A stretch of DNA of 64,000 bases from Symbiodinium sp. CCMP2592. Lineage: Eukaryota; Sar; Dinophyceae; Suessiales; Symbiodiniaceae. Positions within the stretch are counted from its first letter, which is position 1; each line of letters opens with the position of its first letter. Both the position numbers and the translations under genes were made by a program. The stretch spans positions 302,501-366,500 of the forward strand of contig CAJNDT010006019.1 in assembly GCA_905221615.1 (NCBI GenBank), read 5' to 3'. Positions 1 to 64,000 of this stretch are shown here, one piece after another. Under the pieces are notes generated by a model. That model saw nothing but the letters and a program-made list of their open reading frames with translations, did not search any database and was not told where the DNA came from.

Positions 1-1059
1 GAGTCGAGCAATCTAGGCGTCGGAGTCGGAACTTTGAATGCTCAGACTAAGATATTCAACTCTTCAACGGTCCAGCGACGCTACAGCTTCGTACTTCGGA
101 GGTTGAGGTCTTCTGTGTGATCTCGTGCTTTAAACAACCGTGCTCTAGTGAAGGGAACTAGGGTTCCTCATGTCGACTGACAGTGGTCTGTTGTCCTTGA
201 AACAAATTCTGCCACCCTCGTTGCAGCTTGTGGCCCCGGATCGCTTTTGTATGGGATGAGGGTTCAGGCATCAGATCATCTATGGGTTTAGGGGTTCATA
301 GGTTTCCCATGTTTATGAACGATTTAGCCCTTGGAGGTGGTTTTTATGTCTGGACTTTGCGGTTGGGGTTTCCGTCTTGCTAAAGGTGCAGTACATCTAT
401 TCCAAGCTATAGGTGCGTGGGGTTTCAGGGTTTTCAGTGGTCGTAAGGGAGTTAAAGAGCTCCAGGGTGAGCCTCGACATATCAACCATAAATGATTGGG
501 TGAATTCGCTCCCCTTACATTCACGCCGAGTCCCGCAATGCTCTGCAGCCAAGGTGGAATCCAGGCCACCAAGGTTTTTCCGCTGTGCAGTCCTAGGCTG
601 CCCGTTTCACAAGCTCACTGCCAAATGACCTCTCTACGCGCCCTACCTGCACAGTGTGTGCTGCGAGCGTACATCAATGGTGTTCAATTAGAAACTACAG
701 AGTGATGCTCGTTAATGCTAGTTAACCTAGTTTCGAATGTTGCAAGAGACGAACGCGGTGCCAAAAGGTAGGGCGGGAAAAACCCGGGATTTGTGCGGGA
801 GATCCCGGCTCATGAACGGGAAATCCCCAGGAAGAACGGGAAAGTGCTTTTCTGCTTATGTACCCCTGAGCTACTGAACTCCAAAGAGACCAGCAGGCCT
901 GAAAGGGCTGTCTTCGTGATGTTACGCAAATTTCGCTTTGTTTGTAGGATTCAGTCCAGGATATCCATTGCTCCAAAGATGCTGCTATGCCTGATGCACA
1001 GCATTTTGCTCTAGTGACTTCATCGACTGCTGCTTTCCAGCACCGCCCGGGCTTTCGGT
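1..1059. other. 5' flank without recognised gene
   Basis: I see no convincing coding exon here. Positions about 770-850 carry a short CCCGG/GGGAAA-rich patch (CCCGGGA, CGGGAAA words) that resembles the minisatellite at 12.77-13.22 kb and the patch at 15.74-15.78 kb. The promoter or first exon of the gene that follows could lie here, but nothing shows it. Confidence 0.4.
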
Positions 1060-1380
1060 ATGACTCGAAAGATTCAAAAGCTTGCAGCGGGGCCTATGGC
1101 TGTGAACGAGGAAGAGGAGCATGCGAAGACCAAGGACAAGGTGAAACCTACGAAACCCGTGAACAAGCCGAAGGCCACAGCCAAGGCTTCCAGTGGGAAG
1201 AAGAAGCCGGCAGAGCCGAAGAAGCCAGCAGAGCCGGTCGAGCCCCAGGACGATCACCCGATCCTCGAGTACGACAACCTCGAGGAGATCATGAAGGTTT
1301 TCGATCTCACTGAGCTTGAGGCCGTCGAGGCTTTGAGGGAAGTTGTGGGACCGCCACCCAAGGACCCATCAGCTGCGAGC
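1060..1380 (+). CDS. Exon: Lys/Pro/Glu-rich N-terminal segment
   Basis: An ATG at 1060 opens a frame of about 107 codons before the sequence loses coding character near 1380. The first 70 residues are rich in Lys, Pro, Ala and Glu with KKPAEP-type repeats. They are followed by an acidic, probably helical stretch (EEIMKVFDLTELEAVEALREVV) . The frame reaches a stop only after clearly non-coding sequence, so an intron probably begins close to 1380, although no clean GT donor is present there (dinoflagellates also use GC and GA donors). It is the most upstream island I can support; a leader exon could be missing. Confidence 0.45.
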
Positions 1381-4300
1381 ATGTCATATAGTTTGTGCCA
1401 GCTAGAGTTAGAGCGGCCACGCGTCAGCCATCATAACTCGCCGGATTTTGGCAGGACTTCGTGCTGCCATCCGCCCGTGGCCAGGGCAGCTCGGTGCCCA
1501 AGAAGCCTCGAGCTGTTACCCCCAAAGAGTTCTTTGCTCTGAATCCGCCTAAGCCTGTTGTGGAACAGCCGGCAGAACCGGAAGAGCCGGAAGAGCCGGA
1601 AGAGCCCGAAGAGCCGGAAGAGCCGGAAGAGCCCAAGCGCCGACGACGTTTGAGCCAGAAGACGCCTTTGAACATCGCTACAAAGCGTGTTTCGAAGGAA
1701 CCCAGGTTTGAGACGCCAGTGCCGGTGACGGAGCCTGTGGCGGAGCCCAAGCAGCTCAAGCGCGGGTGGCCATTCGTCAGCATATCTGTTCTGCCGTTGT
1801 TTAAATCAGCCCAGTACCCCAAACCATGGAGTTAGATAGCTTTATCCCCCTCGGACCCTAAACCCAATACTTTAAACCAAGAGTCGCTGAAACCTCGATC
1901 CCAAACTCCAGACCGAATTCACTGTACATCCAATACAACCCGGTTACTACCCAGTCAACACCATTTCATGTCAGGTTGTAGATGCGAGGCTACAGCCCAA
2001 ATAAAACAATAGTACCTATCCTGAAATGACACGACTAGCTTAAACCCTTTTTATCCGAAACCGGGACACTGACCGATGAGGGTTTGTATCCTATATACAA
2101 TTGGTTTAAATGTGTATATAGATATAGACTTTGAACTATTCTAGTTATATATGATATGTAATATACAGATGCAACTGGAACTTTCACTTATGAAACCACC
2201 AAGTGTATTTTTCCTGGAAATTGTAGTGGAATCCCCGTTCGGACCCAGTATTAATTGGCCAAGGTCCTGTGCCACGCTGATGGCCGGGGCCAAGATGATC
2301 GAGGGCCAGAACAAGCGGCCTGCAAGGGATCCCAGCCCCAGCCACACCTCGACTACGGCTAGCTCGCTACCTTCGGTAAACCCTTCGTTGCTTGTATGGC
2401 ACCATATATAGGACAGCAATGCTTGGGCTTCTTATGAATAATGTGGCATCATATCTTTTGCTTGGTGTTTCTACTTTCGAGGCACAGTGCCAGCAACTTG
2501 CCGAGTGAAGCGAGCTCCATGGCCTCCGAAATCGAACGGTTGAAGAGGGAGGTGGTGAGGCTCACGGTTTCCAATCAGCAGCTTCAGCTCACGGCCAATC
2601 GTGAGACAGAAGCACCGGCACCGGCGGTGCGCAAGCCAGTGCTTGCCGCGAAGGAGGAGGAGGAGGAGCAGGAGGATGATGATGCATCCGATGCAGATAA
2701 TGCGACGGAGGCGTATGAGCGCGAAGACAAGGATGATGATGATGAAGGCTATGAGGAGGCCGTCGAGGGAGAGGAGGAGGAGACGAAGGAAGATGATGAG
2801 GCAATGGAGGATGCTGATGAACCCAGCCCAGCACAGCATGATGGTGATGATGACGTTGAGATGGCCAGCGAGGCCCGGGACAGCGAGCTGGAGGAGGAGG
2901 CTGATGCCGAGGAGGTGCATGATGTGCAGGAGGGAATGACGGGCCGTTCCAAGGCTGCCAGGAACAAGAAGTTGCACGCCGGGGGGGTTGGTGAGCTCCC
3001 CGATCCGCGATCCATCCCGCCACCACCGCCGGCAGTGGAAGATGCGGCAGCTCCGGTGCCAGGCCTGAGGCGTGGTACTCCGCTGCAGCTGGATGTGATC
3101 AACACGAGCACCCACAAGACGGAGTGGAATCGGCTCGAAAGATTCGTCACCGGTCCGCGAGGCATGGGCTCGGTGATTTTTTTCATATTGTTGCTCAAGT
3201 CTCGAAATTCAAGCTCGAATCAACTTATCATGAATGGGCAGGAACTGCCTTCCCGCACATGCGTGGGCTCTTCGGGGGGAGCAAGACTGTGACTCGTCAA
3301 GTGATTTCGGATCTATTAATATAAGCTGTAGGGCTTTAAGGTTTAAGGTTGAGGCAGGAAGAGAGGGCAGGGAAAGGGTCGTCCATAAATCGGGTATCTT
3401 CCTAATATGGCCTAGAAAAATCACCCTGATCCTTACGACTCCGTCGCGGGAGTAGTGGTAACCCTAAACCCTCTATATTTTCGGTGAAACTTTATACGTT
3501 ATCCATAATTGCGGTGCTCACCATACAATCCCTGGGGCTACATATATTACACTAAACTTAAACCCTCAACCCCTGCAAACCTTTGAGTATGAAGACCTTC
3601 CCAATGTATCCCAAGCTCTCAAAGAATGGCTGGCTTTTAATTTCAATGATATATATATATATATATATATACATCGGGCCCGTGCAAGCACGAACAAATC
3701 GCAGTGCTAGCTATCAGGACAGAAACGCCCTCCTCCGCCAATGGGTGGAGCAGGAGGGGAACGCCGATGCATGCGAAGCCGCCGTGATCTTGATGAGAAA
3801 ATCTTCCAACACCAACGACAAAAAAAAGGAGTTGTTGAAGATCAGTGAAATGGTCAAGAGAGGCTACAGCGAGCTACTTGGATCAACGACTTAGGAGCTG
3901 TACTTAAGCGTAGGACACGACAGATTAATGAGGTTGCTTGTATGTCCAAGGAAGAAAATCGAGCGGATCGTGACGACGCAAGCTGCTAAACTTGCAAAGT
4001 AATCACTACACACATACACACGATGCTCAACCCATCCAAGCTAGGCGGGCGTTCCGGACGAGGACGTGCCGGACATGGTGTCCGAGAATTATTATTGGGT
4101 AACCACGGAAAGGACAGCCTTGGAGCGCGAAGAAAGCAGCACTACGGGTACGTTCACTGCCCATACCGCGGCCACGCCTGGTGTTGTCTCAGCTTTGGGA
4201 GGCAGCATTGCCCCCAGCATCGCGCCCGCCGTCCCGCTTGCCCCAGGTGTCAGCAACGATCTCCTTGGCCACATCCAGAGCAGCTGCTGGACTGATGGAG

Positions 4301-5377
4301 GCTAGTGTTCTTTGGATATCTCGGGTGTATTATCAATGTTCTTAGTTAAGGGGGCTTAATGCGAAGTAAAACGGAGTGTGAGTATATAACTGTATGTGTT
4401 ATCTATATGTAGACTTAATTAATAGATACAGCTCTATACTCATGCTGCGTTTTACTTCGCATTATGAAGGTGCCCAGGTTTAGGTAGGTCAGGGTTCAGG
4501 GGTTGCGGTTCAAGGATTTCGCTGGTCGCTGGAAGATCTACCGTTACATCCAAATTGTGTGTCGAGCGCTTGGCACTCTAAACTTTCTACACGATGGCTG
4601 TAGGGTTGGCTCTGGGTTTTTTGTCTACGGCTTCGACAAGTGCATCTTAAATGCATCGATCCTCTGATATTAAAACCCTACATAAAACCTATAAGGCAGA
4701 CCAGACTCCTGGCTCATATACTGGTTCACCGAGAAAGCCTTTCCTGCCACATCGTCCAACATAACCCACTCAACCAAACAATACTAAGTACCTGTCAGCA
4801 GCCCAAGCCAAGGCCGGCCGGAGCAGTGGATGTTTCAAGCAGCATATTGACAATAACAATAGCAGAAGTAGAAGACTAGGATACAGCAGTATAGCAACAG
4901 CAGTTTTAGCAGTAGCAGTATAGCAGCAGCGCCAGCAGTAGCATGTAGCATTTAGAATTTAGCATATATAGCAAGTAGCAGTAACATGGAGCAGCCACAG
5001 GAGTAGTGGCAGTGCAGTAGCAGCAGCTATAGTAGCATTACCAGCAGAGCAATAGCATAGCAGTAGCAGTAGCCGTAGCATTAGCTATAGTAGTATAGCA
5101 GTAGCGCTGGCAATAGCAGCAGCAGCAAAAGTAGTGGTCCTCGCGGTTGTGTTCGTTTTTGTGCAACAACGCCCAGCACAGTTAGCAACAGCTGTAGCAG
5201 CAGTTGCACATGGTAGTATGTATTCAATGTCGTGAGATGACTGGCACTATGACGTTTCCAGCAGTTGTGTAGGCAATAAAACTGAGTACCGGATAAAGCT
5301 ATTGGGCATCCTGGTGAACAGATATTGTAATACACATACACACACATACATACATACATATATATATATATATGGCT

Positions 5378-5409
<32 letters not shown>

Positions 5410-7470
5410 CTTATAGTATTTGCCGCCAAGGTTTGGCAGCTGGCTCCGGCTCCGCCAACCCGGGCTCGAACACTGCCTCGGCTGCTCCCAAAGGGAAAGC
5501 AAAGGCTAAGGCAAAAGCCGTGTCCGCGAATCCGAACAACCTTGAGGAGGCGATTGAGCAGACTCGTGCCTAGATTGCCCGGATATGCATCCTTGTTATT
5601 TTCATGAGATTTAGACAGCTGCACCCATCGAAGTCCAACCCGTACCCGTTCCCCTCTCCTCCCCTCAAACCTCAAACCCAAAGTCCTAAATCCATGCCCT
5701 ATACATAACCCTAAACCCTTAAACCCTATGCCCCTAAACCCGACATTGTTTGCACTGCACCAATTGTACTATGTAGTTATTCTCAGGTACGAGCATCAAA
5801 AAGGAGCTGAAGGCATGCAATTGCTACGTGGACCTGCCATCCGGGCATGACCTCCGAACTGCCCTCGAGAAGGTGAGCAATGATCTTACTGCTATCTTGG
5901 ATGAGTGCCTCATCTCCATCATGTTCCCGAGATATGCCATAAGCCTGTACTTACCTCGCAAATGTAAGTGGAACCCGAAATCGGCTTTATATAGCATGAA
6001 TGTTTAATGTTAACCTCAACTATTTTAACCCGTAAGCTTAAGCCCCCACTGCTCGGCTAGTCACGTAGATGAAGGATCCGCGACTGCACCGACATGCCAT
6101 CCTTGGAGAAGCTGAGGGAGCAAGCTGCTGAGCTCGTGGCTTGCACAATTTCAGTACTTGATTGGGAGGTTTCCTGTCTGGTTGGGGTACATATCTGCCG
6201 TAACCATCACAATACCCGAGGATGAGTTCGGACCTTAAAATCCATGGTTAGTATAATCGATCCTACAAAACATGCAAGGTGGAGGGTGCGAAGTACACGC
6301 GTGTTCAAGCTGCTGCGGTGGCGCGGGAGCTCAAGAAAGAGAGCGGCAGCAATGTGAGCCGCGGGTCGAAGAGGTCCAGGTGAGCGCTCACGTGAGCGCC
6401 AGCAGCTCTGGGGATCTTAATTACTGTAGGAGGGTTCACATAATTAAGATGCGAGCTGAATATGGGAGCTGCCTGGTGCCACCTGCTTTCTCCATCAGCC
6501 GTATCCATAGAACACGTTTTTTTACGTGTCGGGATATGCTAGATCTACTTGGTCGATGTGCTAGGTTTGTCCGACACTGCGCCTAGGCACGCAGATCCAT
6601 AATTTTACAATTATACATGAACATGCATACTCTAGAAGACTTGGGGATGCGTGCAGCGCGATGATGTAGCAAACATGCGGAGACCACGGCTGTCGCTGGC
6701 TGGTGCGAGTCAAGACTACTAAATCCGATCGTAACGTGAACCTTCATTACCCTTAACTCTGATCGTTGAAACCTTCAAATCTTCAACCTCTGATCCTTGA
6801 AAACCCCCAAACCCGAAAGTTCAGAACAGTCGAAGACCTTTACATACCGTGAGCGTTCAAGCACGGCAGCCAGAGCTAATACCACTATTACTACCGGCTA
6901 CCGCTACTACTGCTATACTACTACTGGTACTACTACTAGTATGCTGCTACTGCTACTGCTGCTGCTACTGCTACTGCTACTGCTACTGCTACTGCTACTG
7001 CTACTGCTACTGGTACTGCTACTGCTACTGCTACTGCTACTGCCGCTGGCTTGATACAACCATTCCTACTGCGCCTAGTACTACTATACTGTAGATTATA
7101 TACTGCTATTCTACCAGCACTACTACTGCTGCTGCGGCTATACTACGACGACTACTACTAGTACTACTACTGCTGCTGCGACTATACTACGACGACTACT
7201 ACTATAATACTACTGCTACTACTACTACTACTACGACTACTGCTGCTGCTGCTACTACTACTACTACTATACTACTACTATTAGTATACTACTACTTCTG
7301 TTACTACTACGACTATACTACTACAAGTACCACTACTACCTACTACCTACTACCTACTACTGCTACTACTACTACTACTACTAGCCTGGAAGGAAGGACA
7401 CATAAGAGCATTCTGATCACCTTTAAGCGACAAATACCCTGAACGTGCTCAGTGTCCTTTCAACCGGCTC

Positions 7471-7516
<46 letters not shown>

Positions 7517-10500
7517 GACTACTATTTACTACCAGTCGCTACTTAAGACTGCATTGGTATATCTCTGCTCGGCTGGCTTTTGGCACTGCCGAAATCTTTA
7601 GATTGCAAGCGCAAGACATACTGTGTCATACACACATATGCTGGGATTGCGCATGCTGGGACCGGTGCAACTAGGCACCACATTTTCTTGCATGGAGTGT
7701 GTGCCAGGATCACGGTGCCATCTTATGCTAGGCTTTCCAATCCCATCGTGCCCTCGGGTTTAGACTTTCTGCTTAAACACATATTGTCAGCTGTGGCACC
7801 GTGGGCGCCCTCTATGCGATCGAAGGGCAGGAGGCTTCACCGAACGAGTCGCTGCAGGAAAAGCCGCATGCGTCCTCGGATATAGGGTTTAGAATTTTAT
7901 AATGGCGCCTAGGTTAACGGGTCTTGAAACTCGAGGGCTGTAGGGTCTAGGCCTGGTGTCAGCTTTAAACTTTAGGGCTTTGGGGTTACAGGGTATATTC
8001 TCGATCCGGTTCGGCGCTTTGGAGTTTCAGGGTGTATGGCATGCTGGCAAATCCTGCCCCGGTTATTGTCTGCAAAAGGCTTGCTATGCCAAAAGAAGGA
8101 ATTGTGCACTGAAGCCTTGCGCAGGTGCATATGCATCTGACGATCGGTTGCAAGACCAGCTGGACAGGGAGCCCGTTGGCAGCAAAAGCCACAGACCAAT
8201 ACCACATAAGCCCGAAGTTTAGTCCAAGACTTAATGTTCCCATTCGACCAGCATAACATCCCAGGCTTCTGGATGCTGTGGGCTCAGGGGACCTCACCGT
8301 CACTCGCAGCCGTCGCTTTGGCAGGCTCTTTGGATCGGAAACTTTTATGACTCACGGCGTGAACAAGAGAACATCTTGTTTTGGGAAACCCTAAGCCCTA
8401 AACCCTATAAGCTCTGAACCCTAAGCCCTAAACCCTAAGCCCTAAACCCTAAGCCCTAAGCCCTAAACCCTAAGCCCTGAACCCTAAGCCCTAAACCCGA
8501 AGCCCTAAACTTTAGGCCTTAGCCTTAGCATGCAACAGTTCACCACATCACAGTCTTGAGATCACCACATCGACGTATCACCGTATGAATTTGCCATATA
8601 TATATGGAAGCTCTAGATTGAAATGGCCTAGGTCGTCGGCCCATGCATGTTGTAGTCCTGACCATCGTCGTCACACCACCTCTAAAAAACCCTGCTTGAT
8701 TCTGAAAGCTGAGAAACTCACGAGAACGTGGTCTACATGAGAGGGTGGCGAAGGCGGATAAAGCCATTCATTGCGAGTTGCAGTATGTGCCGCTCCCAAT
8801 GTTGGACAGATGGGGCGAGGAGCACGTTGTGCAGTGGCCATTCATCATGCCTGACGAATTGGTAGCTTGGCTTGCCCCAATTACACTATCAAAAGCCAAC
8901 TCGAAGTATATGCATGTGCCAATAAAGCCATTGAAACAACATCCTCGCAACCCCGACCTTTCAAGCGACCAGGTTCATGCCCTCATCGATTATGGCTACC
9001 TCGACATGCTGGTCGACTACGAGCAGCTGGATGACTTTTGGGACAACTTCTTGAAAGACTATCCTTTGCATCCTGTCGCTCGACAGCGGGACCACTCGTT
9101 CCACGTTCCCCTTACAATCTACGGTGCCCATACTTTATTTAGGAGTGGTTTAGATTGATTATGTTAAGTATCAAAAAAGGCCCGTGATTTGTGCCGTCTA
9201 GAGAATATACGCTCCCTAAAACCTAAGCCCTAAAACCTAAGGAGATGAAGCCGAAACTTTTCGTGAAAGCTGGATGGTACTTGTTTGGTCTCCGGCTTGT
9301 TCGCCACATCTTACATTAAGTCGAGCAACCCGCATGCTCATCACCACCATCCCGGCGGATGCGTATGTCAAAGACGACCATGGCTGCAATTCAACGCTGG
9401 CGGCCGCTACTAGGGCTATCACCGCCTCCTTCGCTAAGCTTTCACGTGGTTTGGAAATCAGGAATTACCCTTCGACTGGTGGGGAGCTCGTTGCTTGGAT
9501 TTCATGGGCTGCCATTTACGATAACGTAAATTTAGGATCGGTAGCGACAGATATATATATATATATATATATATGTATATGTATATTACTCCATGGATTT
9601 ATGTTAATATTCATGGTGTATACCAAGGACAACCCCTTATCTTTTTGAAGAAGCTTTAGCTCCTTAGATTGGGTTTCGGAACAGACAGCAAAGTAAGACC
9701 TAACTACATAGGGTTTTCTCAACTGTGTAAATGTTTGCAGGATGTGGTCGGGTCTTGGGAGTTTGATCTTGTGTGTACATTATATTGGGTTCAGACCTAG
9801 CCGCACGATAGCTCCTGGTAGACCCTTGTGACTGATCGGGACCGAAAACTAACATAATCTAGATCTTATCCCATCGACCTCTGTGTGCAACGGCTATCTT
9901 GCAAGGTTTGTTGGAAGTGCATGGCTACAAAGGGCAACGCTGAAGGTGCTGATCTGGGCTTCTGCTACACCAACTTGCAAGCAAATGCAAAATGGAAGTC
10001 CTCTTATGGCTTAAACGACCCCTACCATGTAAGACCTCCTTTCCTGGACCTCCCTGGATTTTCTATGAGCATGGTGTGGCCCGATATTCTGCACATATTC
10101 CATTTGGGATGTGGGAGAGACCTGATTGCATCAGCGCTGAGAGTGCTCTTGGGTAAACATTACATGTTCAATGGCAGAACTGTGGCGCTTCGGATCCGCG
10201 ATGCTTCGCGACGCCTGCTTGACTTTGCAAAAGACAATGGCTACACCCTTAGCATCAGGAGGCTGACGACTTTGAACATGGGCTTCCAGAAAAAAGGGTA
10301 TCCGGAAATGATGTGCAAAGGCTACGACACGTTCGTGATTTTGCGGTGGTTGGTTTCCGAAGTGACGTCCCATGCCCCTCCAGATCAGGAGCTTCTGAGC
10401 ACGTGCTTGTGGGCTGCAGACTCGTGTCTATGTGTTGCGAACGCAGCTGGAAGGAACATGACTGAAGCTGAACATCTTCACGTACGTACCGTTGGACATC

Positions 10501-10790
10501 TGTTTTTAACATCGTACTTGAACCTTGCGAAAAATGCTTTGGCATCGAGGAGGAAGCTGTGGAGGCTAAGGCCGAAGTTCCACTTGCAGTACCACTTGTT
10601 CTGCGATGTATTGCCTAGCCGTGAGAATTTTACATACCATGCTACGTGGATGGACGAGGACTACAACAAACATGTGGTCAAGATCAAGAAGGGCACGCAT
10701 AAAAAGACTGCAACAGTGTCAACGCTGAAAAGATGGATCTTGGGTCTGGCAGGACAGCTGGAGAATGCGAAGACGGTGAAGTCGCGCTGA
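1060..10790 (+). CDS. Multi-exon dinoflagellate gene of unknown function (whole locus)
   Basis: Compositionally coding islands on one strand are separated by repeat-filled stretches. Several joins fit spliceosomal rules and keep frame, for example 9123 to 9242 and the GT/AG-bounded islands at 5787-5872 and 6273-6379. The inferred protein starts Lys/Pro/Glu-rich, has a Pro-Glu-Glu repeat and a strongly acidic segment, then segments of the type FPHMRGLFGG, RQWVEQEGN and PDEDVPDM...YYWVTT. It ends in a Cys/His-containing domain with CWKCMATKG, PDILHIFHLGCGRD and RPKFHLQYH. From memory, this segment order recurs in large uncharacterised dinoflagellate protein families, and the C-terminal half has the feel of a domesticated transposase-like protein. 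That last point is impression only. Exon ends are approximate, and this could be two genes or a decayed copy. Exons are listed separately. Confidence 0.55.
1487..1765 (+). CDS. Exon: Pro-Glu-Glu repeat segment
   Basis: The frame is open from before 1461, with an acceptor-like CAG ending at about 1486. It encodes a PKKPRAVTPKEFF segment, then seven to eight tandem Glu-Glu-Pro units (about 1575-1635), then a basic KRRRR patch that could act as a nuclear localisation signal, then a Pro/Val/Thr/Glu-rich tail. A GGGT donor lies near 1765. The triplet-of-codons repeat (GAGCCGGAA) is itself a short minisatellite, so its copy number may vary between alleles. Confidence 0.45.
2264..2375 (+). CDS. Exon: short Ala/Ser/Pro-rich segment
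   Basis: A small coding-like island bounded by CCAAG before 2264 and TTCG|GTAAAC after 2375, which is a good GT donor. It encodes MAGAKMIEGQNKRPARD and a Ser/Thr/Pro-rich tail. Bases on both sides are AT-rich and non-coding. Assigned to the locus by strand, position and composition only. Confidence 0.35.
2481..3152 (+). CDS. Exon: coiled-coil plus highly acidic segment
   Basis: The longest open island in the 5' half of the locus (about 224 codons). It begins with a short leucine-heptad helix (MASEIERLKREVVRL), then about 110 residues dominated by Asp and Glu with few hydrophobics, then a Pro-rich linker (IPPPPPAVED), then THKTEWNRLERFVTG. Such acidic tracts are common in nuclear or chromatin-associated proteins, but no domain can be named. 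A GT donor at 3153 fits a 47-bp intron to 3199 and keeps frame into the next island. That intron is very short, so a plain frame slip is an alternative. Confidence 0.5.
3200..3290 (+). CDS. Exon: FPHMRGLFGG segment
   Basis: After a putative 47-bp intron the frame continues as SKFKLESTYHEWAGTAF followed by PHMRGLFGGSK. This Trp...FPHM..LFGG pattern is one I associate with recurrent dinoflagellate proteins of unknown function. Coding character stops near 3290; the donor is not clear. Confidence 0.4.
3642..3672. repeat. (TA)n microsatellite in intron
   Basis: About 30 bp of alternating TA directly upstream of the exon at 3718, inside the presumed intron. Confidence 0.9.
3718..3873 (+). CDS. Exon: RQWVEQEGN segment
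   Basis: CTATCAG before 3718 is an acceptor. The island encodes about 52 residues, DRNALLRQWVEQEGNADACE then a Lys/Glu-rich amphipathic helix ending MVKRGYSE. It follows the LFGG segment in the same order I recall for the dinoflagellate family, which supports the two being parts of one protein. A stop follows within ten codons, so the exon should end near GAG at 3873. Confidence 0.45.
4045..4295 (+). CDS. Exon: PDEDVPDM...YYWVTT segment
   Basis: AGCTAG before 4045 gives an acceptor, after which the frame reads AGVPDEDVPDMVSENYYWVT, then TERTALEREES, then a low-complexity Thr/Ala/Pro/Ser tail. The acidic PDED...YYWVTT core follows the preceding exon without a gap in the family order I remember. 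The 3' limit is uncertain because the frame runs to a TAG at 4303. Confidence 0.5.
4860..5135. repeat. Degenerate (TAGCAG)n / (CAG)n array
   Basis: An irregular tract of TAGCAG, GTAGCAG and CAGCAG words with AT interruptions, inside a presumed intron. It gives spurious leucine-rich readings on the minus strand. Confidence 0.85.
5325..5410. repeat. (CA)n/(TA)n compound microsatellite
   Basis: A CACACA-type start passes into two blocks of (TA)n, immediately upstream of the exon at 5431. Confidence 0.9.
5431..5570 (+). CDS. Exon: Ala/Lys linker segment
   Basis: GCCGCCAAG precedes 5431. The frame encodes an Ala/Gly/Ser-rich start, an alternating KGKAKAKAKA linker, and NPNNLEEAIEQTRA at the end. 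A TAG follows directly, so splicing near 5570 is assumed. The Ala-Lys linker is typical of dinoflagellate nuclear proteins with low-complexity joints. Confidence 0.45.
5690..5745. repeat. Degenerate TTTAGGG-like (CCCTAAA) repeats in intron
   Basis: Several CCCTAAA/CCCTATA words in tandem lie within the intron between the islands at 5431 and 5787. Confidence 0.75.
5787..5872 (+). CDS. Exon: KKELKACNCYVDLPSGHDLR segment
   Basis: A clean exon with ATTCTCAG before and GAGAAG|GTGAGC after, both close to consensus. It encodes about 28 residues (TSIKKELKACNCYVDLPSG, then HDLRTALEK). This is the best single example of conventional GT-AG splicing in the locus. Confidence 0.6.
6075..6140 (+). CDS. Exon (tentative): SLEKLREQAAEL segment
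   Basis: Following GATGAAG, the frame reads IRDCTDMPSLEKLREQAAEL, an amphipathic helix. The 3' end is not defined. Assigned by order and strand. Confidence 0.3.
6273..6379 (+). CDS. Exon: basic helical segment
   Basis: The island reads CKVEGAKYTRVQAAAVAREL then KKESGSNVSRGSKRS and ends at GTCCAG|GTGAGC, a consensus donor. It is basic and helical. The acceptor is probably close upstream, within AAAACATGCAAG. Confidence 0.5.
6870..7382. repeat. (TAC)n / (CTG)n trinucleotide array
   Basis: About 0.5 kb of TAC/CTA/CTG triplets with interruptions. It produces leucine- and tyrosine-run open frames, which are artefacts of the triplet period. Confidence 0.9.
7383..7471 (+). repeat. 89-bp conserved island inside (TAC)n, copy 1
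   Basis: A non-repetitive 89-bp segment sits between two (TAC)n blocks. The same 89-bp segment, in the same orientation, lies in another (TAC)n array at 12432-12520. The first 20 and last 21 bases are identical between copies, while the middle differs at roughly a dozen positions. The ends form an imperfect inverted repeat (AGCC..GG..AAGGACAC against GTGTCCTT..CCGGCT). This suggests a small foldback/MITE-like element or a structured RNA. No coding potential is seen. Confidence 0.75.
7472..7537. repeat. (TAC)n array
   Basis: A nearly pure CTA/TAC triplet run that continues the array on the far side of the 89-bp island. Confidence 0.95.
7795..7878 (+). CDS. Exon (tentative) upstream of C-terminal domain
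   Basis: One frame reads TVGALYAIEGQEASPNESLQ EKPHASS and has balanced composition after 0.9 kb of repeats. No splice site is convincing, and two other frames are also open, so this is weak. Confidence 0.22.
8388..8515. repeat. Interstitial TTTAGGG-type array (CCCTAAA/CCCTAAG)
   Basis: About 18 tandem heptamers alternate between CCCTAAA and CCCTAAG with a few variants (CCCTGAA, CCCTATA). TTTAGGG is the plant-type telomere repeat, also reported for dinoflagellates. Because host exons lie on both sides this is an internal array, not a chromosome end. Confidence 0.85.
8709..9123 (+). CDS. Exon: WPFIMPDELVAWL domain
   Basis: The frame is open from about 8706 and reads about 138 residues. Landmarks are VVQWPFIMPDELVAWL, a helical middle with FWDNFLKDYPLHPVA, and HVPLTIY at the end. 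Splicing after G 9123 (TACG|GTGCCC) to 9242 joins in phase 1 and recreates a YGDE sequence, which is the expected continuation in the dinoflagellate family. No functional domain can be named. An alternative reading runs on to a stop at 9156. Confidence 0.6.
9242..9450 (+). CDS. Exon: TIPADAYVKDDHG segment
   Basis: Acceptor CCTAAG|GA at 9242, just after degenerate CCCTAAA repeats in the intron. In the frame set by the preceding exon it reads GDEAETFRESWMVLVWSP, then a Ser/Thr/Arg-rich stretch and TIPADAYVKDDHG, ending near KLSRG where GT donors occur (9449). Without splicing the island is read in this frame only from an internal start, so the in-phase join is the evidence for the intron at 9124-9241. 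Confidence 0.6.
9548..9585. repeat. (TA)n microsatellite
   Basis: About 37 bp of TA/TG dinucleotides in the intron before the last exon. Confidence 0.9.
9906..10790 (+). CDS. Terminal exon: CxxC / RPKFH domain, unknown function
   Basis: A TTGCAAG acceptor precedes 9906, and the frame runs 294 codons to a stop at 10788-10790. Order of features: VCWKCMATKG (a CxxC zinc-type pair near the start), FCYTNLQ, YHVRPPFLDLPGF, then MVWPDILHIFHLGCGRD, a long helical middle with two Cys pairs, then RLRPKFHLQYH and a C-terminal ATWMDEDYNKHVVK with a basic tail. The Asp/His spacing around DILHIFHLG and RPKFH..YH recalls transposase-derived dinoflagellate families, but I cannot assign a catalytic triad. 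This is the most secure host coding exon in the window. Confidence 0.7.
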   Translation, partial: VCWKCMATKGNAEGADLGFCYTNLQANAKWKSSYGLNDPYHVRPPFLDLPGFSMSMVWPDILHIFHLGCGRDLIASALRVLLGKHYMFNGRTVALRIRDASRRLLDFAKDNGYTLSIRRLTTLNMGFQKKGYPEMMCKGYDTFVILRWLVSEVTSHAPPDQELLSTCLWAADSCLCVANAAGRNMTEAEHLHVRTVGHLFLTSYLNLAKNALASRRKLWRLRPKFHLQYHLFCDVLPSRENFTYHATWMDEDYNKHVVKIKKGTHKKTATVSTLKRWILGLAGQLENAKTVKSR

Positions 10791-12239
10791 GAAAGAACCA
10801 AATAAACCGAAGCACTCGTAGTTCAACCATGATCCAAGCCTAGACCTTAGAATCCTCCAAACTCCCGCCACATGTATGTATGTGTAGAAAGCCACGGACC
10901 GAAGGCCTGCAACTAGCAGCTGTCATAGTAGAAGGTTTTTTCGATATGAAACAGTCATGTAACTTAGATAGGTTTACGAAAGAACGTAAACATAATTATT
11001 AATTATTGACGATATAGATCCTGTGTTACCTAGGACTTAATCCGAAAATTATGGTACATTCGTTGTTCTGGAATATGCAGGGTTTTTATCATGGACCGTA
11101 TATGCTGTTTAATTAAACAGATCATTGAGCATATATCGGACCTGACCCGAAGCCAAGCTACGTCAGTTTAAACCGGCGAGCAAGCGTGGAGAACATTAGG
11201 TTTCCTGGGCGAACATGCAAAGCCTTTTTAATATTATGCCCACACCATGCATTGCTACAGACCTCTGGGCCCCCAACCCGGAAACCTGAAATAAAAATGA
11301 GCCAAAACCGATTTGAAGAGCAAGCCGCATGGAGTAGCAAATCAATCAAACAGGCCAGGCAGCTACCAACCCTAGAAGCTGAAATGTCCAGCTCTGTTTG
11401 CCTGGATGCATCGCTCACCGCCTTAAGCCCTGGATTCCCTACCTTTGATTTCAGGGGCTGAATTATTGCGGTTTACCAACCCCCAGCCCGATCCCTCCGT
11501 GCCCGATTCCTGAACCCCGCGGAACCCATCGTCCATGTCCTTAGTACTGTCTGTAGATCCCAATATTGTAACCCGCAATATTCACAAGCACAAACCTCAT
11601 ACCCATGTAAGTTTATCTAGATGTTGTTTACTTTGAGCCCGGCACCCTCTGCTAAACCCTCATATCGCTACGGAGGTTCCGCATCTGTTGCTGGAAGCTG
11701 GCAGCTGGCGCTGGCATACACTTTAAACCCTTGCTAGGTTTGAAGCCTGCACCCTAGACCCTCACATTCGAAACCCTATAAAAGAAATACAGCTATATAG
11801 TAAAGAGAACTAAGGAAACGTGCTTGAAGGAACATGGGTTGGCGCTGGATGTGCATGTGCGTATTTGCATATCTACAATATCTAGCTTCAGGGTATATAT
11901 ATATATATATGTGTTGTTTTATAATGTGTTTCAAGAGGAATATTTGCTCATTGGTTATAGCCATTTCTTTTATGTGTATACTCTAGATTTCTCTGCATAT
12001 TACACTGAACATCCTGCTTATACTATTGCTTGCTGCTATTCTTACAGCCATTATACCACTGGCATATATAGTATTTTATATTTTGTGTATTTGCAATATC
12101 AATTATGATAGCTGTATGCTGTAAACTTGGATAGCGCATGACTATATACTAGCTACTTGCACTTAGTACGCTATTACTACTCCGTATAATACTATATTCC
12201 TGGTATACTATTATACTCGTATACTACTAGGATAACTAC
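10791..12239. other. Intergenic or 3' flank; no gene seen
   Basis: I see no supported gene. The stretch holds a (TA)n run at 11892-11912 and AT-rich sequence after 11,770. Open frames of up to 94 codons lack protein-like composition or overlap the microsatellite. Confidence 0.5.
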
Positions 12240-12254
12240 TAGTACTATACTACG

Positions 12255-12297
<43 letters not shown>

Positions 12298-12373
12298 GGA
12301 CGACGACTACTACTATTACTACGACTACTACTACGACAACAACAACAACTACTACTACTACTACTACTACTAT

Positions 12374-12430
<57 letters not shown>

Positions 12431-12431
12431 A
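12240..12431. repeat. (TAC)n array
   Basis: A trinucleotide TAC/CTA array with ACG and ACA interruptions, giving poly-Ser or poly-Val artefact frames on the minus strand. Confidence 0.95.
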
Positions 12432-12520
12432 AGCCTGGAAGGAAGGACACAAAACAGCACACTGATCACCTTTAATCGAACACACACCTCAACGTGCTGA
12501 GTGTCCTTTCAACCGGCTCC
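12432..12520 (+). repeat. 89-bp conserved island inside (TAC)n, copy 2
   Basis: Second copy of the island at 7383-7471, with the same length and orientation and the same kind of flanking repeat. The terminal 20 bases on each side are unchanged and only the interior differs, so selection or recent transposition preserves the ends. Confidence 0.75.
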
Positions 12521-12575
12521 TACTACTACTACTACTACTACTACTACTATATATTACTACTGCTATTACTATCAC
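12521..12575. repeat. (TAC)n array
   Basis: A short triplet array completing the flank of the 89-bp island. Confidence 0.85.
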
Positions 12576-12769
12576 TAGGACCTATAGACTGCTGCTTTTC
12601 TAGGACTTCGACAACAAGGGTGACTACCCTTGCCATAAATATTTAGATGTATGTAGAAACAGCTATATTCGATTTATATACGAAGTAAGTAAACTCGAAT
12701 AGTAGCAATCATCTACCACCATAATGTGGATGCAAATTTAATTCGCTGGGAATTCTTACAGTTCATCGT

Positions 12770-13220
12770 CGGCAGGTTCCATGATTTGTTGGGTATCCTT
12801 GTTCCCGGATGTTGTGGCTTCCCAAATTTCCCGGTTCCTGGATTTCTCTTGGATGCCTGTTCCCAAATTTGCTGGCTTCCTGTCTCCCGGCTACCTGCCA
12901 GGCCGGAATTCCCGGTTTCCCGGTTGCTACCTGACCTTTTCCAGAATGTGGTGGTTTCCCGGTTTCCCGGATTCCCGGTTTCCCGGTTTCCCGGTTTCCC
13001 GGTTCCCGGCCCTCTTCCCTGATTCTTGGTTTCAGGAAAAGGGCAGGAATTTCCAGGATTTTCCCTAGATTTTCCTTGCAATGGTTTCCTTGTGGATTTC
13101 CCTGCTGCAGGAAATTCCCGGATTATCCTGGATTTATCTTGGCCATGTGATTTCCCGTCTGTTTCCCGTCTGTTGTTTCCGGAAGACCTTTGGCCAGGAA
13201 ATTCTTGTTTCCCGGATGGC
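12770..13220. repeat. CCCGG(T/A)TT minisatellite
   Basis: About 450 bp of degenerate units built on TTTCCCGG and ATTCCCGG words. The densest part is 12955-13010, where CCCGGTTT recurs every 8-16 bp. The minus-strand frame reads as repeated Asn-Arg-Glu-Thr-Gly and is an artefact. Related short patches lie at 770-850 and 15742-15780, so the family is dispersed. Confidence 0.8.
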
Positions 13221-13278
13221 AAAAGTAGCAAAGCCTTAGTATAAGTACATATAAGCATAGGAGTACTGGTAATTCCTA

Positions 13279-13298
13279 GAAATAGTAAGTAGTAGTAA

Positions 13299-13331
<33 letters not shown>

Positions 13332-13345
13332 CAACAATAGTAGTA
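13279..13345. repeat. (TAG)n array, inverted relative to (TAC)n
   Basis: A pure TAG/GTA run: the reverse complement of the (TAC)n arrays at 12240-12575 and 13974-14205. Confidence 0.95.
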
Positions 13346-13973
13346 GCAGTGGTGATATACTAGTAGTATAGTAGTAAATATTAGTAGTATAATACACTAA
13401 TATACTAATATATAGCGCAATTCTTATAACATAGTGTAGTATTTGACCCGGTATAATCTAGTATAGTTCAATATATTCAATATACAATCTAATTTAATAT
13501 AGTATTATATATGTAAAAATACAGATGGGTATCGTCTCAAAAAAATAGATCCTCACACATACATATATACATATATATATATATATGTTAGCACTATATA
13601 CTATATTGTATTTTAGTATTTTATGTTATTGTATTACTATATTAATATATTACTATATTATTAGATTACCATATTACGATATCATAATTTACTCTATTAT
13701 ACTGTATTGCATTTTTATTTATATCGATATATATTACTTTATATTATGTATATTACTATATTACCATATGATTATATTACTATATTTCAATATTACTATA
13801 TTCCTAAAAAGTTTATATTACTACATTCTTACATTCCTATAATTCTTTATAACTGTAAAACTTTTAAATATGTTTTTCATTATTTTTATTATCTCGCTCC
13901 AAAACGATAGTCCTACATTTTTTCTACTATAAACATATATAACCATGTTATTATTACTATACCACCGCTATTA
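13346..13973. other. AT-rich block without gene
   Basis: About 0.6 kb of strongly AT-rich sequence with TATTACTATATT-type words and a short (TA)n run at 13565-13587. Open frames here are Tyr/Ile/Leu-only artefacts. Confidence 0.7.
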
Positions 13974-13976
13974 TTG

Positions 13977-14013
<37 letters not shown>

Positions 14014-14056
14014 GACTGCGACTACTACTACTACTACTACAACTACAACTACAACA

Positions 14057-14105
<49 letters not shown>

Positions 14106-14106
14106 G

Positions 14107-14187
<81 letters not shown>

Positions 14188-14205
14188 AACATACTACTAC
14201 TACAG
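13974..14205. repeat. (TAC)n array
   Basis: About 230 bp of TAC/CTA triplets with rare interruptions, followed after a 60-bp gap by a mixed (CTGCTA)n tract to about 14430. Confidence 0.95.
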
Positions 14206-14257
14206 CTCTTACTACTGCTATTATATACTATATACTATACTTCTACGAAATAATGAA

Positions 14258-14432
14258 TGAATTATTAGTATTGCTGCTACTGCTACGAATAGTACTATTC
14301 TTGCTACTGCTACTGCTACTGCTGCTACTACTACTACTGCTACTACTCCTCCTACTCTTGCTGTTGCTATATTATATAAGTGCTTTTTTTTATTACGCTG
14401 CTGCTGCTGCTACTGCTACTTCTTCTTCGTTG
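14258..14432. repeat. (CTGCTA)n mixed triplet tract
   Basis: A degenerate CTG/CTA/TTA triplet tract ending in GCTGCTGCTGCTACTG just before the 273-bp repeats. Confidence 0.8.
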
Positions 14433-14477
14433 TAATTGTAGCAACACGTCCGGACCAGATGTACACGACAGGGAAAC

Positions 14478-15301
14478 GAACTGCAGCTGGCCTCGATCAC
14501 ATGAGGCATGTGTTCTAAGCCCGATTCTTATCATTCGGTGCTCGAACACCTAGGGCGGCTGATGAGTTTCCCTACAATATCATGGTCAGATTGCCAGGGG
14601 GTCCGGGAATCTGGGCCTAGAGGATGGTCCTGGTGTTAATGGCCACTCCTCACCTGGCACAGGCCAAACATTGATTGAACACCCTCGGATCGACTGACCA
14701 ATTCTGACGTCTAGGACGACGGACGACCAGATTTAGACCATGTGGGAAGCGAACTGCAGCTGGCCTCGATCACATGAGGCATGTGTTCTAAGCCCGATTC
14801 TTATCATTCGGTGCTCGAACACCTAGGGCGGCTGATGAGTTTCCCTACAATATCATGGTCAGATTGCCAGGGGGTCCGGGAATCTGGGCCTAGAGGATGG
14901 TCCTGGTGTTAATGGCCACTCCTCACCTGGCACAGGCCAGACATTGATTAAACACGCTGGGGTCGACTGACCAATTCTGACGTCTAGGACGGCGACGACC
15001 AGATTTATACCATGTGGGAGGTGAACTGCAGCTGGCCTCGATCACATGAGGCATGTGTTCTAAGCCCGATTCCTATCATTCGGTGCTCGAACACCTAGGG
15101 CGGCTGATGAGTTTCCCTACAATATCATGGTCAGATTGCCAGGGGGTCCGGGAATCTGGGCCTAGAGGATGGTCCTGGTGTTAATGGCCACTCCTCGCCT
15201 GGCACAGGCCTGACATATACATATGTGTATATATATATATGTATACATGGTCTTGGACTGACCATATACAACGACGACCAGATCAAGACCACGTGGGAAG
15301 C
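14478..15301. repeat. Three tandem copies of a 273-bp unit
   Basis: The word GAACTGCAGCTGGCC recurs at 14478, 14751 and 15023, and GAACTGCA again at 15302, giving periods of 273, 272 and 279. Units 1 and 2 are nearly identical. Unit 3 carries a (TA)n insertion near 15215-15245. Each unit contains the near-palindrome CACATGAGGCATGTG. No open frame spans a unit, so this is probably a satellite or the core of a non-coding array. Confidence 0.9.
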
Positions 15302-15346
15302 GAACTGCAACAGGTAGCTATTTTCTAAGTTAGTAGAGTATAGTAT

Positions 15347-15350
15347 ACTG

Positions 15351-15426
<76 letters not shown>

Positions 15427-15460
15427 TAGTAGTAGTAGTAGTAGTATAGTAGTATAATAG
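15347..15460. repeat. (TAG)n array
   Basis: About 110 bp of TAG triplets, inverted relative to the (TAC)n array at 13974-14205. Confidence 0.95.
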
Positions 15461-16029
15461 TATGCAGTGGCAGAATTAAGTAGTAGTGCTGGTCGTAGTT
15501 TTTTATATACGAAGCAGCATATAGTAGCAGTAGCAGCAGTAGTTACGACTATATTAAACTGTACTTATGTATATACATATAGTGTATGTACGTGTTTATT
15601 GTGCCATTATTTTCATTAGGAAATATATTGTACATTGCATGACACATATCATTGATCATCGTGCGCGATGTGGAAACACAGCATGATAATGCTCATGATA
15701 CAAACGTTGTCTGTTTCGCACGATGCATGTGTTCCAGCAGAGACCCCACCGGGAAAGCCCGGGAATTCCCGGGAAGAAAAGTCCATGTGCATGAAAAGTC
15801 TGTTTGATCATATTATGCTCTGTTTTAAGTGCGCTAAACGTATGACCACACTTTATAAGGTCACCAGGTTCTCCAGGTTCAACGTAGCGTGAACACCTTC
15901 TGCCGCGAAGGCAAGGCCTTCCTCACCATTGTAGATGCGACCATTAGCATTGCACTGCACGAGCTTGACGGCAACTAACTGGTGCTCCCTGATGCTCCAT
16001 GCCCGACATGTGCTGCCAAGTGGCAAAAG
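15461..16029. other. Unassigned sequence
   Basis: A mixed stretch with a CCCGGGAATTCCCGGG-like palindromic patch at 15758-15775. No gene is supported. Confidence 0.4.
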
Positions 16030-17600
16030 TTCGAGTCGTCGAGCAGCGCTTGCTGTGTAGTCTTACTTCTATCTCATGTGTAGTGGTTGCTGTGTGGTTG
16101 TGCCCCTATCCTATTCGTAGCGCTTGCTGTGTGGTCTTGCTTCCATCTCATGCGCGGCGGTTGGTGTGTGGCACTGCCTGCTTCCTTTTCGCAGCGCTTG
16201 CTGCGTAGTCTTGCTTCTATCTCTTTCCACACAGCTGTTGCCGTGTGGCGTTGCCCCGTTCTTATTTGCAGCGCTTGCTGTGTGGTCTTGATTCTATCAC
16301 CTGCGCAGTGGTTTGCGGTGTGGCACTGCCCCTATCCTTCTCGCAGCGCTTGCTGTGTGGTTTTTCCTTCTATCTCATGTGCAGCTTTTGCTGTGCGGCA
16401 ATGCCCTTATTCTACCTGCAGCGCTTGCTGTGTGGTCTTGCCTCTAACTCACGTGCAATGGTTGCTGTGTGGCATTGCCCCTATCCTTTTCGAAACGCTT
16501 GCTCTGTAGTCTGGCTACTATCTAATGTGCAGCGGCTGCTGTGTGGCATTGCCCATAGCCTATTTGCAGCGCTTGCGGTGTGTTCTTGCTGCTGTATCAT
16601 GTGCCGCGGCTGCTGTGTGGCATTGCCCCTTTCCTATCCGTAGCGCTTGCTGTGTGGTTTTGCTTCTATCTCACGTGCAGCGGTTGCTGTGTGGCATTGC
16701 CCCTTTCTTTTTTGCAGCGCTTGCTGTGTGGTCGTGCTTCTGACGCATGTGCAGCGGTTGCTGTGTGGCATTGCCCCTTTTGTTTTCGCAGCGCTTGCTG
16801 TGTGGTCCTGCTTCTTCTCATGCAGCGTTTGTGTTGTCTTGTTTCTGTCTCTTTTCACACAGCTCTGTGTGGTCTTGCCGGATCTTGCTTCTTTCTCATG
16901 CGCAGCGGTTGCGGTGTGGCACTGCCCCTTTCCTTCTCGCCACGGTTGCTGGGTGGTCTTGCTTTTTCCCAAGTGCAGCGGTTGCTGTGTGGCATCGCCC
17001 CTTTTCTTTTCGCAGCTCTTGCTGTGTTGTCTTGATTGAAACTCATGTGCAGCGGTTGCTGTGTGGCATTGCCCCTATCCTACTCGCACGCTTGCCTTGC
17101 TGTGTGGCCTTGCCTCCAACTCAGGAGCGATGGTTGCTGTGTGGCATTGCCCCTATCCTTTTCGCAAGGCTAGCTCTGTGGTCTGGCTTCCATCTCATGT
17201 GCAGCGGCTGCTGTGTGGCTCTGCCCCTATCCTATTTGCAATGCTTCCTGTGTGGTCTTGCTTCTATCTCATCTGCCGCGGTTGCCGTGCGGCATTGCCC
17301 CTTTCCTCTTCGCAGCGCTTGCGGTGTGGTCTTGCTTCTATCTTATGTGCAGAGGTTACTGTGTGGTCTTGCTTCTTTCTCATGTGCAGCGGTTGTTGTG
17401 CCACATTTCCCCTTTCTTTTTTGCAGCGCTTACTGTGTGGTCTTGCTTCTTTCTTATGTGCAGCGGTTGCTGAGTGGCATTGCCTCTATATCCTATTTGC
17501 AACGCTTGCTGTGTGGCCCTGCTTCTTTCTCAAGTAAAGCGGTTGCTGTGTGGTATTGCCTTTTCCCATTTTGGAGTGCTTGCTGTTTGGTGTTGCTATT
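16030..17600. repeat. 75-bp minisatellite, about 20 copies
   Basis: AGCGCTTG words recur at 16045, 16119, 16193, 16270, 16345 and 16420, giving a period of 74-77. Each unit is made of two related halves of about 37 bp, one with GCTTGCTGTGTGG and one with GGTTGCTGTGTGG. Because the period is near 25 codons and stops are few, frames up to 320 codons appear on the plus strand as Cys/Val/Leu repeats. They drift between frames at indels and lack a fixed start, so I treat them as non-coding. Confidence 0.9.
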
Positions 17601-18853
17601 ACAGCAGTGCCGAGCAGCCAGGGCGATTCAACATTCGCATGTGAAGACGTGCCCATCCGCAGCCATTTCCTTACGATGTTGGGACACCTGTGATTTCTCT
17701 CTAATTTGAATAGTTTGATGAAGGTGGGTCGATTATGTGAATTGCGTCCTGTAGCCCTCGAGCTTCCAATATGTAAGTTTGCCAGCCTGGCTGGTACAAG
17801 TCTCCGGTTGCCCAGTCTTAGCTGGTGTTGGAGTCGGACTCACCCAAACAGACATGCAGCCTGAATAGCCGGATCTCTTATTCCTAACCGCGGCGGCCAC
17901 TGCGGCCTATTCGTGGTTTTGCGTCCTATGACGAGGCCCCGAAGCGGTCAGGCTGGTGCACATCACTCTGATTCAGGAAGGTTGCTTGGTAAGATCTCGA
18001 AGGTCAGAGGATAACAGTCCAGCGTCCATTACTCTTCTGCTGCTTCCGAGCGTTGTAAGCTTCTCTGGTGATACGTCGCAGTAAGGAAGTGCCGGCATTC
18101 TCCGTGGGAAAATTCGATGACCTATAGACGGACAGTGCTAGTCAATGCAGCCCTGTCACCCATGGTAGGAGTGGAAGTTCAAGAAGTTTTTCGACCTGTA
18201 GCCGCCGGTACCCACTGCGGGCATCGCTTCAGCGGCCCTGAAGACCATCTCCGTTGAGCGGCAGTATTGTTAGTGCCGTTTTTGGGTTAGTGGTTGGGTG
18301 CTTGTGATTGGTTGCTTTCTCTGTCTAGAGTTCGGATGGAGGCTGGCCAAGTCTGACAGTTGAGTGGAGGGCACCCACCTGCCACCGCCTGCAGGGCGGT
18401 TGTAGTTCAGTTGCTCCTCCCACCAGTGTTTGCGGGGCATCCAGCTATTTGCAATTTGCAGAGTCCGGGACTTGTTTGCTGGTTAGCTGTTTGGAGGGCA
18501 ATTGCGGCTTGGCCCACCCAAGCTGGGAGGGCCTCCATACGCCCTTTTCATGTAGAGCTTGTAGGTCGGCAACTTGTTCAACCGGAGTCGTTTGAAGGGC
18601 ATTCTTTTGCTCACTGCCTGCAAGGTGTTACAGGTGGTATTTGGGGCTGTTCCTTGTTCGAGCTGGCAGGAATCCATCTTTTTCAGCTGCCCGCAGTATA
18701 GATGTCCTTGTTGCCTGTTCGTCAAGTAGTTCTCGCATACATTCAACTCCTAGCAGCCAGCGGCGTGTGACGGTTGGCAGCAGAGTTGGTACTTATCCAG
18801 CCGCATAACGAATGCAGGATTTGAGGTTTGGTTGCCAGTTCCAGGTTTACTTT
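17601..18853. other. Unique sequence, no gene recognised
   Basis: About 1.25 kb between the minisatellite and the retrotransposon. Composition is balanced, but no frame above about 110 codons has recognisable features and no splice pattern stands out. Confidence 0.4.
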
Positions 18854-19309
18854 TGCGTGGGGATTTGATCTCGATTATGTTGCTGCTCTCCCCACCAGAG
18901 CTGTAATGAATATAGGTGTGGCTGGCTTGCACTCTCCACAGACTGGGACCCTGTCTCTCTCACACTTCCACACGTGCAATCCTATGCAGGCAGAACCGGC
19001 GGCCGTTCCTTTTGCACTCGCTGCCGGCGGCGGTTCGTCTGTGCACGGGATAGCTCTGATTGCTCAGGATAGAAGACACATATAGCACTTAGCTATGGGC
19101 ATTGACTTGAGCCAAACGTTGCGTGGGCGGTCACATAGAAAGGTAAGGAGATGAGCACGGCTTACTCCTAGAGTCGAGGGACGCGTAGCGTGCCCCCTTA
19201 GAGTCGAGGGACGCGTAGCGTGCCCCCTTCTCTTGCACTTTACACGGTCTTGCTCACAGCTCTTATAGTGACACCTTAGAACTTGACAAGGCATCGCAGT
19301 CCGTTCGCA
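18854..19309 (-). repeat. 3' LTR (456 bp)
   Basis: Matches the right LTR along its full length and starts and ends at the same bases (TGCG...CGCA on the plus strand). Differences include a tandem duplication of about 31 bp around 19168-19230 (CGAGGGACGCGTAGCG appears twice) and several small indels. A CACTATAAGAG stretch, TATA-like in the element's sense, lies about 45 bp inside the outer 5' edge of the element-sense LTR. Confidence 0.93.
19106..19116 (-). promoter_or_regulatory. Spliced-leader-like motif in 3' LTR
   Basis: On the element's sense strand the LTR reads TTTGGCTCAAG, identical to the last 11 nt of the dinoflagellate spliced leader, followed by TCAATGCCC. It may be a relic of a trans-spliced transcript that was reverse transcribed, or coincidence. 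Confidence 0.4.
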
Positions 19310-19318
19310 CCCCCCATG
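19310..19318 (-). promoter_or_regulatory. Polypurine tract
   Basis: On the sense strand ATGGGGGG abuts the TG that starts the 3' LTR, the normal place for the plus-strand primer of an LTR element. Confidence 0.7.
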
Positions 19319-19561
19319 AGTTGCGTCTCCGACGCTGCTCACCCGGAAGATGGCACGATAGGACAACAGAAAATGTTCCGCCGCAACGTTGACATTGAAA
19401 ATCAGAGCTTTGCATCCCAATTAGAAACGTTGTGACACTCATCTACGTCAGTAACGATCCCCTGAAATGGCAAACGAATCAGGCGTCACCGAAGAAAGAA
19501 GCATTCGCGATGGCATTCCACGGGCGAAGCTCAGAGGTCACAAACTGAAAGATGATGTGGT
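19319..19561 (-). other. 3' untranslated region of the element
   Basis: About 240 bp between the last stop and the polypurine tract. No further frame or motif is seen. Confidence 0.6.
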
Positions 19562-22103
19562 TCAAGCATTGTCTCGCCACCATCTTCGCGTTGACGTAGG
19601 ATCGCGGTCCCAGGGCCGGAGGTTCTCCTCTGGATACGGGTCCCTTTGCTTTCCTTTGTCCTTGCCTTTGTTTCGGCCCTTACTGGCAATGTAGTCATGG
19701 TAGGTGTTGGTGTTCCAGCCTCCATGCTGCTCATTTCCGGTTCTCTCACGCCCTTTTGAAGGTCCCTTGGCCGAAGAAGCGCTTGCACGTTCCTCCGCAG
19801 TGACAGGCGTGTCCATGATGGAAGTAGTAGCTGGAGGGAGATAGTCAGCGGCCGAGATGTGATGTAGGGCTTCAATCTGTCCATGAAATGCGCAGGCATT
19901 TGCACATTGTGGTCCACCAGCAATCCAATGGTCTGGACTGAATGATCGGCATGAGTCAGCAGGATACCGACGGGGTCGATGTACAGGAAGTCCACCGGTC
20001 CAGTTGGCGTTGGTCGTAGCACTGAGAATTGTTGGTGTCCTGTCACCATCGGAATCACCTCGCACAGGACGTTCAGGCAACAGAAGTGCATAGCCTTCAC
20101 ATCTTCATCCCTGTTGCTCTTCAAGTACGTAGTAGGGTTGAAGTTGTCCCTGCCGATTCCCATCATGTTGGCTCCCCGTGTAAGCAACGAAAGCATCTGA
20201 TTCGTCCGGAAGCGCTTCAAAGTGTAAGTCCCGTTGGGATCGTACTGCTTGAGGTTCTCAGGCTCCTTGGCAAAGCGAATGATCTCCTCGTCAGTCACAT
20301 CCCTGCTCACACCCGTCTCTCTGTCCACTACAGCCAAAGATCCCCACTTTCCGAGCACATCATAGCGTTGGCCAAGTGCGAAATTCTCCCTCATCTGGAA
20401 CAACGGCATAGTCGCCCACTTCGCGAATCCTGACCAAGCCTTGTAGATGGTTCTGCACACCACGAATGCCATATACGAAAGAGCGGCCATGTTGGCGTCA
20501 ATGCAATGGGCATTTCGCTTTCCTGGGTAGTAGGATGGCTGCATGGCGGTACGTGCGAGTTGTAGTTCAGGATCGATGTTCAAAGACTGGCCGGCGATGA
20601 GGACGGGACGTCGTTCCTGTGCAACTGCATCTGGTACTGCGTCATCAAAGTCCTCTCCTGGCTCTGTGTCCATTTCTTCATCAGGTTCCTGTTCTGGATC
20701 GTCCTCCGCGACGACAGATGGTTCTGGGATTTCCTCAGGTTCCGCAACGGTCTCTGTCTCCATGGCTTCCTGCTCCTCGACGGTCGCCTCAGGCACTGCT
20801 GCTGCCGCGGCTTCCATTGTCTGAGCAATGAAGTCACTGGGGATCTCCGTAGGAGTCTCCCGTTGTGGAGTACCTTGGTAGTATCCGCAAGAAACGAATT
20901 GTGACCAGCAGGACGTGCATCGGGAGAAGCATGCTGGAACGATGTTGTAGCATGCCGGGCACACCCTCATTCTCCTTCCATCCTCGTCTCTGCGTAGGTC
21001 TTCGGGTCGCCAATTCTTGATGACAAACTTGATCCCTTTGTCCATGTAGTGATGCCGAACCGTGTTCTCCCTGTGGGACTCCAGGACAGTCGTAAGGTCT
21101 CGAATGATCTGCTCCTTGCTGGTGTCGTGGGGTCCAGGAGGCATCTCGCAAAGCAATTCCATGATCTTGCTTGGTGTTCGGTATCTCTCGAACTCAGGGA
21201 GCAAAGGTGATGCATTGTAGTCCAACACCATCTCTTTCTCCAACCGTTCATCGTAGATCTTTTCCACCAGAGCGAAAGAGTGTGTATCTTGAGGATTCGG
21301 GACGCAAAACCATACCTCCTTGACGAACTGGAACGGTATCGTTCGGCCAACGATGATGATGCCGCTGTCTGTGATACGTCCATCTTCTCGTGCAAGGTCC
21401 TGCGAAGGGACATGGAGGACCGCCAGCGGCATGTGCTTGGCTTGTGGTCCATGTACCCGCATCTTGGTCGTCGCATTCCGGTGATCGAACGGTGCGAATA
21501 CCCCCCAATAGCTGTGGAGTCTGCCGCCTTGGTTGCCTCGAAATTGGCGCCTATGGTCGAAGTCCCCGTCGGGGTCCTCCGAACCAGGCATGATGCCTTG
21601 CGTGACAATGGAATCCAAGTTGCGGCATGCCGTAGCGTGGAACGCGCCTCCAAGACGTTGCAAGAGGGTCATAGATGGAGATATTGCGAACCTGTTCTTG
21701 TCCAACTGAAGCAAATTGTTCTGGGGATCGGAGTGCGCAGAGTGACCACTCGTAGCCCGAACTGCCCATGGCTTCACCCAGCCGTTGCAAACGTTCAGGT
21801 ACCTCTGGCTGTGCCGGCAACGATCATTGTTCTGGATCTCTGTGATCTGGTCAGGAATCGATACCAACATGTTCGAGCCTGCGGATCCAAGAGTCTCCGT
21901 GCCGGGGTCCTTCACTCTCACTCCCAGGAACTGCAGCCGAATCTTGGCCTTGTGGCGTCTCGTGGCTGCGAGCATGTTCCCTTGGAACAATAGCTGGAGT
22001 CTTTCATTGTACACTCTCTTCCTCTGTTGATCATCGGTCCTTGAGACCGCTTCGGTGATGCGTCTGCTGTCATGGGTCCATAGTTGCTCATGCCTCACCA
22101 AAT
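19562..22103 (-). CDS. Second polyprotein, part B: Tpt1/KptA-like RNA 2'-phosphotransferase domain
   Basis: Continues part A in the next frame. Numbering from 22119: TEAVSRTDDQQRKRV at about 25-40 (family: I..V..dDKQRF), RATSGHS near 120 (family: iRA.QGHS), FHATACRNLDSI near 159 (family HGT, here His-Ala-Thr), GRLHSYW with a downstream KMR near 195-215, and GRTIPFQFVKEVWF near 258. Together with LRH at the end of part A, counterparts of the family's Arg-His-Arg-Arg active set are visible. Known members move the 2'-phosphate of spliced tRNA to NAD+. A CPAC...CTSCW zinc ribbon follows at 387-405, then a Glu/Pro acidic linker (420-520) and an unknown C-terminal region. A further single-base break near 19867 leads into a basic KGRNKGKDKGKQRD tail that stops at 19562. 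Confidence 0.72.
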
Positions 22104-25100
22104 CTCGATCAGCACCCACCCTCCTTCATCACATCGAATGACGCTGCTGAATGCCACTTGGCACCTGTTGTCAAGCCATTCCGAGCCTGGGCGCCTGGCG
22201 ATTCTGTGACGCAGGTCAGATTGAATGCATGATAGCGCCCAATCCGCGTTCCTTCTTCGATGATGGGTGATGTTGCGAAGGACAACTTCGTTCACGATGT
22301 CCCATCGATTGTGGATGAAGCTTGCACCCTTGGTTGGGATCAGGTCGAGAATCCCGCATCGGATTGGCCTTCCGCCGCCGATGGATTCGTAGCCTGCATT
22401 GGTGTAGCCCTGAATAGTATCATCATATTCAAAGCTAGGACGGTCTCCTCGTTGAGGTAGGCGTCGGTCGCGATGGTCCGAAAGCTGCTCAATGAGGTCC
22501 ACCACCCGCTGACTGTTCTCTGGTCCCATGTCCTGCAGCGGCACACCACAAGCATCATGTAAGCCCCGACGGTTCTCCACATCCGTGCAGAGATTGTGTT
22601 TGTTCTCGTAACGGATCAAGACCACATCACCCCGTACGGCTTCGCCTCCGCGTCGCGGTCGGGCTTTGGCCTTGGGTCGTCGGTCCGAGGATGCAACACT
22701 CACATGGTCTGTGGTGTCAACGTCCATTGGCTCAGCCTCTTGTGGAGGTATTCGACGTGGATATCGAAGAAGGCTTTCCTTGATGATCTGGATGCTTCGA
22801 AGTATCAGATCCCGGGTCGCAGCATTTTCCGTGCAATTGGACAGATGGTGTTGATCACTGCCACAAGCGATACAGAACGTGAGGCTATTGCTTCCGACCG
22901 ACATTTCGCCCTGAGCAAGTATTCCCACATAGTCCTGAAGCTGCGCGACAAATCCTTCACGAATCATCTGCCTGGGATCAGGGTCTTCTGCACCTTGTTC
23001 TTCTTCGGGTTGTGCATCCACATCTACATCCTGTGCAGGTATTGGTGGAGCAACAGAGACCCCTGGATCGTCCGTGACGTTGTCAGCGGCCTGTGTCTCG
23101 TCGGTCCTTGCAATCTCTACGGGGTAGATATCGCCATCGACGATCACTGTGAAGTCAATCACGAGGTCAGCGGACATGTTGTTGACGATCTCAGCGACTT
23201 GTTCATTCTTCTTGGGCGGTGTTCTCTTGCGCGGGGAGTCAACCGTGATCAGCTCGATAGCTTCGGCCGACGCGTAGCGGAAGAATGATCTTTCGATCCC
23301 CCTCACGCACGCATTTGCCCCCTCAAGGCCACCCCAATTTGGAAAATGACTTGGGTGTCTCATTGCAATTGTAAGAAGCCCGAGTGCCAGCTCCATCGTG
23401 TCACCCAGGAGTTCCTCCTTGGGCAAGGCTGACCCTCTGTAGCATTCTTGGCGCTCCTCCGGAGTCAAAAGCATTCTCATGAAACCAGCATAAGCGCAGT
23501 TCCCGGCATCGTAGTAGCAGATGTAGCATGTCTTGCCTTCGGAGTCGTATCCTCTGTCCCATGCCAACTGTTTGGCCTTTCCCCATGCCGCGTACTCGAT
23601 GGCCTGACTGGCTGTGATTCGGAGACCACCGTAGTGAGAAACCGTCTTGCCAATGTCTTCGTAGACCACTTCCGCACAAGCTTTGAGGAACTCCTTGATG
23701 TCCATGCGAGGGTCCACAAATTGAAGCCTCAGGTCATAAAGGTGCTTTGCGCAAGCCAAGGTGTACTTCTGGGACGCGACCAAGTCATTGAAGGAGCCGA
23801 TTTGATGCTGCATCTTCAAGGCTGAAGTATGCGCGCACCCAATGCAGTGTCCAGGATACCCGTTTCCAGTCGGCTTGAAGAAGGCCTGTGCGTAGCACTC
23901 AGCCAACTTCATTGCGTCACATCCAGGGCAATAGAACGTTCTCCCTTTGACATAGCCGGTGTTCGGGGTCGCGTAGGTGTCGATCCGGAACCAGTAGTGC
24001 CTGTTGTCGTAATAGGCTTCGGGGACGGTCATGGCGATGTCAAAGTCCTGCCAGGTGACTGCGGACGATTCAGCGACCGTGTCACCCTGGGCACCCGACC
24101 TGATCTGTTGCTGTTGTTCTCCCGTGAACCATGTCTGCGAAATCTTGGTGGACGTCTTGACTTCACTCTTGTCCTCCCAAATCTCGACAAGCGACGGGTG
24201 AGCGACTGTGTCGGCGCGGACAGTTTCATCCCATGAGCGGATTCTCGATGCCTCAACGAAGCACGTGGATACCATCTTCTCGCAGAACAGCTGCTTCTCA
24301 TAGATAGCGTAGCCCAATTTGAACCTGACCCGAGAGTCCGGTGCTGGCACCTTTTCGGCTGACAGTGTATGCACGCCTGATGACGCATGCTTCATCTGGC
24401 TGTACATTCTTGACCAAAACGAAGATCCATGAATCACCACGCATGCTCGGGCTCGCAACTCCAGTTCAATATACATTCCCAGCGCGTGGAAACCGTTGAA
24501 CAGAGAAGCTTTGTGCTGAAGGTAATTGCTAGCTGCTCCAACGAACCGTAAGTCGTGGTTGATGTTGACAATTGGAGGGCGCGTGGTACGCTTCCCTGCT
24601 GCAATGATAGGGTCAACGTACGTCATCTTGAGCTGTCGCTGCAAGTCAGTGCGAATTGCTGCTCCGTCTCCGACCTCACTCATCGGAAAAGACATGTTCT
24701 CGATGAGGATTGCCTGGAGAGACAGATGGTAATGCAGTGTGACGGTTGCAAGCTGCTCTTCAGTCAAGCCATCCAATGTCGCATTCACAGATTCCAACGA
24801 TCCTTTTGTGACTTGGAAGTTGTAGTTGGCACCTGTGGTGATCGACGGGCTCACAATGTAGATCTCGCTCCACCCATGCATGCCGAGGTTCTCTCTCAAC
24901 GTGTGCGTTGATCCCCTGGTCCTTGCAACCATGTCAAAGTCCTGGACGAGGATTGTGCATTGAGAGCGCATAGTCGCGGCATCAGGTTTGCCACCCATAC
25001 CCAAACTATTGCGAAATCCGTTCAGCGTGTTCATGGTGTTGATCCTTGCTTCTTCCGGAATGTCATCGTTGTCGACAAGATCGCGATCTGCCTCGATCAT

Positions 25101-27014
25101 CACTGCCGAGGTAAGCATTGGAGGAGAAGGAAGATGCACGCATGATACCAATGCCAATGCATGGTACAGCCGTGAATACATCCGAAGCCACACCTTTGTA
25201 CTCAGCTTCACGTAGACCTTCAGGTTGAGACCCTTGTCATCACTTTGTGAGACGGAACGAATCCTTGCCAAATAGGTCACCAGTCTTCTGACGTAATGCT
25301 GAATCGGCGTGGTCCCCACGTCGTGGTTGGCCACAAACTTTGGCGTCTCATCAATGGTAGGTGGGTACTCGTCGTGATCACGGGTCGTCGTCAGCAAGAT
25401 CGAACGACAGCCTTTCTCATTGATGTTGACATAATGATACCAACTTTCCTGAGCGCCAGCAGGGATTGGAGCTTCCTCCCATGTCGGTTGCGATGGTTCC
25501 TCTTCCGGTTGCGAAGGCGGTTGTTGTGGAGGAGGTGCCGCAGAAGATGACGACGCCGATGCCGTTGCCTCGTCCGTCCTTGCCCTCTTTGGTCCGTGGC
25601 TAGGGGTGGCTCGAGGTCCGGCAGCGGATCCTTGCGATTGTTCCGGCGTTCTTCCATGCTCAGGGTGCACGATTCCTTCCGGTTCGAGGTTGCTTGCCGT
25701 AGGCATCGCAACTCTCCCCGTTGAGTATACCCAGCTAGGATGCCGTTGAAGGTTGGGCGGAAACAGGCCATCATCTTGCATAAGCGGACTTGGTGCCCTC
25801 ATCTGTTGGAATTCCGCTTCCCATATGCCCAATGTGGCGCGTTTGGTAGAGCAGTCGACCACGTACCCAGATTCAACTCCGCATTGATTCCAGGTGTAGC
25901 CACGGAACGCATCCGGCAATTGGAAACCGTTCTTGTCCTGAGCTGCACATACGGCATCCACATGGTACTTGAGGAAAGCATACGTGGTGTAGTCGGAATC
26001 GGGGAGCACGTCATTAGACCATCGATAGTGCGGGAGTCCAGTTTGTGGATCGATCCATGATACATAGGAATGAAGCACGTAGAGACAAACACTGAACGCC
26101 TGGAGTGAGTTCATCGCAAAGGCGAGCGGATGTCCCATGCCTTGAGGCAATGTGCGCATCATCAAAGCCAGCTGGTGAACGTTGATTGGCGTAGCGCCAT
26201 CGTTGCCCGCTGCACATTCCTGGTTGTAGGTCCGAAGCCCATACCCAGTGTGCTTTGCGAACATGTACATCAGCTTGCACACCCTACATAACGTAGGCTC
26301 TCCCAACAGGTCGGATTGGTCAGGTGCTCTGCCTGACATAGGCAACTTGTGGTAGTAGTCCTGATTCACCGTATACCATTGTTGAATTCTCGTGTCTGTC
26401 ACGGCCTGGTAGGGCGTCTCCACGGAATTGATGAGAACGGCGAGATTGTAGTACACGTCCGCATTGACGATGTTCCTGGTTGCAGTGTTCAAGTCGAACC
26501 GAACTTGTTGTCTTTCTTGTTCCAGTTCAACCACAGCCAACTTTGCATCATCGCGGATCACTTCCTCATCCACCATAAATCTTGTGATGGCATGAAACTT
26601 CCCTCCGTAATCAGCAACAACGTGCTTGAGACCTCCACCAAACTTGATGACCATGGCGAGAACCTCCCCATAAGGTTTATTCATGTACTCCTCCGGGGCG
26701 GCGAATAAGCAAGCCTTGAGGATTTCTCGAACTCGAATGGAAAGATCCCCTCCTGGCGACAGATTTGCACACGTGAACAGCAAGACCAAAGGAGGTGCTT
26801 TGAAAGCTGCCCATGTGCGAATGAGATCATTGTCGACCACTTTGTCTTTCGTAATCTTTGGCGGGAGCGAAACGCTCTGCGACGAGTCCTCAGAATACAT
26901 CTGCAGAAACTTGTGGAACTTCAGGAACGTCCGCATCATCCCACCAGAAGGGAAAACTTCTTCATGGTCCACTCCTTCGAAGGCCAGCTCGTAGGCATTG
27001 TAGCTTTCACCCAT
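22104..27014 (-). CDS. Second polyprotein, part A: zinc-finger protein with CCHC knuckle
   Basis: 1,639 codons from a true ATG in strong context. Residues 1-430 are globular and unrecognised. Residues 440-540 are a Ser/Pro/Gln/Glu linker (APPPQQPPSQ). Residues 540-1000 are another unknown globular region. A Cys cluster at 1029-1060 (C-x2-C ... C-x2-C) and CYICYYDAGNC near 1162 look metal-binding. A perfect retroviral-type CCHC knuckle (C-x2-C-x4-H-x4-C) lies at about 1379-1392. The end carries LRHRIARRPG and DEGGWVLIE, the N-terminal signatures of the Tpt1/KptA family. It stops in TGA at 22095 where a single-base break shifts the reading to part B. Its position after Pol is that of an additional or env-like ORF, but nothing resembles an envelope protein. 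Confidence 0.82.
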
Positions 27015-27125
27015 GGCTCGGGATTCGGTCCTTCCTCCGTAAGAGAGAAGTACCCACCCCTATGCGACTTCACGGTTCCGGGTGCTCTGTAAGAGGCACC
27101 CTTCCCCGATCCGTCGGGTCAGACC
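27015..27125 (-). promoter_or_regulatory. Spacer between Pol and the 3' reading frame; strong start context
   Basis: 111 bp separate the Pol stop from the ATG at 27014, whose context GAGCCATGG is a strong Kozak match. The spacer contains a pyrimidine-rich run (TACTTCTCTCTTAC) followed by GGAG, which could serve as a trans-splice acceptor for a spliced leader and so give the downstream frame its own capped mRNA. No promoter is visible. Confidence 0.45.
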
Positions 27126-29399
27126 TTAGTTGTTCCTTAGTTGGGGCTGTGTTATAGCCCCTTCATCAGCGTCTATACACTGACGTTGCTGCCATGCAAT
27201 GTCCTCAGATTCATGTGCAACATGACTGACACTGACATGAGCTCGAACAAGGCTGCGAACATTCCTCGCAATCGACCGCCATGACACATCAATGCGCTGC
27301 GACAAACTGCTCTTCGATTCATGGTCCAAGCAATCATCCATTCTCACCATCAAACGATCCGCTTCAGGCATGTTAGAGAACATGATCCTGCGTCCACCAC
27401 CATCGCCACCAGCACCAACATGGTCATCAATCTTAACCTTCGTCACCTTGCCACTTGAAACAAGAGCATGCAACTCTGGCCAAGACCAACATGAACATGA
27501 AGAAGGCATGTCAAGCGAAAAATAGACGTCGGAAAATTCCGCACACTTCTTCAGCAGGCGTTTGAGAGATTTCAAGACACTTCTGAAAACCTTGTACTTC
27601 CCACCGGAACGTTTCTCACCCCCCACGCAAGCCCCTTCACTACTTCCAGGACCAACACCTGATCGCAAAAGCGATGCCACGAATAGCACAGGTGTGCGCA
27701 GGTCATTCCGGCACGCATCCTTCATTGCACCGATAAGGCTGTCCTCATCGGCCTTAGAGCCAATTAGCTCCTTGCAAGTTATGCGAGCGCATCCCTTAGT
27801 GGACTTAGGCACGGCGTAGCCATTGCCCAAGCCACAGAGGTCAACAATCATGCGGTCAGGCTTTCGTCCACCAGCCTTCGACGGCATTGCTACCAATCTC
27901 CCATCGCCCGTTGCCTGAAATTTCAAGGCTTTAAGCAATCTCCTGGAGATTTGGCTAGTCAACTCGCATTTATCAGATCGATCCTTAGCGTCCGAATCGG
28001 TCATGTGCAAATGTTTGGACGAGCACACGTCAGACGACTTAGGATGCAACGCGACGTTTGCGGCAATGTACTCCCATTCATCCTTGCAGTAGCCGAGCTC
28101 AACGGCGGTTCCGGGAGATACAGGATCCCGAAAGGTATAACGTTGCCCGTGAGTGCATCCTTGGATCTTGATGCTCTTCCACATGGCATCTTCCTGAAGT
28201 CCCTTGTACTGCTTGGTTTCCTGGACTGGTACTCGAGGAGGTACTTCGATGATGATTTGGAACCCCCATGATGCCGCTCTGCGCGCAATTCTTTGGACGA
28301 CCTCCCCCCATGGGTAGTCTGTCCGCAATTTGGCCCTTTCAGGGTTGTCAGCGATTTTCCGACTCAGCCACGAATTCTTGCCCAACACCCCTGCGCCAAT
28401 GAAGATCACGGAGTTAGGGTTGTTTTTCCTTGCTTCCACCACATCGAAGAGGTAGGCACACATGGCGTCGTCAACTTCTCGCCCCATACTCAGAACATTC
28501 ACTTGCAGCCCAGGGTCGTAGTGAGAATCGGGAGCATGCTGCGCAATGCAGTCCTTGCCAGGAGCATACTCATTCCACCAGTTCTCCTCATCGACTCCTA
28601 CCAATGTCCACACCGTCACTGCCTTTGGAGCATCTTTGATAGTGATACGGTATTTCCAACGGCTGTAAGGATTTTTGTAAGTATGGACCAACCCTCCATC
28701 GTGGTCGAGGAATTGGATCACCAGGCCCTCCTTGGGTTTGTTTTCGGCGAAATTGACCACGTGAGGCACAATTGCTCCATCATATCCTTGATATTCCCTT
28801 TTCTGTTCAGCCGCATCATGCCATACATCCTCGTACACTGACGACCATTGGTCATAGCCGAATTGGGAGGCTTGACTTTTGGACTGGCCGTTGAAACAAA
28901 GAGGTAATGTAAAGCCCTGGTACCCCCCATGGATGGCACGCGCCAGTGTGACAACCACCGCTCGCCATTTGGCGGGCAGGGCGCGCACATAAGACTGGCC
29001 CAAAGGCGGTTCAGGAGGAGGCAAAAACGGCGGCGCAAGGACGTCCGCAATAGCGGCTGGGCGCAAATGCCCCCGTACCGGATGGTACTGAAACACAGCA
29101 CGCTCCACATAGCGGTCGAACTTGCCCGGTTGATCAAGGATAGCAGCACGGTCCTCCATTTGGTGCCACTGCCCTTCACGAAGAATCCAAGTCGACCGAA
29201 GGTAGCGACCAGGCGGCAACGCGGAAGGCGGCCCCCGCAGCATGCGCGGGAACTTGACAACCAGGATGGGGTCCACACTGTCATGTTCTTGCAAGCCTTC
29301 CTTACTCGACAATCCAGCGCGATACAACACCTGAGGGAGGATCGGCGTCTGCGTGTAAGGAAAACAAGGCACCTCGCTCTTGAACGAGTAATGCTGTTG
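27126..29399 (-). CDS. Post-RNase H extension of Pol, unknown function
   Basis: About 757 codons lie between the second frame break and a TAA at 27126. It begins SFKSEVPCFPYTQTP and ILPQVLYRAGLSSKEGLQ, a sequence type I recall right after RNase H in other dinoflagellate copia elements, so it is probably the natural continuation of Pol rather than a separate gene. Residues 1-350 include a Trp-rich globular region, and residues 270-360 have SVIFIGAGVLGKNSW and a following helix. The C-terminal third contains CGLGNGYAVPKS, VLFVASLLRSGVGPG and VYFSLDMPSSCSCWSWPEL. The Gly-rich turn after a hydrophobic strand recalls a Rossmann or methyltransferase fold, but I cannot identify one. No transmembrane segment is evident. 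Confidence 0.75.
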   Translation of the reverse strand, partial: QQHYSFKSEVPCFPYTQTPILPQVLYRAGLSSKEGLQEHDSVDPILVVKFPRMLRGPPSALPPGRYLRSTWILREGQWHQMEDRAAILDQPGKFDRYVERAVFQYHPVRGHLRPAAIADVLAPPFLPPPEPPLGQSYVRALPAKWRAVVVTLARAIHGGYQGFTLPLCFNGQSKSQASQFGYDQWSSVYEDVWHDAAEQKREYQGYDGAIVPHVVNFAENKPKEGLVIQFLDHDGGLVHTYKNPYSRWKYRITIKDAPKAVTVWTLVGVDEENWWNEYAPGKDCIAQHAPDSHYDPGLQVNVLSMGREVDDAMCAYLFDVVEARKNNPNSVIFIGAGVLGKNSWLSRKIADNPERAKLRTDYPWGEVVQRIARRAASWGFQIIIEVPPRVPVQETKQYKGLQEDAMWKSIKIQGCTHGQRYTFRDPVSPGTAVELGYCKDEWEYIAANVALHPKSSDVCSSKHLHMTDSDAKDRSDKCELTSQISRRLLKALKFQATGDGRLVAMPSKAGGRKPDRMIVDLCGLGNGYAVPKSTKGCARITCKELIGSKADEDSLIGAMKDACRNDLRTPVLFVASLLRSGVGPGSSEGACVGGEKRSGGKYKVFRSVLKSLKRLLKKCAEFSDVYFSLDMPSSCSCWSWPELHALVSSGKVTKVKIDDHVGAGGDGGGRRIMFSNMPEADRLMVRMDDCLDHESKSSLSQRIDVSWRSIARNVRSLVRAHVSVSHVAHESEDIAWQQRQCIDADEGAITQPQLRNN

Positions 29400-32300
29400 C
29401 CCTTCTCATCCGTGCTCTGGGTATGAGTAGGGCGCATCAGATCCATAATCTCTTGGGAGCCAATGAGGGCCGGCGGAAAAATGTTGATGAGCTGACACGC
29501 ATGTGTCCAGGACACAGAATCCTTGAACGACTTGGTGTGTATGTCCGCTGACATCTTGGCAGTGACCTCATAGGCAAGAGAAACGTAACCTTCCTGAAAG
29601 ATAGAATGCATCCATCCAATGCAGATGCCGTGGGTACGTTCCAAATGACGCATAGTCGGATTCTTGCCCGTGCGAATCACCCCGATCATGGTCTGGTTGT
29701 CGTCGTAGAAGACGAAGTTGGGGTCTTGCCCCCCAAGCTGCTGCCACAACGTGATAGCAGGCAATCCAAGACGTGACATGGCAAAGTCGGCCGCGACAAT
29801 CTCGGCCTCAGGTGTGGAATGACTCAAGCACCCCTGCCTTTTGCTAAGTCCCGCCAAGGGAAATCTTGTGTGAGAACCTTGAATGTGCAAGTGAGCACCG
29901 GAGGTAGATTTCAAACTTTCTCCACAACCTGCATAGTCCGCATCTGCAAACAGCCCGATGGACGAGTCCTCCAAGGAGTTCCCGACCCATCCAATCATCA
30001 TGTGATGTTTGGACTGGTGCACATAGGCCATGAGATGATGAAGAAGAGCATCCTCCTTCTTGGTCCATTTCGTGATCTTGCGTGCGAGATTGTTGATACT
30101 GCGCAGAAGATCAAAGCGGCAAATGCGCGCGGCATAAAGCAATTTCATGAGAATGCTTGCTGCCTGCGGAGCAAGTGCACCGCGATTAGCCTCGTTGATC
30201 TCCTCTTCCTCTGGCGCCTTGGGAATAGGTGGAGGCGGAACAAGCCGACCATCCTTATCAACAGGCATGGTGTGTCCACACCACGTGCATCGATGGCTTT
30301 TACCTGACTGTGCCGGAGCGCGAGCTGGGTGATTCTTAGTCTCCTCAGCCGGACTCGGCGATGGTACCGTCTTGAATTTTGTCGGATCGAACCCAGTCAC
30401 GTCGCAGTACTTCTTGACTGTCATGTCCAGGTACGTCTCCATGTCGTAGGTAACGGTCTGCACCTTCGTTTTGTCATGCAACGTTGCCTCGCCCTTGGAG
30501 ATGCGACAACCCAGATACAAACCTAGTGGCGTTTCTTCTTCCAATCGAAGTTCTTGGCGCAGCATGTCCCAACCCTTGGGCAGGTTCTCTTTGGGCCCTG
30601 CCATCTTGAGATCATCCACGTAGATGACAAGTAAGAGCTTCATCTGCGGGTGGAAATACAATGATGGCCATTCGTCGCCAATCGGCTTGAATCCTACTTT
30701 CTGTACCGCGGTATGGCAATGTTGTTCCCACATGGTTCCTGCGTCAGGATGTCCATATAGGGCTTTGATCAGGCGACACACAGGTCTACGGAATTTATGC
30801 CTTTTCGCAGATGGATGCCAGGCTTCATCAGGCAGTTCAACCCAACATGGAGTGCCCGATAGTCTCGCCTGAATGTATGCTTGGATAGCATCCGCCATCT
30901 GGACATCGTTGCCAGGAAGGCATCCGTAATAATCTGCCCACCGTGAGGCGTCAAACGTAGCCGGGGAATTCCCCAAATCCTGAAACAACGCGGCTTCCAT
31001 ATTTTGATCTTTGACCTGATCACCGAGTAGTACACCTCGCCCTTTGAACTTCCTGGCAGGATCGTCCTCTTTGAGCTGATAGTTCTTCTCGTATATCAGT
31101 CCATGTACTCGCGCCATATGTACTTTCTCACCTTTCTTCTTTGCCTCAGCGACGACGTCGTCATATTCACGCGTAGTTGAGAAATCAAACACCTCTTGGT
31201 CCCACAATCCCTTCCATTCTTTCATGAAAGCTTCCATGGCCTTGGGGTTGTTGACCATCTCCTTGCGTGTGACGGGTCGAGTGACCATGGCATTGAAGCA
31301 TGATCCTCCTGCATGATTCTTTTCCCGATGTACGTTTCTGTGAGAAGTCGTACACGGCATAGACGGAATCCAGTTATCATCCATGACCATATGCGCCGGA
31401 ACGGCCGGCACGACGTCTGACAAGAATTGTTCTTGTGTGTATTGATCCACATAGGACTGTGCCCAGGACCATCCATCGTCGTCGTCAATGGACACGTTGA
31501 GTTGCAGATCAATTTCTTCACATGGAACAATCTTGGGAAAGATCATGTTGTCCAAAACCTTGGTGACTATCTTCTTTCCTATCGCGGCTTTCTTCCGGTC
31601 CTTCTTGGCAACTCGAGCTTTGTCTCGCTTTTCTTTCTTGTACGCTGCCTTCTTCTCCGCTTCACTCATTTTCTTCCATGCTTCCGGAGAATAGGAATGG
31701 ATAGGTCGCCGTGTAGGGAGAGTTCGTCGACCATCGCTTCGGATCTTGTATGGGACTCCCCTTTTATCGATCTTGCAGGCTTCACCATCATCAGTGAGAT
31801 ATACAATGCCGTCCCCTTTCTTCCCCGTACTCCAATGTTCAATCTCCTCAGGAGCCAACTTCTTTTCTTTCAAGATCTTAATGATCTCTCCAGGTTCTTC
31901 GATGTCTCCTTCGGGGATGAGTCTACCGGTTGGACCGACTTCGCGGGGCGATCGCCGATCTTTCCCAGTGACCTTTGGTTCAGAAGGAGGCGGTGCTGCA
32001 CGTAGACCTAGCTCTTCGTCTAGTTCTTCGAGTCTTTTGTCTCCTATAGCATCAATAGCTTCATGTTCTGCTGACTTGAAGACTTCGCCAGACGGCTCCG
32101 TCTCTATGTCAGATGGATCTATGTCCTGTAAGTCAGGATCTTCTCCGGGATCCGGTGGAGGAAGAAGACCATCTTGATCATCATCATCCCCGTTGCCACC
32201 ATTTCCTCCAGGCGGACCGTCATCCCCGTCATCGACGTCTTTTATCTCCTTGCCAGCGAGGTCAACGTTGTCCCTGAGTCCCTCAATGGTTGAGTTCATC

Positions 32301-32686
32301 CTCTCGTACTCGGCTTTCAGGGGAAACGTTATCTCCTCTGGGAAGTAGATAACTTCTGTCTCGTACGGTCTCATCAACTTCCTGGGAACAGATGCGTCCA
32401 TCGACAAGTTCGCATTGGCAAATTCCTTCATGTCCCACACGCGATACTTCTTGGACCACCCTTGACCAGCAGTGATGATGTATCCGGCAAAAATGCCTGG
32501 GATCCCCTTTGGATCGAACTTGTTGCCATATGTCTTCGGCCTTGTATCCGTCGGCTTGAAGAAGACTTTGGCCCCAAATGGTATGGCTTTTCCCTCGAAG
32601 TCCTTTCCAGTCATTCGTTTCCATGCTGAATCACCATCGCCCTCCACGTCTTCGATGTTGAGGTTCTGCATCACGCAATTCAGCGC
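29400..32686 (-). CDS. Pol: integrase C-terminus, reverse transcriptase, RNase H
   Basis: The frame is open from the break at about 32687. Numbering from Met 32674: residues 1-100 continue the integrase (FFKPTD, IPGIFAGY, typical of the copia integrase C-terminus). Residues 100-330 are acidic linkers. Reverse transcriptase of the copia type (RVT_2) runs from about 440 to 780, with FKGRGVLLGD, LIKALYGHPDAG and the catalytic YVDD near 685. A Cys/His insert (CTWCGH) follows near 790. RNase H follows with FADADYAG near 909, STPEAEIVAAD near 953 and DDNQTM near 990. The protein ends in-frame near THTQSTDEKG, where a second single-base break moves the reading to the next frame. The catalytic residues all look intact. 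Confidence 0.92.
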
Positions 32687-35600
32687 AAAGACCAGTATTG
32701 GGCGGGTAATCCGGCGTGTAGCATGGATGCTGCGCCTGTGTTGATCACTTCTTGATTTGATCGTTCAGCGAGTGAATTGTTACTGGGTTTCCCTGGAAGG
32801 GAATGATCTATCACGATCTTCAACTGCGCCATAGCTGAATCGAACTCTGGTGCTTCATCACTATACGCCATATGAATCTTGCGTCTTCCCATTAGGCGTC
32901 TGATGGCCATGACGACCTCGTCAGTATTCCTTGAAGCCGTGGGAATCGCTGCGATCATTTTGGTGGCGATGTCTCTGATGACTAGAACTTCACGTGCTCC
33001 ATCATCGAGTCCGATACCTGCTTCGGCGGCCTTGCGCATATCGAGGAAGTCGAACGTCACAAGATCCCCCCAGTGTTTGATCACACGTTGAAACGCACCT
33101 CGTTGTGTCCGCAAGTGCTTCATCTTCGCGCGTATGCACGATTCGCAATATGGATTGCGGTAGCGATGAGTACACAGATGTGCCAACGTCTTGGCTTCGG
33201 CTTTCAGTGTTCCGACTCTGGCCTTGCGGCTCGGCGCACCGTCGCCTTCCACATCAATGATCACCTCATCGTCACCGTCCAATGGAATTTCACCCACTCC
33301 TTTTCCTTCGTCGTCCGGAGGTCGTCCGGCCTCGGACTCTGGTACTTCTTCTATAGGAGGTTCTTGGGGTTCAGGATCAGGAGGTCGTTCATGATCGTCA
33401 CCTTCTTCTTCTGCTTCAATTTCGCCCGGTGCAGCTTCAGCGGCAGCTGCGACACTGACGTCAACATCACCCGCGGTTAGCACACCCTTGAAGATTTCGG
33501 TGATCGCTTTGGCCTCCGGATCATCATGAACCAGTGACTTGGAACTCCCGGCGCGAATGTACGGGATGTCACCGTTCACGAACAGAGATATTCTCTTGCC
33601 CTGCGGGTTGATCATGAATGGTTCCCTTCCGGGTGGCCACACAAACCCGTAGTTGAAGTTCATACATCTCTTGCCTATGGAAAGCACCGACGGTGTGTCA
33701 TCCAACACATAAGCGTTGATCGGTTCCTCGAACGACTCAGTCTGGAAATTCGACACAAGATCGGTATCGGTGATTCCATTTGCTGTCTGAAATGATATGG
33801 GCTCTGGAGTCACGAGTGTCTCGAGACTATGCTTCTCGATCTTCTTCTGAGATATGAGGTCGTGGCCACACCCAGTGTCCATGAGAAACTTGATCTTCTT
33901 CTTGAGGATGACTGGTTGAACCATGCATTTGAATACACCTTGATTGATGATCCGTTTGCTGTGCGCAGCATCGAGTTCACGCTCAACGATGGAATCCTCA
34001 CCGTCGTAGAAGGAAACTTCTTCCACCCGAGACGTTCCTGGGATTCGTACGAATGAAACTCGATCTCCGCATTGATCATCATCGTCGTCAACCATGTCTC
34101 TCATGATCTGTGCCCTCAATCTCGCTTTGTGCTTAGCGAATTCCAAATTCACGGCGCGATCCTCATTGTTGACAAGCGCTTCCATGTCGACGTACTTCAC
34201 CTTCCGCTCCTTGTCCTTCTTCGATCTTCTAGGACACGAAGAAATGAACTTCGCGTCATCGGCGAATGTCACATTACGCTTGATCTCTTTTCGGGTCGAC
34301 GTAGTCGGTCCCGAGGATTCGTCGTCTGTTGAACAATCCGAATCAGCGTCGCTGTCAACGAATGGACAATCTGACTCCTCCTCATCTTGTCTTGAAGATC
34401 GCTTCCATATAGCCGGGGCTGATGGATTCCACCTTCGGCACAATCTGATGGCGGGTGCCGCAGGGAGTGCCTTGGCCTTTGCATTCGGCTTCGCTGGAGC
34501 TGCCTTTGCTTCGGATTTGGCTTTAGCTTTTGCCTTTGGTTCCGGAGCTGGGGTAGCTGCTGCCTCATGCTTGAAAGGACAATTCTCTCTTGAGCACGAG
34601 CCTGTGTTCTTGAAAGAGTAGCATATCCTATTTCCTCCTCCTCCAGACGGACTTGGAGTTCTCGTCCTCGGCGTAAAGGGTCGCTCTGGGGTCTTCTTCG
34701 AGTGACTGAATGGGCACTTGTCACCATTTCGACACCCTGCATCTGTGAAATGGAACTTGCAGCGGATTTGCTTCTTGCTCTTGTCGTCTCTGTTGTCCGC
34801 TGACTCACTCCTCGTCTTCTTCTTGGGCTTTGGCTTGGTCTTCGCATGACTCTTCGCTTTGCTTTGAGGTAGTACAGGTGTTGCTTTATCCGGCTTGGTC
34901 GGCGAAGCCTTGACCTTTGCGGATGGAGCTGCGTTAGGCGTTGGTTTCTCAGGTACCTTGGCCGGGGCAGCGAGCAAATCCTTGCCCTCAAGCATCTGGC
35001 GCAAGCCAATTTGGGTCTGAGTGAGATTTGATTGTTCTCGTCTCCGCATGATGGTACGGTCGATGATCTTCATCAGATTGTCGTACGATCGGTCTTCATG
35101 ATTGTAGGGCAAGTGTTCGTAGTGCCTGCCCAACTCCATCTTCATTGCGGGCGAGTCCTTGATCTTGCTGTACAAGCAATCACGGAGAGCTGTTTTGGAT
35201 GGTATGTCTTCTGGCCTCATCCGTCCCAGAACTTCCAACCACGTCTGCTTGAACGTATGAAGTTTGTTGTCTCCTTGGTACTGGAGCTTCACCAGATACT
35301 CGAGAGTGATGATCATGTCGAGACGATCATGCGTTCGAAAACTTTCATACATCATCGCAATGATTTGTCGTCCTTTGATGATCTTCCCTTCGGGCCTGCT
35401 GATGTAATCGTTGGCCTTCCGGTTCACCTCCAGGTACAGGTCAGCAGATTTGTCACCACCAGCGCGTAGCATTGCGACCATTGCGATCCCCAATTTGACG
35501 TCTACGCTCTTGAACTTCTTGTGTCCTGAATCGTTCAGTTCTTCGACATCAGGGAATGGGTTGAATGCTGGTGCCAGCCATAACATCCAGTCCTCATGAT

Positions 35601-36332
35601 TTGGATCGGCTGATGCTCCTAAGACATTCGCCGTGCATACGGATCGCCAGTTGTTGAGGTGAGTGAGAGTAGGCCATGGAGGAACGGTCACTTTATCGGC
35701 TTCCCTCCTGGAAATTCTCACCTCTGTGACTTCAGGATCTGCGTCTCCATCAGGATCACGCGCATGAGGGTCAGGATCCGAGTCAGGTTTGCCTCCACCG
35801 CTTCTCTTCTTATCATCATCGTCATCATCAGGCGGATCTGGAGGGTCATACCCCGTTCCGGCTCCTTCATCATGCTCTCCCTCTCCGTTCTCGTCGCCAG
35901 CTTCATCACCGTCATCGTCTCCATTGTCTTCCTGAATCGTTTCAGCGAATAATCTCCACTCATCACGATCAGCTCTGAGACGCTGTTCGGCTTTCTGGGC
36001 CTTGAGTACTTCGCTTCGCAGATCGGCAATCTTCTCTTCGTACCGTTCCGCGACCTCTTTCTCGATCTGACGTCTCCTTGCTTCATGAATGGAATCGTCA
36101 TAGGCAATAGGGGGACCGATGAGGTCGTTGCCCTTCGTAGATGCGCTGATACCGTCGACACCAACAGGTCTTGAGGAGCTGGCAGATGCTGTGGACTTCG
36201 ATCCCAACATCCCGCGATCCTCCAAGAGTTCGCGTAGCTGTCGATCACGCACGGCTGCCGCATCACTTTGCCCATGAAATCCGCTTGGTATGCCAAACAG
36301 AGTGGCTGCACTAGGCGTGGAACGCGCATGTG
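32680..36332 (-). CDS. Gag C-terminal, protease and integrase core (exon 2)
   Basis: About 1,217 codons continue from exon 1. Numbering from the Val codon at 36252: 45-115 coiled coil; 115-185 acidic Asp/Pro linker; 190-430 a Trp-rich helical Gag/UBN2-like region; 499-518 a CCCH finger (C-x8-C-x5-C-x3-H); 543-561 a second (C-x8-C-x4-C-x3-H); about 560-620 a Lys/Ala-rich linker; 792 the DTG of an aspartic protease (FLMDTGCGHDLIS); 1027-1042 the integrase HHCC motif (H-x3-H-x6-C-x2-C); catalytic Asp near 1064 (VTFDFLD) and 1129 (YSDEAPEF) and Glu near 1163 (LAERSNQ). The last two acids are separated by 30 residues, not the usual 35. The frame ends in TGA just after AQYW, in the middle of the integrase, and continues in the next frame back. 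Confidence 0.9.
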
Positions 36333-36606
36333 CTGGGTTGGTAATAATACTAATAATTAATATATTAATATAAAACTTATATAATAAATTATTTATATTA
36401 TATATATATAATTGCGTGATTATAAATAAGTATTATTTTATATATAATATATATCTAATATAAAATAAAGTAAATAATAATACTTCTAATATATTAAATT
36501 ATTTATAAATAATATAATAATATTATTAAATATATATAAATAATATTTATAATTATATTTTTATAATATGATTTATAAATATTTTTATATAAATCTATAT
36601 TTTTAC
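36333..36606 (-). other. 274-bp AT-rich GT-AG intron inside gag
   Basis: On the sense strand the exon ends CCAG and the intron starts GTAAAAATAT. It ends TTACCAACCCAG before CACATGCG. The interior is over 85% A+T by eye, against about 50% around it. Removal joins codon 566 (G plus CA) and continues the same frame into the 1,190-codon exon 2. CCAG stands at both ends, and GGTAATAATA at the left edge is an imperfect inverted copy of TATTTTTACC at the right edge (9 of 10). That structure is what an introner-type DNA insertion would leave. Confidence 0.8.
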
Positions 36607-38302
36607 CTGGCACGTAGTGCTCGGGCATTGCATCCGCCACGATTGGCGTTGAATAGGATTTATTCACCTCACCTTTAATGCGGCCAGTGAAGAAGTTTCC
36701 ACCGGTAAATGGAATTCCATCCATCGCAAGGTTCTTGTCCTTGCCCGATTCCGAGAATGCGAACTTCTCTTTGGCGACTGGACTAACTTGACTTGGGGAC
36801 CGTATTTCAGGGGATCGTACCTCACCTCCTACGGAAAATGCAGGCACTACTTCCTTTCCTACGTGCTCCCAGCCAGACTCAGTAGTCCTCGAAGACATGG
36901 TCATGCTCGAAGGCCGTGTCACTCCGCCATGGTAGTTGGAGTTCCGTGCTGCCTCCAATTCGCTGCGTGTCCTCGCTTGAAGATCTTCTTGTGCTTTGAG
37001 TGTTTTCCTGAGTTCACTCAGCGCGTCGTGCAAGGTAGGCAATGCGCGCCTTGCATGATCTTCATTCTGATGAAGTCGGTCCTCTGCATCTTGCATCCTC
37101 CTCACAGCCATTTTGCGGTACTCTTCCTCTTCACCAAGACGCTCGCGAAGCCGAAGTCGTTCTTGATCAATGGCCGCGCTGTTCCCAGCTAGCCCTTGGA
37201 TCTCGTTCACGGCCCGCAATTCCTGATTCTTGACCAATTGGAATCGTTCCTGCATTGCTTGTAAGGCTTGTTCCGAACTTGCTGTGTTCGACCGGAGGAG
37301 CAAGTTCTCTCTGGCTTGTTCATGAAGTTCATGAGTCAGATGCTCATACTCACGTGCCATAAGTTCACCATCGCCTTGCGCTCTTGCCTCCAACTGCACA
37401 AAGTTAGTGGCTGCTTCCGTGCGAAACACGTGTAGCTGCTGAGCCAGCTCCTCGGCAACGGCGTGTGCTTGACGTTGTTGAGCAGAGTTCTGTTCATCCA
37501 TGCGAAACAAAGCTGCTTCATAGTCTCGCTTCATCTCCTGATTGACATTGTTAATGTGCCTCATGGCTAAGCATGCATGGTCACGTTGTCGTTCCAATTC
37601 TTCGATGCGAATCCCAGATCCTTCATCTTCTTGTTGCATCTCCTTGATCTTATCCATCAGGGTCTGGACAACTCCTTCGTACTCTTGCATCTGACTGCGA
37701 TAGTACATCTGCTGCGCAAGGTTCGATGCTTCGAGCTGTTGCGAAATCGTCAATTCCTGATAGGCATTCGGACCATCGGCTATGGCTGGCGTGGTCACCG
37801 ATGACGCATCACCACGTGCAGGAATAGTGTCCAGAGTCATATCCAGATCGTCAGCATCGCGTGGTTGATTGGTAACCATCCGATTCCATGTCATAGACTT
37901 GTCACGCCCACGAGTAGCCGAAGTCCTTGATCGTGCTGAAGAGCTTCTCGAAGATGATGGTCTCGACTTCTTTTCCAAGGTCTTCACTCCCTTGTCCTTG
38001 GCCCTGGACGTAGTCCGAGGTGCCTGAAAACCAGACGCTTCGGCTCGTCGTTCTGGAGCCTTGCCCGTCCTCGAGCCTGTGGATGTCGGACGCGAAGGCG
38101 TAGATGCTCTTGGTAGACTCTTTGCTTTCACCTTGGGAACTGCCTTTGCAATGGCAAGCGCAGAAGATTGACCTTTGTCATCTTCCGTGGAGCTATCAAC
38201 GGATTGCACCACTGTGTCGTCAGCTGTTGACTCACCAACGTCTGGCGCTGCCACATCGGCACCGAAAGTCATTGTCGTATCTTGGCTTGATCCTGAGTTC
38301 AT
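36607..38302 (-). CDS. Gag N-terminal region (exon 1), coiled coil
   Basis: An ATG at 38302, only 64 bp inside the 5' LTR, opens 565 codons before the intron. Residues 1-160 are low-complexity Ser/Thr/Ala/Lys/Arg (a basic stretch at about 60-135). Residues about 175-450 are Glu/Gln/Arg/Leu-rich with heptad character and few prolines, so a long coiled coil is likely and would fit particle assembly. Residues 450-565 are a Ser/Gly-rich linker. Unspliced, the frame runs 34 codons into the AT-rich intron and stops at 36503. Spliced, it joins exon 2 in phase 1 with no stop. I assign it to Gag by position and coiled coil; no capsid fold is visible in this part. Confidence 0.75.
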
Positions 38303-38354
38303 TGTGGTCGTAGTAGATCAAGTAGTCGTTGCTGTAGAAAGGCAGAGCCGCGTA

Positions 38355-38366
38355 CGGCTGATAACC
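38355..38366 (-). promoter_or_regulatory. Candidate primer binding site
   Basis: Directly inside the 5' LTR the sense strand reads GGTTATCAGCCG. It does not begin TGG, so it is not the complement of a mature tRNA 3' CCA end. It is complementary to CUGAUAACC, which looks like a tRNA anticodon loop with a GAU (Ile) anticodon. Drosophila copia is known to prime from an internal tRNA-Met fragment, which makes a half-tRNA primer plausible here. Confidence 0.5.
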
Positions 38367-38840
38367 TGCGTGGGGATTTGATCTCGATTATGTTGCTGCT
38401 CTCCCCACCAGAGCTGTAATGAATGTAGGTGTGGCTGGCTTGCACTCTCCACAGACTGGGACCCTGTATTGTCCTCTTTCTCACTTACCCACACGTGCAA
38501 TCCTAATCAGGACAGAACCGACCGGGCGGGCCCGCGGCCTTTCCCTTTTATTGCACTCGCTGCCGGCGGCGGTTCGTCTGTGTACGGGATAGCTCCGATT
38601 GCTCAGGATAGAAGACACATATAGCACTTAGCTATGGGCATTGACTTGAGCCAAGCGTTGCGTGGGCGGTCACATAGAAAGGTAAGGAGAAGCGATGCGG
38701 TGTGCGTAGCACGTCCACAAGCTTACTCCTAGAGTCGAGGGACGCGTAGCGTGCCCCCTTCTCTTGCACTTTACACGGTCTTGCTCACAGCTCTTATAGT
38801 GACACCTTAGAACTTGACAAGGCATCGCAGTCCGTTCGCA
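38367..38840 (-). repeat. 5' LTR (474 bp)
   Basis: Partner of the LTR at 18854-19309. It has one copy of the segment that is duplicated in the other LTR. It also carries extra sequence at about 38690-38720 (around GCGATGCGGTGTGCGTAGC) and an extended GC-rich stretch near 38520-38535. The number of indels implies the LTRs are not freshly duplicated. Confidence 0.93.
38645..38654 (-). promoter_or_regulatory. Spliced-leader-like motif in 5' LTR
   Basis: The corresponding place in the other LTR reads CTTGGCTCAAG in the element's sense, so ten of the last leader bases are kept with one substitution before them. Confidence 0.35.
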
Positions 38841-38861
38841 ATTGGAACGTAATCACACATG

Positions 38862-39178
38862 CAAGTCAACCGCAGCAAACGTTGACCAACAATCGGTTGG
38901 CAAAATTTGCTGCCGTCGGTCGTGTCTTGATTCACGTATGTTTGTAAACAAGTCAATTGCAGCAAACTGTGCCCAAGTTGCGCCAAACGGTTCGTGGACA
39001 AAATTTGCTGCGATTGACTTGCTCGTGGTTATACTGTATACTGTAAATCAGGAAACAGCCAAGAGCAGCAAACTTCGCCGGTTGACTTTTTCGTGGACAT
39101 ATTGGAGTCAGGAAGCAGCCCGTCGCAGCAAATTTGGCCAATCGAGTCTTGGCCAAATCTTGCGGCGATTGACTTGGT
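38862..39178. repeat. Degenerate direct and inverted GCAGCAAA repeats
   Basis: About 320 bp just outside the 5' LTR. Words such as AAGTCAATTGCAGCAAA (38948 onwards) and the near-complement TTTGCTGCGATTGACTT (39004 onwards) face each other. Direct relatives recur about every 100-110 bp (AGCAGCAAACTTCGCC, CGCAGCAAATTTGGCC). It grades directly into the 80-bp satellite. Confidence 0.7.
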
Positions 39179-39179
39179 T

Positions 39180-42100
39180 GTGAACTCTGTGAAACAGCCC
39201 ATTTCGGGTAATTCGGAAACTTTCCGAAATAGGCGAATTATCCGAGTGGTGTGAAATGGCTCATTTCGGAGAATTCGGATAATTTGGATAATGCGGAAAG
39301 TTTCCGAAATACGCAAATTATCCGAATTATGTGAAATGGCTCATTTCGGATAATTTGGATAATTCGGAAAGTTTCCGAAATAGGCAAATTATCCGAATTA
39401 TGTGGGCTCATTTCGGAGAATTCGGATAATTTGGATAATTCGGAAAGTTTCCGAAATAGGCAAATTATCCGAATTATGTGAAATAGCTCATTTCGGAGAA
39501 TTCGGATAATTTGGATAATTCGGAAAGTTTCCGAAATAGGCAAATTATCCGAATTATGTGAAGTACTCATTTTCGGAGAATTCGGATAATTTGGATATTC
39601 GGAAGAAAGTTTTTCCGAAATAGGCAAATTATCCGAATTATGTGAAACAGCTCATTTCGGAGAATTCGGATAATTTGGATAATTCGGAAAGTTTCCGAAA
39701 TAGGCAAACTATCCGAATTATGTGAAATAGCTCATTTCGGATAATTGGGATAATTTGGATAATTCGGAAAGTTTCCGAAATAGGCAAATTATCAGAATTA
39801 TGTGAAAGAGCTCATTTCGGAGAATTCGGATAATTTGGATAATTCGGAAAGTTTCCGAAATAGGCAAATTATCCGAATTATGTGAAATAGCTCATCTCGG
39901 ATAATGCGGATAATTCGGAGAGCTACCGAAATAGGCAAATTATCGGATTATGTGAATGAGCTCATGTCGGATAATTCGGAAAGTTTCCGAAATAGGCAAA
40001 TTATCCGAATTATGTGAAATAGCTCATTTCGGATAATTCGGAAAGCTTCCGGAATAAGCAAACTATCCGCATTATGAAATAGCTCATTTCGGATAATTCG
40101 GAAAGTTTCCGAAATAGGCAAATTATCCGAATTATTTGAATCCTTATTGTGTGAAACAGCTCATTTCGGAGAATTCGGATAATTTGGATAATTCGGAAAG
40201 TTTCAGAAATAGGCAAATTGTCCGAATTATGTGAAATAGCTCATTTCGGATAATTTGGATAATTCGGAAAGTTTCCGAAATAGGCAAATTATCCGAATTA
40301 TGTGAAATAGCTCATTTCGGAGAATTCGGATAATTTGGATAATTCGGAAAGTTTCCGAAATAGGCAAATTATCAGAATTATGTGAAATAGCCCATTTCGG
40401 ATAATTCGGATAATTTGGATAATTCGGAAAGTTTCCGAAATAGGCAAATTATCCGAATTATGTGAAAGAGCTCATTTCGGAGAATTCGGATAATTTGGAT
40501 AATTCGGAAAGTTTCCGAAGTAGGCAAATTATCCGAATTTTGTGAAATAGCTCATTTCGGATAGTTTGGATAATTCGGAAAGTTTCCGAAATAGGCAAAT
40601 TATCCGAATTATGTGAAATAGCTCATTTCGGATAGTTTGGATAATTCGGAAAGTTTCCGAAATAGGCAAATTATCCGAATTATGTGAAGTAGCTCATTTC
40701 GGAGAATTCGGATAGTTTGGATAATTCGGAAAGTTTCCGAAATAGGCAAATTATCCGAATTATGAAAAAAAGCTCATTTCGGATAATTCGGATAGTTTGG
40801 ATAATTCGGAAAGTTTCCGAAATAGGCAAATTATCCGAATTGTGTGAAAGAGCTCATTTCGGATAATTCGGATAATTTGGATAATTCGGAAAGTTTCCGA
40901 AATAGGCAAATTATCCGAATTATGTGCAATAGCTCATTTCGGATAATTCGGATAATTTTGATAATTCGGAAAATTTCCGAAATAGGCAAATTATCAGAAT
41001 TATGTGAAACAGCTCATTTCGGAGAATTCGGATAGTTTGGATAATTCGGAAAGTTTCCGAAATAGGCAAATTATCCGAATTGTGTGAAATAGCCCATTTC
41101 GGTTAATTCGGAAAGTTTCCGAAATAGGCAAATTATCCGAATTGTGTGAAATAGCTCATTTCGGAGAATTCGGATAATTCGGAAAGTTTCCGAAACAGGC
41201 AAATTATCCGAATTATGTGAAATAGCTCATTTCGGATAATTCGGATAATTTGGATATTTCGGAAAGTTTCCGAAATAGGCAAATTATCCGAATTATGTGA
41301 AATAGCTCATTTCGGAGAATTCTGATAATTTGGATAATTCGGAAAGTTTCCGAAATAGGCAAATTATCCGAATTATGTGAAATAGCTCATTTCGGAGAAT
41401 TCGGATAATTCGCAAAGTTTCCGAAATAGGCAAATTATCCGAATTATGTGAAATAGCTCATTTCGGATAATTCGGATAATTCGGAAAGTTTCCGAAATAG
41501 GCAATTTATCCGAATTTTGTGAAATAGCTCATTTCGGAGAATTCGGATAATTTGGATAATTCGGAAAGTTTCCGAAATAGGCAAATTATCCGAATTATGT
41601 GAAATAGCTCATGTCGGATAATATGGATAATTCGGAAAGTTTCCGAAATAGGCAAATTATCCGAATTATGTGAAATAGCTCATTTCGGATAATTGGATAA
41701 TTTGGATATTTCGGAACGTTTCCGAAATAGGCAAATTATCCGAATTATGTGAAACGGCTCATTTCGGAGAATTCGGATAATTTGGATAATTCGGAAAGTT
41801 TCCGAAATAGGCAATTTATCAGAATTATGTGAAATAGCTCCTTTTTGGAAAATTCGGATAATTTGGATAATTCGGAAAGTTTCCGAAATAGGCAAATTAT
41901 CCGAATTATGTGAAAGAGCTCATTTCGGAGAATTCGGATAATTTGGATAATTCGGAAAGTTTCCGAAATAGGCAAATTATCCGAATTATGTGAAATAGCT
42001 CATTTCGGAGAATTCGGATAATTTGGATAATTCGGAAAGTTTCCGAAATAGGCAAATTATCCGAATTATGTGAAGTAGCTCATTTCGGAGAATTCGGATA

Positions 42101-43672
42101 AATTGGATAATTCGGAAAGTTTCCGAAATAGGCAAACTATCCGAATTATGTGAAATAGCTCATTTCGGATAATTTGGATAATTCGGAAAGTTTCCGAAAT
42201 AGGCAAATTTTCAGAATTATGTGAAACAGCTCATTTCGGAGAATTCGGATTAATTGGATAATTCGGGAAAGTTTCGAAATAGGGCAATTATCCGAATTAG
42301 GTGAAAACCATAGCTCAATTCGGAGAATTCGATAATTGGATAATTCGGAAAGTTTCCGAAATAGGCAAATTATCCGAATTATGTGAAAGAGCTCATTTCG
42401 GAGAATTCGGATAATTTGGATAATTCGGAAAGTTTCCGAAATAGGCAAATTATCCGAATTATGTGAAATAGCTCATTTCGGATAATTCGGATAATTTGGA
42501 TAATTCGGAAAGTTTCCGAAATAGGCAAATTTTCCGAATTATGTGAAATAGCTCATTTCGGAGACTTCGGATAATTTGGATAATTCGGAAAGTTTCCGAA
42601 ATAGGCAAATTATCCGAATTATGTGATATAGCTCATTTCGGAGAATTCGGATAATTTGGATAATGCGGAAAGTTTCCGAAATAGGCAAATTATCCGAATT
42701 ATGTGAAATAGCTCATTTCGGATAATGTGGATAATTCGGAAAGTTTCCGAAATAGGCAAATTATCAGAATTATGTGAAATAGCTCATTTCGGATAATTCG
42801 GATAATTTGGATATTTCGGAAAGTCGGCAAACTATCCGCATTACGTGAAATAGCTCATTTCGGAGAATTCGGATAATTTGGATAATTGGGAAAGCTTCCG
42901 AAATAGGCAAATTATCCGAATTATGTGAAATAGCTCATTTCGGAAAATTCGGATAATTTGGATAATTCGGAAAGTTTCCGAAATAGGCAAATTATCCGAA
43001 TTACTTGAAATAGCTCATTTCGGAGAATTCTGATAATTTGGATAATTCGGAAAGTTTCCGAAATAGGCAAATTATCCGAATTTTGTGAAATAGCTCATTT
43101 CGGAGAATTCGGATAATTTGGGTAATTCGGAAAGTTTCCGAAATAGGCAAACTATCCGAACTATGTGAAATAGCTCATTTCGGAGAATTCGGATAATTTG
43201 GATAATTCGGAAAGTTTCCGAAATAGGCAAATTATCCGAATTATGTGAAATAGCTCATTTCGGAGAATTCGGATAATTTGGATAATTCGGAAAGTTTCCG
43301 AAATAGGCAAACTATCCGAATTATGTGAAATAGCTCATTTCGGAAAATTCGGATAATTTGGATAATTCGGAAAGTTTCCGAAATAGGCAAATTATCCGAA
43401 TTACTTGAAATAGCTCATTTCGGATAATTCGCAGTATTCGGATAATTCGGAAAGTTTCCGAAATAGGCAAATTATCCGAATTATGTGAAACAGCTCATTT
43501 CGGATAATTCGGATAATTTGGATAATTCGGAAAGTTTCCTAAATAGGCAAATTATCCGAACTATGTGAAACAGCTCATTTCGGATAATTCGGACAACTTG
43601 GATAATTCGGAAAGTTTCCGAAATAGGCAAATTATCCGAATTATGTGAAATAGCTCATTTCGGATAATTCAA
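39180..43672. repeat. 80-bp palindromic satellite, about 57 copies
   Basis: The full unit is 80 bp, with shorter variants of about 65-67 bp that lack one GATAATTCG-type segment. Within a unit TTCGGATAATTTG is the exact reverse complement of CAAATTATCCGAA, and between them TTCGGAAA is the exact reverse complement of TTTCCGAA around a single G. Each unit can therefore fold into a nested hairpin. Apparent proteins here are products of the repeat. There are no unique spacers, so it is not a CRISPR array. Confidence 0.95.
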
Positions 43673-43734
43673 TGATGAGCATTGCTTATTGGGGAACCCA
43701 CTGGGTCACATTATACAGGAAGGATCTTCAATCA

Positions 43735-43850
43735 TATATATATATATATATATATACATATATATCTATATCTATATCTATATCTATATCTATATCTATA
43801 TCTATATCTATCTATCTATATATATATATATATACACGCATCTACATATA
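43735..43850. repeat. (TA)n and (TATATC)n microsatellite
   Basis: A TA run passes into about nine TATATC/TATC hexamers and back to TA. Confidence 0.95.
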
Positions 43851-44225
43851 CATATCCACATGCTATGCATGAAAACTTTGATGAGCCACAAGCTTGTGAG
43901 ATTTCAAGAACGGCTTGCCTTTTGCTGCGTGCTGGCCATTGAAGCTAAGGCTCCCAGCTCTCTGTTACTCTGCAATTACTTGGATCTCCATGCTAGCTTT
44001 AATTTCTTGCCATCTCCGTTCGGGCACTACCTGTGTTTGCATATGTTTTGCTGCATCTTGATGCTCTTACAAGCCCTCGTTTACGTGTGAATCTTCGCTG
44101 AGAGCACCCCTGACCCGTTTCCAACGTTCTCATGCGCGGTCTCCTGTACACGTTCGAGACATAGCAGCATCAACGCTTGTCTTGCGTCCACCCCAAGGCC
44201 TGACAGTTTTGTCCTGGCCCTAAGA
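43851..44225. other. Unassigned sequence
   Basis: No gene is supported. One plus-strand frame continues from the microsatellite but has no features. Confidence 0.35.
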
Positions 44226-44902
44226 TGGATTCAGACAATCGTAGATCACGAGGAACATCACAGCCGCCAGCTTGGACTTGGTGCCGTCCAGCGGCGTCAC
44301 ATCACAGAACCTGAGGGGAGGAGCCGGAACTTGAGCGCCCCGAACGGTCACAGGTTCAGTTCAGCCCGAGGGGCATCTCTCTGATCGGGATCGGCTCGGG
44401 GTCCGCTCCGGGTTGAAGTTATTCCACACGTCTTCGAAGTATCCGACTTCCTGAAACACATGGCGCAATGCAGGAGAAATGCAGGGTTCAGGATCAACGG
44501 ATGCTCTAAAGACGAGACGAGCTTCTGGAAATCCAGTTCGCCCAGCGGATAAGATCCGAGCCTCGGCTCTTGCGAAGCAGCGTCTATGCGGTAGCGTACT
44601 TTTCTAGCTCTTCTGAGTACTCAAGTGCCGAACGGTCTGCAGAGACACGGCTGTCCCCAGTTGGCGTAGTGCACCCATGGCCTCAGAAATTGCCTCGTTT
44701 GAACGGAAACACGACATCGACCAACATCACGCCAAGTTCGTGGAGATACGCGCTGATGGACGCGGGATGAAACAAATGCAAGGCAAAAGGCAATCGCTTG
44801 TGGAAGCAGATGCCTGACAGACTCTGGGTCTGGATCGAGATTTGCTGCAATCAATTCATGCAGGGGTGGTGCAGGTAGGGATTCTGCGATTTTGAGGAAC
44901 AT
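44226..44902 (-). pseudogene. Possible decayed coding region, minus strand
   Basis: Several adjoining minus-strand frames read as balanced protein, but they need frame changes or introns to connect. They are: an ATG frame at 44902 (MFLKIAESLPAPPLHELIAA); EAISEAMGALRQLGTAVSLQ around 44620-44690; YPLGELDFQKLVSSLEHPLI around 44470-44545; and FCDVTPLDGTKSKLAAVMFL around 44235-44300, which ends in TAG. I do not recognise a family. It could be a spliced gene with small introns, a relic, or chance; overlapping frames also look plausible in places. Confidence 0.3.
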
Positions 44903-44904
44903 TC

Positions 44905-46422
44905 ATGGCGTGCTGTCGCTTCACCTGGCCTCAAATCGAGCAGGCGCACCACGTCCCGAGGTTGTTGAGGCAACTTTGGAACGTTCGTAGATGCCTGTCA
45001 ACGCCAGCATGGATTCTGAGTGGACTTGGCATGGCCCAGCATCGTCAAGACGAGCCGCTGCAGCTGCGGCATCGGCAGGGAAGCCTGCCCGAATGGCCTG
45101 TGATTCCAGCATCGTCAGGCCCAAGGCCGACTCCAAGGCACCGACCTTGGCGAAGTTAGCGAAGCGAAGCCGCCGGAAGCAGGCTGCAAACGCTGGAAGC
45201 GAGAGCTGGTCGGATCACGGAGATGGGGGGCGCAAACGGGGAGAGAGGTGCAATGCCGCTCAGTGACAAGACCCTCCAGCTCTGGCACCCAGGTTTGCAG
45301 GCGACTTCGCCGCCAGCTTTCCGAAGGCCAGTGGTACTTCAAGACGTAGCAGTTCTGCAAGCAGCGTCGAGCCTGCGGCACTCCACACTTCGTCAGCTGA
45401 CACAGCGACAGCCTGCGACACTCTGAAAAAGAGTTCTCCAGCAGCGAAGCTGCGGCTCCTGGATGCAGGCGAGCAAACCTTCCCAGGCTGCCTGTCCTTC
45501 CGTAGCGGCAGGAGGAAGGACCCTTCTTCTTCGAAGATTCGATGCGATTCCAGATGTCAAACGTGGTTACATCTCGGATCCGTAAGCTCTTTCGGATGGC
45601 TGTTTGCTATCTTTTTCGGGATGGGGGAAGGGTGAGTGCCAAGCCAAGCTGCGGCAGCCGCGTGACTCGCGCGACAGCGCCGACACGAAAGAGTCCTGAA
45701 ACCGCAGTCGCGGCAATGTCAAGGTTGAGTCTTTCTGGCCCTGTTGCGGATCGTCGACAGCAGACCGCAACTCATACGGTAATGCTATCATAAAAGTAGC
45801 ATACAGCCGAAGTGCAGAAACATCAATCTACAGTTGCGAAGAAAGAAGCCTGCTGCGGGCGGGCGAAGCTCTTTTGCAGCTGAGGCTCGGCATCATTTCC
45901 GGAGCGAGGCTCTTGAATGCTGATCCCTAAATCAAACTCCTGGCGCAGAAAACTTCCAATCGTGCGTACAGCGGGCATGTGGCATCTCCATGTTTCCGCC
46001 TCTGCCAGCACCAGAAGTGCTCGGAAAAGAAGCTTCCTTGGAACGGCAGACCCACTAATCGGATCACTTGTAACGGATCAGGCCGTGATGCTAAGCGGAT
46101 CGAGGGCGCCATTCAGAGAACCATGTCCAATGGTATCAGATTACGGGTCCCCAAACCCGAAAGCCTACAAACCCTAAGGCCTCAATGCAGATCTGAGCGA
46201 AGAATCCGGTACACGACACCACTTCACAGTCGAAGCAGTTTCCTGCAGCTACCTCCCTGGAGCATCGAGTCCCCTACCTTGATCACCTACAAGCATTCGG
46301 GGGGCACGGGCGGCAGCACGCACCCACCGCTGGACCCCCAAAGCTTGAATTCGATGACAGGCGTCATCCTCTCAGGTTGTCGCTCGTTGGCAGTCCAACC
46401 TTCAGACATCGCGAAGGAAGCA
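44905..46422. other. Unique sequence, no gene recognised
   Basis: About 1.5 kb with balanced composition and many short open frames on both strands, none with a recognisable motif or a convincing splice structure. Confidence 0.4.
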
Positions 46423-46526
46423 CCACTTGGGAATTTCTGAGAATTATAGGGGGTACCTTGTTTTGGGGGTCCTTACACTACGGCTATTGAGGGCACTATA
46501 TTAGGGACCCCTATTTTCGGAAATGC
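46423..46526 (-). repeat. Foldback element, copy 1 (minus orientation)
   Basis: Its reverse complement aligns along its whole length with 46841-46953, including the TTTCCGAAAAT end, the AATATAGT core and the AAGGACCC and GGTAC blocks. I recall the translated form (FPKI.GT...FSETP) as a frequent repeat in symbiodiniacean sequence. Confidence 0.7.
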
Positions 46527-46840
46527 TCTTTTGGCCTCGGCCATGCCCCCCCCTCCCCCCCAAACAGGTAGTTGGACATTTTCATAGGTCCCATGCATCC
46601 TCTAAAAACCCGATGCGATGCAGAAACATCGATGTGTGGCACAAGCAAACATGCTCCACTGCCTTTGCCACCTGAAGCTTGTCCGGCTACGAAAGGACGA
46701 GGTCATGCCATTCATTGTCGCACGGGAGCACGCCTGGTAAGCACTCCCTCTGCAACTTCCACCTGACAAAGGTCAAGATCGTCACAGGTACCGTGCTTCA
46801 CTGGCCTGCACTTCCTTCTGCCTTGCTTGTCTCTGTCTGA

Positions 46841-46953
46841 TTTGGGGGTTTCCGAAAATGGAGGACCCAAATATAGTAGCCCAAATAGAAGGATTCTGAT
46901 TACAAGGACCCAAAATGAGGTACGAGTACCCTTAATTTTCGGAAACTCCCATT
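46841..46953 (+). repeat. Foldback element, copy 2
   Basis: The ends TTTGGGGGTTTCCGAAAAT and ATTTTCGGAAACTCCCAT are an imperfect inverted repeat (about 16 of 19). The interior holds paired GGACCC words. It is a non-autonomous MITE-like structure without coding capacity. Confidence 0.75.
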
Positions 46954-47571
46954 TGGAAAAGCAAGGCGCAGCTTGGCATCTTGTGCGGAAGCCCCGGCTG
47001 TCGGAGCTTGGGGGCCAGCCACGCCGGAAAAGCCGCCCTTGGGTCCGGGAAGTTGGTGGGAACAAGGCGGGTTTGCACAGCTCAGGTAGGAGTTGGGCCG
47101 CAGATGCTGGAAGACGGCACTGGTAGTAGTCGAAGCCTCACAGTAGGCGCTCTTTCCTAGAGCAAGCGGCAGTGTCTGGACGTCTAGGCCTCCTGGTTGC
47201 CCTTTGTGCAGTGCCCAGTCTTGTCCACAGATGTAGCCTGAGGCGAGGGAGGGAAAGCAGTGCGGAATGTGCACTGGCTAGATCTGGCAAGGAGCAGAAG
47301 TGGCGACCGCAAACACTGCAGATCCTCGGTGTCCACGGTACGGTAGCTTTAGTCAGCTTCCTTCCCGGTCAAAGGTTTGCATGAGCGACCCCTCTTCCGT
47401 CTCTCTCACGAAGACACTGCTGATGATGCAGTCTAGGTGCATGTGGTTGCATCCACCATTTCTATGGATGCTAGCTCCGCATGTGCATGTTTTGGAGTTT
47501 TGGCTCGGCCACTTGTTCGTTTCCTCGGCTCAAGAGGTTCTGCAGCGTGACAATGCGACTCAGCGCAAACT
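46954..47571. other. Left flank of the 6-kb array
   Basis: Single-copy sequence preceding the tandem array, with no supported gene. The junction at 47572 shares only AAGTTCTCATT-type bases with the internal junctions. Confidence 0.4.
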
Positions 47572-50500
47572 AAGTTCTCATTGAAGAGCTGCGCAATGCA
47601 CCGAAACCAGTACTGGATCGTGCGGCTTGCAGAAAACCGAAGTTGTGCAGAGTGCACTTAAGCAGATATGAGCAAGTACCTGATCAAGCTCAAAACTTGA
47701 ACAACTGGTCTGAGCTCGCGACGATGCTTCAGTGGCCTTCTTTCTGCAAGGCACATAGCATGCGCAAAGGAATCTCAACACTATCCGCATCAGCATGGCA
47801 GCTGAAGGCACTACGGGCAAGTTTGCTCTCTGCTGTCTGGGCCAGGAGATACGTGCGTCTTGCGAGAGGAACTCGCGCGAACCAGACCACAATCAGCCAC
47901 TTCCTCTGCAGCTAAACGATCCCTGGAAGGCCTTCATCAGCATTAGTACCGTCACCTGATCACGAGGCTCGCTCGAACCGAAGCTAGCCTAGCTCTTATT
48001 ATGTCGGGCCAGAAGTGTGCCACACCATGGCCCCGGGAACTAATATTCTGGAGACAGGAGGGGGGACAGCACGAGAAACAGGTGGCCGCGAAAGCAAGAC
48101 AAGACGGGGGTGTGAGACGAACGACATTGAGCCCACACCGTCGCAGTATGCACAGGAATCCCAGCACCGAGAAAACGGAAAAGCATCAGCTGGGCTTGAG
48201 CTTTGCTTCTGCACTTTGCAATAACACTTTGTGCACGGAGAGTTCCAGCGAAGCGAACTCATAGGTCATAGGCCTTGATTGAGCATTTGGCGCGCTGATC
48301 GAAGCCAGTAACAATGAAACTTGTCAGATGAACGCTGGGGTGTCGCAAAAGGTCTGCTACTGAGAACGAGCAGCCCGAGGTCAGGTGGCGATTGAAATAC
48401 CCATAGGCCACAGGCATATAGGTTTAGGTACCCAAGAAGGACGAGGAAGCTTGAGAGCTGAGGTACGTTCCACTCGGCTTGGGGGCGGCGAACTCCGGGG
48501 TGTGGTTCCGGCCCTAAATAAACAGAAGCCCCACACGGTGGCTCACCTTTTGGCTCCCTCCGCGCATGGCATCTCGGATCTTCAAGGTCCGTATCACAGA
48601 CACCATCGTTGCTCAGTTCTGCTTCTCGACACCACATCTTGCGCGTCTGCTTCCAGGGCCAAGGCTGCTCTTCGTCTTCCAGATTCTGCGGCTCGTCACG
48701 AGCATGGACTCCGGCCGGGTGCCCTGCTCCCAAGTTCCAACCGTTCAAGATGAAGGCATATCAGCACGGTATTGATCAACAGAGATGTTCACCATCACTG
48801 GGTCGGGAACAGAAGTCCCACGAGCAAACTGTCCAGGAAGACGGATTTGTGAACCAGCCTCCCCATTCGCACCTCATTGCACGCTTTCTGGGCCCCAAAT
48901 TTGACGCAGTTGCCCAACCATTCTGTTCTGCAAGCTCCGCCAGCTTCTCTGCAGACAGGGAATTTCGAAGGGCTTTCGCCAGGAGATCGCACCTGAACCC
49001 AGACACTGGCAACAAATGCGGCGCTGCATGCATACTGCACACCCATACCTCCCCATCTTTGTCAAGCGCTGGTGAATGCGCTGCATCTTTTGGAAGGCCT
49101 TGGCGCCAGCACGTCTGACACGGAAAAGTTTACAGCATCTCAGGCCTGTGCCTGGGTCTCCGAATGCTTTTTGCAGGTGGCCCGGTAGTCTGCGAACTCT
49201 TGCACCTTGGTGCACATTTAGTCATAATAGCAAAACCGCAAGACCGCCAGAACAACAACTGACTGGTGCCAAGCTACAGGAAGAAGCCTCGACATCTCCA
49301 GTGTAAACCTGGAAGGCAGGACTTTCCGAATCCGCAAGGCATGAGATGCACCTTGACGACTGCCGCTAGGGGGCTCCGGGAACATTGCTTCCGGAAAAGC
49401 CGCTGGTGTTCCAACTTCTCCGAGCACTCGGGGTAGTTCAGAACTGTGTCCAGTCCTGCTGCCCAAAGTCAAGTACGTCTTCATTCAACAAAGTACGGCC
49501 CGACGGGCAGCATTCAGCGACTTCGAAACAAGTCCTGTGATTGCATCCTCCGGGCGACTCCTGTGCGGCCTGCCCGAACAGGCCCCAGATTCTCAACAGC
49601 ATGGCTCCCAAAAGCAAACTTTCCAGATTGAATGCCAGGGAGACGCCGAGTGCTAACATCAGCCAAAGCCCACCCCCGGTCTGTCTTCTCATTAACATTT
49701 GAGCTTCTTGACATCTCACGACAATGAAGGCCCTCACGCTTGAGGAACCCGTGCTGCTTGGTAGTATATGCGCCTTGGCCTTACGCGAGGCAGGATCGGC
49801 AAAGTCTCAACATATCAGGGCATCTTAGCGCCAGACCCCCCGAGCCTCGTAGCACGAATCTACGAATCTGCTGTCCCGCAACTGTCTGTTGCTCTGTGCG
49901 CATATGCCAAGGAAAACATCCGCTGGGTCGACACTTGCAACAGTAACACGTTTCGTAACTTGGAGGAATCCCGCTCCAGAACACACGAAGCCACAGAAGT
50001 GCAAGTGCTCATCCCCTCCTACAGCTTGCGCCTAGCCCTCCGACCGGCACTCCTTGCATTTGCAAGAGATAACTGAACCGTCAAAGAATATCAAGAGAGA
50101 ACAGGGCCTAGGATGGTTTTACGCTCTCACGACTCGGACATGCCAGGCGAGGTTAGGGTTCTGAAGCCAAGAAAGTCACCCGGATGTTCCGATTTGAGCT
50201 TCCTGGCCTGGACGAACTCGGTCTCGGCCTGGACAAGTGACACCGAGAACGGTGAACAGCTGCCATCACGAAAAGGACGCAACAAGATCAAGTCTAAGTG
50301 GGCACTGCTGTGACACGTGCCAGTCTGCACAAAGCTGGAAGTCGTAGAAGGCTCTTGTCGGAACTGCAGATTTGGCCGGAAGCGCCTCGTTAACACCATC
50401 ACAGCAAGAGTTTCCCATTGCGGCCCGTTAAAACTTGGACTTGGGAAAACCTGTCATAAACGTTTAGCCTTAATGCTATAGAAGTCCTCCACATCTGTTC

Positions 50501-53500
50501 CAAGCAAGCAGCCTAGACGACAAAACAACACGGACTTTGCGTGTTCAGACGTCTCAGCACTGTCATGTCGATGGCAACCACATGCTCTGAACCAGAAAGG
50601 GCGGACCCATCAGCATAAGAAACAAGGAGTCAACAAACATAACAACTCACCGCTCATCACTGTCAGTCAAGGCTTGGAGTGAAAGCACAAGGACGAGCAA
50701 ATACTCTGCTGCACGTTGTTTTCCATGCACAAAGGCTCTCGGCGCGGAGCATCTCGAAACGGACATACACATTGGTTCATGGCAAACTGTCCAGCCCAGA
50801 ATGTCGCAAGCAAACACATTCAGGTCTGTGCGAGCGGAATGGTAGCGAATCTAACGCAGTGAAAGAGCCGACACCATTCCAAAGTTTGGTCGTTCAACTT
50901 GCACCCGTCAAGGTTGAGCATGCGATCCGAATCCGTTCTTACGGCCTGGTCTGGCGCCGGGTTTTGGTTTGTATGGACCTATTCTGACCTCGCAGCTGAC
51001 CCGTGAAGTTCAGCCGGCACAAGTATGCCAATGACCCTCTCTGAAGCCTCTTGGGGCTCGCAGCAGTCAGGTGCCAAATTACAGCAAGACAAAGCTGCAC
51101 CTCGGATTTTCTGGAACATCCACGGCGTGAAGCCATTGTCCGATCTTAGCCCCGTGCCGCACTGCGGCCTCCAGCAGATCTCGAGGCAGCGCCACTTGTA
51201 ACGAAGTGATCGGCCTGCTCGGCACCTAAGCGGCTCCACCACAATGGGCAACTCTTCCCCATTCCAACACATTGGCGCACGTGACTGGGGCTACAACGGC
51301 GTGGGCGGTGCAGACCCGCTGTTCGTAGGCCCTGAAATACAGAATGCAAGCCGACGCCGTGGAGTAAAACAATAAGTACTGTTACCGTAACACAATGGCC
51401 ATAGGGTGCGTGCTGGTAGAACTTGATGATCAGGGATGTGCATATAGGCCCTCCCCTGGAGCGACGGACGAGGCTGCCCGCAAAATACATGTTGCAAGAG
51501 AACAGCGAATCGTCAACCTCAGCATCGGTGGCAACTCCTGGAGATGACAACACCTTGGCCAGCAATAGCTACATTTCTAGGAGATGCTACGCGTTCTCAC
51601 ATGTCTTTCAAAGGGGTACGCAGATCTGGATTGCCAGCAAGTCCATGTCGGTCAAGTCCGTTCTGAAGGAATCCCTGACAAACCTCGAGAACCCTAAAAA
51701 ACCTTGATTCGTGTTCGAAAACCCTGACGGGCAGATAAAGAAATACCATATCGCACGACATCTCAAGGAGCAAGCAAACCCAAGGCCAACACGTCGAAGA
51801 TATGAAGGCTTGGGCTGCAGTAAACGGGCCTCCGTTCCGCACTCGCAAAAAAACAAACACACGTGTCATCTGCCACATCCCTTGCAGTTGATTCGTTCGA
51901 GAGTCTTGACCGAGGCTTTTGCACCAAGTGTGCTGGTTCATGCGCAGCTCACCGATGATCTGCGAGAAAACCAACAGCCTCCCCGACGGTGGCCAAATCC
52001 AGCTGCCACGGGCTTTGCCAAATCTGCACGAATGGCTTGTCGGTGATGTCGGTCACATTGCCTGCAGCTGTAAGCTGGCAAATCACGATGAGAATGTCGG
52101 GATGAACGGCCAGCCTTCAGTCATGGTGCTCAGTAGTCGAAGATGGGGGATCTCCATAACCCAATAGCTCTCGACGATGCCTGCCTCCTCAGCAAGACTA
52201 CACCAAAAACAGCGCAGAAGGCATGCATCTACAAAGACCAGCACGACCAGTTGGCAGTAGCAAGCCCCCAGCAGAGGAACAAATTTCCATGACGGGGACC
52301 ACAGCTAGTTCAGCATCTTCGTAATCTCGTAATCTTCGGGAAGATCCTTCCGAATTATTGGCCGACTGCCGACTTGCGAATTCACTGAGCTATAGCATTA
52401 CAACCCAAGGCCTCGTGTCGCGTGACAAACGTCGGCACCAAAGTAGCCCTCAACATCACAAGATTACGGGAACAGCTGTGCCGAGTCCAGATGGGCTGAA
52501 TAAGCTTCTTGCGGTCCACTGACCAAGACGACGTGATTGAAGCAGCCGTTAAGGACGGCAATGATGTCGCCGAACTTCGTGTGGTTGAACGACGTCTCGG
52601 TCTGAACTGAAGCCTGTTGTGCAGAAAAACACGAAAGCATGGAAAACCCGCTTTTGCACTGAAGCCGTCGCTTGCGCCGGCCTCCAAAGTGCTCACCGTT
52701 GCGGAAACTGCACAATCGCGCGAGCACCTGATTCGAGAAAACGCTCGATAGAATGCTTATGGACTCCCCGAAGGTTGTGGTCGCTGTTCTGTCCAGGGAG
52801 TTTGAGGAAAACCTGTTTTCCCGCGAGCAAATGAAGCTGGACTATGGTCATTCGTCGCGGACGGCATCTAATCTGACGATGTTGGACCCGAGGTATTTGC
52901 AAAACGCCTGACAAGCCGCATGACAAACTTTCATCCCTTTGCGATTTCAGTGAGTCTGCGGCAAAACTCCATCCTTAACAGGTGTGAATATTTCACACGC
53001 CCCTTTTTTGGCATGCCCTTTCTTCGCATCCTCGGCAGTGCCAAACTGGTATGTACTGTATTAGTCTCGAATATCGCAGTTCTTTTTACAAACTCAGCGT
53101 CTGAAGATCTCATAGCGATGTATTTCGGAGATTACCATACCTGTTCCCATGCATGAAGCGACAAGAGGACAAGCAAACCATTGATTCATGTCGGAGGCAA
53201 GAAACCGATTTTTGCTTTCCCTAGAAACCTTTGTTGACAAGCCAAGCTTCAACAGGAGTTTCAGCTTGCTTGCGGAACTTGTGCCGTTGAATGGTAGGTT
53301 TCGCGTTGCGTACAGGATGCCAGCACTTGCTTACGAACTTGTCGGTGCAAGATTGTGTAACAGTTTGTACCGGCGTGTGCCGTCCCTTTTGACTTGATGG
53401 GCGCGGTCTGCAGCTGTCCTCAGACTGAGGTAATGTGTGGCGGTATGATATCTCTTGCTTTGCTGCTTGGACCTGCGACGCTTCTTGTTCTGATTTGAGC

Positions 53501-53546
53501 AAAAAAAAGGGTCCAGAGCTGAGGTGCTGAGATTGTTAAACACAGC
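47572..53546. repeat. 6-kb tandem unit, copy 1 (5,975 bp)
   Basis: Sequence from TTCTCATTGAAGAGC onwards repeats at offsets of 5,975 and then 6,003 bp with very few substitutions. Copy 1 lacks a 37-bp segment present in copies 2 and 3 (after GATGATC at about 51963) and has an 8-bp duplication near 52325 and one extra A near 53510. No protein domain is recognised. The best coding hints, repeated in each copy, are minus-strand stretches at about 49052-49117 and 48874-48990 with AG/GT borders, a minus frame around 52470-52620 (FGDIIAVLNGCFNHVVLVSG), and a plus frame at 52759-52911 (MDSPKVVVAVLSREFEEN). None is decisive, and opposite-strand frames compete. Confidence 0.95.
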
Positions 53547-56500
53547 AAATTCTCATTGAAGAGCTGCGCAATGCACCGAAACCAGTACTGGATCGTGCGG
53601 CTTGCAGAAAACCGAAGTTGTGCAGAGTGCACTTAAGCAGATATGAGCAAGTACCTGATCAAGCTCAAAACTTGAACAACTGGTCTGAGCTCGCGACGAT
53701 GCTTCAGTGGCCTTCTTTCTGCAAGGCACATAGCATGCGCAAAGGAATCTCAACACTATCCGCATCAGCATGGCAGCTGAAGGCGCTACGGGCAAGTTTG
53801 CTCTCTGCTGTCTGGGCCAGGAGATACGTGCGTCTTGCGAGAGGAACTCGCCCGAACCAGACCACAATCAGCCACTTCCTCTGCAGCTAAACGATCCCTG
53901 GAACGCCTTCATCAGCATTAGTACCGTCACCTGATCACGAGGCTCGCTCGAACCGAAGCTTGCCTAGCTCTTATTATGTCGGGCCAGAAGTGTGCCACAC
54001 CATGGCCCCGGGAACTAAGATTCTGGAGACAGGAGGGGGGACAGCACGAGAAACAGGTGGCCGCGAAAGCAAGACAAGACGGGGGTGTGAGACGAACGAC
54101 ATTGAGCCCACACCGTCGCAGTATGCACAGGAATCCCAGCACCGAGAAAACGGAAAAGCATCAGCTGGGCTTGAGCTTTGCTTCTGCACTTTGCAATAAC
54201 ACTTTGTGCACGGAGAGTTCCAGCGAAGCGAACTCATAGGTCATAGGCCTTGATTGAGCATTTGGCGCGCTGATCGAAGCCAGTAACAATGAAACTTGTC
54301 AGATGAACGCTGGGGTGTAGCAAAAGGTCTGCTACTGAGAACGAGCAGCCCGAGGTCAGGTGGCGATTGAAATACCCATAGGCCACAGGCATATAGGTTT
54401 AGGTACCCAAGGAGGACGAGGAAGCTTGAGAGCTGAGGTACGTTCCACTCGGCTTGGGGGCGGCGAACTCCGGGGTGTGGTTCCGGCCCTAAATAAACAG
54501 AAGCCCCACACGGTGGCTCACCTTTTGGCTCCCTCCGCGCATGGCATCTCGGATCTTCAAGGTCCGTATCACAGACACCATCGTTGCTCAGTTCTGCTTC
54601 TCGACACCACATCTTGTGCGTCTGCTTCCAGGGCCAAGGCTGCTCTTCGTCTTCCAGATTCTGCGGCTCGTCACGAGCATGGACTCCGGCCGGGTGCCCT
54701 GCTCCCAAGTTCCAACCGTTCAAGATGAAGGCATATCAGCACGGTATTGATCAACAGAGATGTTCACCATCACTGGGTCGGGAACAGAAGTCCCACGAGC
54801 AAACTGTCCAGGAAGACGGACTTGTGAACCAGCCTCCCCATTCGCACCTCATTGCACGCTTTCTGGGCCCCAAATTTGACGCAGTTGCCCAACCATTCTG
54901 TTCTGCAAGCTCCGCCAGCTTCTCTGCAGACAGGGAATTTCGAAGGGCTTTCGCCAGGAGATCGCACCTGAACCCAGACACTGGCAACAAATGCGGCGCT
55001 GCATGCATACTGCACACCCATACCTCCCCATCTTTGTCAAGCGCTGGTGAATGCGCTGCATCTTTTGGAAGGCCTTGGCGCCAGCACGTCTGACACGGAA
55101 AAGTTTACAGCATCTCAGGCCTGTGCCTGGGTCTCCGAATGCTTTTTGCAGGTGGCCCGGTAGTCTGCGAACTCTTGCACCTTGGTGCACATTTAGTCAT
55201 AATAGCAAAACCGCAAGACCGCCAGAACAACAACTGACTGGTGCCAAGCTACAGGAAGAAGCCTCGACATCTCCAGTGTAAACCTGGAAGGCAGGACTTT
55301 CCGAATCCGCAAGGCATGAGATGCACCTTGACGACTGCCGCTAGGGGGCTCCGGGAACATTGCTTCCGGAAAAGCCGCTGGTGTTCCAACTTCTCCGAGC
55401 ACTCGGGGTAGTTCAGAACTGTGTCCAGTCCTGCTGCCCAAAGTCAAGTACGTCTTCATTCAACAAAGTACGGCCCGACGGGCAGCATTCAGCGACTTCG
55501 AAACAAGTCCTGTGATTGCATCCTCCGGGCGACTCCTGTGCGGCCTGCCCGAACAGGCCCCAGATTCTCAACAGCATGGCTCCCAAAAGCAAACTTTCCA
55601 GATTGAATGCCAGGGAGACGCCGAGTGCTAACATCAGCCAAAGCCCACCCTCGGTCTGTCTTCTAATTAACATTTGAGCTTCTTGACATCTCACGACAAT
55701 GAAGGCCCTCACGCTTGAGGAACCCGTGCTGCTTGGTAGTATATGCGCCTTGGCCTTACGCGAGGCAGGATCGGCAAAGTCTCAACATATCAGGGCATCT
55801 TAGCGCCAGACCCCCCGAGCCTCGTAGCACGAATCTACGAATCTGCTGTCCCGCAACTGTCTGTTGCTCTGTGCGCATATGCCAAGGAAAACATCCGCTG
55901 GGTCGACACTTGCAACAGTAACACGTTTCGTAACTTGGAGGAATCCCGCTCCAGAACACACGAAGCCACAGAAGTGCAAGTGCTCATCCCCTCCTACAGC
56001 TTGCGCCTAGCCCTCCGACCGGCACTCCTTGCATTTGCAAGAGATAACTGAACCGTCAAAGAATATCAAGAGAGAACAGGGCCTAGGATGGTTTTACGCT
56101 CTCACGACTCGGACATGCCAGGCGAGGTTAGGGTTCTGAAGCCAAGAAAGTCACCCGGATGTTCCGATTTGAGCTTCCTGGCCTGGACGAACTCGGTCTC
56201 GGCCTGGACAAGTGACACCGAGAACGGTGAACAGCTGCCATCACGAAAAGGACGCAACAAGATCAAGTCTAAGTGGGCACTGCTGTGACACGTGCCAGTC
56301 TGCACAAAGCTGGAAGTCGTAGAAGGCTCTTGTCGGAACTGCAGATTTGGCCGGAAGCGCCTCGTTAACACCATCACAGCAAGAGTTTCCCATTGCGGCC
56401 CGTTAAAACTTGGACTTGGGAAAACCTGTCATAAACGTTTAGCCTTAATGCTATAGAAGTCCTCCACATCTGTTCCAAGCAAGCAGCCTAGACGACAAAA

Positions 56501-59500
56501 CAACACGGACTTTGCGTGTTCAGACGTCTCAGCACTGTCATGTCGATGGCAACCACATGCTCTGAACCAGAAAGGGCGGACCCATCAGCATAAGAAACAA
56601 GGAGTCAACAAACATAACAACTCACCGGTCATCACTGTCAGTCAAGGCTTGGAGTGAAAGCACAAGGACGAGCAAATACTCTGCTGCACGTTGTTTTCCA
56701 TGCACAAAGGCTCTCGGCGCGGAGCATCTCGAAACGGACATACGCATTGGTTCATGGCAAACTGTCCAGCCCAGAATGTCGCAAGCAAACACATTCAGGT
56801 CTGTGCGAGCGGAATGGTAGCGAATCTAACGCAGTGAAAGAGCCGACACCATTCCAAAGTTTGGTCGTTCAACTTGCACCCGTCAAGGTTGAGCATGCGA
56901 TCCGAATCCGTTCTTACGGCCTGGTCTGGCGCCGGGTTTTGGTTTGTATGGACCTATTCTGACCTCGCAGCTGACCCGTGAAGCTCAGCCGGCACAAGTA
57001 TGCCAATGACCCTCTCTGAAGCCTCTTGGGGCTCGCAGCAGTCAGGTGCCAAATTACAGCAAGACAAAGCTGCACCTCGGATTTTCTGGAACATCCACGG
57101 CGTGAAGCCATTGTCCGATCTTAGCCCCGTGCCGCACTGCGGCCTCCAGCAGATCTCGAGGCAGCGCCACTTGTAACGAAGTGATCGGCCTGCTCGGCAC
57201 CTAAGCGGCTCCACCACAATGGGCAACTCTTCCCCATTCCAACACATTGGCGCACGTGACTGGGGCTACAACGGCGTGGGCGGTGCAGACCCGCTGTTCG
57301 TAGGCCCTGAAATACAGAATGCAAGCCGACGCCGTGGAGTAAAACAATAAGTACTGTTACCGTAACACAATGGCCATAGGGTGCGTGCTGGTAGAACTTG
57401 ATGATCAGGGATGTGCATATAGGCCCTCCCCTGGAGCGACGGACGAGGCTGCCCGCAAAATACATGTTGCAAGAGAACAGCGAATCGTCAACCTCAGCAT
57501 CGGTGGCAACTCCTGGAGATGACAACACCTTGGCCAGCAATAGCTACATTTCTAGGAGATGCTACGCGTTCTCACATGTCTTTCAAAGGGGTACGCAGAT
57601 CTGGATTGCCAGCAAGTCCATGTCGGTCAAGTCCGTTCTGAAGGAATCCCTGACAAACCTCGAGAACCCTAAAAAACCTTGATTCGTGTTCGAAAACCCT
57701 GACGGGCAGATAAAGAAATACCATATCGCACGACATCTCAAGGAGCAAGCAAACCCAAGGCCAACACGTCGAAGATATGAAGGCTTGGGCTGCAGTAAAC
57801 GGGCCTCCGTTCCGCACTCGCAAAAAAACAAACACACGTGTCATCTGCCACATCCCTTGCAGTTGATTCGTTCGAGAGTCTTGACCGAGGCTGTGGCACC
57901 AAGTGTGCTGGTTCATGCGCAGCTCACCGATGATCTGAGTGGACATGCAAACCGATACACGCAAATAGCAGATGCGAGAAAACCAACAGCCTCCCCGACG
58001 GTGGCCAAATCCAGCTGCCACGGGCTTTGCCAAATCTGCACGAATGGCTTGTCGGTGATGTCGGTCACATTGCCTGCAGCTGTAAGCTGGCAAATCACGA
58101 TGAGAATGTCGGGATGAACGGCCAGCCTTCAGTCATGGTGCTCAGTAGTCGAAGATGGGGGATCTCTATAACCCAATAGCTCTCGACGATGCCTGCCTCC
58201 TCAGCAAGACTACACCAAAAACAGCGCAGAAGGCATGCATCTACAAAGACCAGCACGACCAGTTGGCAGTAGCAAGCCCCCAGCAGAGGAACAAATTTCC
58301 ATGACGGGGACCACAGCTAGTTCAGCATCTTCGTAATCTTCGGGAAGATCCTTCCGAATTATTGGCCGACTGCCGACTTGCGAATTCACTGAGCTATAGC
58401 ATTACAACCCAAGGCCTCGTGTCGCGTGACAAACGTCGGCACCAAAGTAGCCCTCAACATCACAAGATTACGGGAACAGCTGTGCCGAGTCCAGATGGGC
58501 TGAATAAGCTTCTTGCGGTCCACTGACCAAGACGACGTGATTGAAGCAGCCGTTAAGGACGGCAATGATGTCGCCGAACTTCGTGTGGTTGAACGACGTC
58601 TCGGTCTGAACTGAAGCCTGTTGTGCAGAAAAACACGAAAGCATGGAAAACCCGCTTTTGCACTGAAGCCGTCGCTTGCGCCGGCCTCCAAAGTGCTCAC
58701 CGTTGCGGAAACTGCACAATCGCGCGAGCACCTGATTCGAGAAAACGCTCGATAGAATGCTTATGGACTCCCCGAAGGTTGTGGTCGCTGTTCTGTCCAG
58801 GGAGTTTGAGGAAAACCTGTTTTCCCGCGAGCAAATGAAGCTGGACTATGGTCATTCGTCGCGGACGGCATCTAATCTGACGATGTTGGACCCGAGGTAT
58901 TTGCAAAACGCCTGACAAGCCGCATGACAAACTTTCATCCCTTTGCGATTTCAGTGAGTCTGCGGCAAAACTCCATCCTTCACAGGTGTGAATATTTCAC
59001 ACACCCCTTTTTTGGCATGCCCTTTCTTCGCATCCTCGGCAGTGCCAAACTGGTATGTACTGTATTAGTCTCGAATATCGCAGTTCTTTTTACAAACTCA
59101 GCGTCTGAAGATCTCATAGCGATGTATTTCGGAGATTACCATACCTGTTCCCATGCATGAAGCGACAAGAGGACAAGCAAACCATTGATTCATGTCGGAG
59201 GCAAGAAACCGATTTTTGCTTTCCCTAGAAACCTTTGTTGACAAGCCAAGCTTCAACAGGAGTTTCAGCTTGCTTGCGGAACTTGTGCCGTTGAATGGTA
59301 GGTTTCGCGTTGCGTACAGGATGCCAGCACTTGCTTACGAACTTGTCGGTGCAAGATTGTGTAACAGTTTGTACCGGCGTGTGCCGTCCCTTTTGACTTG
59401 ATGGGCGCGGTCTGCAGCTGTCCTCAGACTGAGGTAATGTGTGGCGGTATGATATCTCTTGCTTTGCTGCTTGGACCTGCGACGCTTCTTGTTCTGATTT

Positions 59501-59549
59501 GAGCAAAAAAAGGGTCCAGAGCTGAGGTGCTGAGATTGTTAAACACAGC
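53547..59549. repeat. 6-kb tandem unit, copy 2 (6,003 bp)
   Basis: Full copy, nearly identical to copy 1 apart from scattered single-base changes, the 37-bp insertion at about 57938-57974, and loss of the 8-bp duplication. It shares the 37-bp segment with copy 3, so copies 2 and 3 are closer to each other than to copy 1. Confidence 0.95.
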
Positions 59550-62500
59550 AAGTTCTCATTGAAGAGCTGCGCAATGCACCGAAACCAGTACTGGATCGTG
59601 CGGCTTGCAGAAAACCGAAGTTGTGCAGAGTGCACTTAAGCAGATATGAGCAAGTACCTGATCAAGCTCAAAACTTGAACAACTGGTCTGAGCTCGCGAC
59701 GATGCTTCAGTGGCCTTCTTTCTGCAAGGCACATAGCATGCGCAAAGGAATCTCAACACTATCCGCATCAGCATGGCAGCTGAAGGCACTACGGGCAAGT
59801 TTGCTCTCTGCTGCCTGGGCCAGGAGATACGTGCGTCTTGCGAGAGGAACTCGCCCGAACCAGACCACAATCAGCCACTTCCTCTGCAGCTAAACGATCC
59901 CTGGAACGCCTTCATCAGCATTAGTACCGTCACCTGATCACGAGGCTCGCTCGAACCGAAGCTAGCCTAGCTCTTATTATGTCGGGCCAGAAGTGTGCCA
60001 CACCATGGCCCCGGGAACTAATATTCTGGAGACAGGAGGGGGGACAGCACGAGAAACAGGTGGCCGCGAAAGCAAGACAAGACGGGGGTGTGAGACGAAC
60101 GACATTGAGCCCACACCGTCGCAGTATGCACAGGAATCCCAGCACCGAGAAAACGGAAAAGCATCAGCCGGGCTTGAGCTTTGCTTCTGCACTTTGCAAT
60201 AACACTTTGTGCACGGAGAGTTCAGGCGAAGCGAACTCATAGGTCATAGGCCTTGATTGAGCATTTGGCGCGCTGATCGAAGCCAGTAACAATGAAACTT
60301 GTCAGATGAACGCTGGGGTGTAGCAAAAGGTCTGCTACTGAGAACGAGCAGCCCGAGGTCAGGTGGCGATTGAAATACCCATAGGCCACAGGCATATAGG
60401 TTTAGGTACCCAAGGAGGACGAGGAAGCTTGAGAGCTGAGGTACGTTCCACTCGGCTTGGGGGCGGCGAACTCCGGGGTGTGGTTCCGGCCCTAAATAAA
60501 CAGAAGCCCCACACGGTGGCTCACCTTTTGGCTCCCTCCGCGCATGGCATCTCGGATCTTCAAGGTCCGTATCACAGACACCATCGTTGCTCAGTTCTGC
60601 TTCTCGACACCACATCTTGTGCGTCTGCTTCCAGGGCCAAGGCTGCTCTTCGTCTTCCAGATTCTGCGGCTCGTCACGAGCATGGACTCCGGCCGGGTGC
60701 CCTGCTCCCAAGTTCCAACCGTTCAAGATGAAGGCATATCAGCACGGTATTGATCAACAGAGATGTTCACCATCACTGGGTCGGGAACAGAAGTCCCACG
60801 AGCAAACTGTCCAGGAAGACGGACTTGTGAACCAGCCTCCCCATTCGCACCTCATTGCACGCTTTCTGGGCCCCAAATTTGACGCAGTTGCCCAACCATT
60901 CTGTTCTGCAAGCTCCGCCAGCTTCTCTGCAGACAGGGAATTTCGAAGGGCTTTCGCCAGGAGATCGCACCTGAACCCAGACACTGGCAACAAATGCGGC
61001 GCTGCATGCATACTGCACACCCATACCTCCCCATCTTTGTCAAGCGCTGGTGAATGCGCTGCATCTTTTGGAAGGCCTTGGCGCCAGCACGTCTGACACG
61101 GAAAAGTTTACAGCATCTCAGGCCTGTGCCTGGGTCTCCGAATGCTTTTTGCAGGTGGCCCGGTAGTCTGCGAACTCTTGCACCTTGGTGCACATTTAGT
61201 CATAATAGCAAAACCGCAAGACCACCAGAACAACAACTGACTGGTGCCAAGCTACAGGAAGAAGCCTCGACATCTCCAGTGTAAACCTGGAAGGCAGGAC
61301 TTTCCGAATCCGCAAGGCATGAGATGCACCTTGACGACTGCCGCTAGGGGGCTCCGGGAACATTGCTTCCGGAAAAGCCGCTGGTGTTCCAACTTCTCCG
61401 AGCACTCGGGGTAGTTCAGAACTGTGTCCAGTCCTGCTGCCCAAAGTCAAGTACGTCTTCATTCAACAAAGTACGGCCCGACGGGCAGCATTCAGCGACT
61501 TCGAAACAAGTCCTGTGATTGCATCCTCCGGGCGACTCCTGTGCGGCCTGCCCGAACAGGCCCCAGATTCTCAACAGCATGGCTCCCAAAAGCAAACTTT
61601 CCAGGTTGAATGCCAGGGAGACGCCGAGTGCTAACATCAGCCAAAGCCCACCCCCGGTCTGTCTTCTCATTAACATTTGAGCTTCTTGACATCTCACGAC
61701 AATGAAGGCCCTCACGCTTGAGGAACACGTGCTGCTTGGTAGTATATGCGCCTTGGCCTTACGCGAGGCAGGATCGGCAAAGTCTCAACATATCAGGGCA
61801 TCTTAGCGCCAGACCCCCCGAGCCTCGTAGCACGAATCTACGAATCTGCTGTCCCGCAACTGTCTGTTGCTCTGTGCGCATATGCCAAGGAAAACATCCG
61901 CTGGGTCGACACTTGCAACAGTAACACGTTTCGTAACTTGGAGGAATCCCGCTCCAGAACACACGAAGCCACAGAAGTGCAAGTGCTCATCCCCTCCTAC
62001 AGCTTGCGCCTAGCCCTCCGACCGGCACTCCTTGCATTTGCAAGAGATAACTGAACCGTCAAAGAATATCAAGAGAGAACAGGGCCTAGGATGGTTTTAC
62101 GCTCTCACGACTCGGACATGCCAGGCGAGGTTAGGGTTCTGAAGCCAAGAAAGTCACCCGGATGTTCCGATTTGAGCTTCCTGGCCTGGACGAACTCGGT
62201 CTCGGCCTGGACAAGTGACACCGAGAACGGTGAACAGCTGCCATCACGAAAAGGACGCAACAAGATCAAGTCTAAGTGGGCACTGCTGTGACACGTGCCA
62301 GTCTGCACAAAGCTGGAAGTCGTAGAAGGCTCTTGTCGGAACTGCAGATTTGGCCGGAAGCGCCTCGTTAACACCATCACAGCAAGAGTTTCCCATTGCG
62401 GCCCGTTAAAACTTGGACTTGGGAAAACCTGTCATAAACGTTTAGCCTTAATGCTATAGAAGTCCTCCACATCTGTTCCAAGCAAGCAGCCTAGACGACA

Positions 62501-64000
62501 AAACAACACGGACTTTGCGTGTTCAGACGTCTCAGCACTGTCATGTCGATGGCAACCACATGCTCTGAACCAGAAAGGGCGGACCCATCAGCATAAGAAA
62601 CAAGGAGTCAACAAACATAACAACTCACCGCTCATCACTGTCAGTCAAGGCTTGGAGTGAAAGCACAAGGACGAGCAAATACTCTGCTGCACGTTGTTTT
62701 CCATGCACAAAGGCTCTCGGCGCGGAGCATCTCGAAACGGACATACACATTGGTTCATGGCAAACTGTCCAGCCCAGAATGTCGCAAGCAAACACATTCA
62801 GGTCTGTGCGAGCGGAATGGTAGCGAATCCAACGCAGTGAAAGAGCCGACACCATTCCAAAGTTTGGTCGTTCAACTTGCACCCGTCAAGGTTGAGCATG
62901 CGATCCGAATCCGTTCTTACGGCCTGGTCTGGCGCCGGGTTTTGGTTTGTATGGACCTATTCTGACCTCGCAGCTGACCCGTGAAGCTCAGCCGGCACAA
63001 GTATGCCAATGACCCTCTCTGAAGCCTCTTGGGGCTCGCAGCAGTCAGGTGCCAAATTACAGCAAGACAAAGCTGCACCTCGGATTTTCTGGAACATCCA
63101 CGGCGTGAAGCCATTGTCCGATCTTAGCCCCGTGCCGCACTGCGGCCTCCAGCAGATCTCGAGGCAGCGCCACTTGTAACGAAGTGATCGGCCTGCTCGG
63201 CACCTAAGCGGCTCCACCACAATGGGCAACTCTTCCCCATTCCAACACATTGGCGCACGTGACTGGGGCTACAACGGCGCGGGCGGTGCAGACCCGCTGT
63301 TCGTAGGCCCTGAAATACAGAATGCAAGCCGACGCCGTGGAGTAAAACAATAAGTACTGTTACCGTAACACAATGGCCATCGGGAGCGTGCTGGTAGAAC
63401 TTGATGATCAGGGATGTGCATATAGGCCCTCCCCTGGAGCGACGGACGAGGCTGCCCGCAAAATACATGTTGCAAGAGAACAGCGAATCGTCAACCTCAG
63501 CATCGGTGGCAACTCCTGGAGATGACAACACCTTGGCCAGCAATAGCTACATTTCTAGGAGATGCTACGCGTTCTCACATGTCTTTCAAAGGGGTACGCA
63601 GATCTGGATTGCCAGCAAGTCCATGTCGGTCAAGTCCGTTCTGAAGGAATCCCTGACAAACCTCGAGAACCCTAAAAAAACCTTGATTCGTGTTCGAAAA
63701 CCCTGACGGGCAGATAAAGAAATACCATATCGCACGACATCTCAAGGAGCAAGCAAACCCAAGGCCAACACGTCGAAGATATGAAGGCTTGGGCTGCAGT
63801 AAACGGGCCTCCGTTCCGCACTCGCAAAAAAACAAACACACGTGTCATCTGCCACATCCCTTGCAGTTGATTCGTTCGAGAGTCTTGACCGAGGCTGTGG
63901 CACCAAGTGTGCTGGTTCGCAGCTCACCGATGATCTGAGTGGACATGCAAACCGATACACGCAAATAGCAGATGCGAGAAAACCAACAGCCTCCCCGACG
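59550..64000. repeat. 6-kb tandem unit, copy 3 (truncated by window end)
   Basis: At least 4,451 bp of a third copy. It has the 37-bp segment, a private 4-bp loss near 63917 (GGTTCGCAGC in place of GGTTCATGCGCAGC), one extra A near 63673, and a few substitutions. The array may continue beyond the window. Confidence 0.95.

What the first reader, a model, noticed from the sequence alone, without database searches (positions are those of the whole stretch)
19562..22226. Tpt1/KptA-like RNA 2'-phosphotransferase domain carried by a retrotransposon
Seen: across the junction of two minus-strand frames, the motifs LRH, DEGGWVLIE, a DDQQR helix, RATSGHS, His-Ala-Thr, a downstream Lys-Met-Arg and GRTIPF occur in the order and rough spacing of the Tpt1/KptA family, with counterparts for its Arg-His-Arg-Arg active set. 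Known: the family transfers a 2'-phosphate from RNA to NAD+ after tRNA splicing. Inference: the element captured this enzyme, making it part of a second polyprotein with a CCHC knuckle.
Basis: partly seen in the sequence, partly recalled or inferred. Interest (0 to 1): 0.88.

Follow-up and report, generated by a model that had tools for sequence, protein, structure and literature searches.

The report
RNA-repair enzyme inside a dinoflagellate retrotransposon
A large jumping gene, probably from an alga related to coral symbionts, carries a divergent copy of Tpt1/KptA, an enzyme that uses NAD+ to clean 2'-phosphates off RNA; this copy is broken, but relatives keep the domain and its key residues.

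Summary
On the minus strand, 22217-21331 carries the motifs of a divergent Tpt1/KptA domain, split by a frame change near 22104; relatives P0001 and P0124 read through there in one frame. The domain lies in the second polyprotein of a roughly 20-kb Ty1/copia-type LTR retrotransposon (18854-38840; LTRs 87% identical, TG..CA). A gene model from Symbiodinium sp. KB8 shows the same order, pol end - ORF3 - ORF4 - Tpt1. Homology to Tpt1 is firm at profile level: hhalign score 69.2 against a maximum of 28.9 in 200 column shuffles. It is marginal for single sequences: Pfam PTS_2-RNA reaches its cut-off in 2 of 25 relatives scanned whole. The Arg-His-Arg-Arg set is complete in 21 of 22 relatives that show all four columns, but the fourth Arg is a candidate only. 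No structure prediction was available. The window copy is broken. Best reading: a captured RNA 2'-phosphotransferase that intact elements probably use on RNA ends or 2'-phosphates during replication. The enzyme family is shown; activity and role are inferred. The paper listings that I searched showed no Tpt1/KptA in a retrotransposon.

The parts
38367..38840 (-). 5' LTR, begins TGCGAACGG and ends CCCCACGCA; a GGTTATCAGCC stretch follows it (primer-binding-site-like)
   Evidence: Direct repeat with 18854-19309, 418/482 identical. The PBS likeness is recalled, not computed.
36503..38317 (-). first ORF, 604 aa; gag-like by position only
   Evidence: no significant Pfam family
32680..36432 (-). 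gag-protease-integrase ORF: CCCH zinc finger (34761-34702), aspartyl protease motif MDTG (33882-33871), weak integrase match at its end
   Evidence: Pfam zf-CCCH E=4.5e-5 (above cut-off), gag-asp_proteas E=1.7e-4 (below cut-off), rve_3 E=0.088 (below cut-off); motif places
28718..32764 (-). integrase end, reverse transcriptase (RVT_2, YVDD at 30622-30611), then a stretch I call RNase H from recalled copia motifs (no family match)
   Evidence: RVT_2 E=1.9e-8, 34.7 bits, cut-off 31.6; residues 923-1123 are 92.5% identical to P0125 1-201
27126..29405 (-). ORF3, 759 aa, no known family
   Evidence: No significant Pfam, NCBIfam or PDB match; 52% identical to P0125 199-825
22095..27059 (-). second polyprotein, first frame (1654 aa); ends with the start of the Tpt1 domain (DLRH, GGWV)
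   Evidence: 76% identical over 1639 columns to P0124; profile positions 2-66 at residues 1587-1654
22833..22874 (-). CCHC zinc knuckle CIACGSDQHHLSNC
   Evidence: C-X2-C-X4-H-X4-C; whole pattern in 16 of the 18 relatives that show C-[VIL]-[AYL]-C-G there
21229..22301 (-). Tpt1/KptA-like domain, interrupted by a frame change near 22104; motifs at 22217-22197, 22130-22104, 21945-21922, 21759-21739, 21642-21631, 21528-21508, 21471-21454
19531..22125 (-). second polyprotein, second frame (864 aa): rest of the Tpt1 domain, a Cys cluster (CPACYNIVPACFSRCTSC, 20961-20908), acidic linker and C-terminal part
   Evidence: 78% identical to P0124 1636-2378
19562..20104 (-). third frame: C-terminal tail of the polyprotein, after another frame change near 19870
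   Evidence: 58% identical to P0124 2394-2490
18854..19309 (-). 3' LTR, preceded by ATGGGGGG (polypurine-tract-like, recalled likeness)

Best explanation
This is the 3' part of a decayed, roughly 20-kb Ty1/copia-type LTR retrotransposon of a Symbiodinium-like dinoflagellate. Downstream of pol such elements encode a second polyprotein of about 2,500 residues with a CCHC knuckle and an enlarged Tpt1/KptA domain. In intact relatives I expect the domain to bind NAD+ and an RNA phosphate and to catalyse the Tpt1 reaction: the 2'-phosphate attacks NAD+, and ADP-ribose cyclic phosphate leaves. The most likely use is RNA clean-up before or during reverse transcription. It would remove 2'-phosphates left on the element RNA or its primer tRNA by breakage and ligation, so that the template is copyable. 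Shown here: domain homology, place in the element, conservation of most active-site residues, and continuity of the ORF in relatives. Inferred: catalysis, substrate, and benefit to the element. The window copy itself is broken in at least two places of this polyprotein and is not expected to work.
For: LTR pair flanking the whole set, TG..CA; RVT_2 above cut-off, protease motif, weak integrase signals before RT. The KB8 gene model P0125 runs from the pol end through ORF3 and ORF4 into the Tpt1 domain, and P0124 has a continuous 2490-aa second polyprotein. PTS_2-RNA at or above its cut-off in P0040 (27.4) and P0114 (26.0 as printed), just below it in P0001 (25.0) and P0038 (25.4), and matching 12 of 15 domain rows at E<=1. 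Four of 128 relatives carry PF01885 in the database's own annotation. A profile of the family finds only two PDB sequences, both Tpt1 (E 0.017 and 0.39); a second profile again puts Tpt1 first (E 0.047). hhalign 96.5%, E 8.4e-10; 69.2 against a maximum of 28.9 in 200 shuffles. Residue counts: R18 71/71, H19 66/71, K66 72/76, R68 74/75, H101 55/58, T103 56/58, R139 42/44, candidate R121 49/53. Tetrad complete in 21 of 22.
Against: Single sequences are marginal: the window ORF is E=0.0089, 16.5 bits against a cut-off of 26. phmmer of it finds no Tpt1 in the PDB. P0124, P0125 and P0126 give no PTS_2-RNA match at E<=1, nor do P0002 and P0004 at E<=10. The confident part of the hhalign match covers the GHS-HAT-NAD-lobe stretch only (94 columns); LRH and GWV join it when the confidence threshold is lowered. 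The RNA lobe carries a 44-column insert between K-x-R and the GHS motif. The counterpart of CthTpt1 Arg121 is not settled: the GRLHS Arg stands opposite a gap about ten columns from the KptA Arg; leaving out columns before it aligns the two, but only one of seven lengths tried (13 columns, 92.2) beat its controls (best 88.2). P0125 ends inside the domain, and P0126 lacks GWV and HAT. No structure, no activity data, nothing on the substrate. Pfam recognised no RNA ligase or 2H phosphoesterase in the element, so partner steps would come from the host or from unrecognised ORFs.
Confidence: 0.72

Rival explanations
1. The domain is a Tpt1-derived ADP-ribosyltransferase with another job. It could cap 5'-phosphate ends of the element's RNA or cDNA with ADP-ribose, or modify a host factor, instead of removing 2'-phosphates.
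For: Tpt1/TRPT1 enzymes are reported to ADP-ribosylate 5'-phosphorylated RNA and DNA ends (PMC6582358, passages). The divergence and inserts here allow a changed substrate. KptA domains in RNA-virus polyproteins are discussed as RNA-processing or conflict parts (PMC9503650, passages).
Against: Counterparts of the residues that bind the RNA phosphates in CthTpt1 (Arg18, His19, Arg68, Lys66) are kept in 71/71, 66/71, 74/75 and 72/76 relatives. This argues that phosphate recognition is retained; the tetrad is also needed for 5'-end ADP-ribosylation by TRPT1 (PMC6582358, passages), so it does not separate the two.
Confidence: 0.3
2. The domain kept only its RNA-binding (winged-helix) role, as a nucleocapsid-like part of the second polyprotein, and catalysis is lost.
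For: It sits in a polyprotein with a CCHC knuckle and a Cys cluster. The NAD-lobe Arg121 counterpart is not settled, and a few relatives lack single residues.
Against: NAD-lobe residues are conserved about as strongly as the RNA lobe: H101 55/58, T103 56/58, R139 42/44. Tetrad complete in 21 of 22.
Confidence: 0.12
3. The Tpt1 polyprotein is a host gene or another mobile element that happens to lie inside the copia element.
For: Identity to P0125 falls from 92.5% at the pol end to 42% in ORF4, as if modules had separate histories.
Against: One LTR pair flanks everything, and no other repeat pair over 80 bases lies wholly inside 18854-38840 except AT-rich sequence near 36342-36591. The ORFs of 600 aa or more there are all on the minus strand; two plus-strand frames of 260 and 241 aa overlap them. 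The window and the KB8 gene model share the order.
Confidence: 0.05
4. Chance resemblance of short motifs, not homology.
For: Weak single-sequence scores.
Against: 0 of 1441 decoys at 8 bits against 17 of 131; 200 shuffled profiles; only Tpt1 sequences found by profile in the PDB.
Confidence: 0.02

Closest known systems
Tpt1/KptA/TRPT1 RNA 2'-phosphotransferase (Pfam PF01885 PTS_2-RNA; structure paper PMC6333775, passages read)
   Same: Order LRH - GWV - K-x-R - (V/I)RAxxGHS - HAT/HGT - R; counterparts of Arg18, His19, Arg68 and of the NAD-lobe His101, Thr103 and Arg139 kept in nearly all relatives that show them, plus a candidate for Arg121
   Different: About 350 profile positions against 177 in the Pfam profile; a 44-column insert in the RNA lobe; embedded in a 2.5-kaa retrotransposon polyprotein; most single sequences below the Pfam cut-off
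Ty1/copia LTR retrotransposons (Pseudoviridae; family name recalled)
   Same: LTRs with TG..CA, protease motif, weak integrase signals before RT, RVT_2 with YVDD, long ORFs on one strand
   Different: About 20 kb; a long region downstream of pol (ORF3 and a 2.5-kaa second polyprotein) with a Tpt1 domain; CCCH fingers in the gag-side ORF
SymbioLINE-Dnmt and SymbioDIRS-Dnmt3 (PMC5890265, passages read)
   Same: Symbiodinium retrotransposons that captured a host-type enzyme and keep its key residues
   Different: LINE and DIRS classes with a DNA methyltransferase; that paper says Copia elements there lack DNMT, and its main text does not contain 'phosphotransferase'
Bdelloid rotifer LTR elements with extra ORF3 enzymes (PMC5408684, abstract read)
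   Same: LTR retrotransposons with a captured enzyme ORF besides gag and pol
   Different: DEDDy exonuclease or GDSL esterase, not Tpt1; animal hosts
KptA domains in polyproteins of RNA viruses (PMC9503650, passages read)
   Same: KptA embedded in a polyprotein of a parasitic replicon
   Different: Picorna-like virus and nidovirus, not a reverse-transcribing element; 'retrotransposon' and 'retroelement' do not occur in the main text

Membership tests
Tpt1/KptA RNA 2'-phosphotransferase | Match to PF01885 at its curated cut-off (26 bits) | tested here: inconclusive
   Window ORF 16.5 bits. Of 25 relatives scanned whole, P0040 (27.4) and P0114 (26.0 as printed) reach it; P0001 25.0 and P0038 25.4 just miss. 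P0124, P0125, P0126: no match at E<=1; P0002, P0004: none at E<=10. 12 of 15 domain rows match at E<=1.
Tpt1/KptA RNA 2'-phosphotransferase | Profile-level homology to cellular KptA | tested here: met
   hhalign 90.0%, E 1.7e-6 with 15 against 8 rows; 96.5%, E 8.4e-10 with 31 against 87; 69.2 against a shuffle maximum of 28.9
Tpt1/KptA RNA 2'-phosphotransferase | Arg18-His19 of the RNA lobe (LRH) | tested here: met
   71 of 71 and 66 of 71 relatives with the column; present in the window
Tpt1/KptA RNA 2'-phosphotransferase | Arg68 with the nearby Lys66 | tested here: met
   74/75 and 72/76. The alignment to KptA D-K-x-R-F appears once the 44-column insert is left out (72.0 to 82.2); same-length deletions starting at columns 70-130 also raise the score (77.4-82.2), so the placement is supported, not proved.
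Tpt1/KptA RNA 2'-phosphotransferase | Arg121 of the NAD lobe | tested here: inconclusive
   Candidate is the Arg of GRLHS, 49 of 53. In one search it stands opposite a gap. Leaving out 10 columns before it aligns it with the KptA Arg; of seven lengths tried only 13 columns (92.2) beat its 15 controls (best 88.2).
Tpt1/KptA RNA 2'-phosphotransferase | NAD-lobe His101, Thr103 and Arg139 | tested here: met
   55/58, 56/58, 42/44
Tpt1/KptA RNA 2'-phosphotransferase | Winged helix plus ADP-ribosyltransferase fold | not testable with these tools
   Structure prediction not accepted
Tpt1/KptA RNA 2'-phosphotransferase | NAD+-dependent 2'-phosphate removal | not testable with these tools
   Needs an assay
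Ty1/copia LTR retrotransposon | Paired LTRs, TG..CA | tested here: met
   418/482 identical
Ty1/copia LTR retrotransposon | RVT_2 reverse transcriptase | tested here: met
   34.7 bits against cut-off 31.6
Ty1/copia LTR retrotransposon | Integrase upstream of RT | tested here: inconclusive
   Placed upstream, but only by weak matches: rve_3 E=0.088 and SH3_retrovirus E=0.0029, both below cut-off
Ty1/copia LTR retrotransposon | RNase H | tested here: inconclusive
   No Pfam RNase H match; named from recalled motifs and its place after RT
Ty1/copia LTR retrotransposon | Target-site duplication | tested here: not met
   CCAAT beside the 5' LTR, AAAGT beside the 3' LTR (read by eye); can be lost in an old or recombined copy

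The most novel reading that the evidence does not exclude
A retrotransposon lineage carries its own NAD+-dependent RNA repair or RNA ADP-ribosylation enzyme, kept under selection, which acts on the element's RNA (or on host RNA defence) as part of its replication cycle.
Probability: 0.5. Interest if true: 0.85.

Novelty: new variant of a known kind. Interest (0 to 1): 0.7.

Why it matters
Tpt1 is widespread, yet in most organisms outside plants and fungi no pathway that makes RNA 2'-phosphates is known (stated in PMC6582358, passages). A retroelement that carries and keeps this enzyme would point to RNA phosphate clean-up, or RNA ADP-ribosylation, as a step worth encoding for a reverse-transcribing parasite. 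It would also give a clean genetic setting to test that. It adds RNA repair to the enzymes known to be captured by retrotransposons (DNMT in PMC5890265; DEDDy exonuclease, GDSL esterase and dUTPase in PMC5408684).

Tried and rejected
Programmed frameshift at the domain junction: rejected, because P0001 and P0124 read through the place in one frame, so the window copy is simply broken. DDQQR as the Tpt1 K-x-R-F motif: rejected in favour of KIRLQFLG. phmmer of the window ORF against the PDB: two chance matches, no Tpt1. NCBIfam: nothing at E<=1 for three ORFs. ORF3 against the PDB: nothing at E<=1. P0124 against the PDB: six unrelated matches, best E=0.1, no Tpt1. The RT ORF gave one spurious antibody hit, E=0.0037. 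A whole-protein profile of 17 relatives gave Tpt1 first (E 0.047) and then seven proteasome-subunit sequences at E 1.7-2.4 from the acidic linker. IMG/VR scans with E. coli KptA and with the family alignment: no relatives. Rfam (gathering) and tRNA scans of the window: none. PMC5718144 uses 'phosphotransferase' in another sense (passages). The heat-activated Ty1-copia paper on S. microadriaticum (PMC5776459) is not held; I know it only as cited in PMC11453091 (passages). PMC6380556, the one paper listed, was not opened.

Limits: relatives come as clusters, mostly from unnamed contigs; counts are not corrected for shared descent; several counts use the profile that those relatives helped to build; no DNA of relatives, so no Ka/Ks. 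In one search only the 8000 candidates sharing most words were scored. The host is called Symbiodinium-like from the six relatives whose rows name an organism, all Symbiodinium, not from a record of the window. Paper listings were partial: 20 of 2080, 20 of 37, 20 of 34, 15 of 108, 10 of 12 shown.

Full report
WHAT IS THERE. The window holds a set of long ORFs on the minus strand between 38317 and 19531; two plus-strand frames of 260 and 241 aa overlap them. A direct repeat of 418/482 identical columns lies at both ends, 38840-38367 and 19309-18854. Both copies begin TGCGAACGG and end CCCCACGCA. GGTTATCAGCC follows the first copy and ATGGGGGG precedes the second, the usual places of a primer-binding site and a polypurine tract (likeness recalled). 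Between them Pfam finds CCCH fingers, an aspartyl protease (below cut-off; motif MDTG), weak integrase signals, and RVT_2 above its cut-off; YVDD is present. No RNase H family matched; I use that name from recalled motifs. RT type and layout are those of Ty1/copia elements. The element is about 20 kb. The bases beside the LTRs (CCAAT, AAAGT) do not form a target-site duplication.

THE FINDING. The window's second frame matches PTS_2-RNA at E=0.0089, 16.5 bits, under the cut-off of 26. A protein search with that frame gave 19 relatives. A second search with a 15-row domain alignment gave 110 proteins, 104 of them new, and a third with the upstream frame gave five. Six rows name an organism, all Symbiodinium; P0001 (S. 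microadriaticum, 94% identical over 24% of the query) carries PF01885 in its record, as do P0038, P0040 and P0114. P0124 (2490 aa) aligns with the window's frames in turn: 76% to ORF 27059-22095, 78% to ORF 22125-19531, and 58% to a third frame at the tail. So at least one relative has a continuous second polyprotein, P0001 reads through the domain junction, and the window copy is broken near 22104 and again near 19870.

IS IT TPT1? Single-sequence evidence is mixed. PTS_2-RNA matched 2 of 10 relatives at E<=0.1, and 7 of 10 (two at or above cut-off: P0040 27.4, P0114 26.0 as printed). It matched 12 of 15 domain rows at E<=1 (one row is the window's own frame), P0006 at E=0.056 but not P0002 or P0004, and none of P0124, P0125 and P0126. 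As a profile, the family's only PDB matches at E<=10 are two Tpt1 sequences (8tfz E=0.017, 8tfi E=0.39). hhalign of 15 against 8 rows gave 90.0%, E=1.7e-6 over 45 columns. With 87 cellular KptA sequences (E. coli, six other bacteria and one archaeon, plus 79 actinobacterial loci) against the 31 relatives that cover at least 75% of the profile (of 126 with a hit), it gave 96.5%, E=8.4e-10. The confident part is 94 columns from the GHS motif on; LRH and GWV align when the threshold is lowered. The trimmed profile scored 69.2; 200 column shuffles reached at most 28.9 and the reversed profile 17.3. A KptA HMM scored 8 bits or more in 17 of 131 sequences (best 13.8; the window frame 7.2) and 0 of 1441 decoys (best 6.1).

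ACTIVE SITE. In CthTpt1 the essential tetrad is Arg18, His19, Arg68 and Arg121; Lys66, His101, Thr103 and Arg139 are further residues discussed (PMC6333775, passages). In the relatives (123 proteins; n is those with a letter in the column), the counts are Arg18 71/71, His19 66/71, Lys66 72/76, Arg68 74/75, His101 55/58, Thr103 56/58, Arg139 42/44, and the candidate for Arg121, in GRLHS, 49/53. Of 128 proteins searched, 126 had a hit, 22 had all four tetrad columns and 21 of these kept all four; the exception is P0038. Sixteen had all eight columns and 12 kept all eight. Under strict patterns for six motifs only 6 of 128 pass; many entries are partial. Arg68 equivalence rests on the K-x-R of GKIRLQFLG: leaving out the 44 columns between it and the GHS motif raised hhalign from 72.0 to 82.2 and aligned it to KptA D-K-x-R-F, but deletions of equal length starting at columns 70-130 also raised it (77.4-82.2), so this is support only. 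The Arg121 candidate stands opposite a gap. In one search, leaving out 10 columns before GRLHS set its Arg on the KptA Arg; of seven lengths tried (6, 8-13), six stayed within their controls (81.0-83.8) and one, 13 columns, exceeded all 15 of its controls (92.2 against 88.2). I count it as a candidate.

IS IT PART OF THE ELEMENT? Besides the LTR pair, P0125 from Symbiodinium sp. KB8 runs from the pol end (92.5% identical to the window) through ORF3 (52%) and ORF4 (42%) into the Tpt1 domain (46%) as one gene model, which ends inside the domain. The self-comparison shows no second repeat pair over 80 bases wholly inside the element except AT-rich sequence. Along ORF3 the identity is 84-100% per 25 residues in the first 100 and 24-64% from residue 176 to 500. 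The accessory region evolves fast or is exchanged between elements.

HOW IT MAY WORK. The family reaction is known (PMC6333775, PMC6582358, passages). That this domain does it is inferred from conserved residues in both lobes. I favour clean-up of RNA phosphates on the element RNA or its primer before or during reverse transcription. 5'-end ADP-ribosylation is the main rival. A purely RNA-binding role is less likely, because NAD-lobe residues are kept. Pfam recognised no ligase or 2H phosphoesterase in the element, but ORF3 and most of ORF4 match no known family, so partners may be hidden there. The confidences of the readings overlap and need not add to one: the best reading includes family, place and probable catalysis.

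WHAT IS KNOWN. Symbiodinium LINE and DIRS elements captured DNA methyltransferases (PMC5890265, passages). Bdelloid LTR elements captured other enzymes (PMC5408684, abstract). KptA occurs in RNA-virus polyproteins (PMC9503650, passages). Searches joining Tpt1, KptA or phosphotransferase with retrotransposon, transposable element, Symbiodinium, Symbiodiniaceae, polyprotein, fusion or retroelement, and searches on dinoflagellate or Symbiodinium copia elements, gave no report of this in the rows listed. They cover open-licence PMC papers only, several listings were partial, and most listed papers were not opened. I therefore call it a new variant of a known kind (enzyme capture by a retrotransposon), with an enzyme that I did not find reported there.

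Noticed in passing
window 39201-43670: About 57 copies of an 80-bp AT-rich unit (160- and 240-bp higher periods) that also matches itself on the opposite strand, mostly at 73-79%; it starts about 360 bp beyond the 5' LTR.
   Followed up: no
window 16043-17597: About 20 copies of a 74-bp unit with extreme AT skew (-0.49), on the other side of the element; long ORFs run across it on both strands.
   Followed up: no
window 47572-64000: Tandem units of about 6 kb, 99.4-99.6% identical, without an ORF of 200 aa or more.
   Followed up: partly
window 8389-8508: About 17 degenerate copies of CCCTAAG, telomere-like (recalled), away from the window ends.
   Followed up: no
window 14471-15216: A 273-bp unit in 2.7 copies, 97% matches.
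   Followed up: no
window 27126-29405 and P0125: ORF3 has no known family. Identity to P0125 falls from 84-100% in its first 100 residues to 24-64% between residues 176 and 500, a possible exchange point between pol and the accessory region.
   Followed up: partly
window 34761-34702: CCCH zinc fingers in the gag-side ORF of a copia-type element (two stretches).
   Followed up: no
P0001: The closest relative lacks most of the NAD lobe (window frame residues 193-350 have no counterpart); deletion or a predicted intron, not resolved.
   Followed up: no
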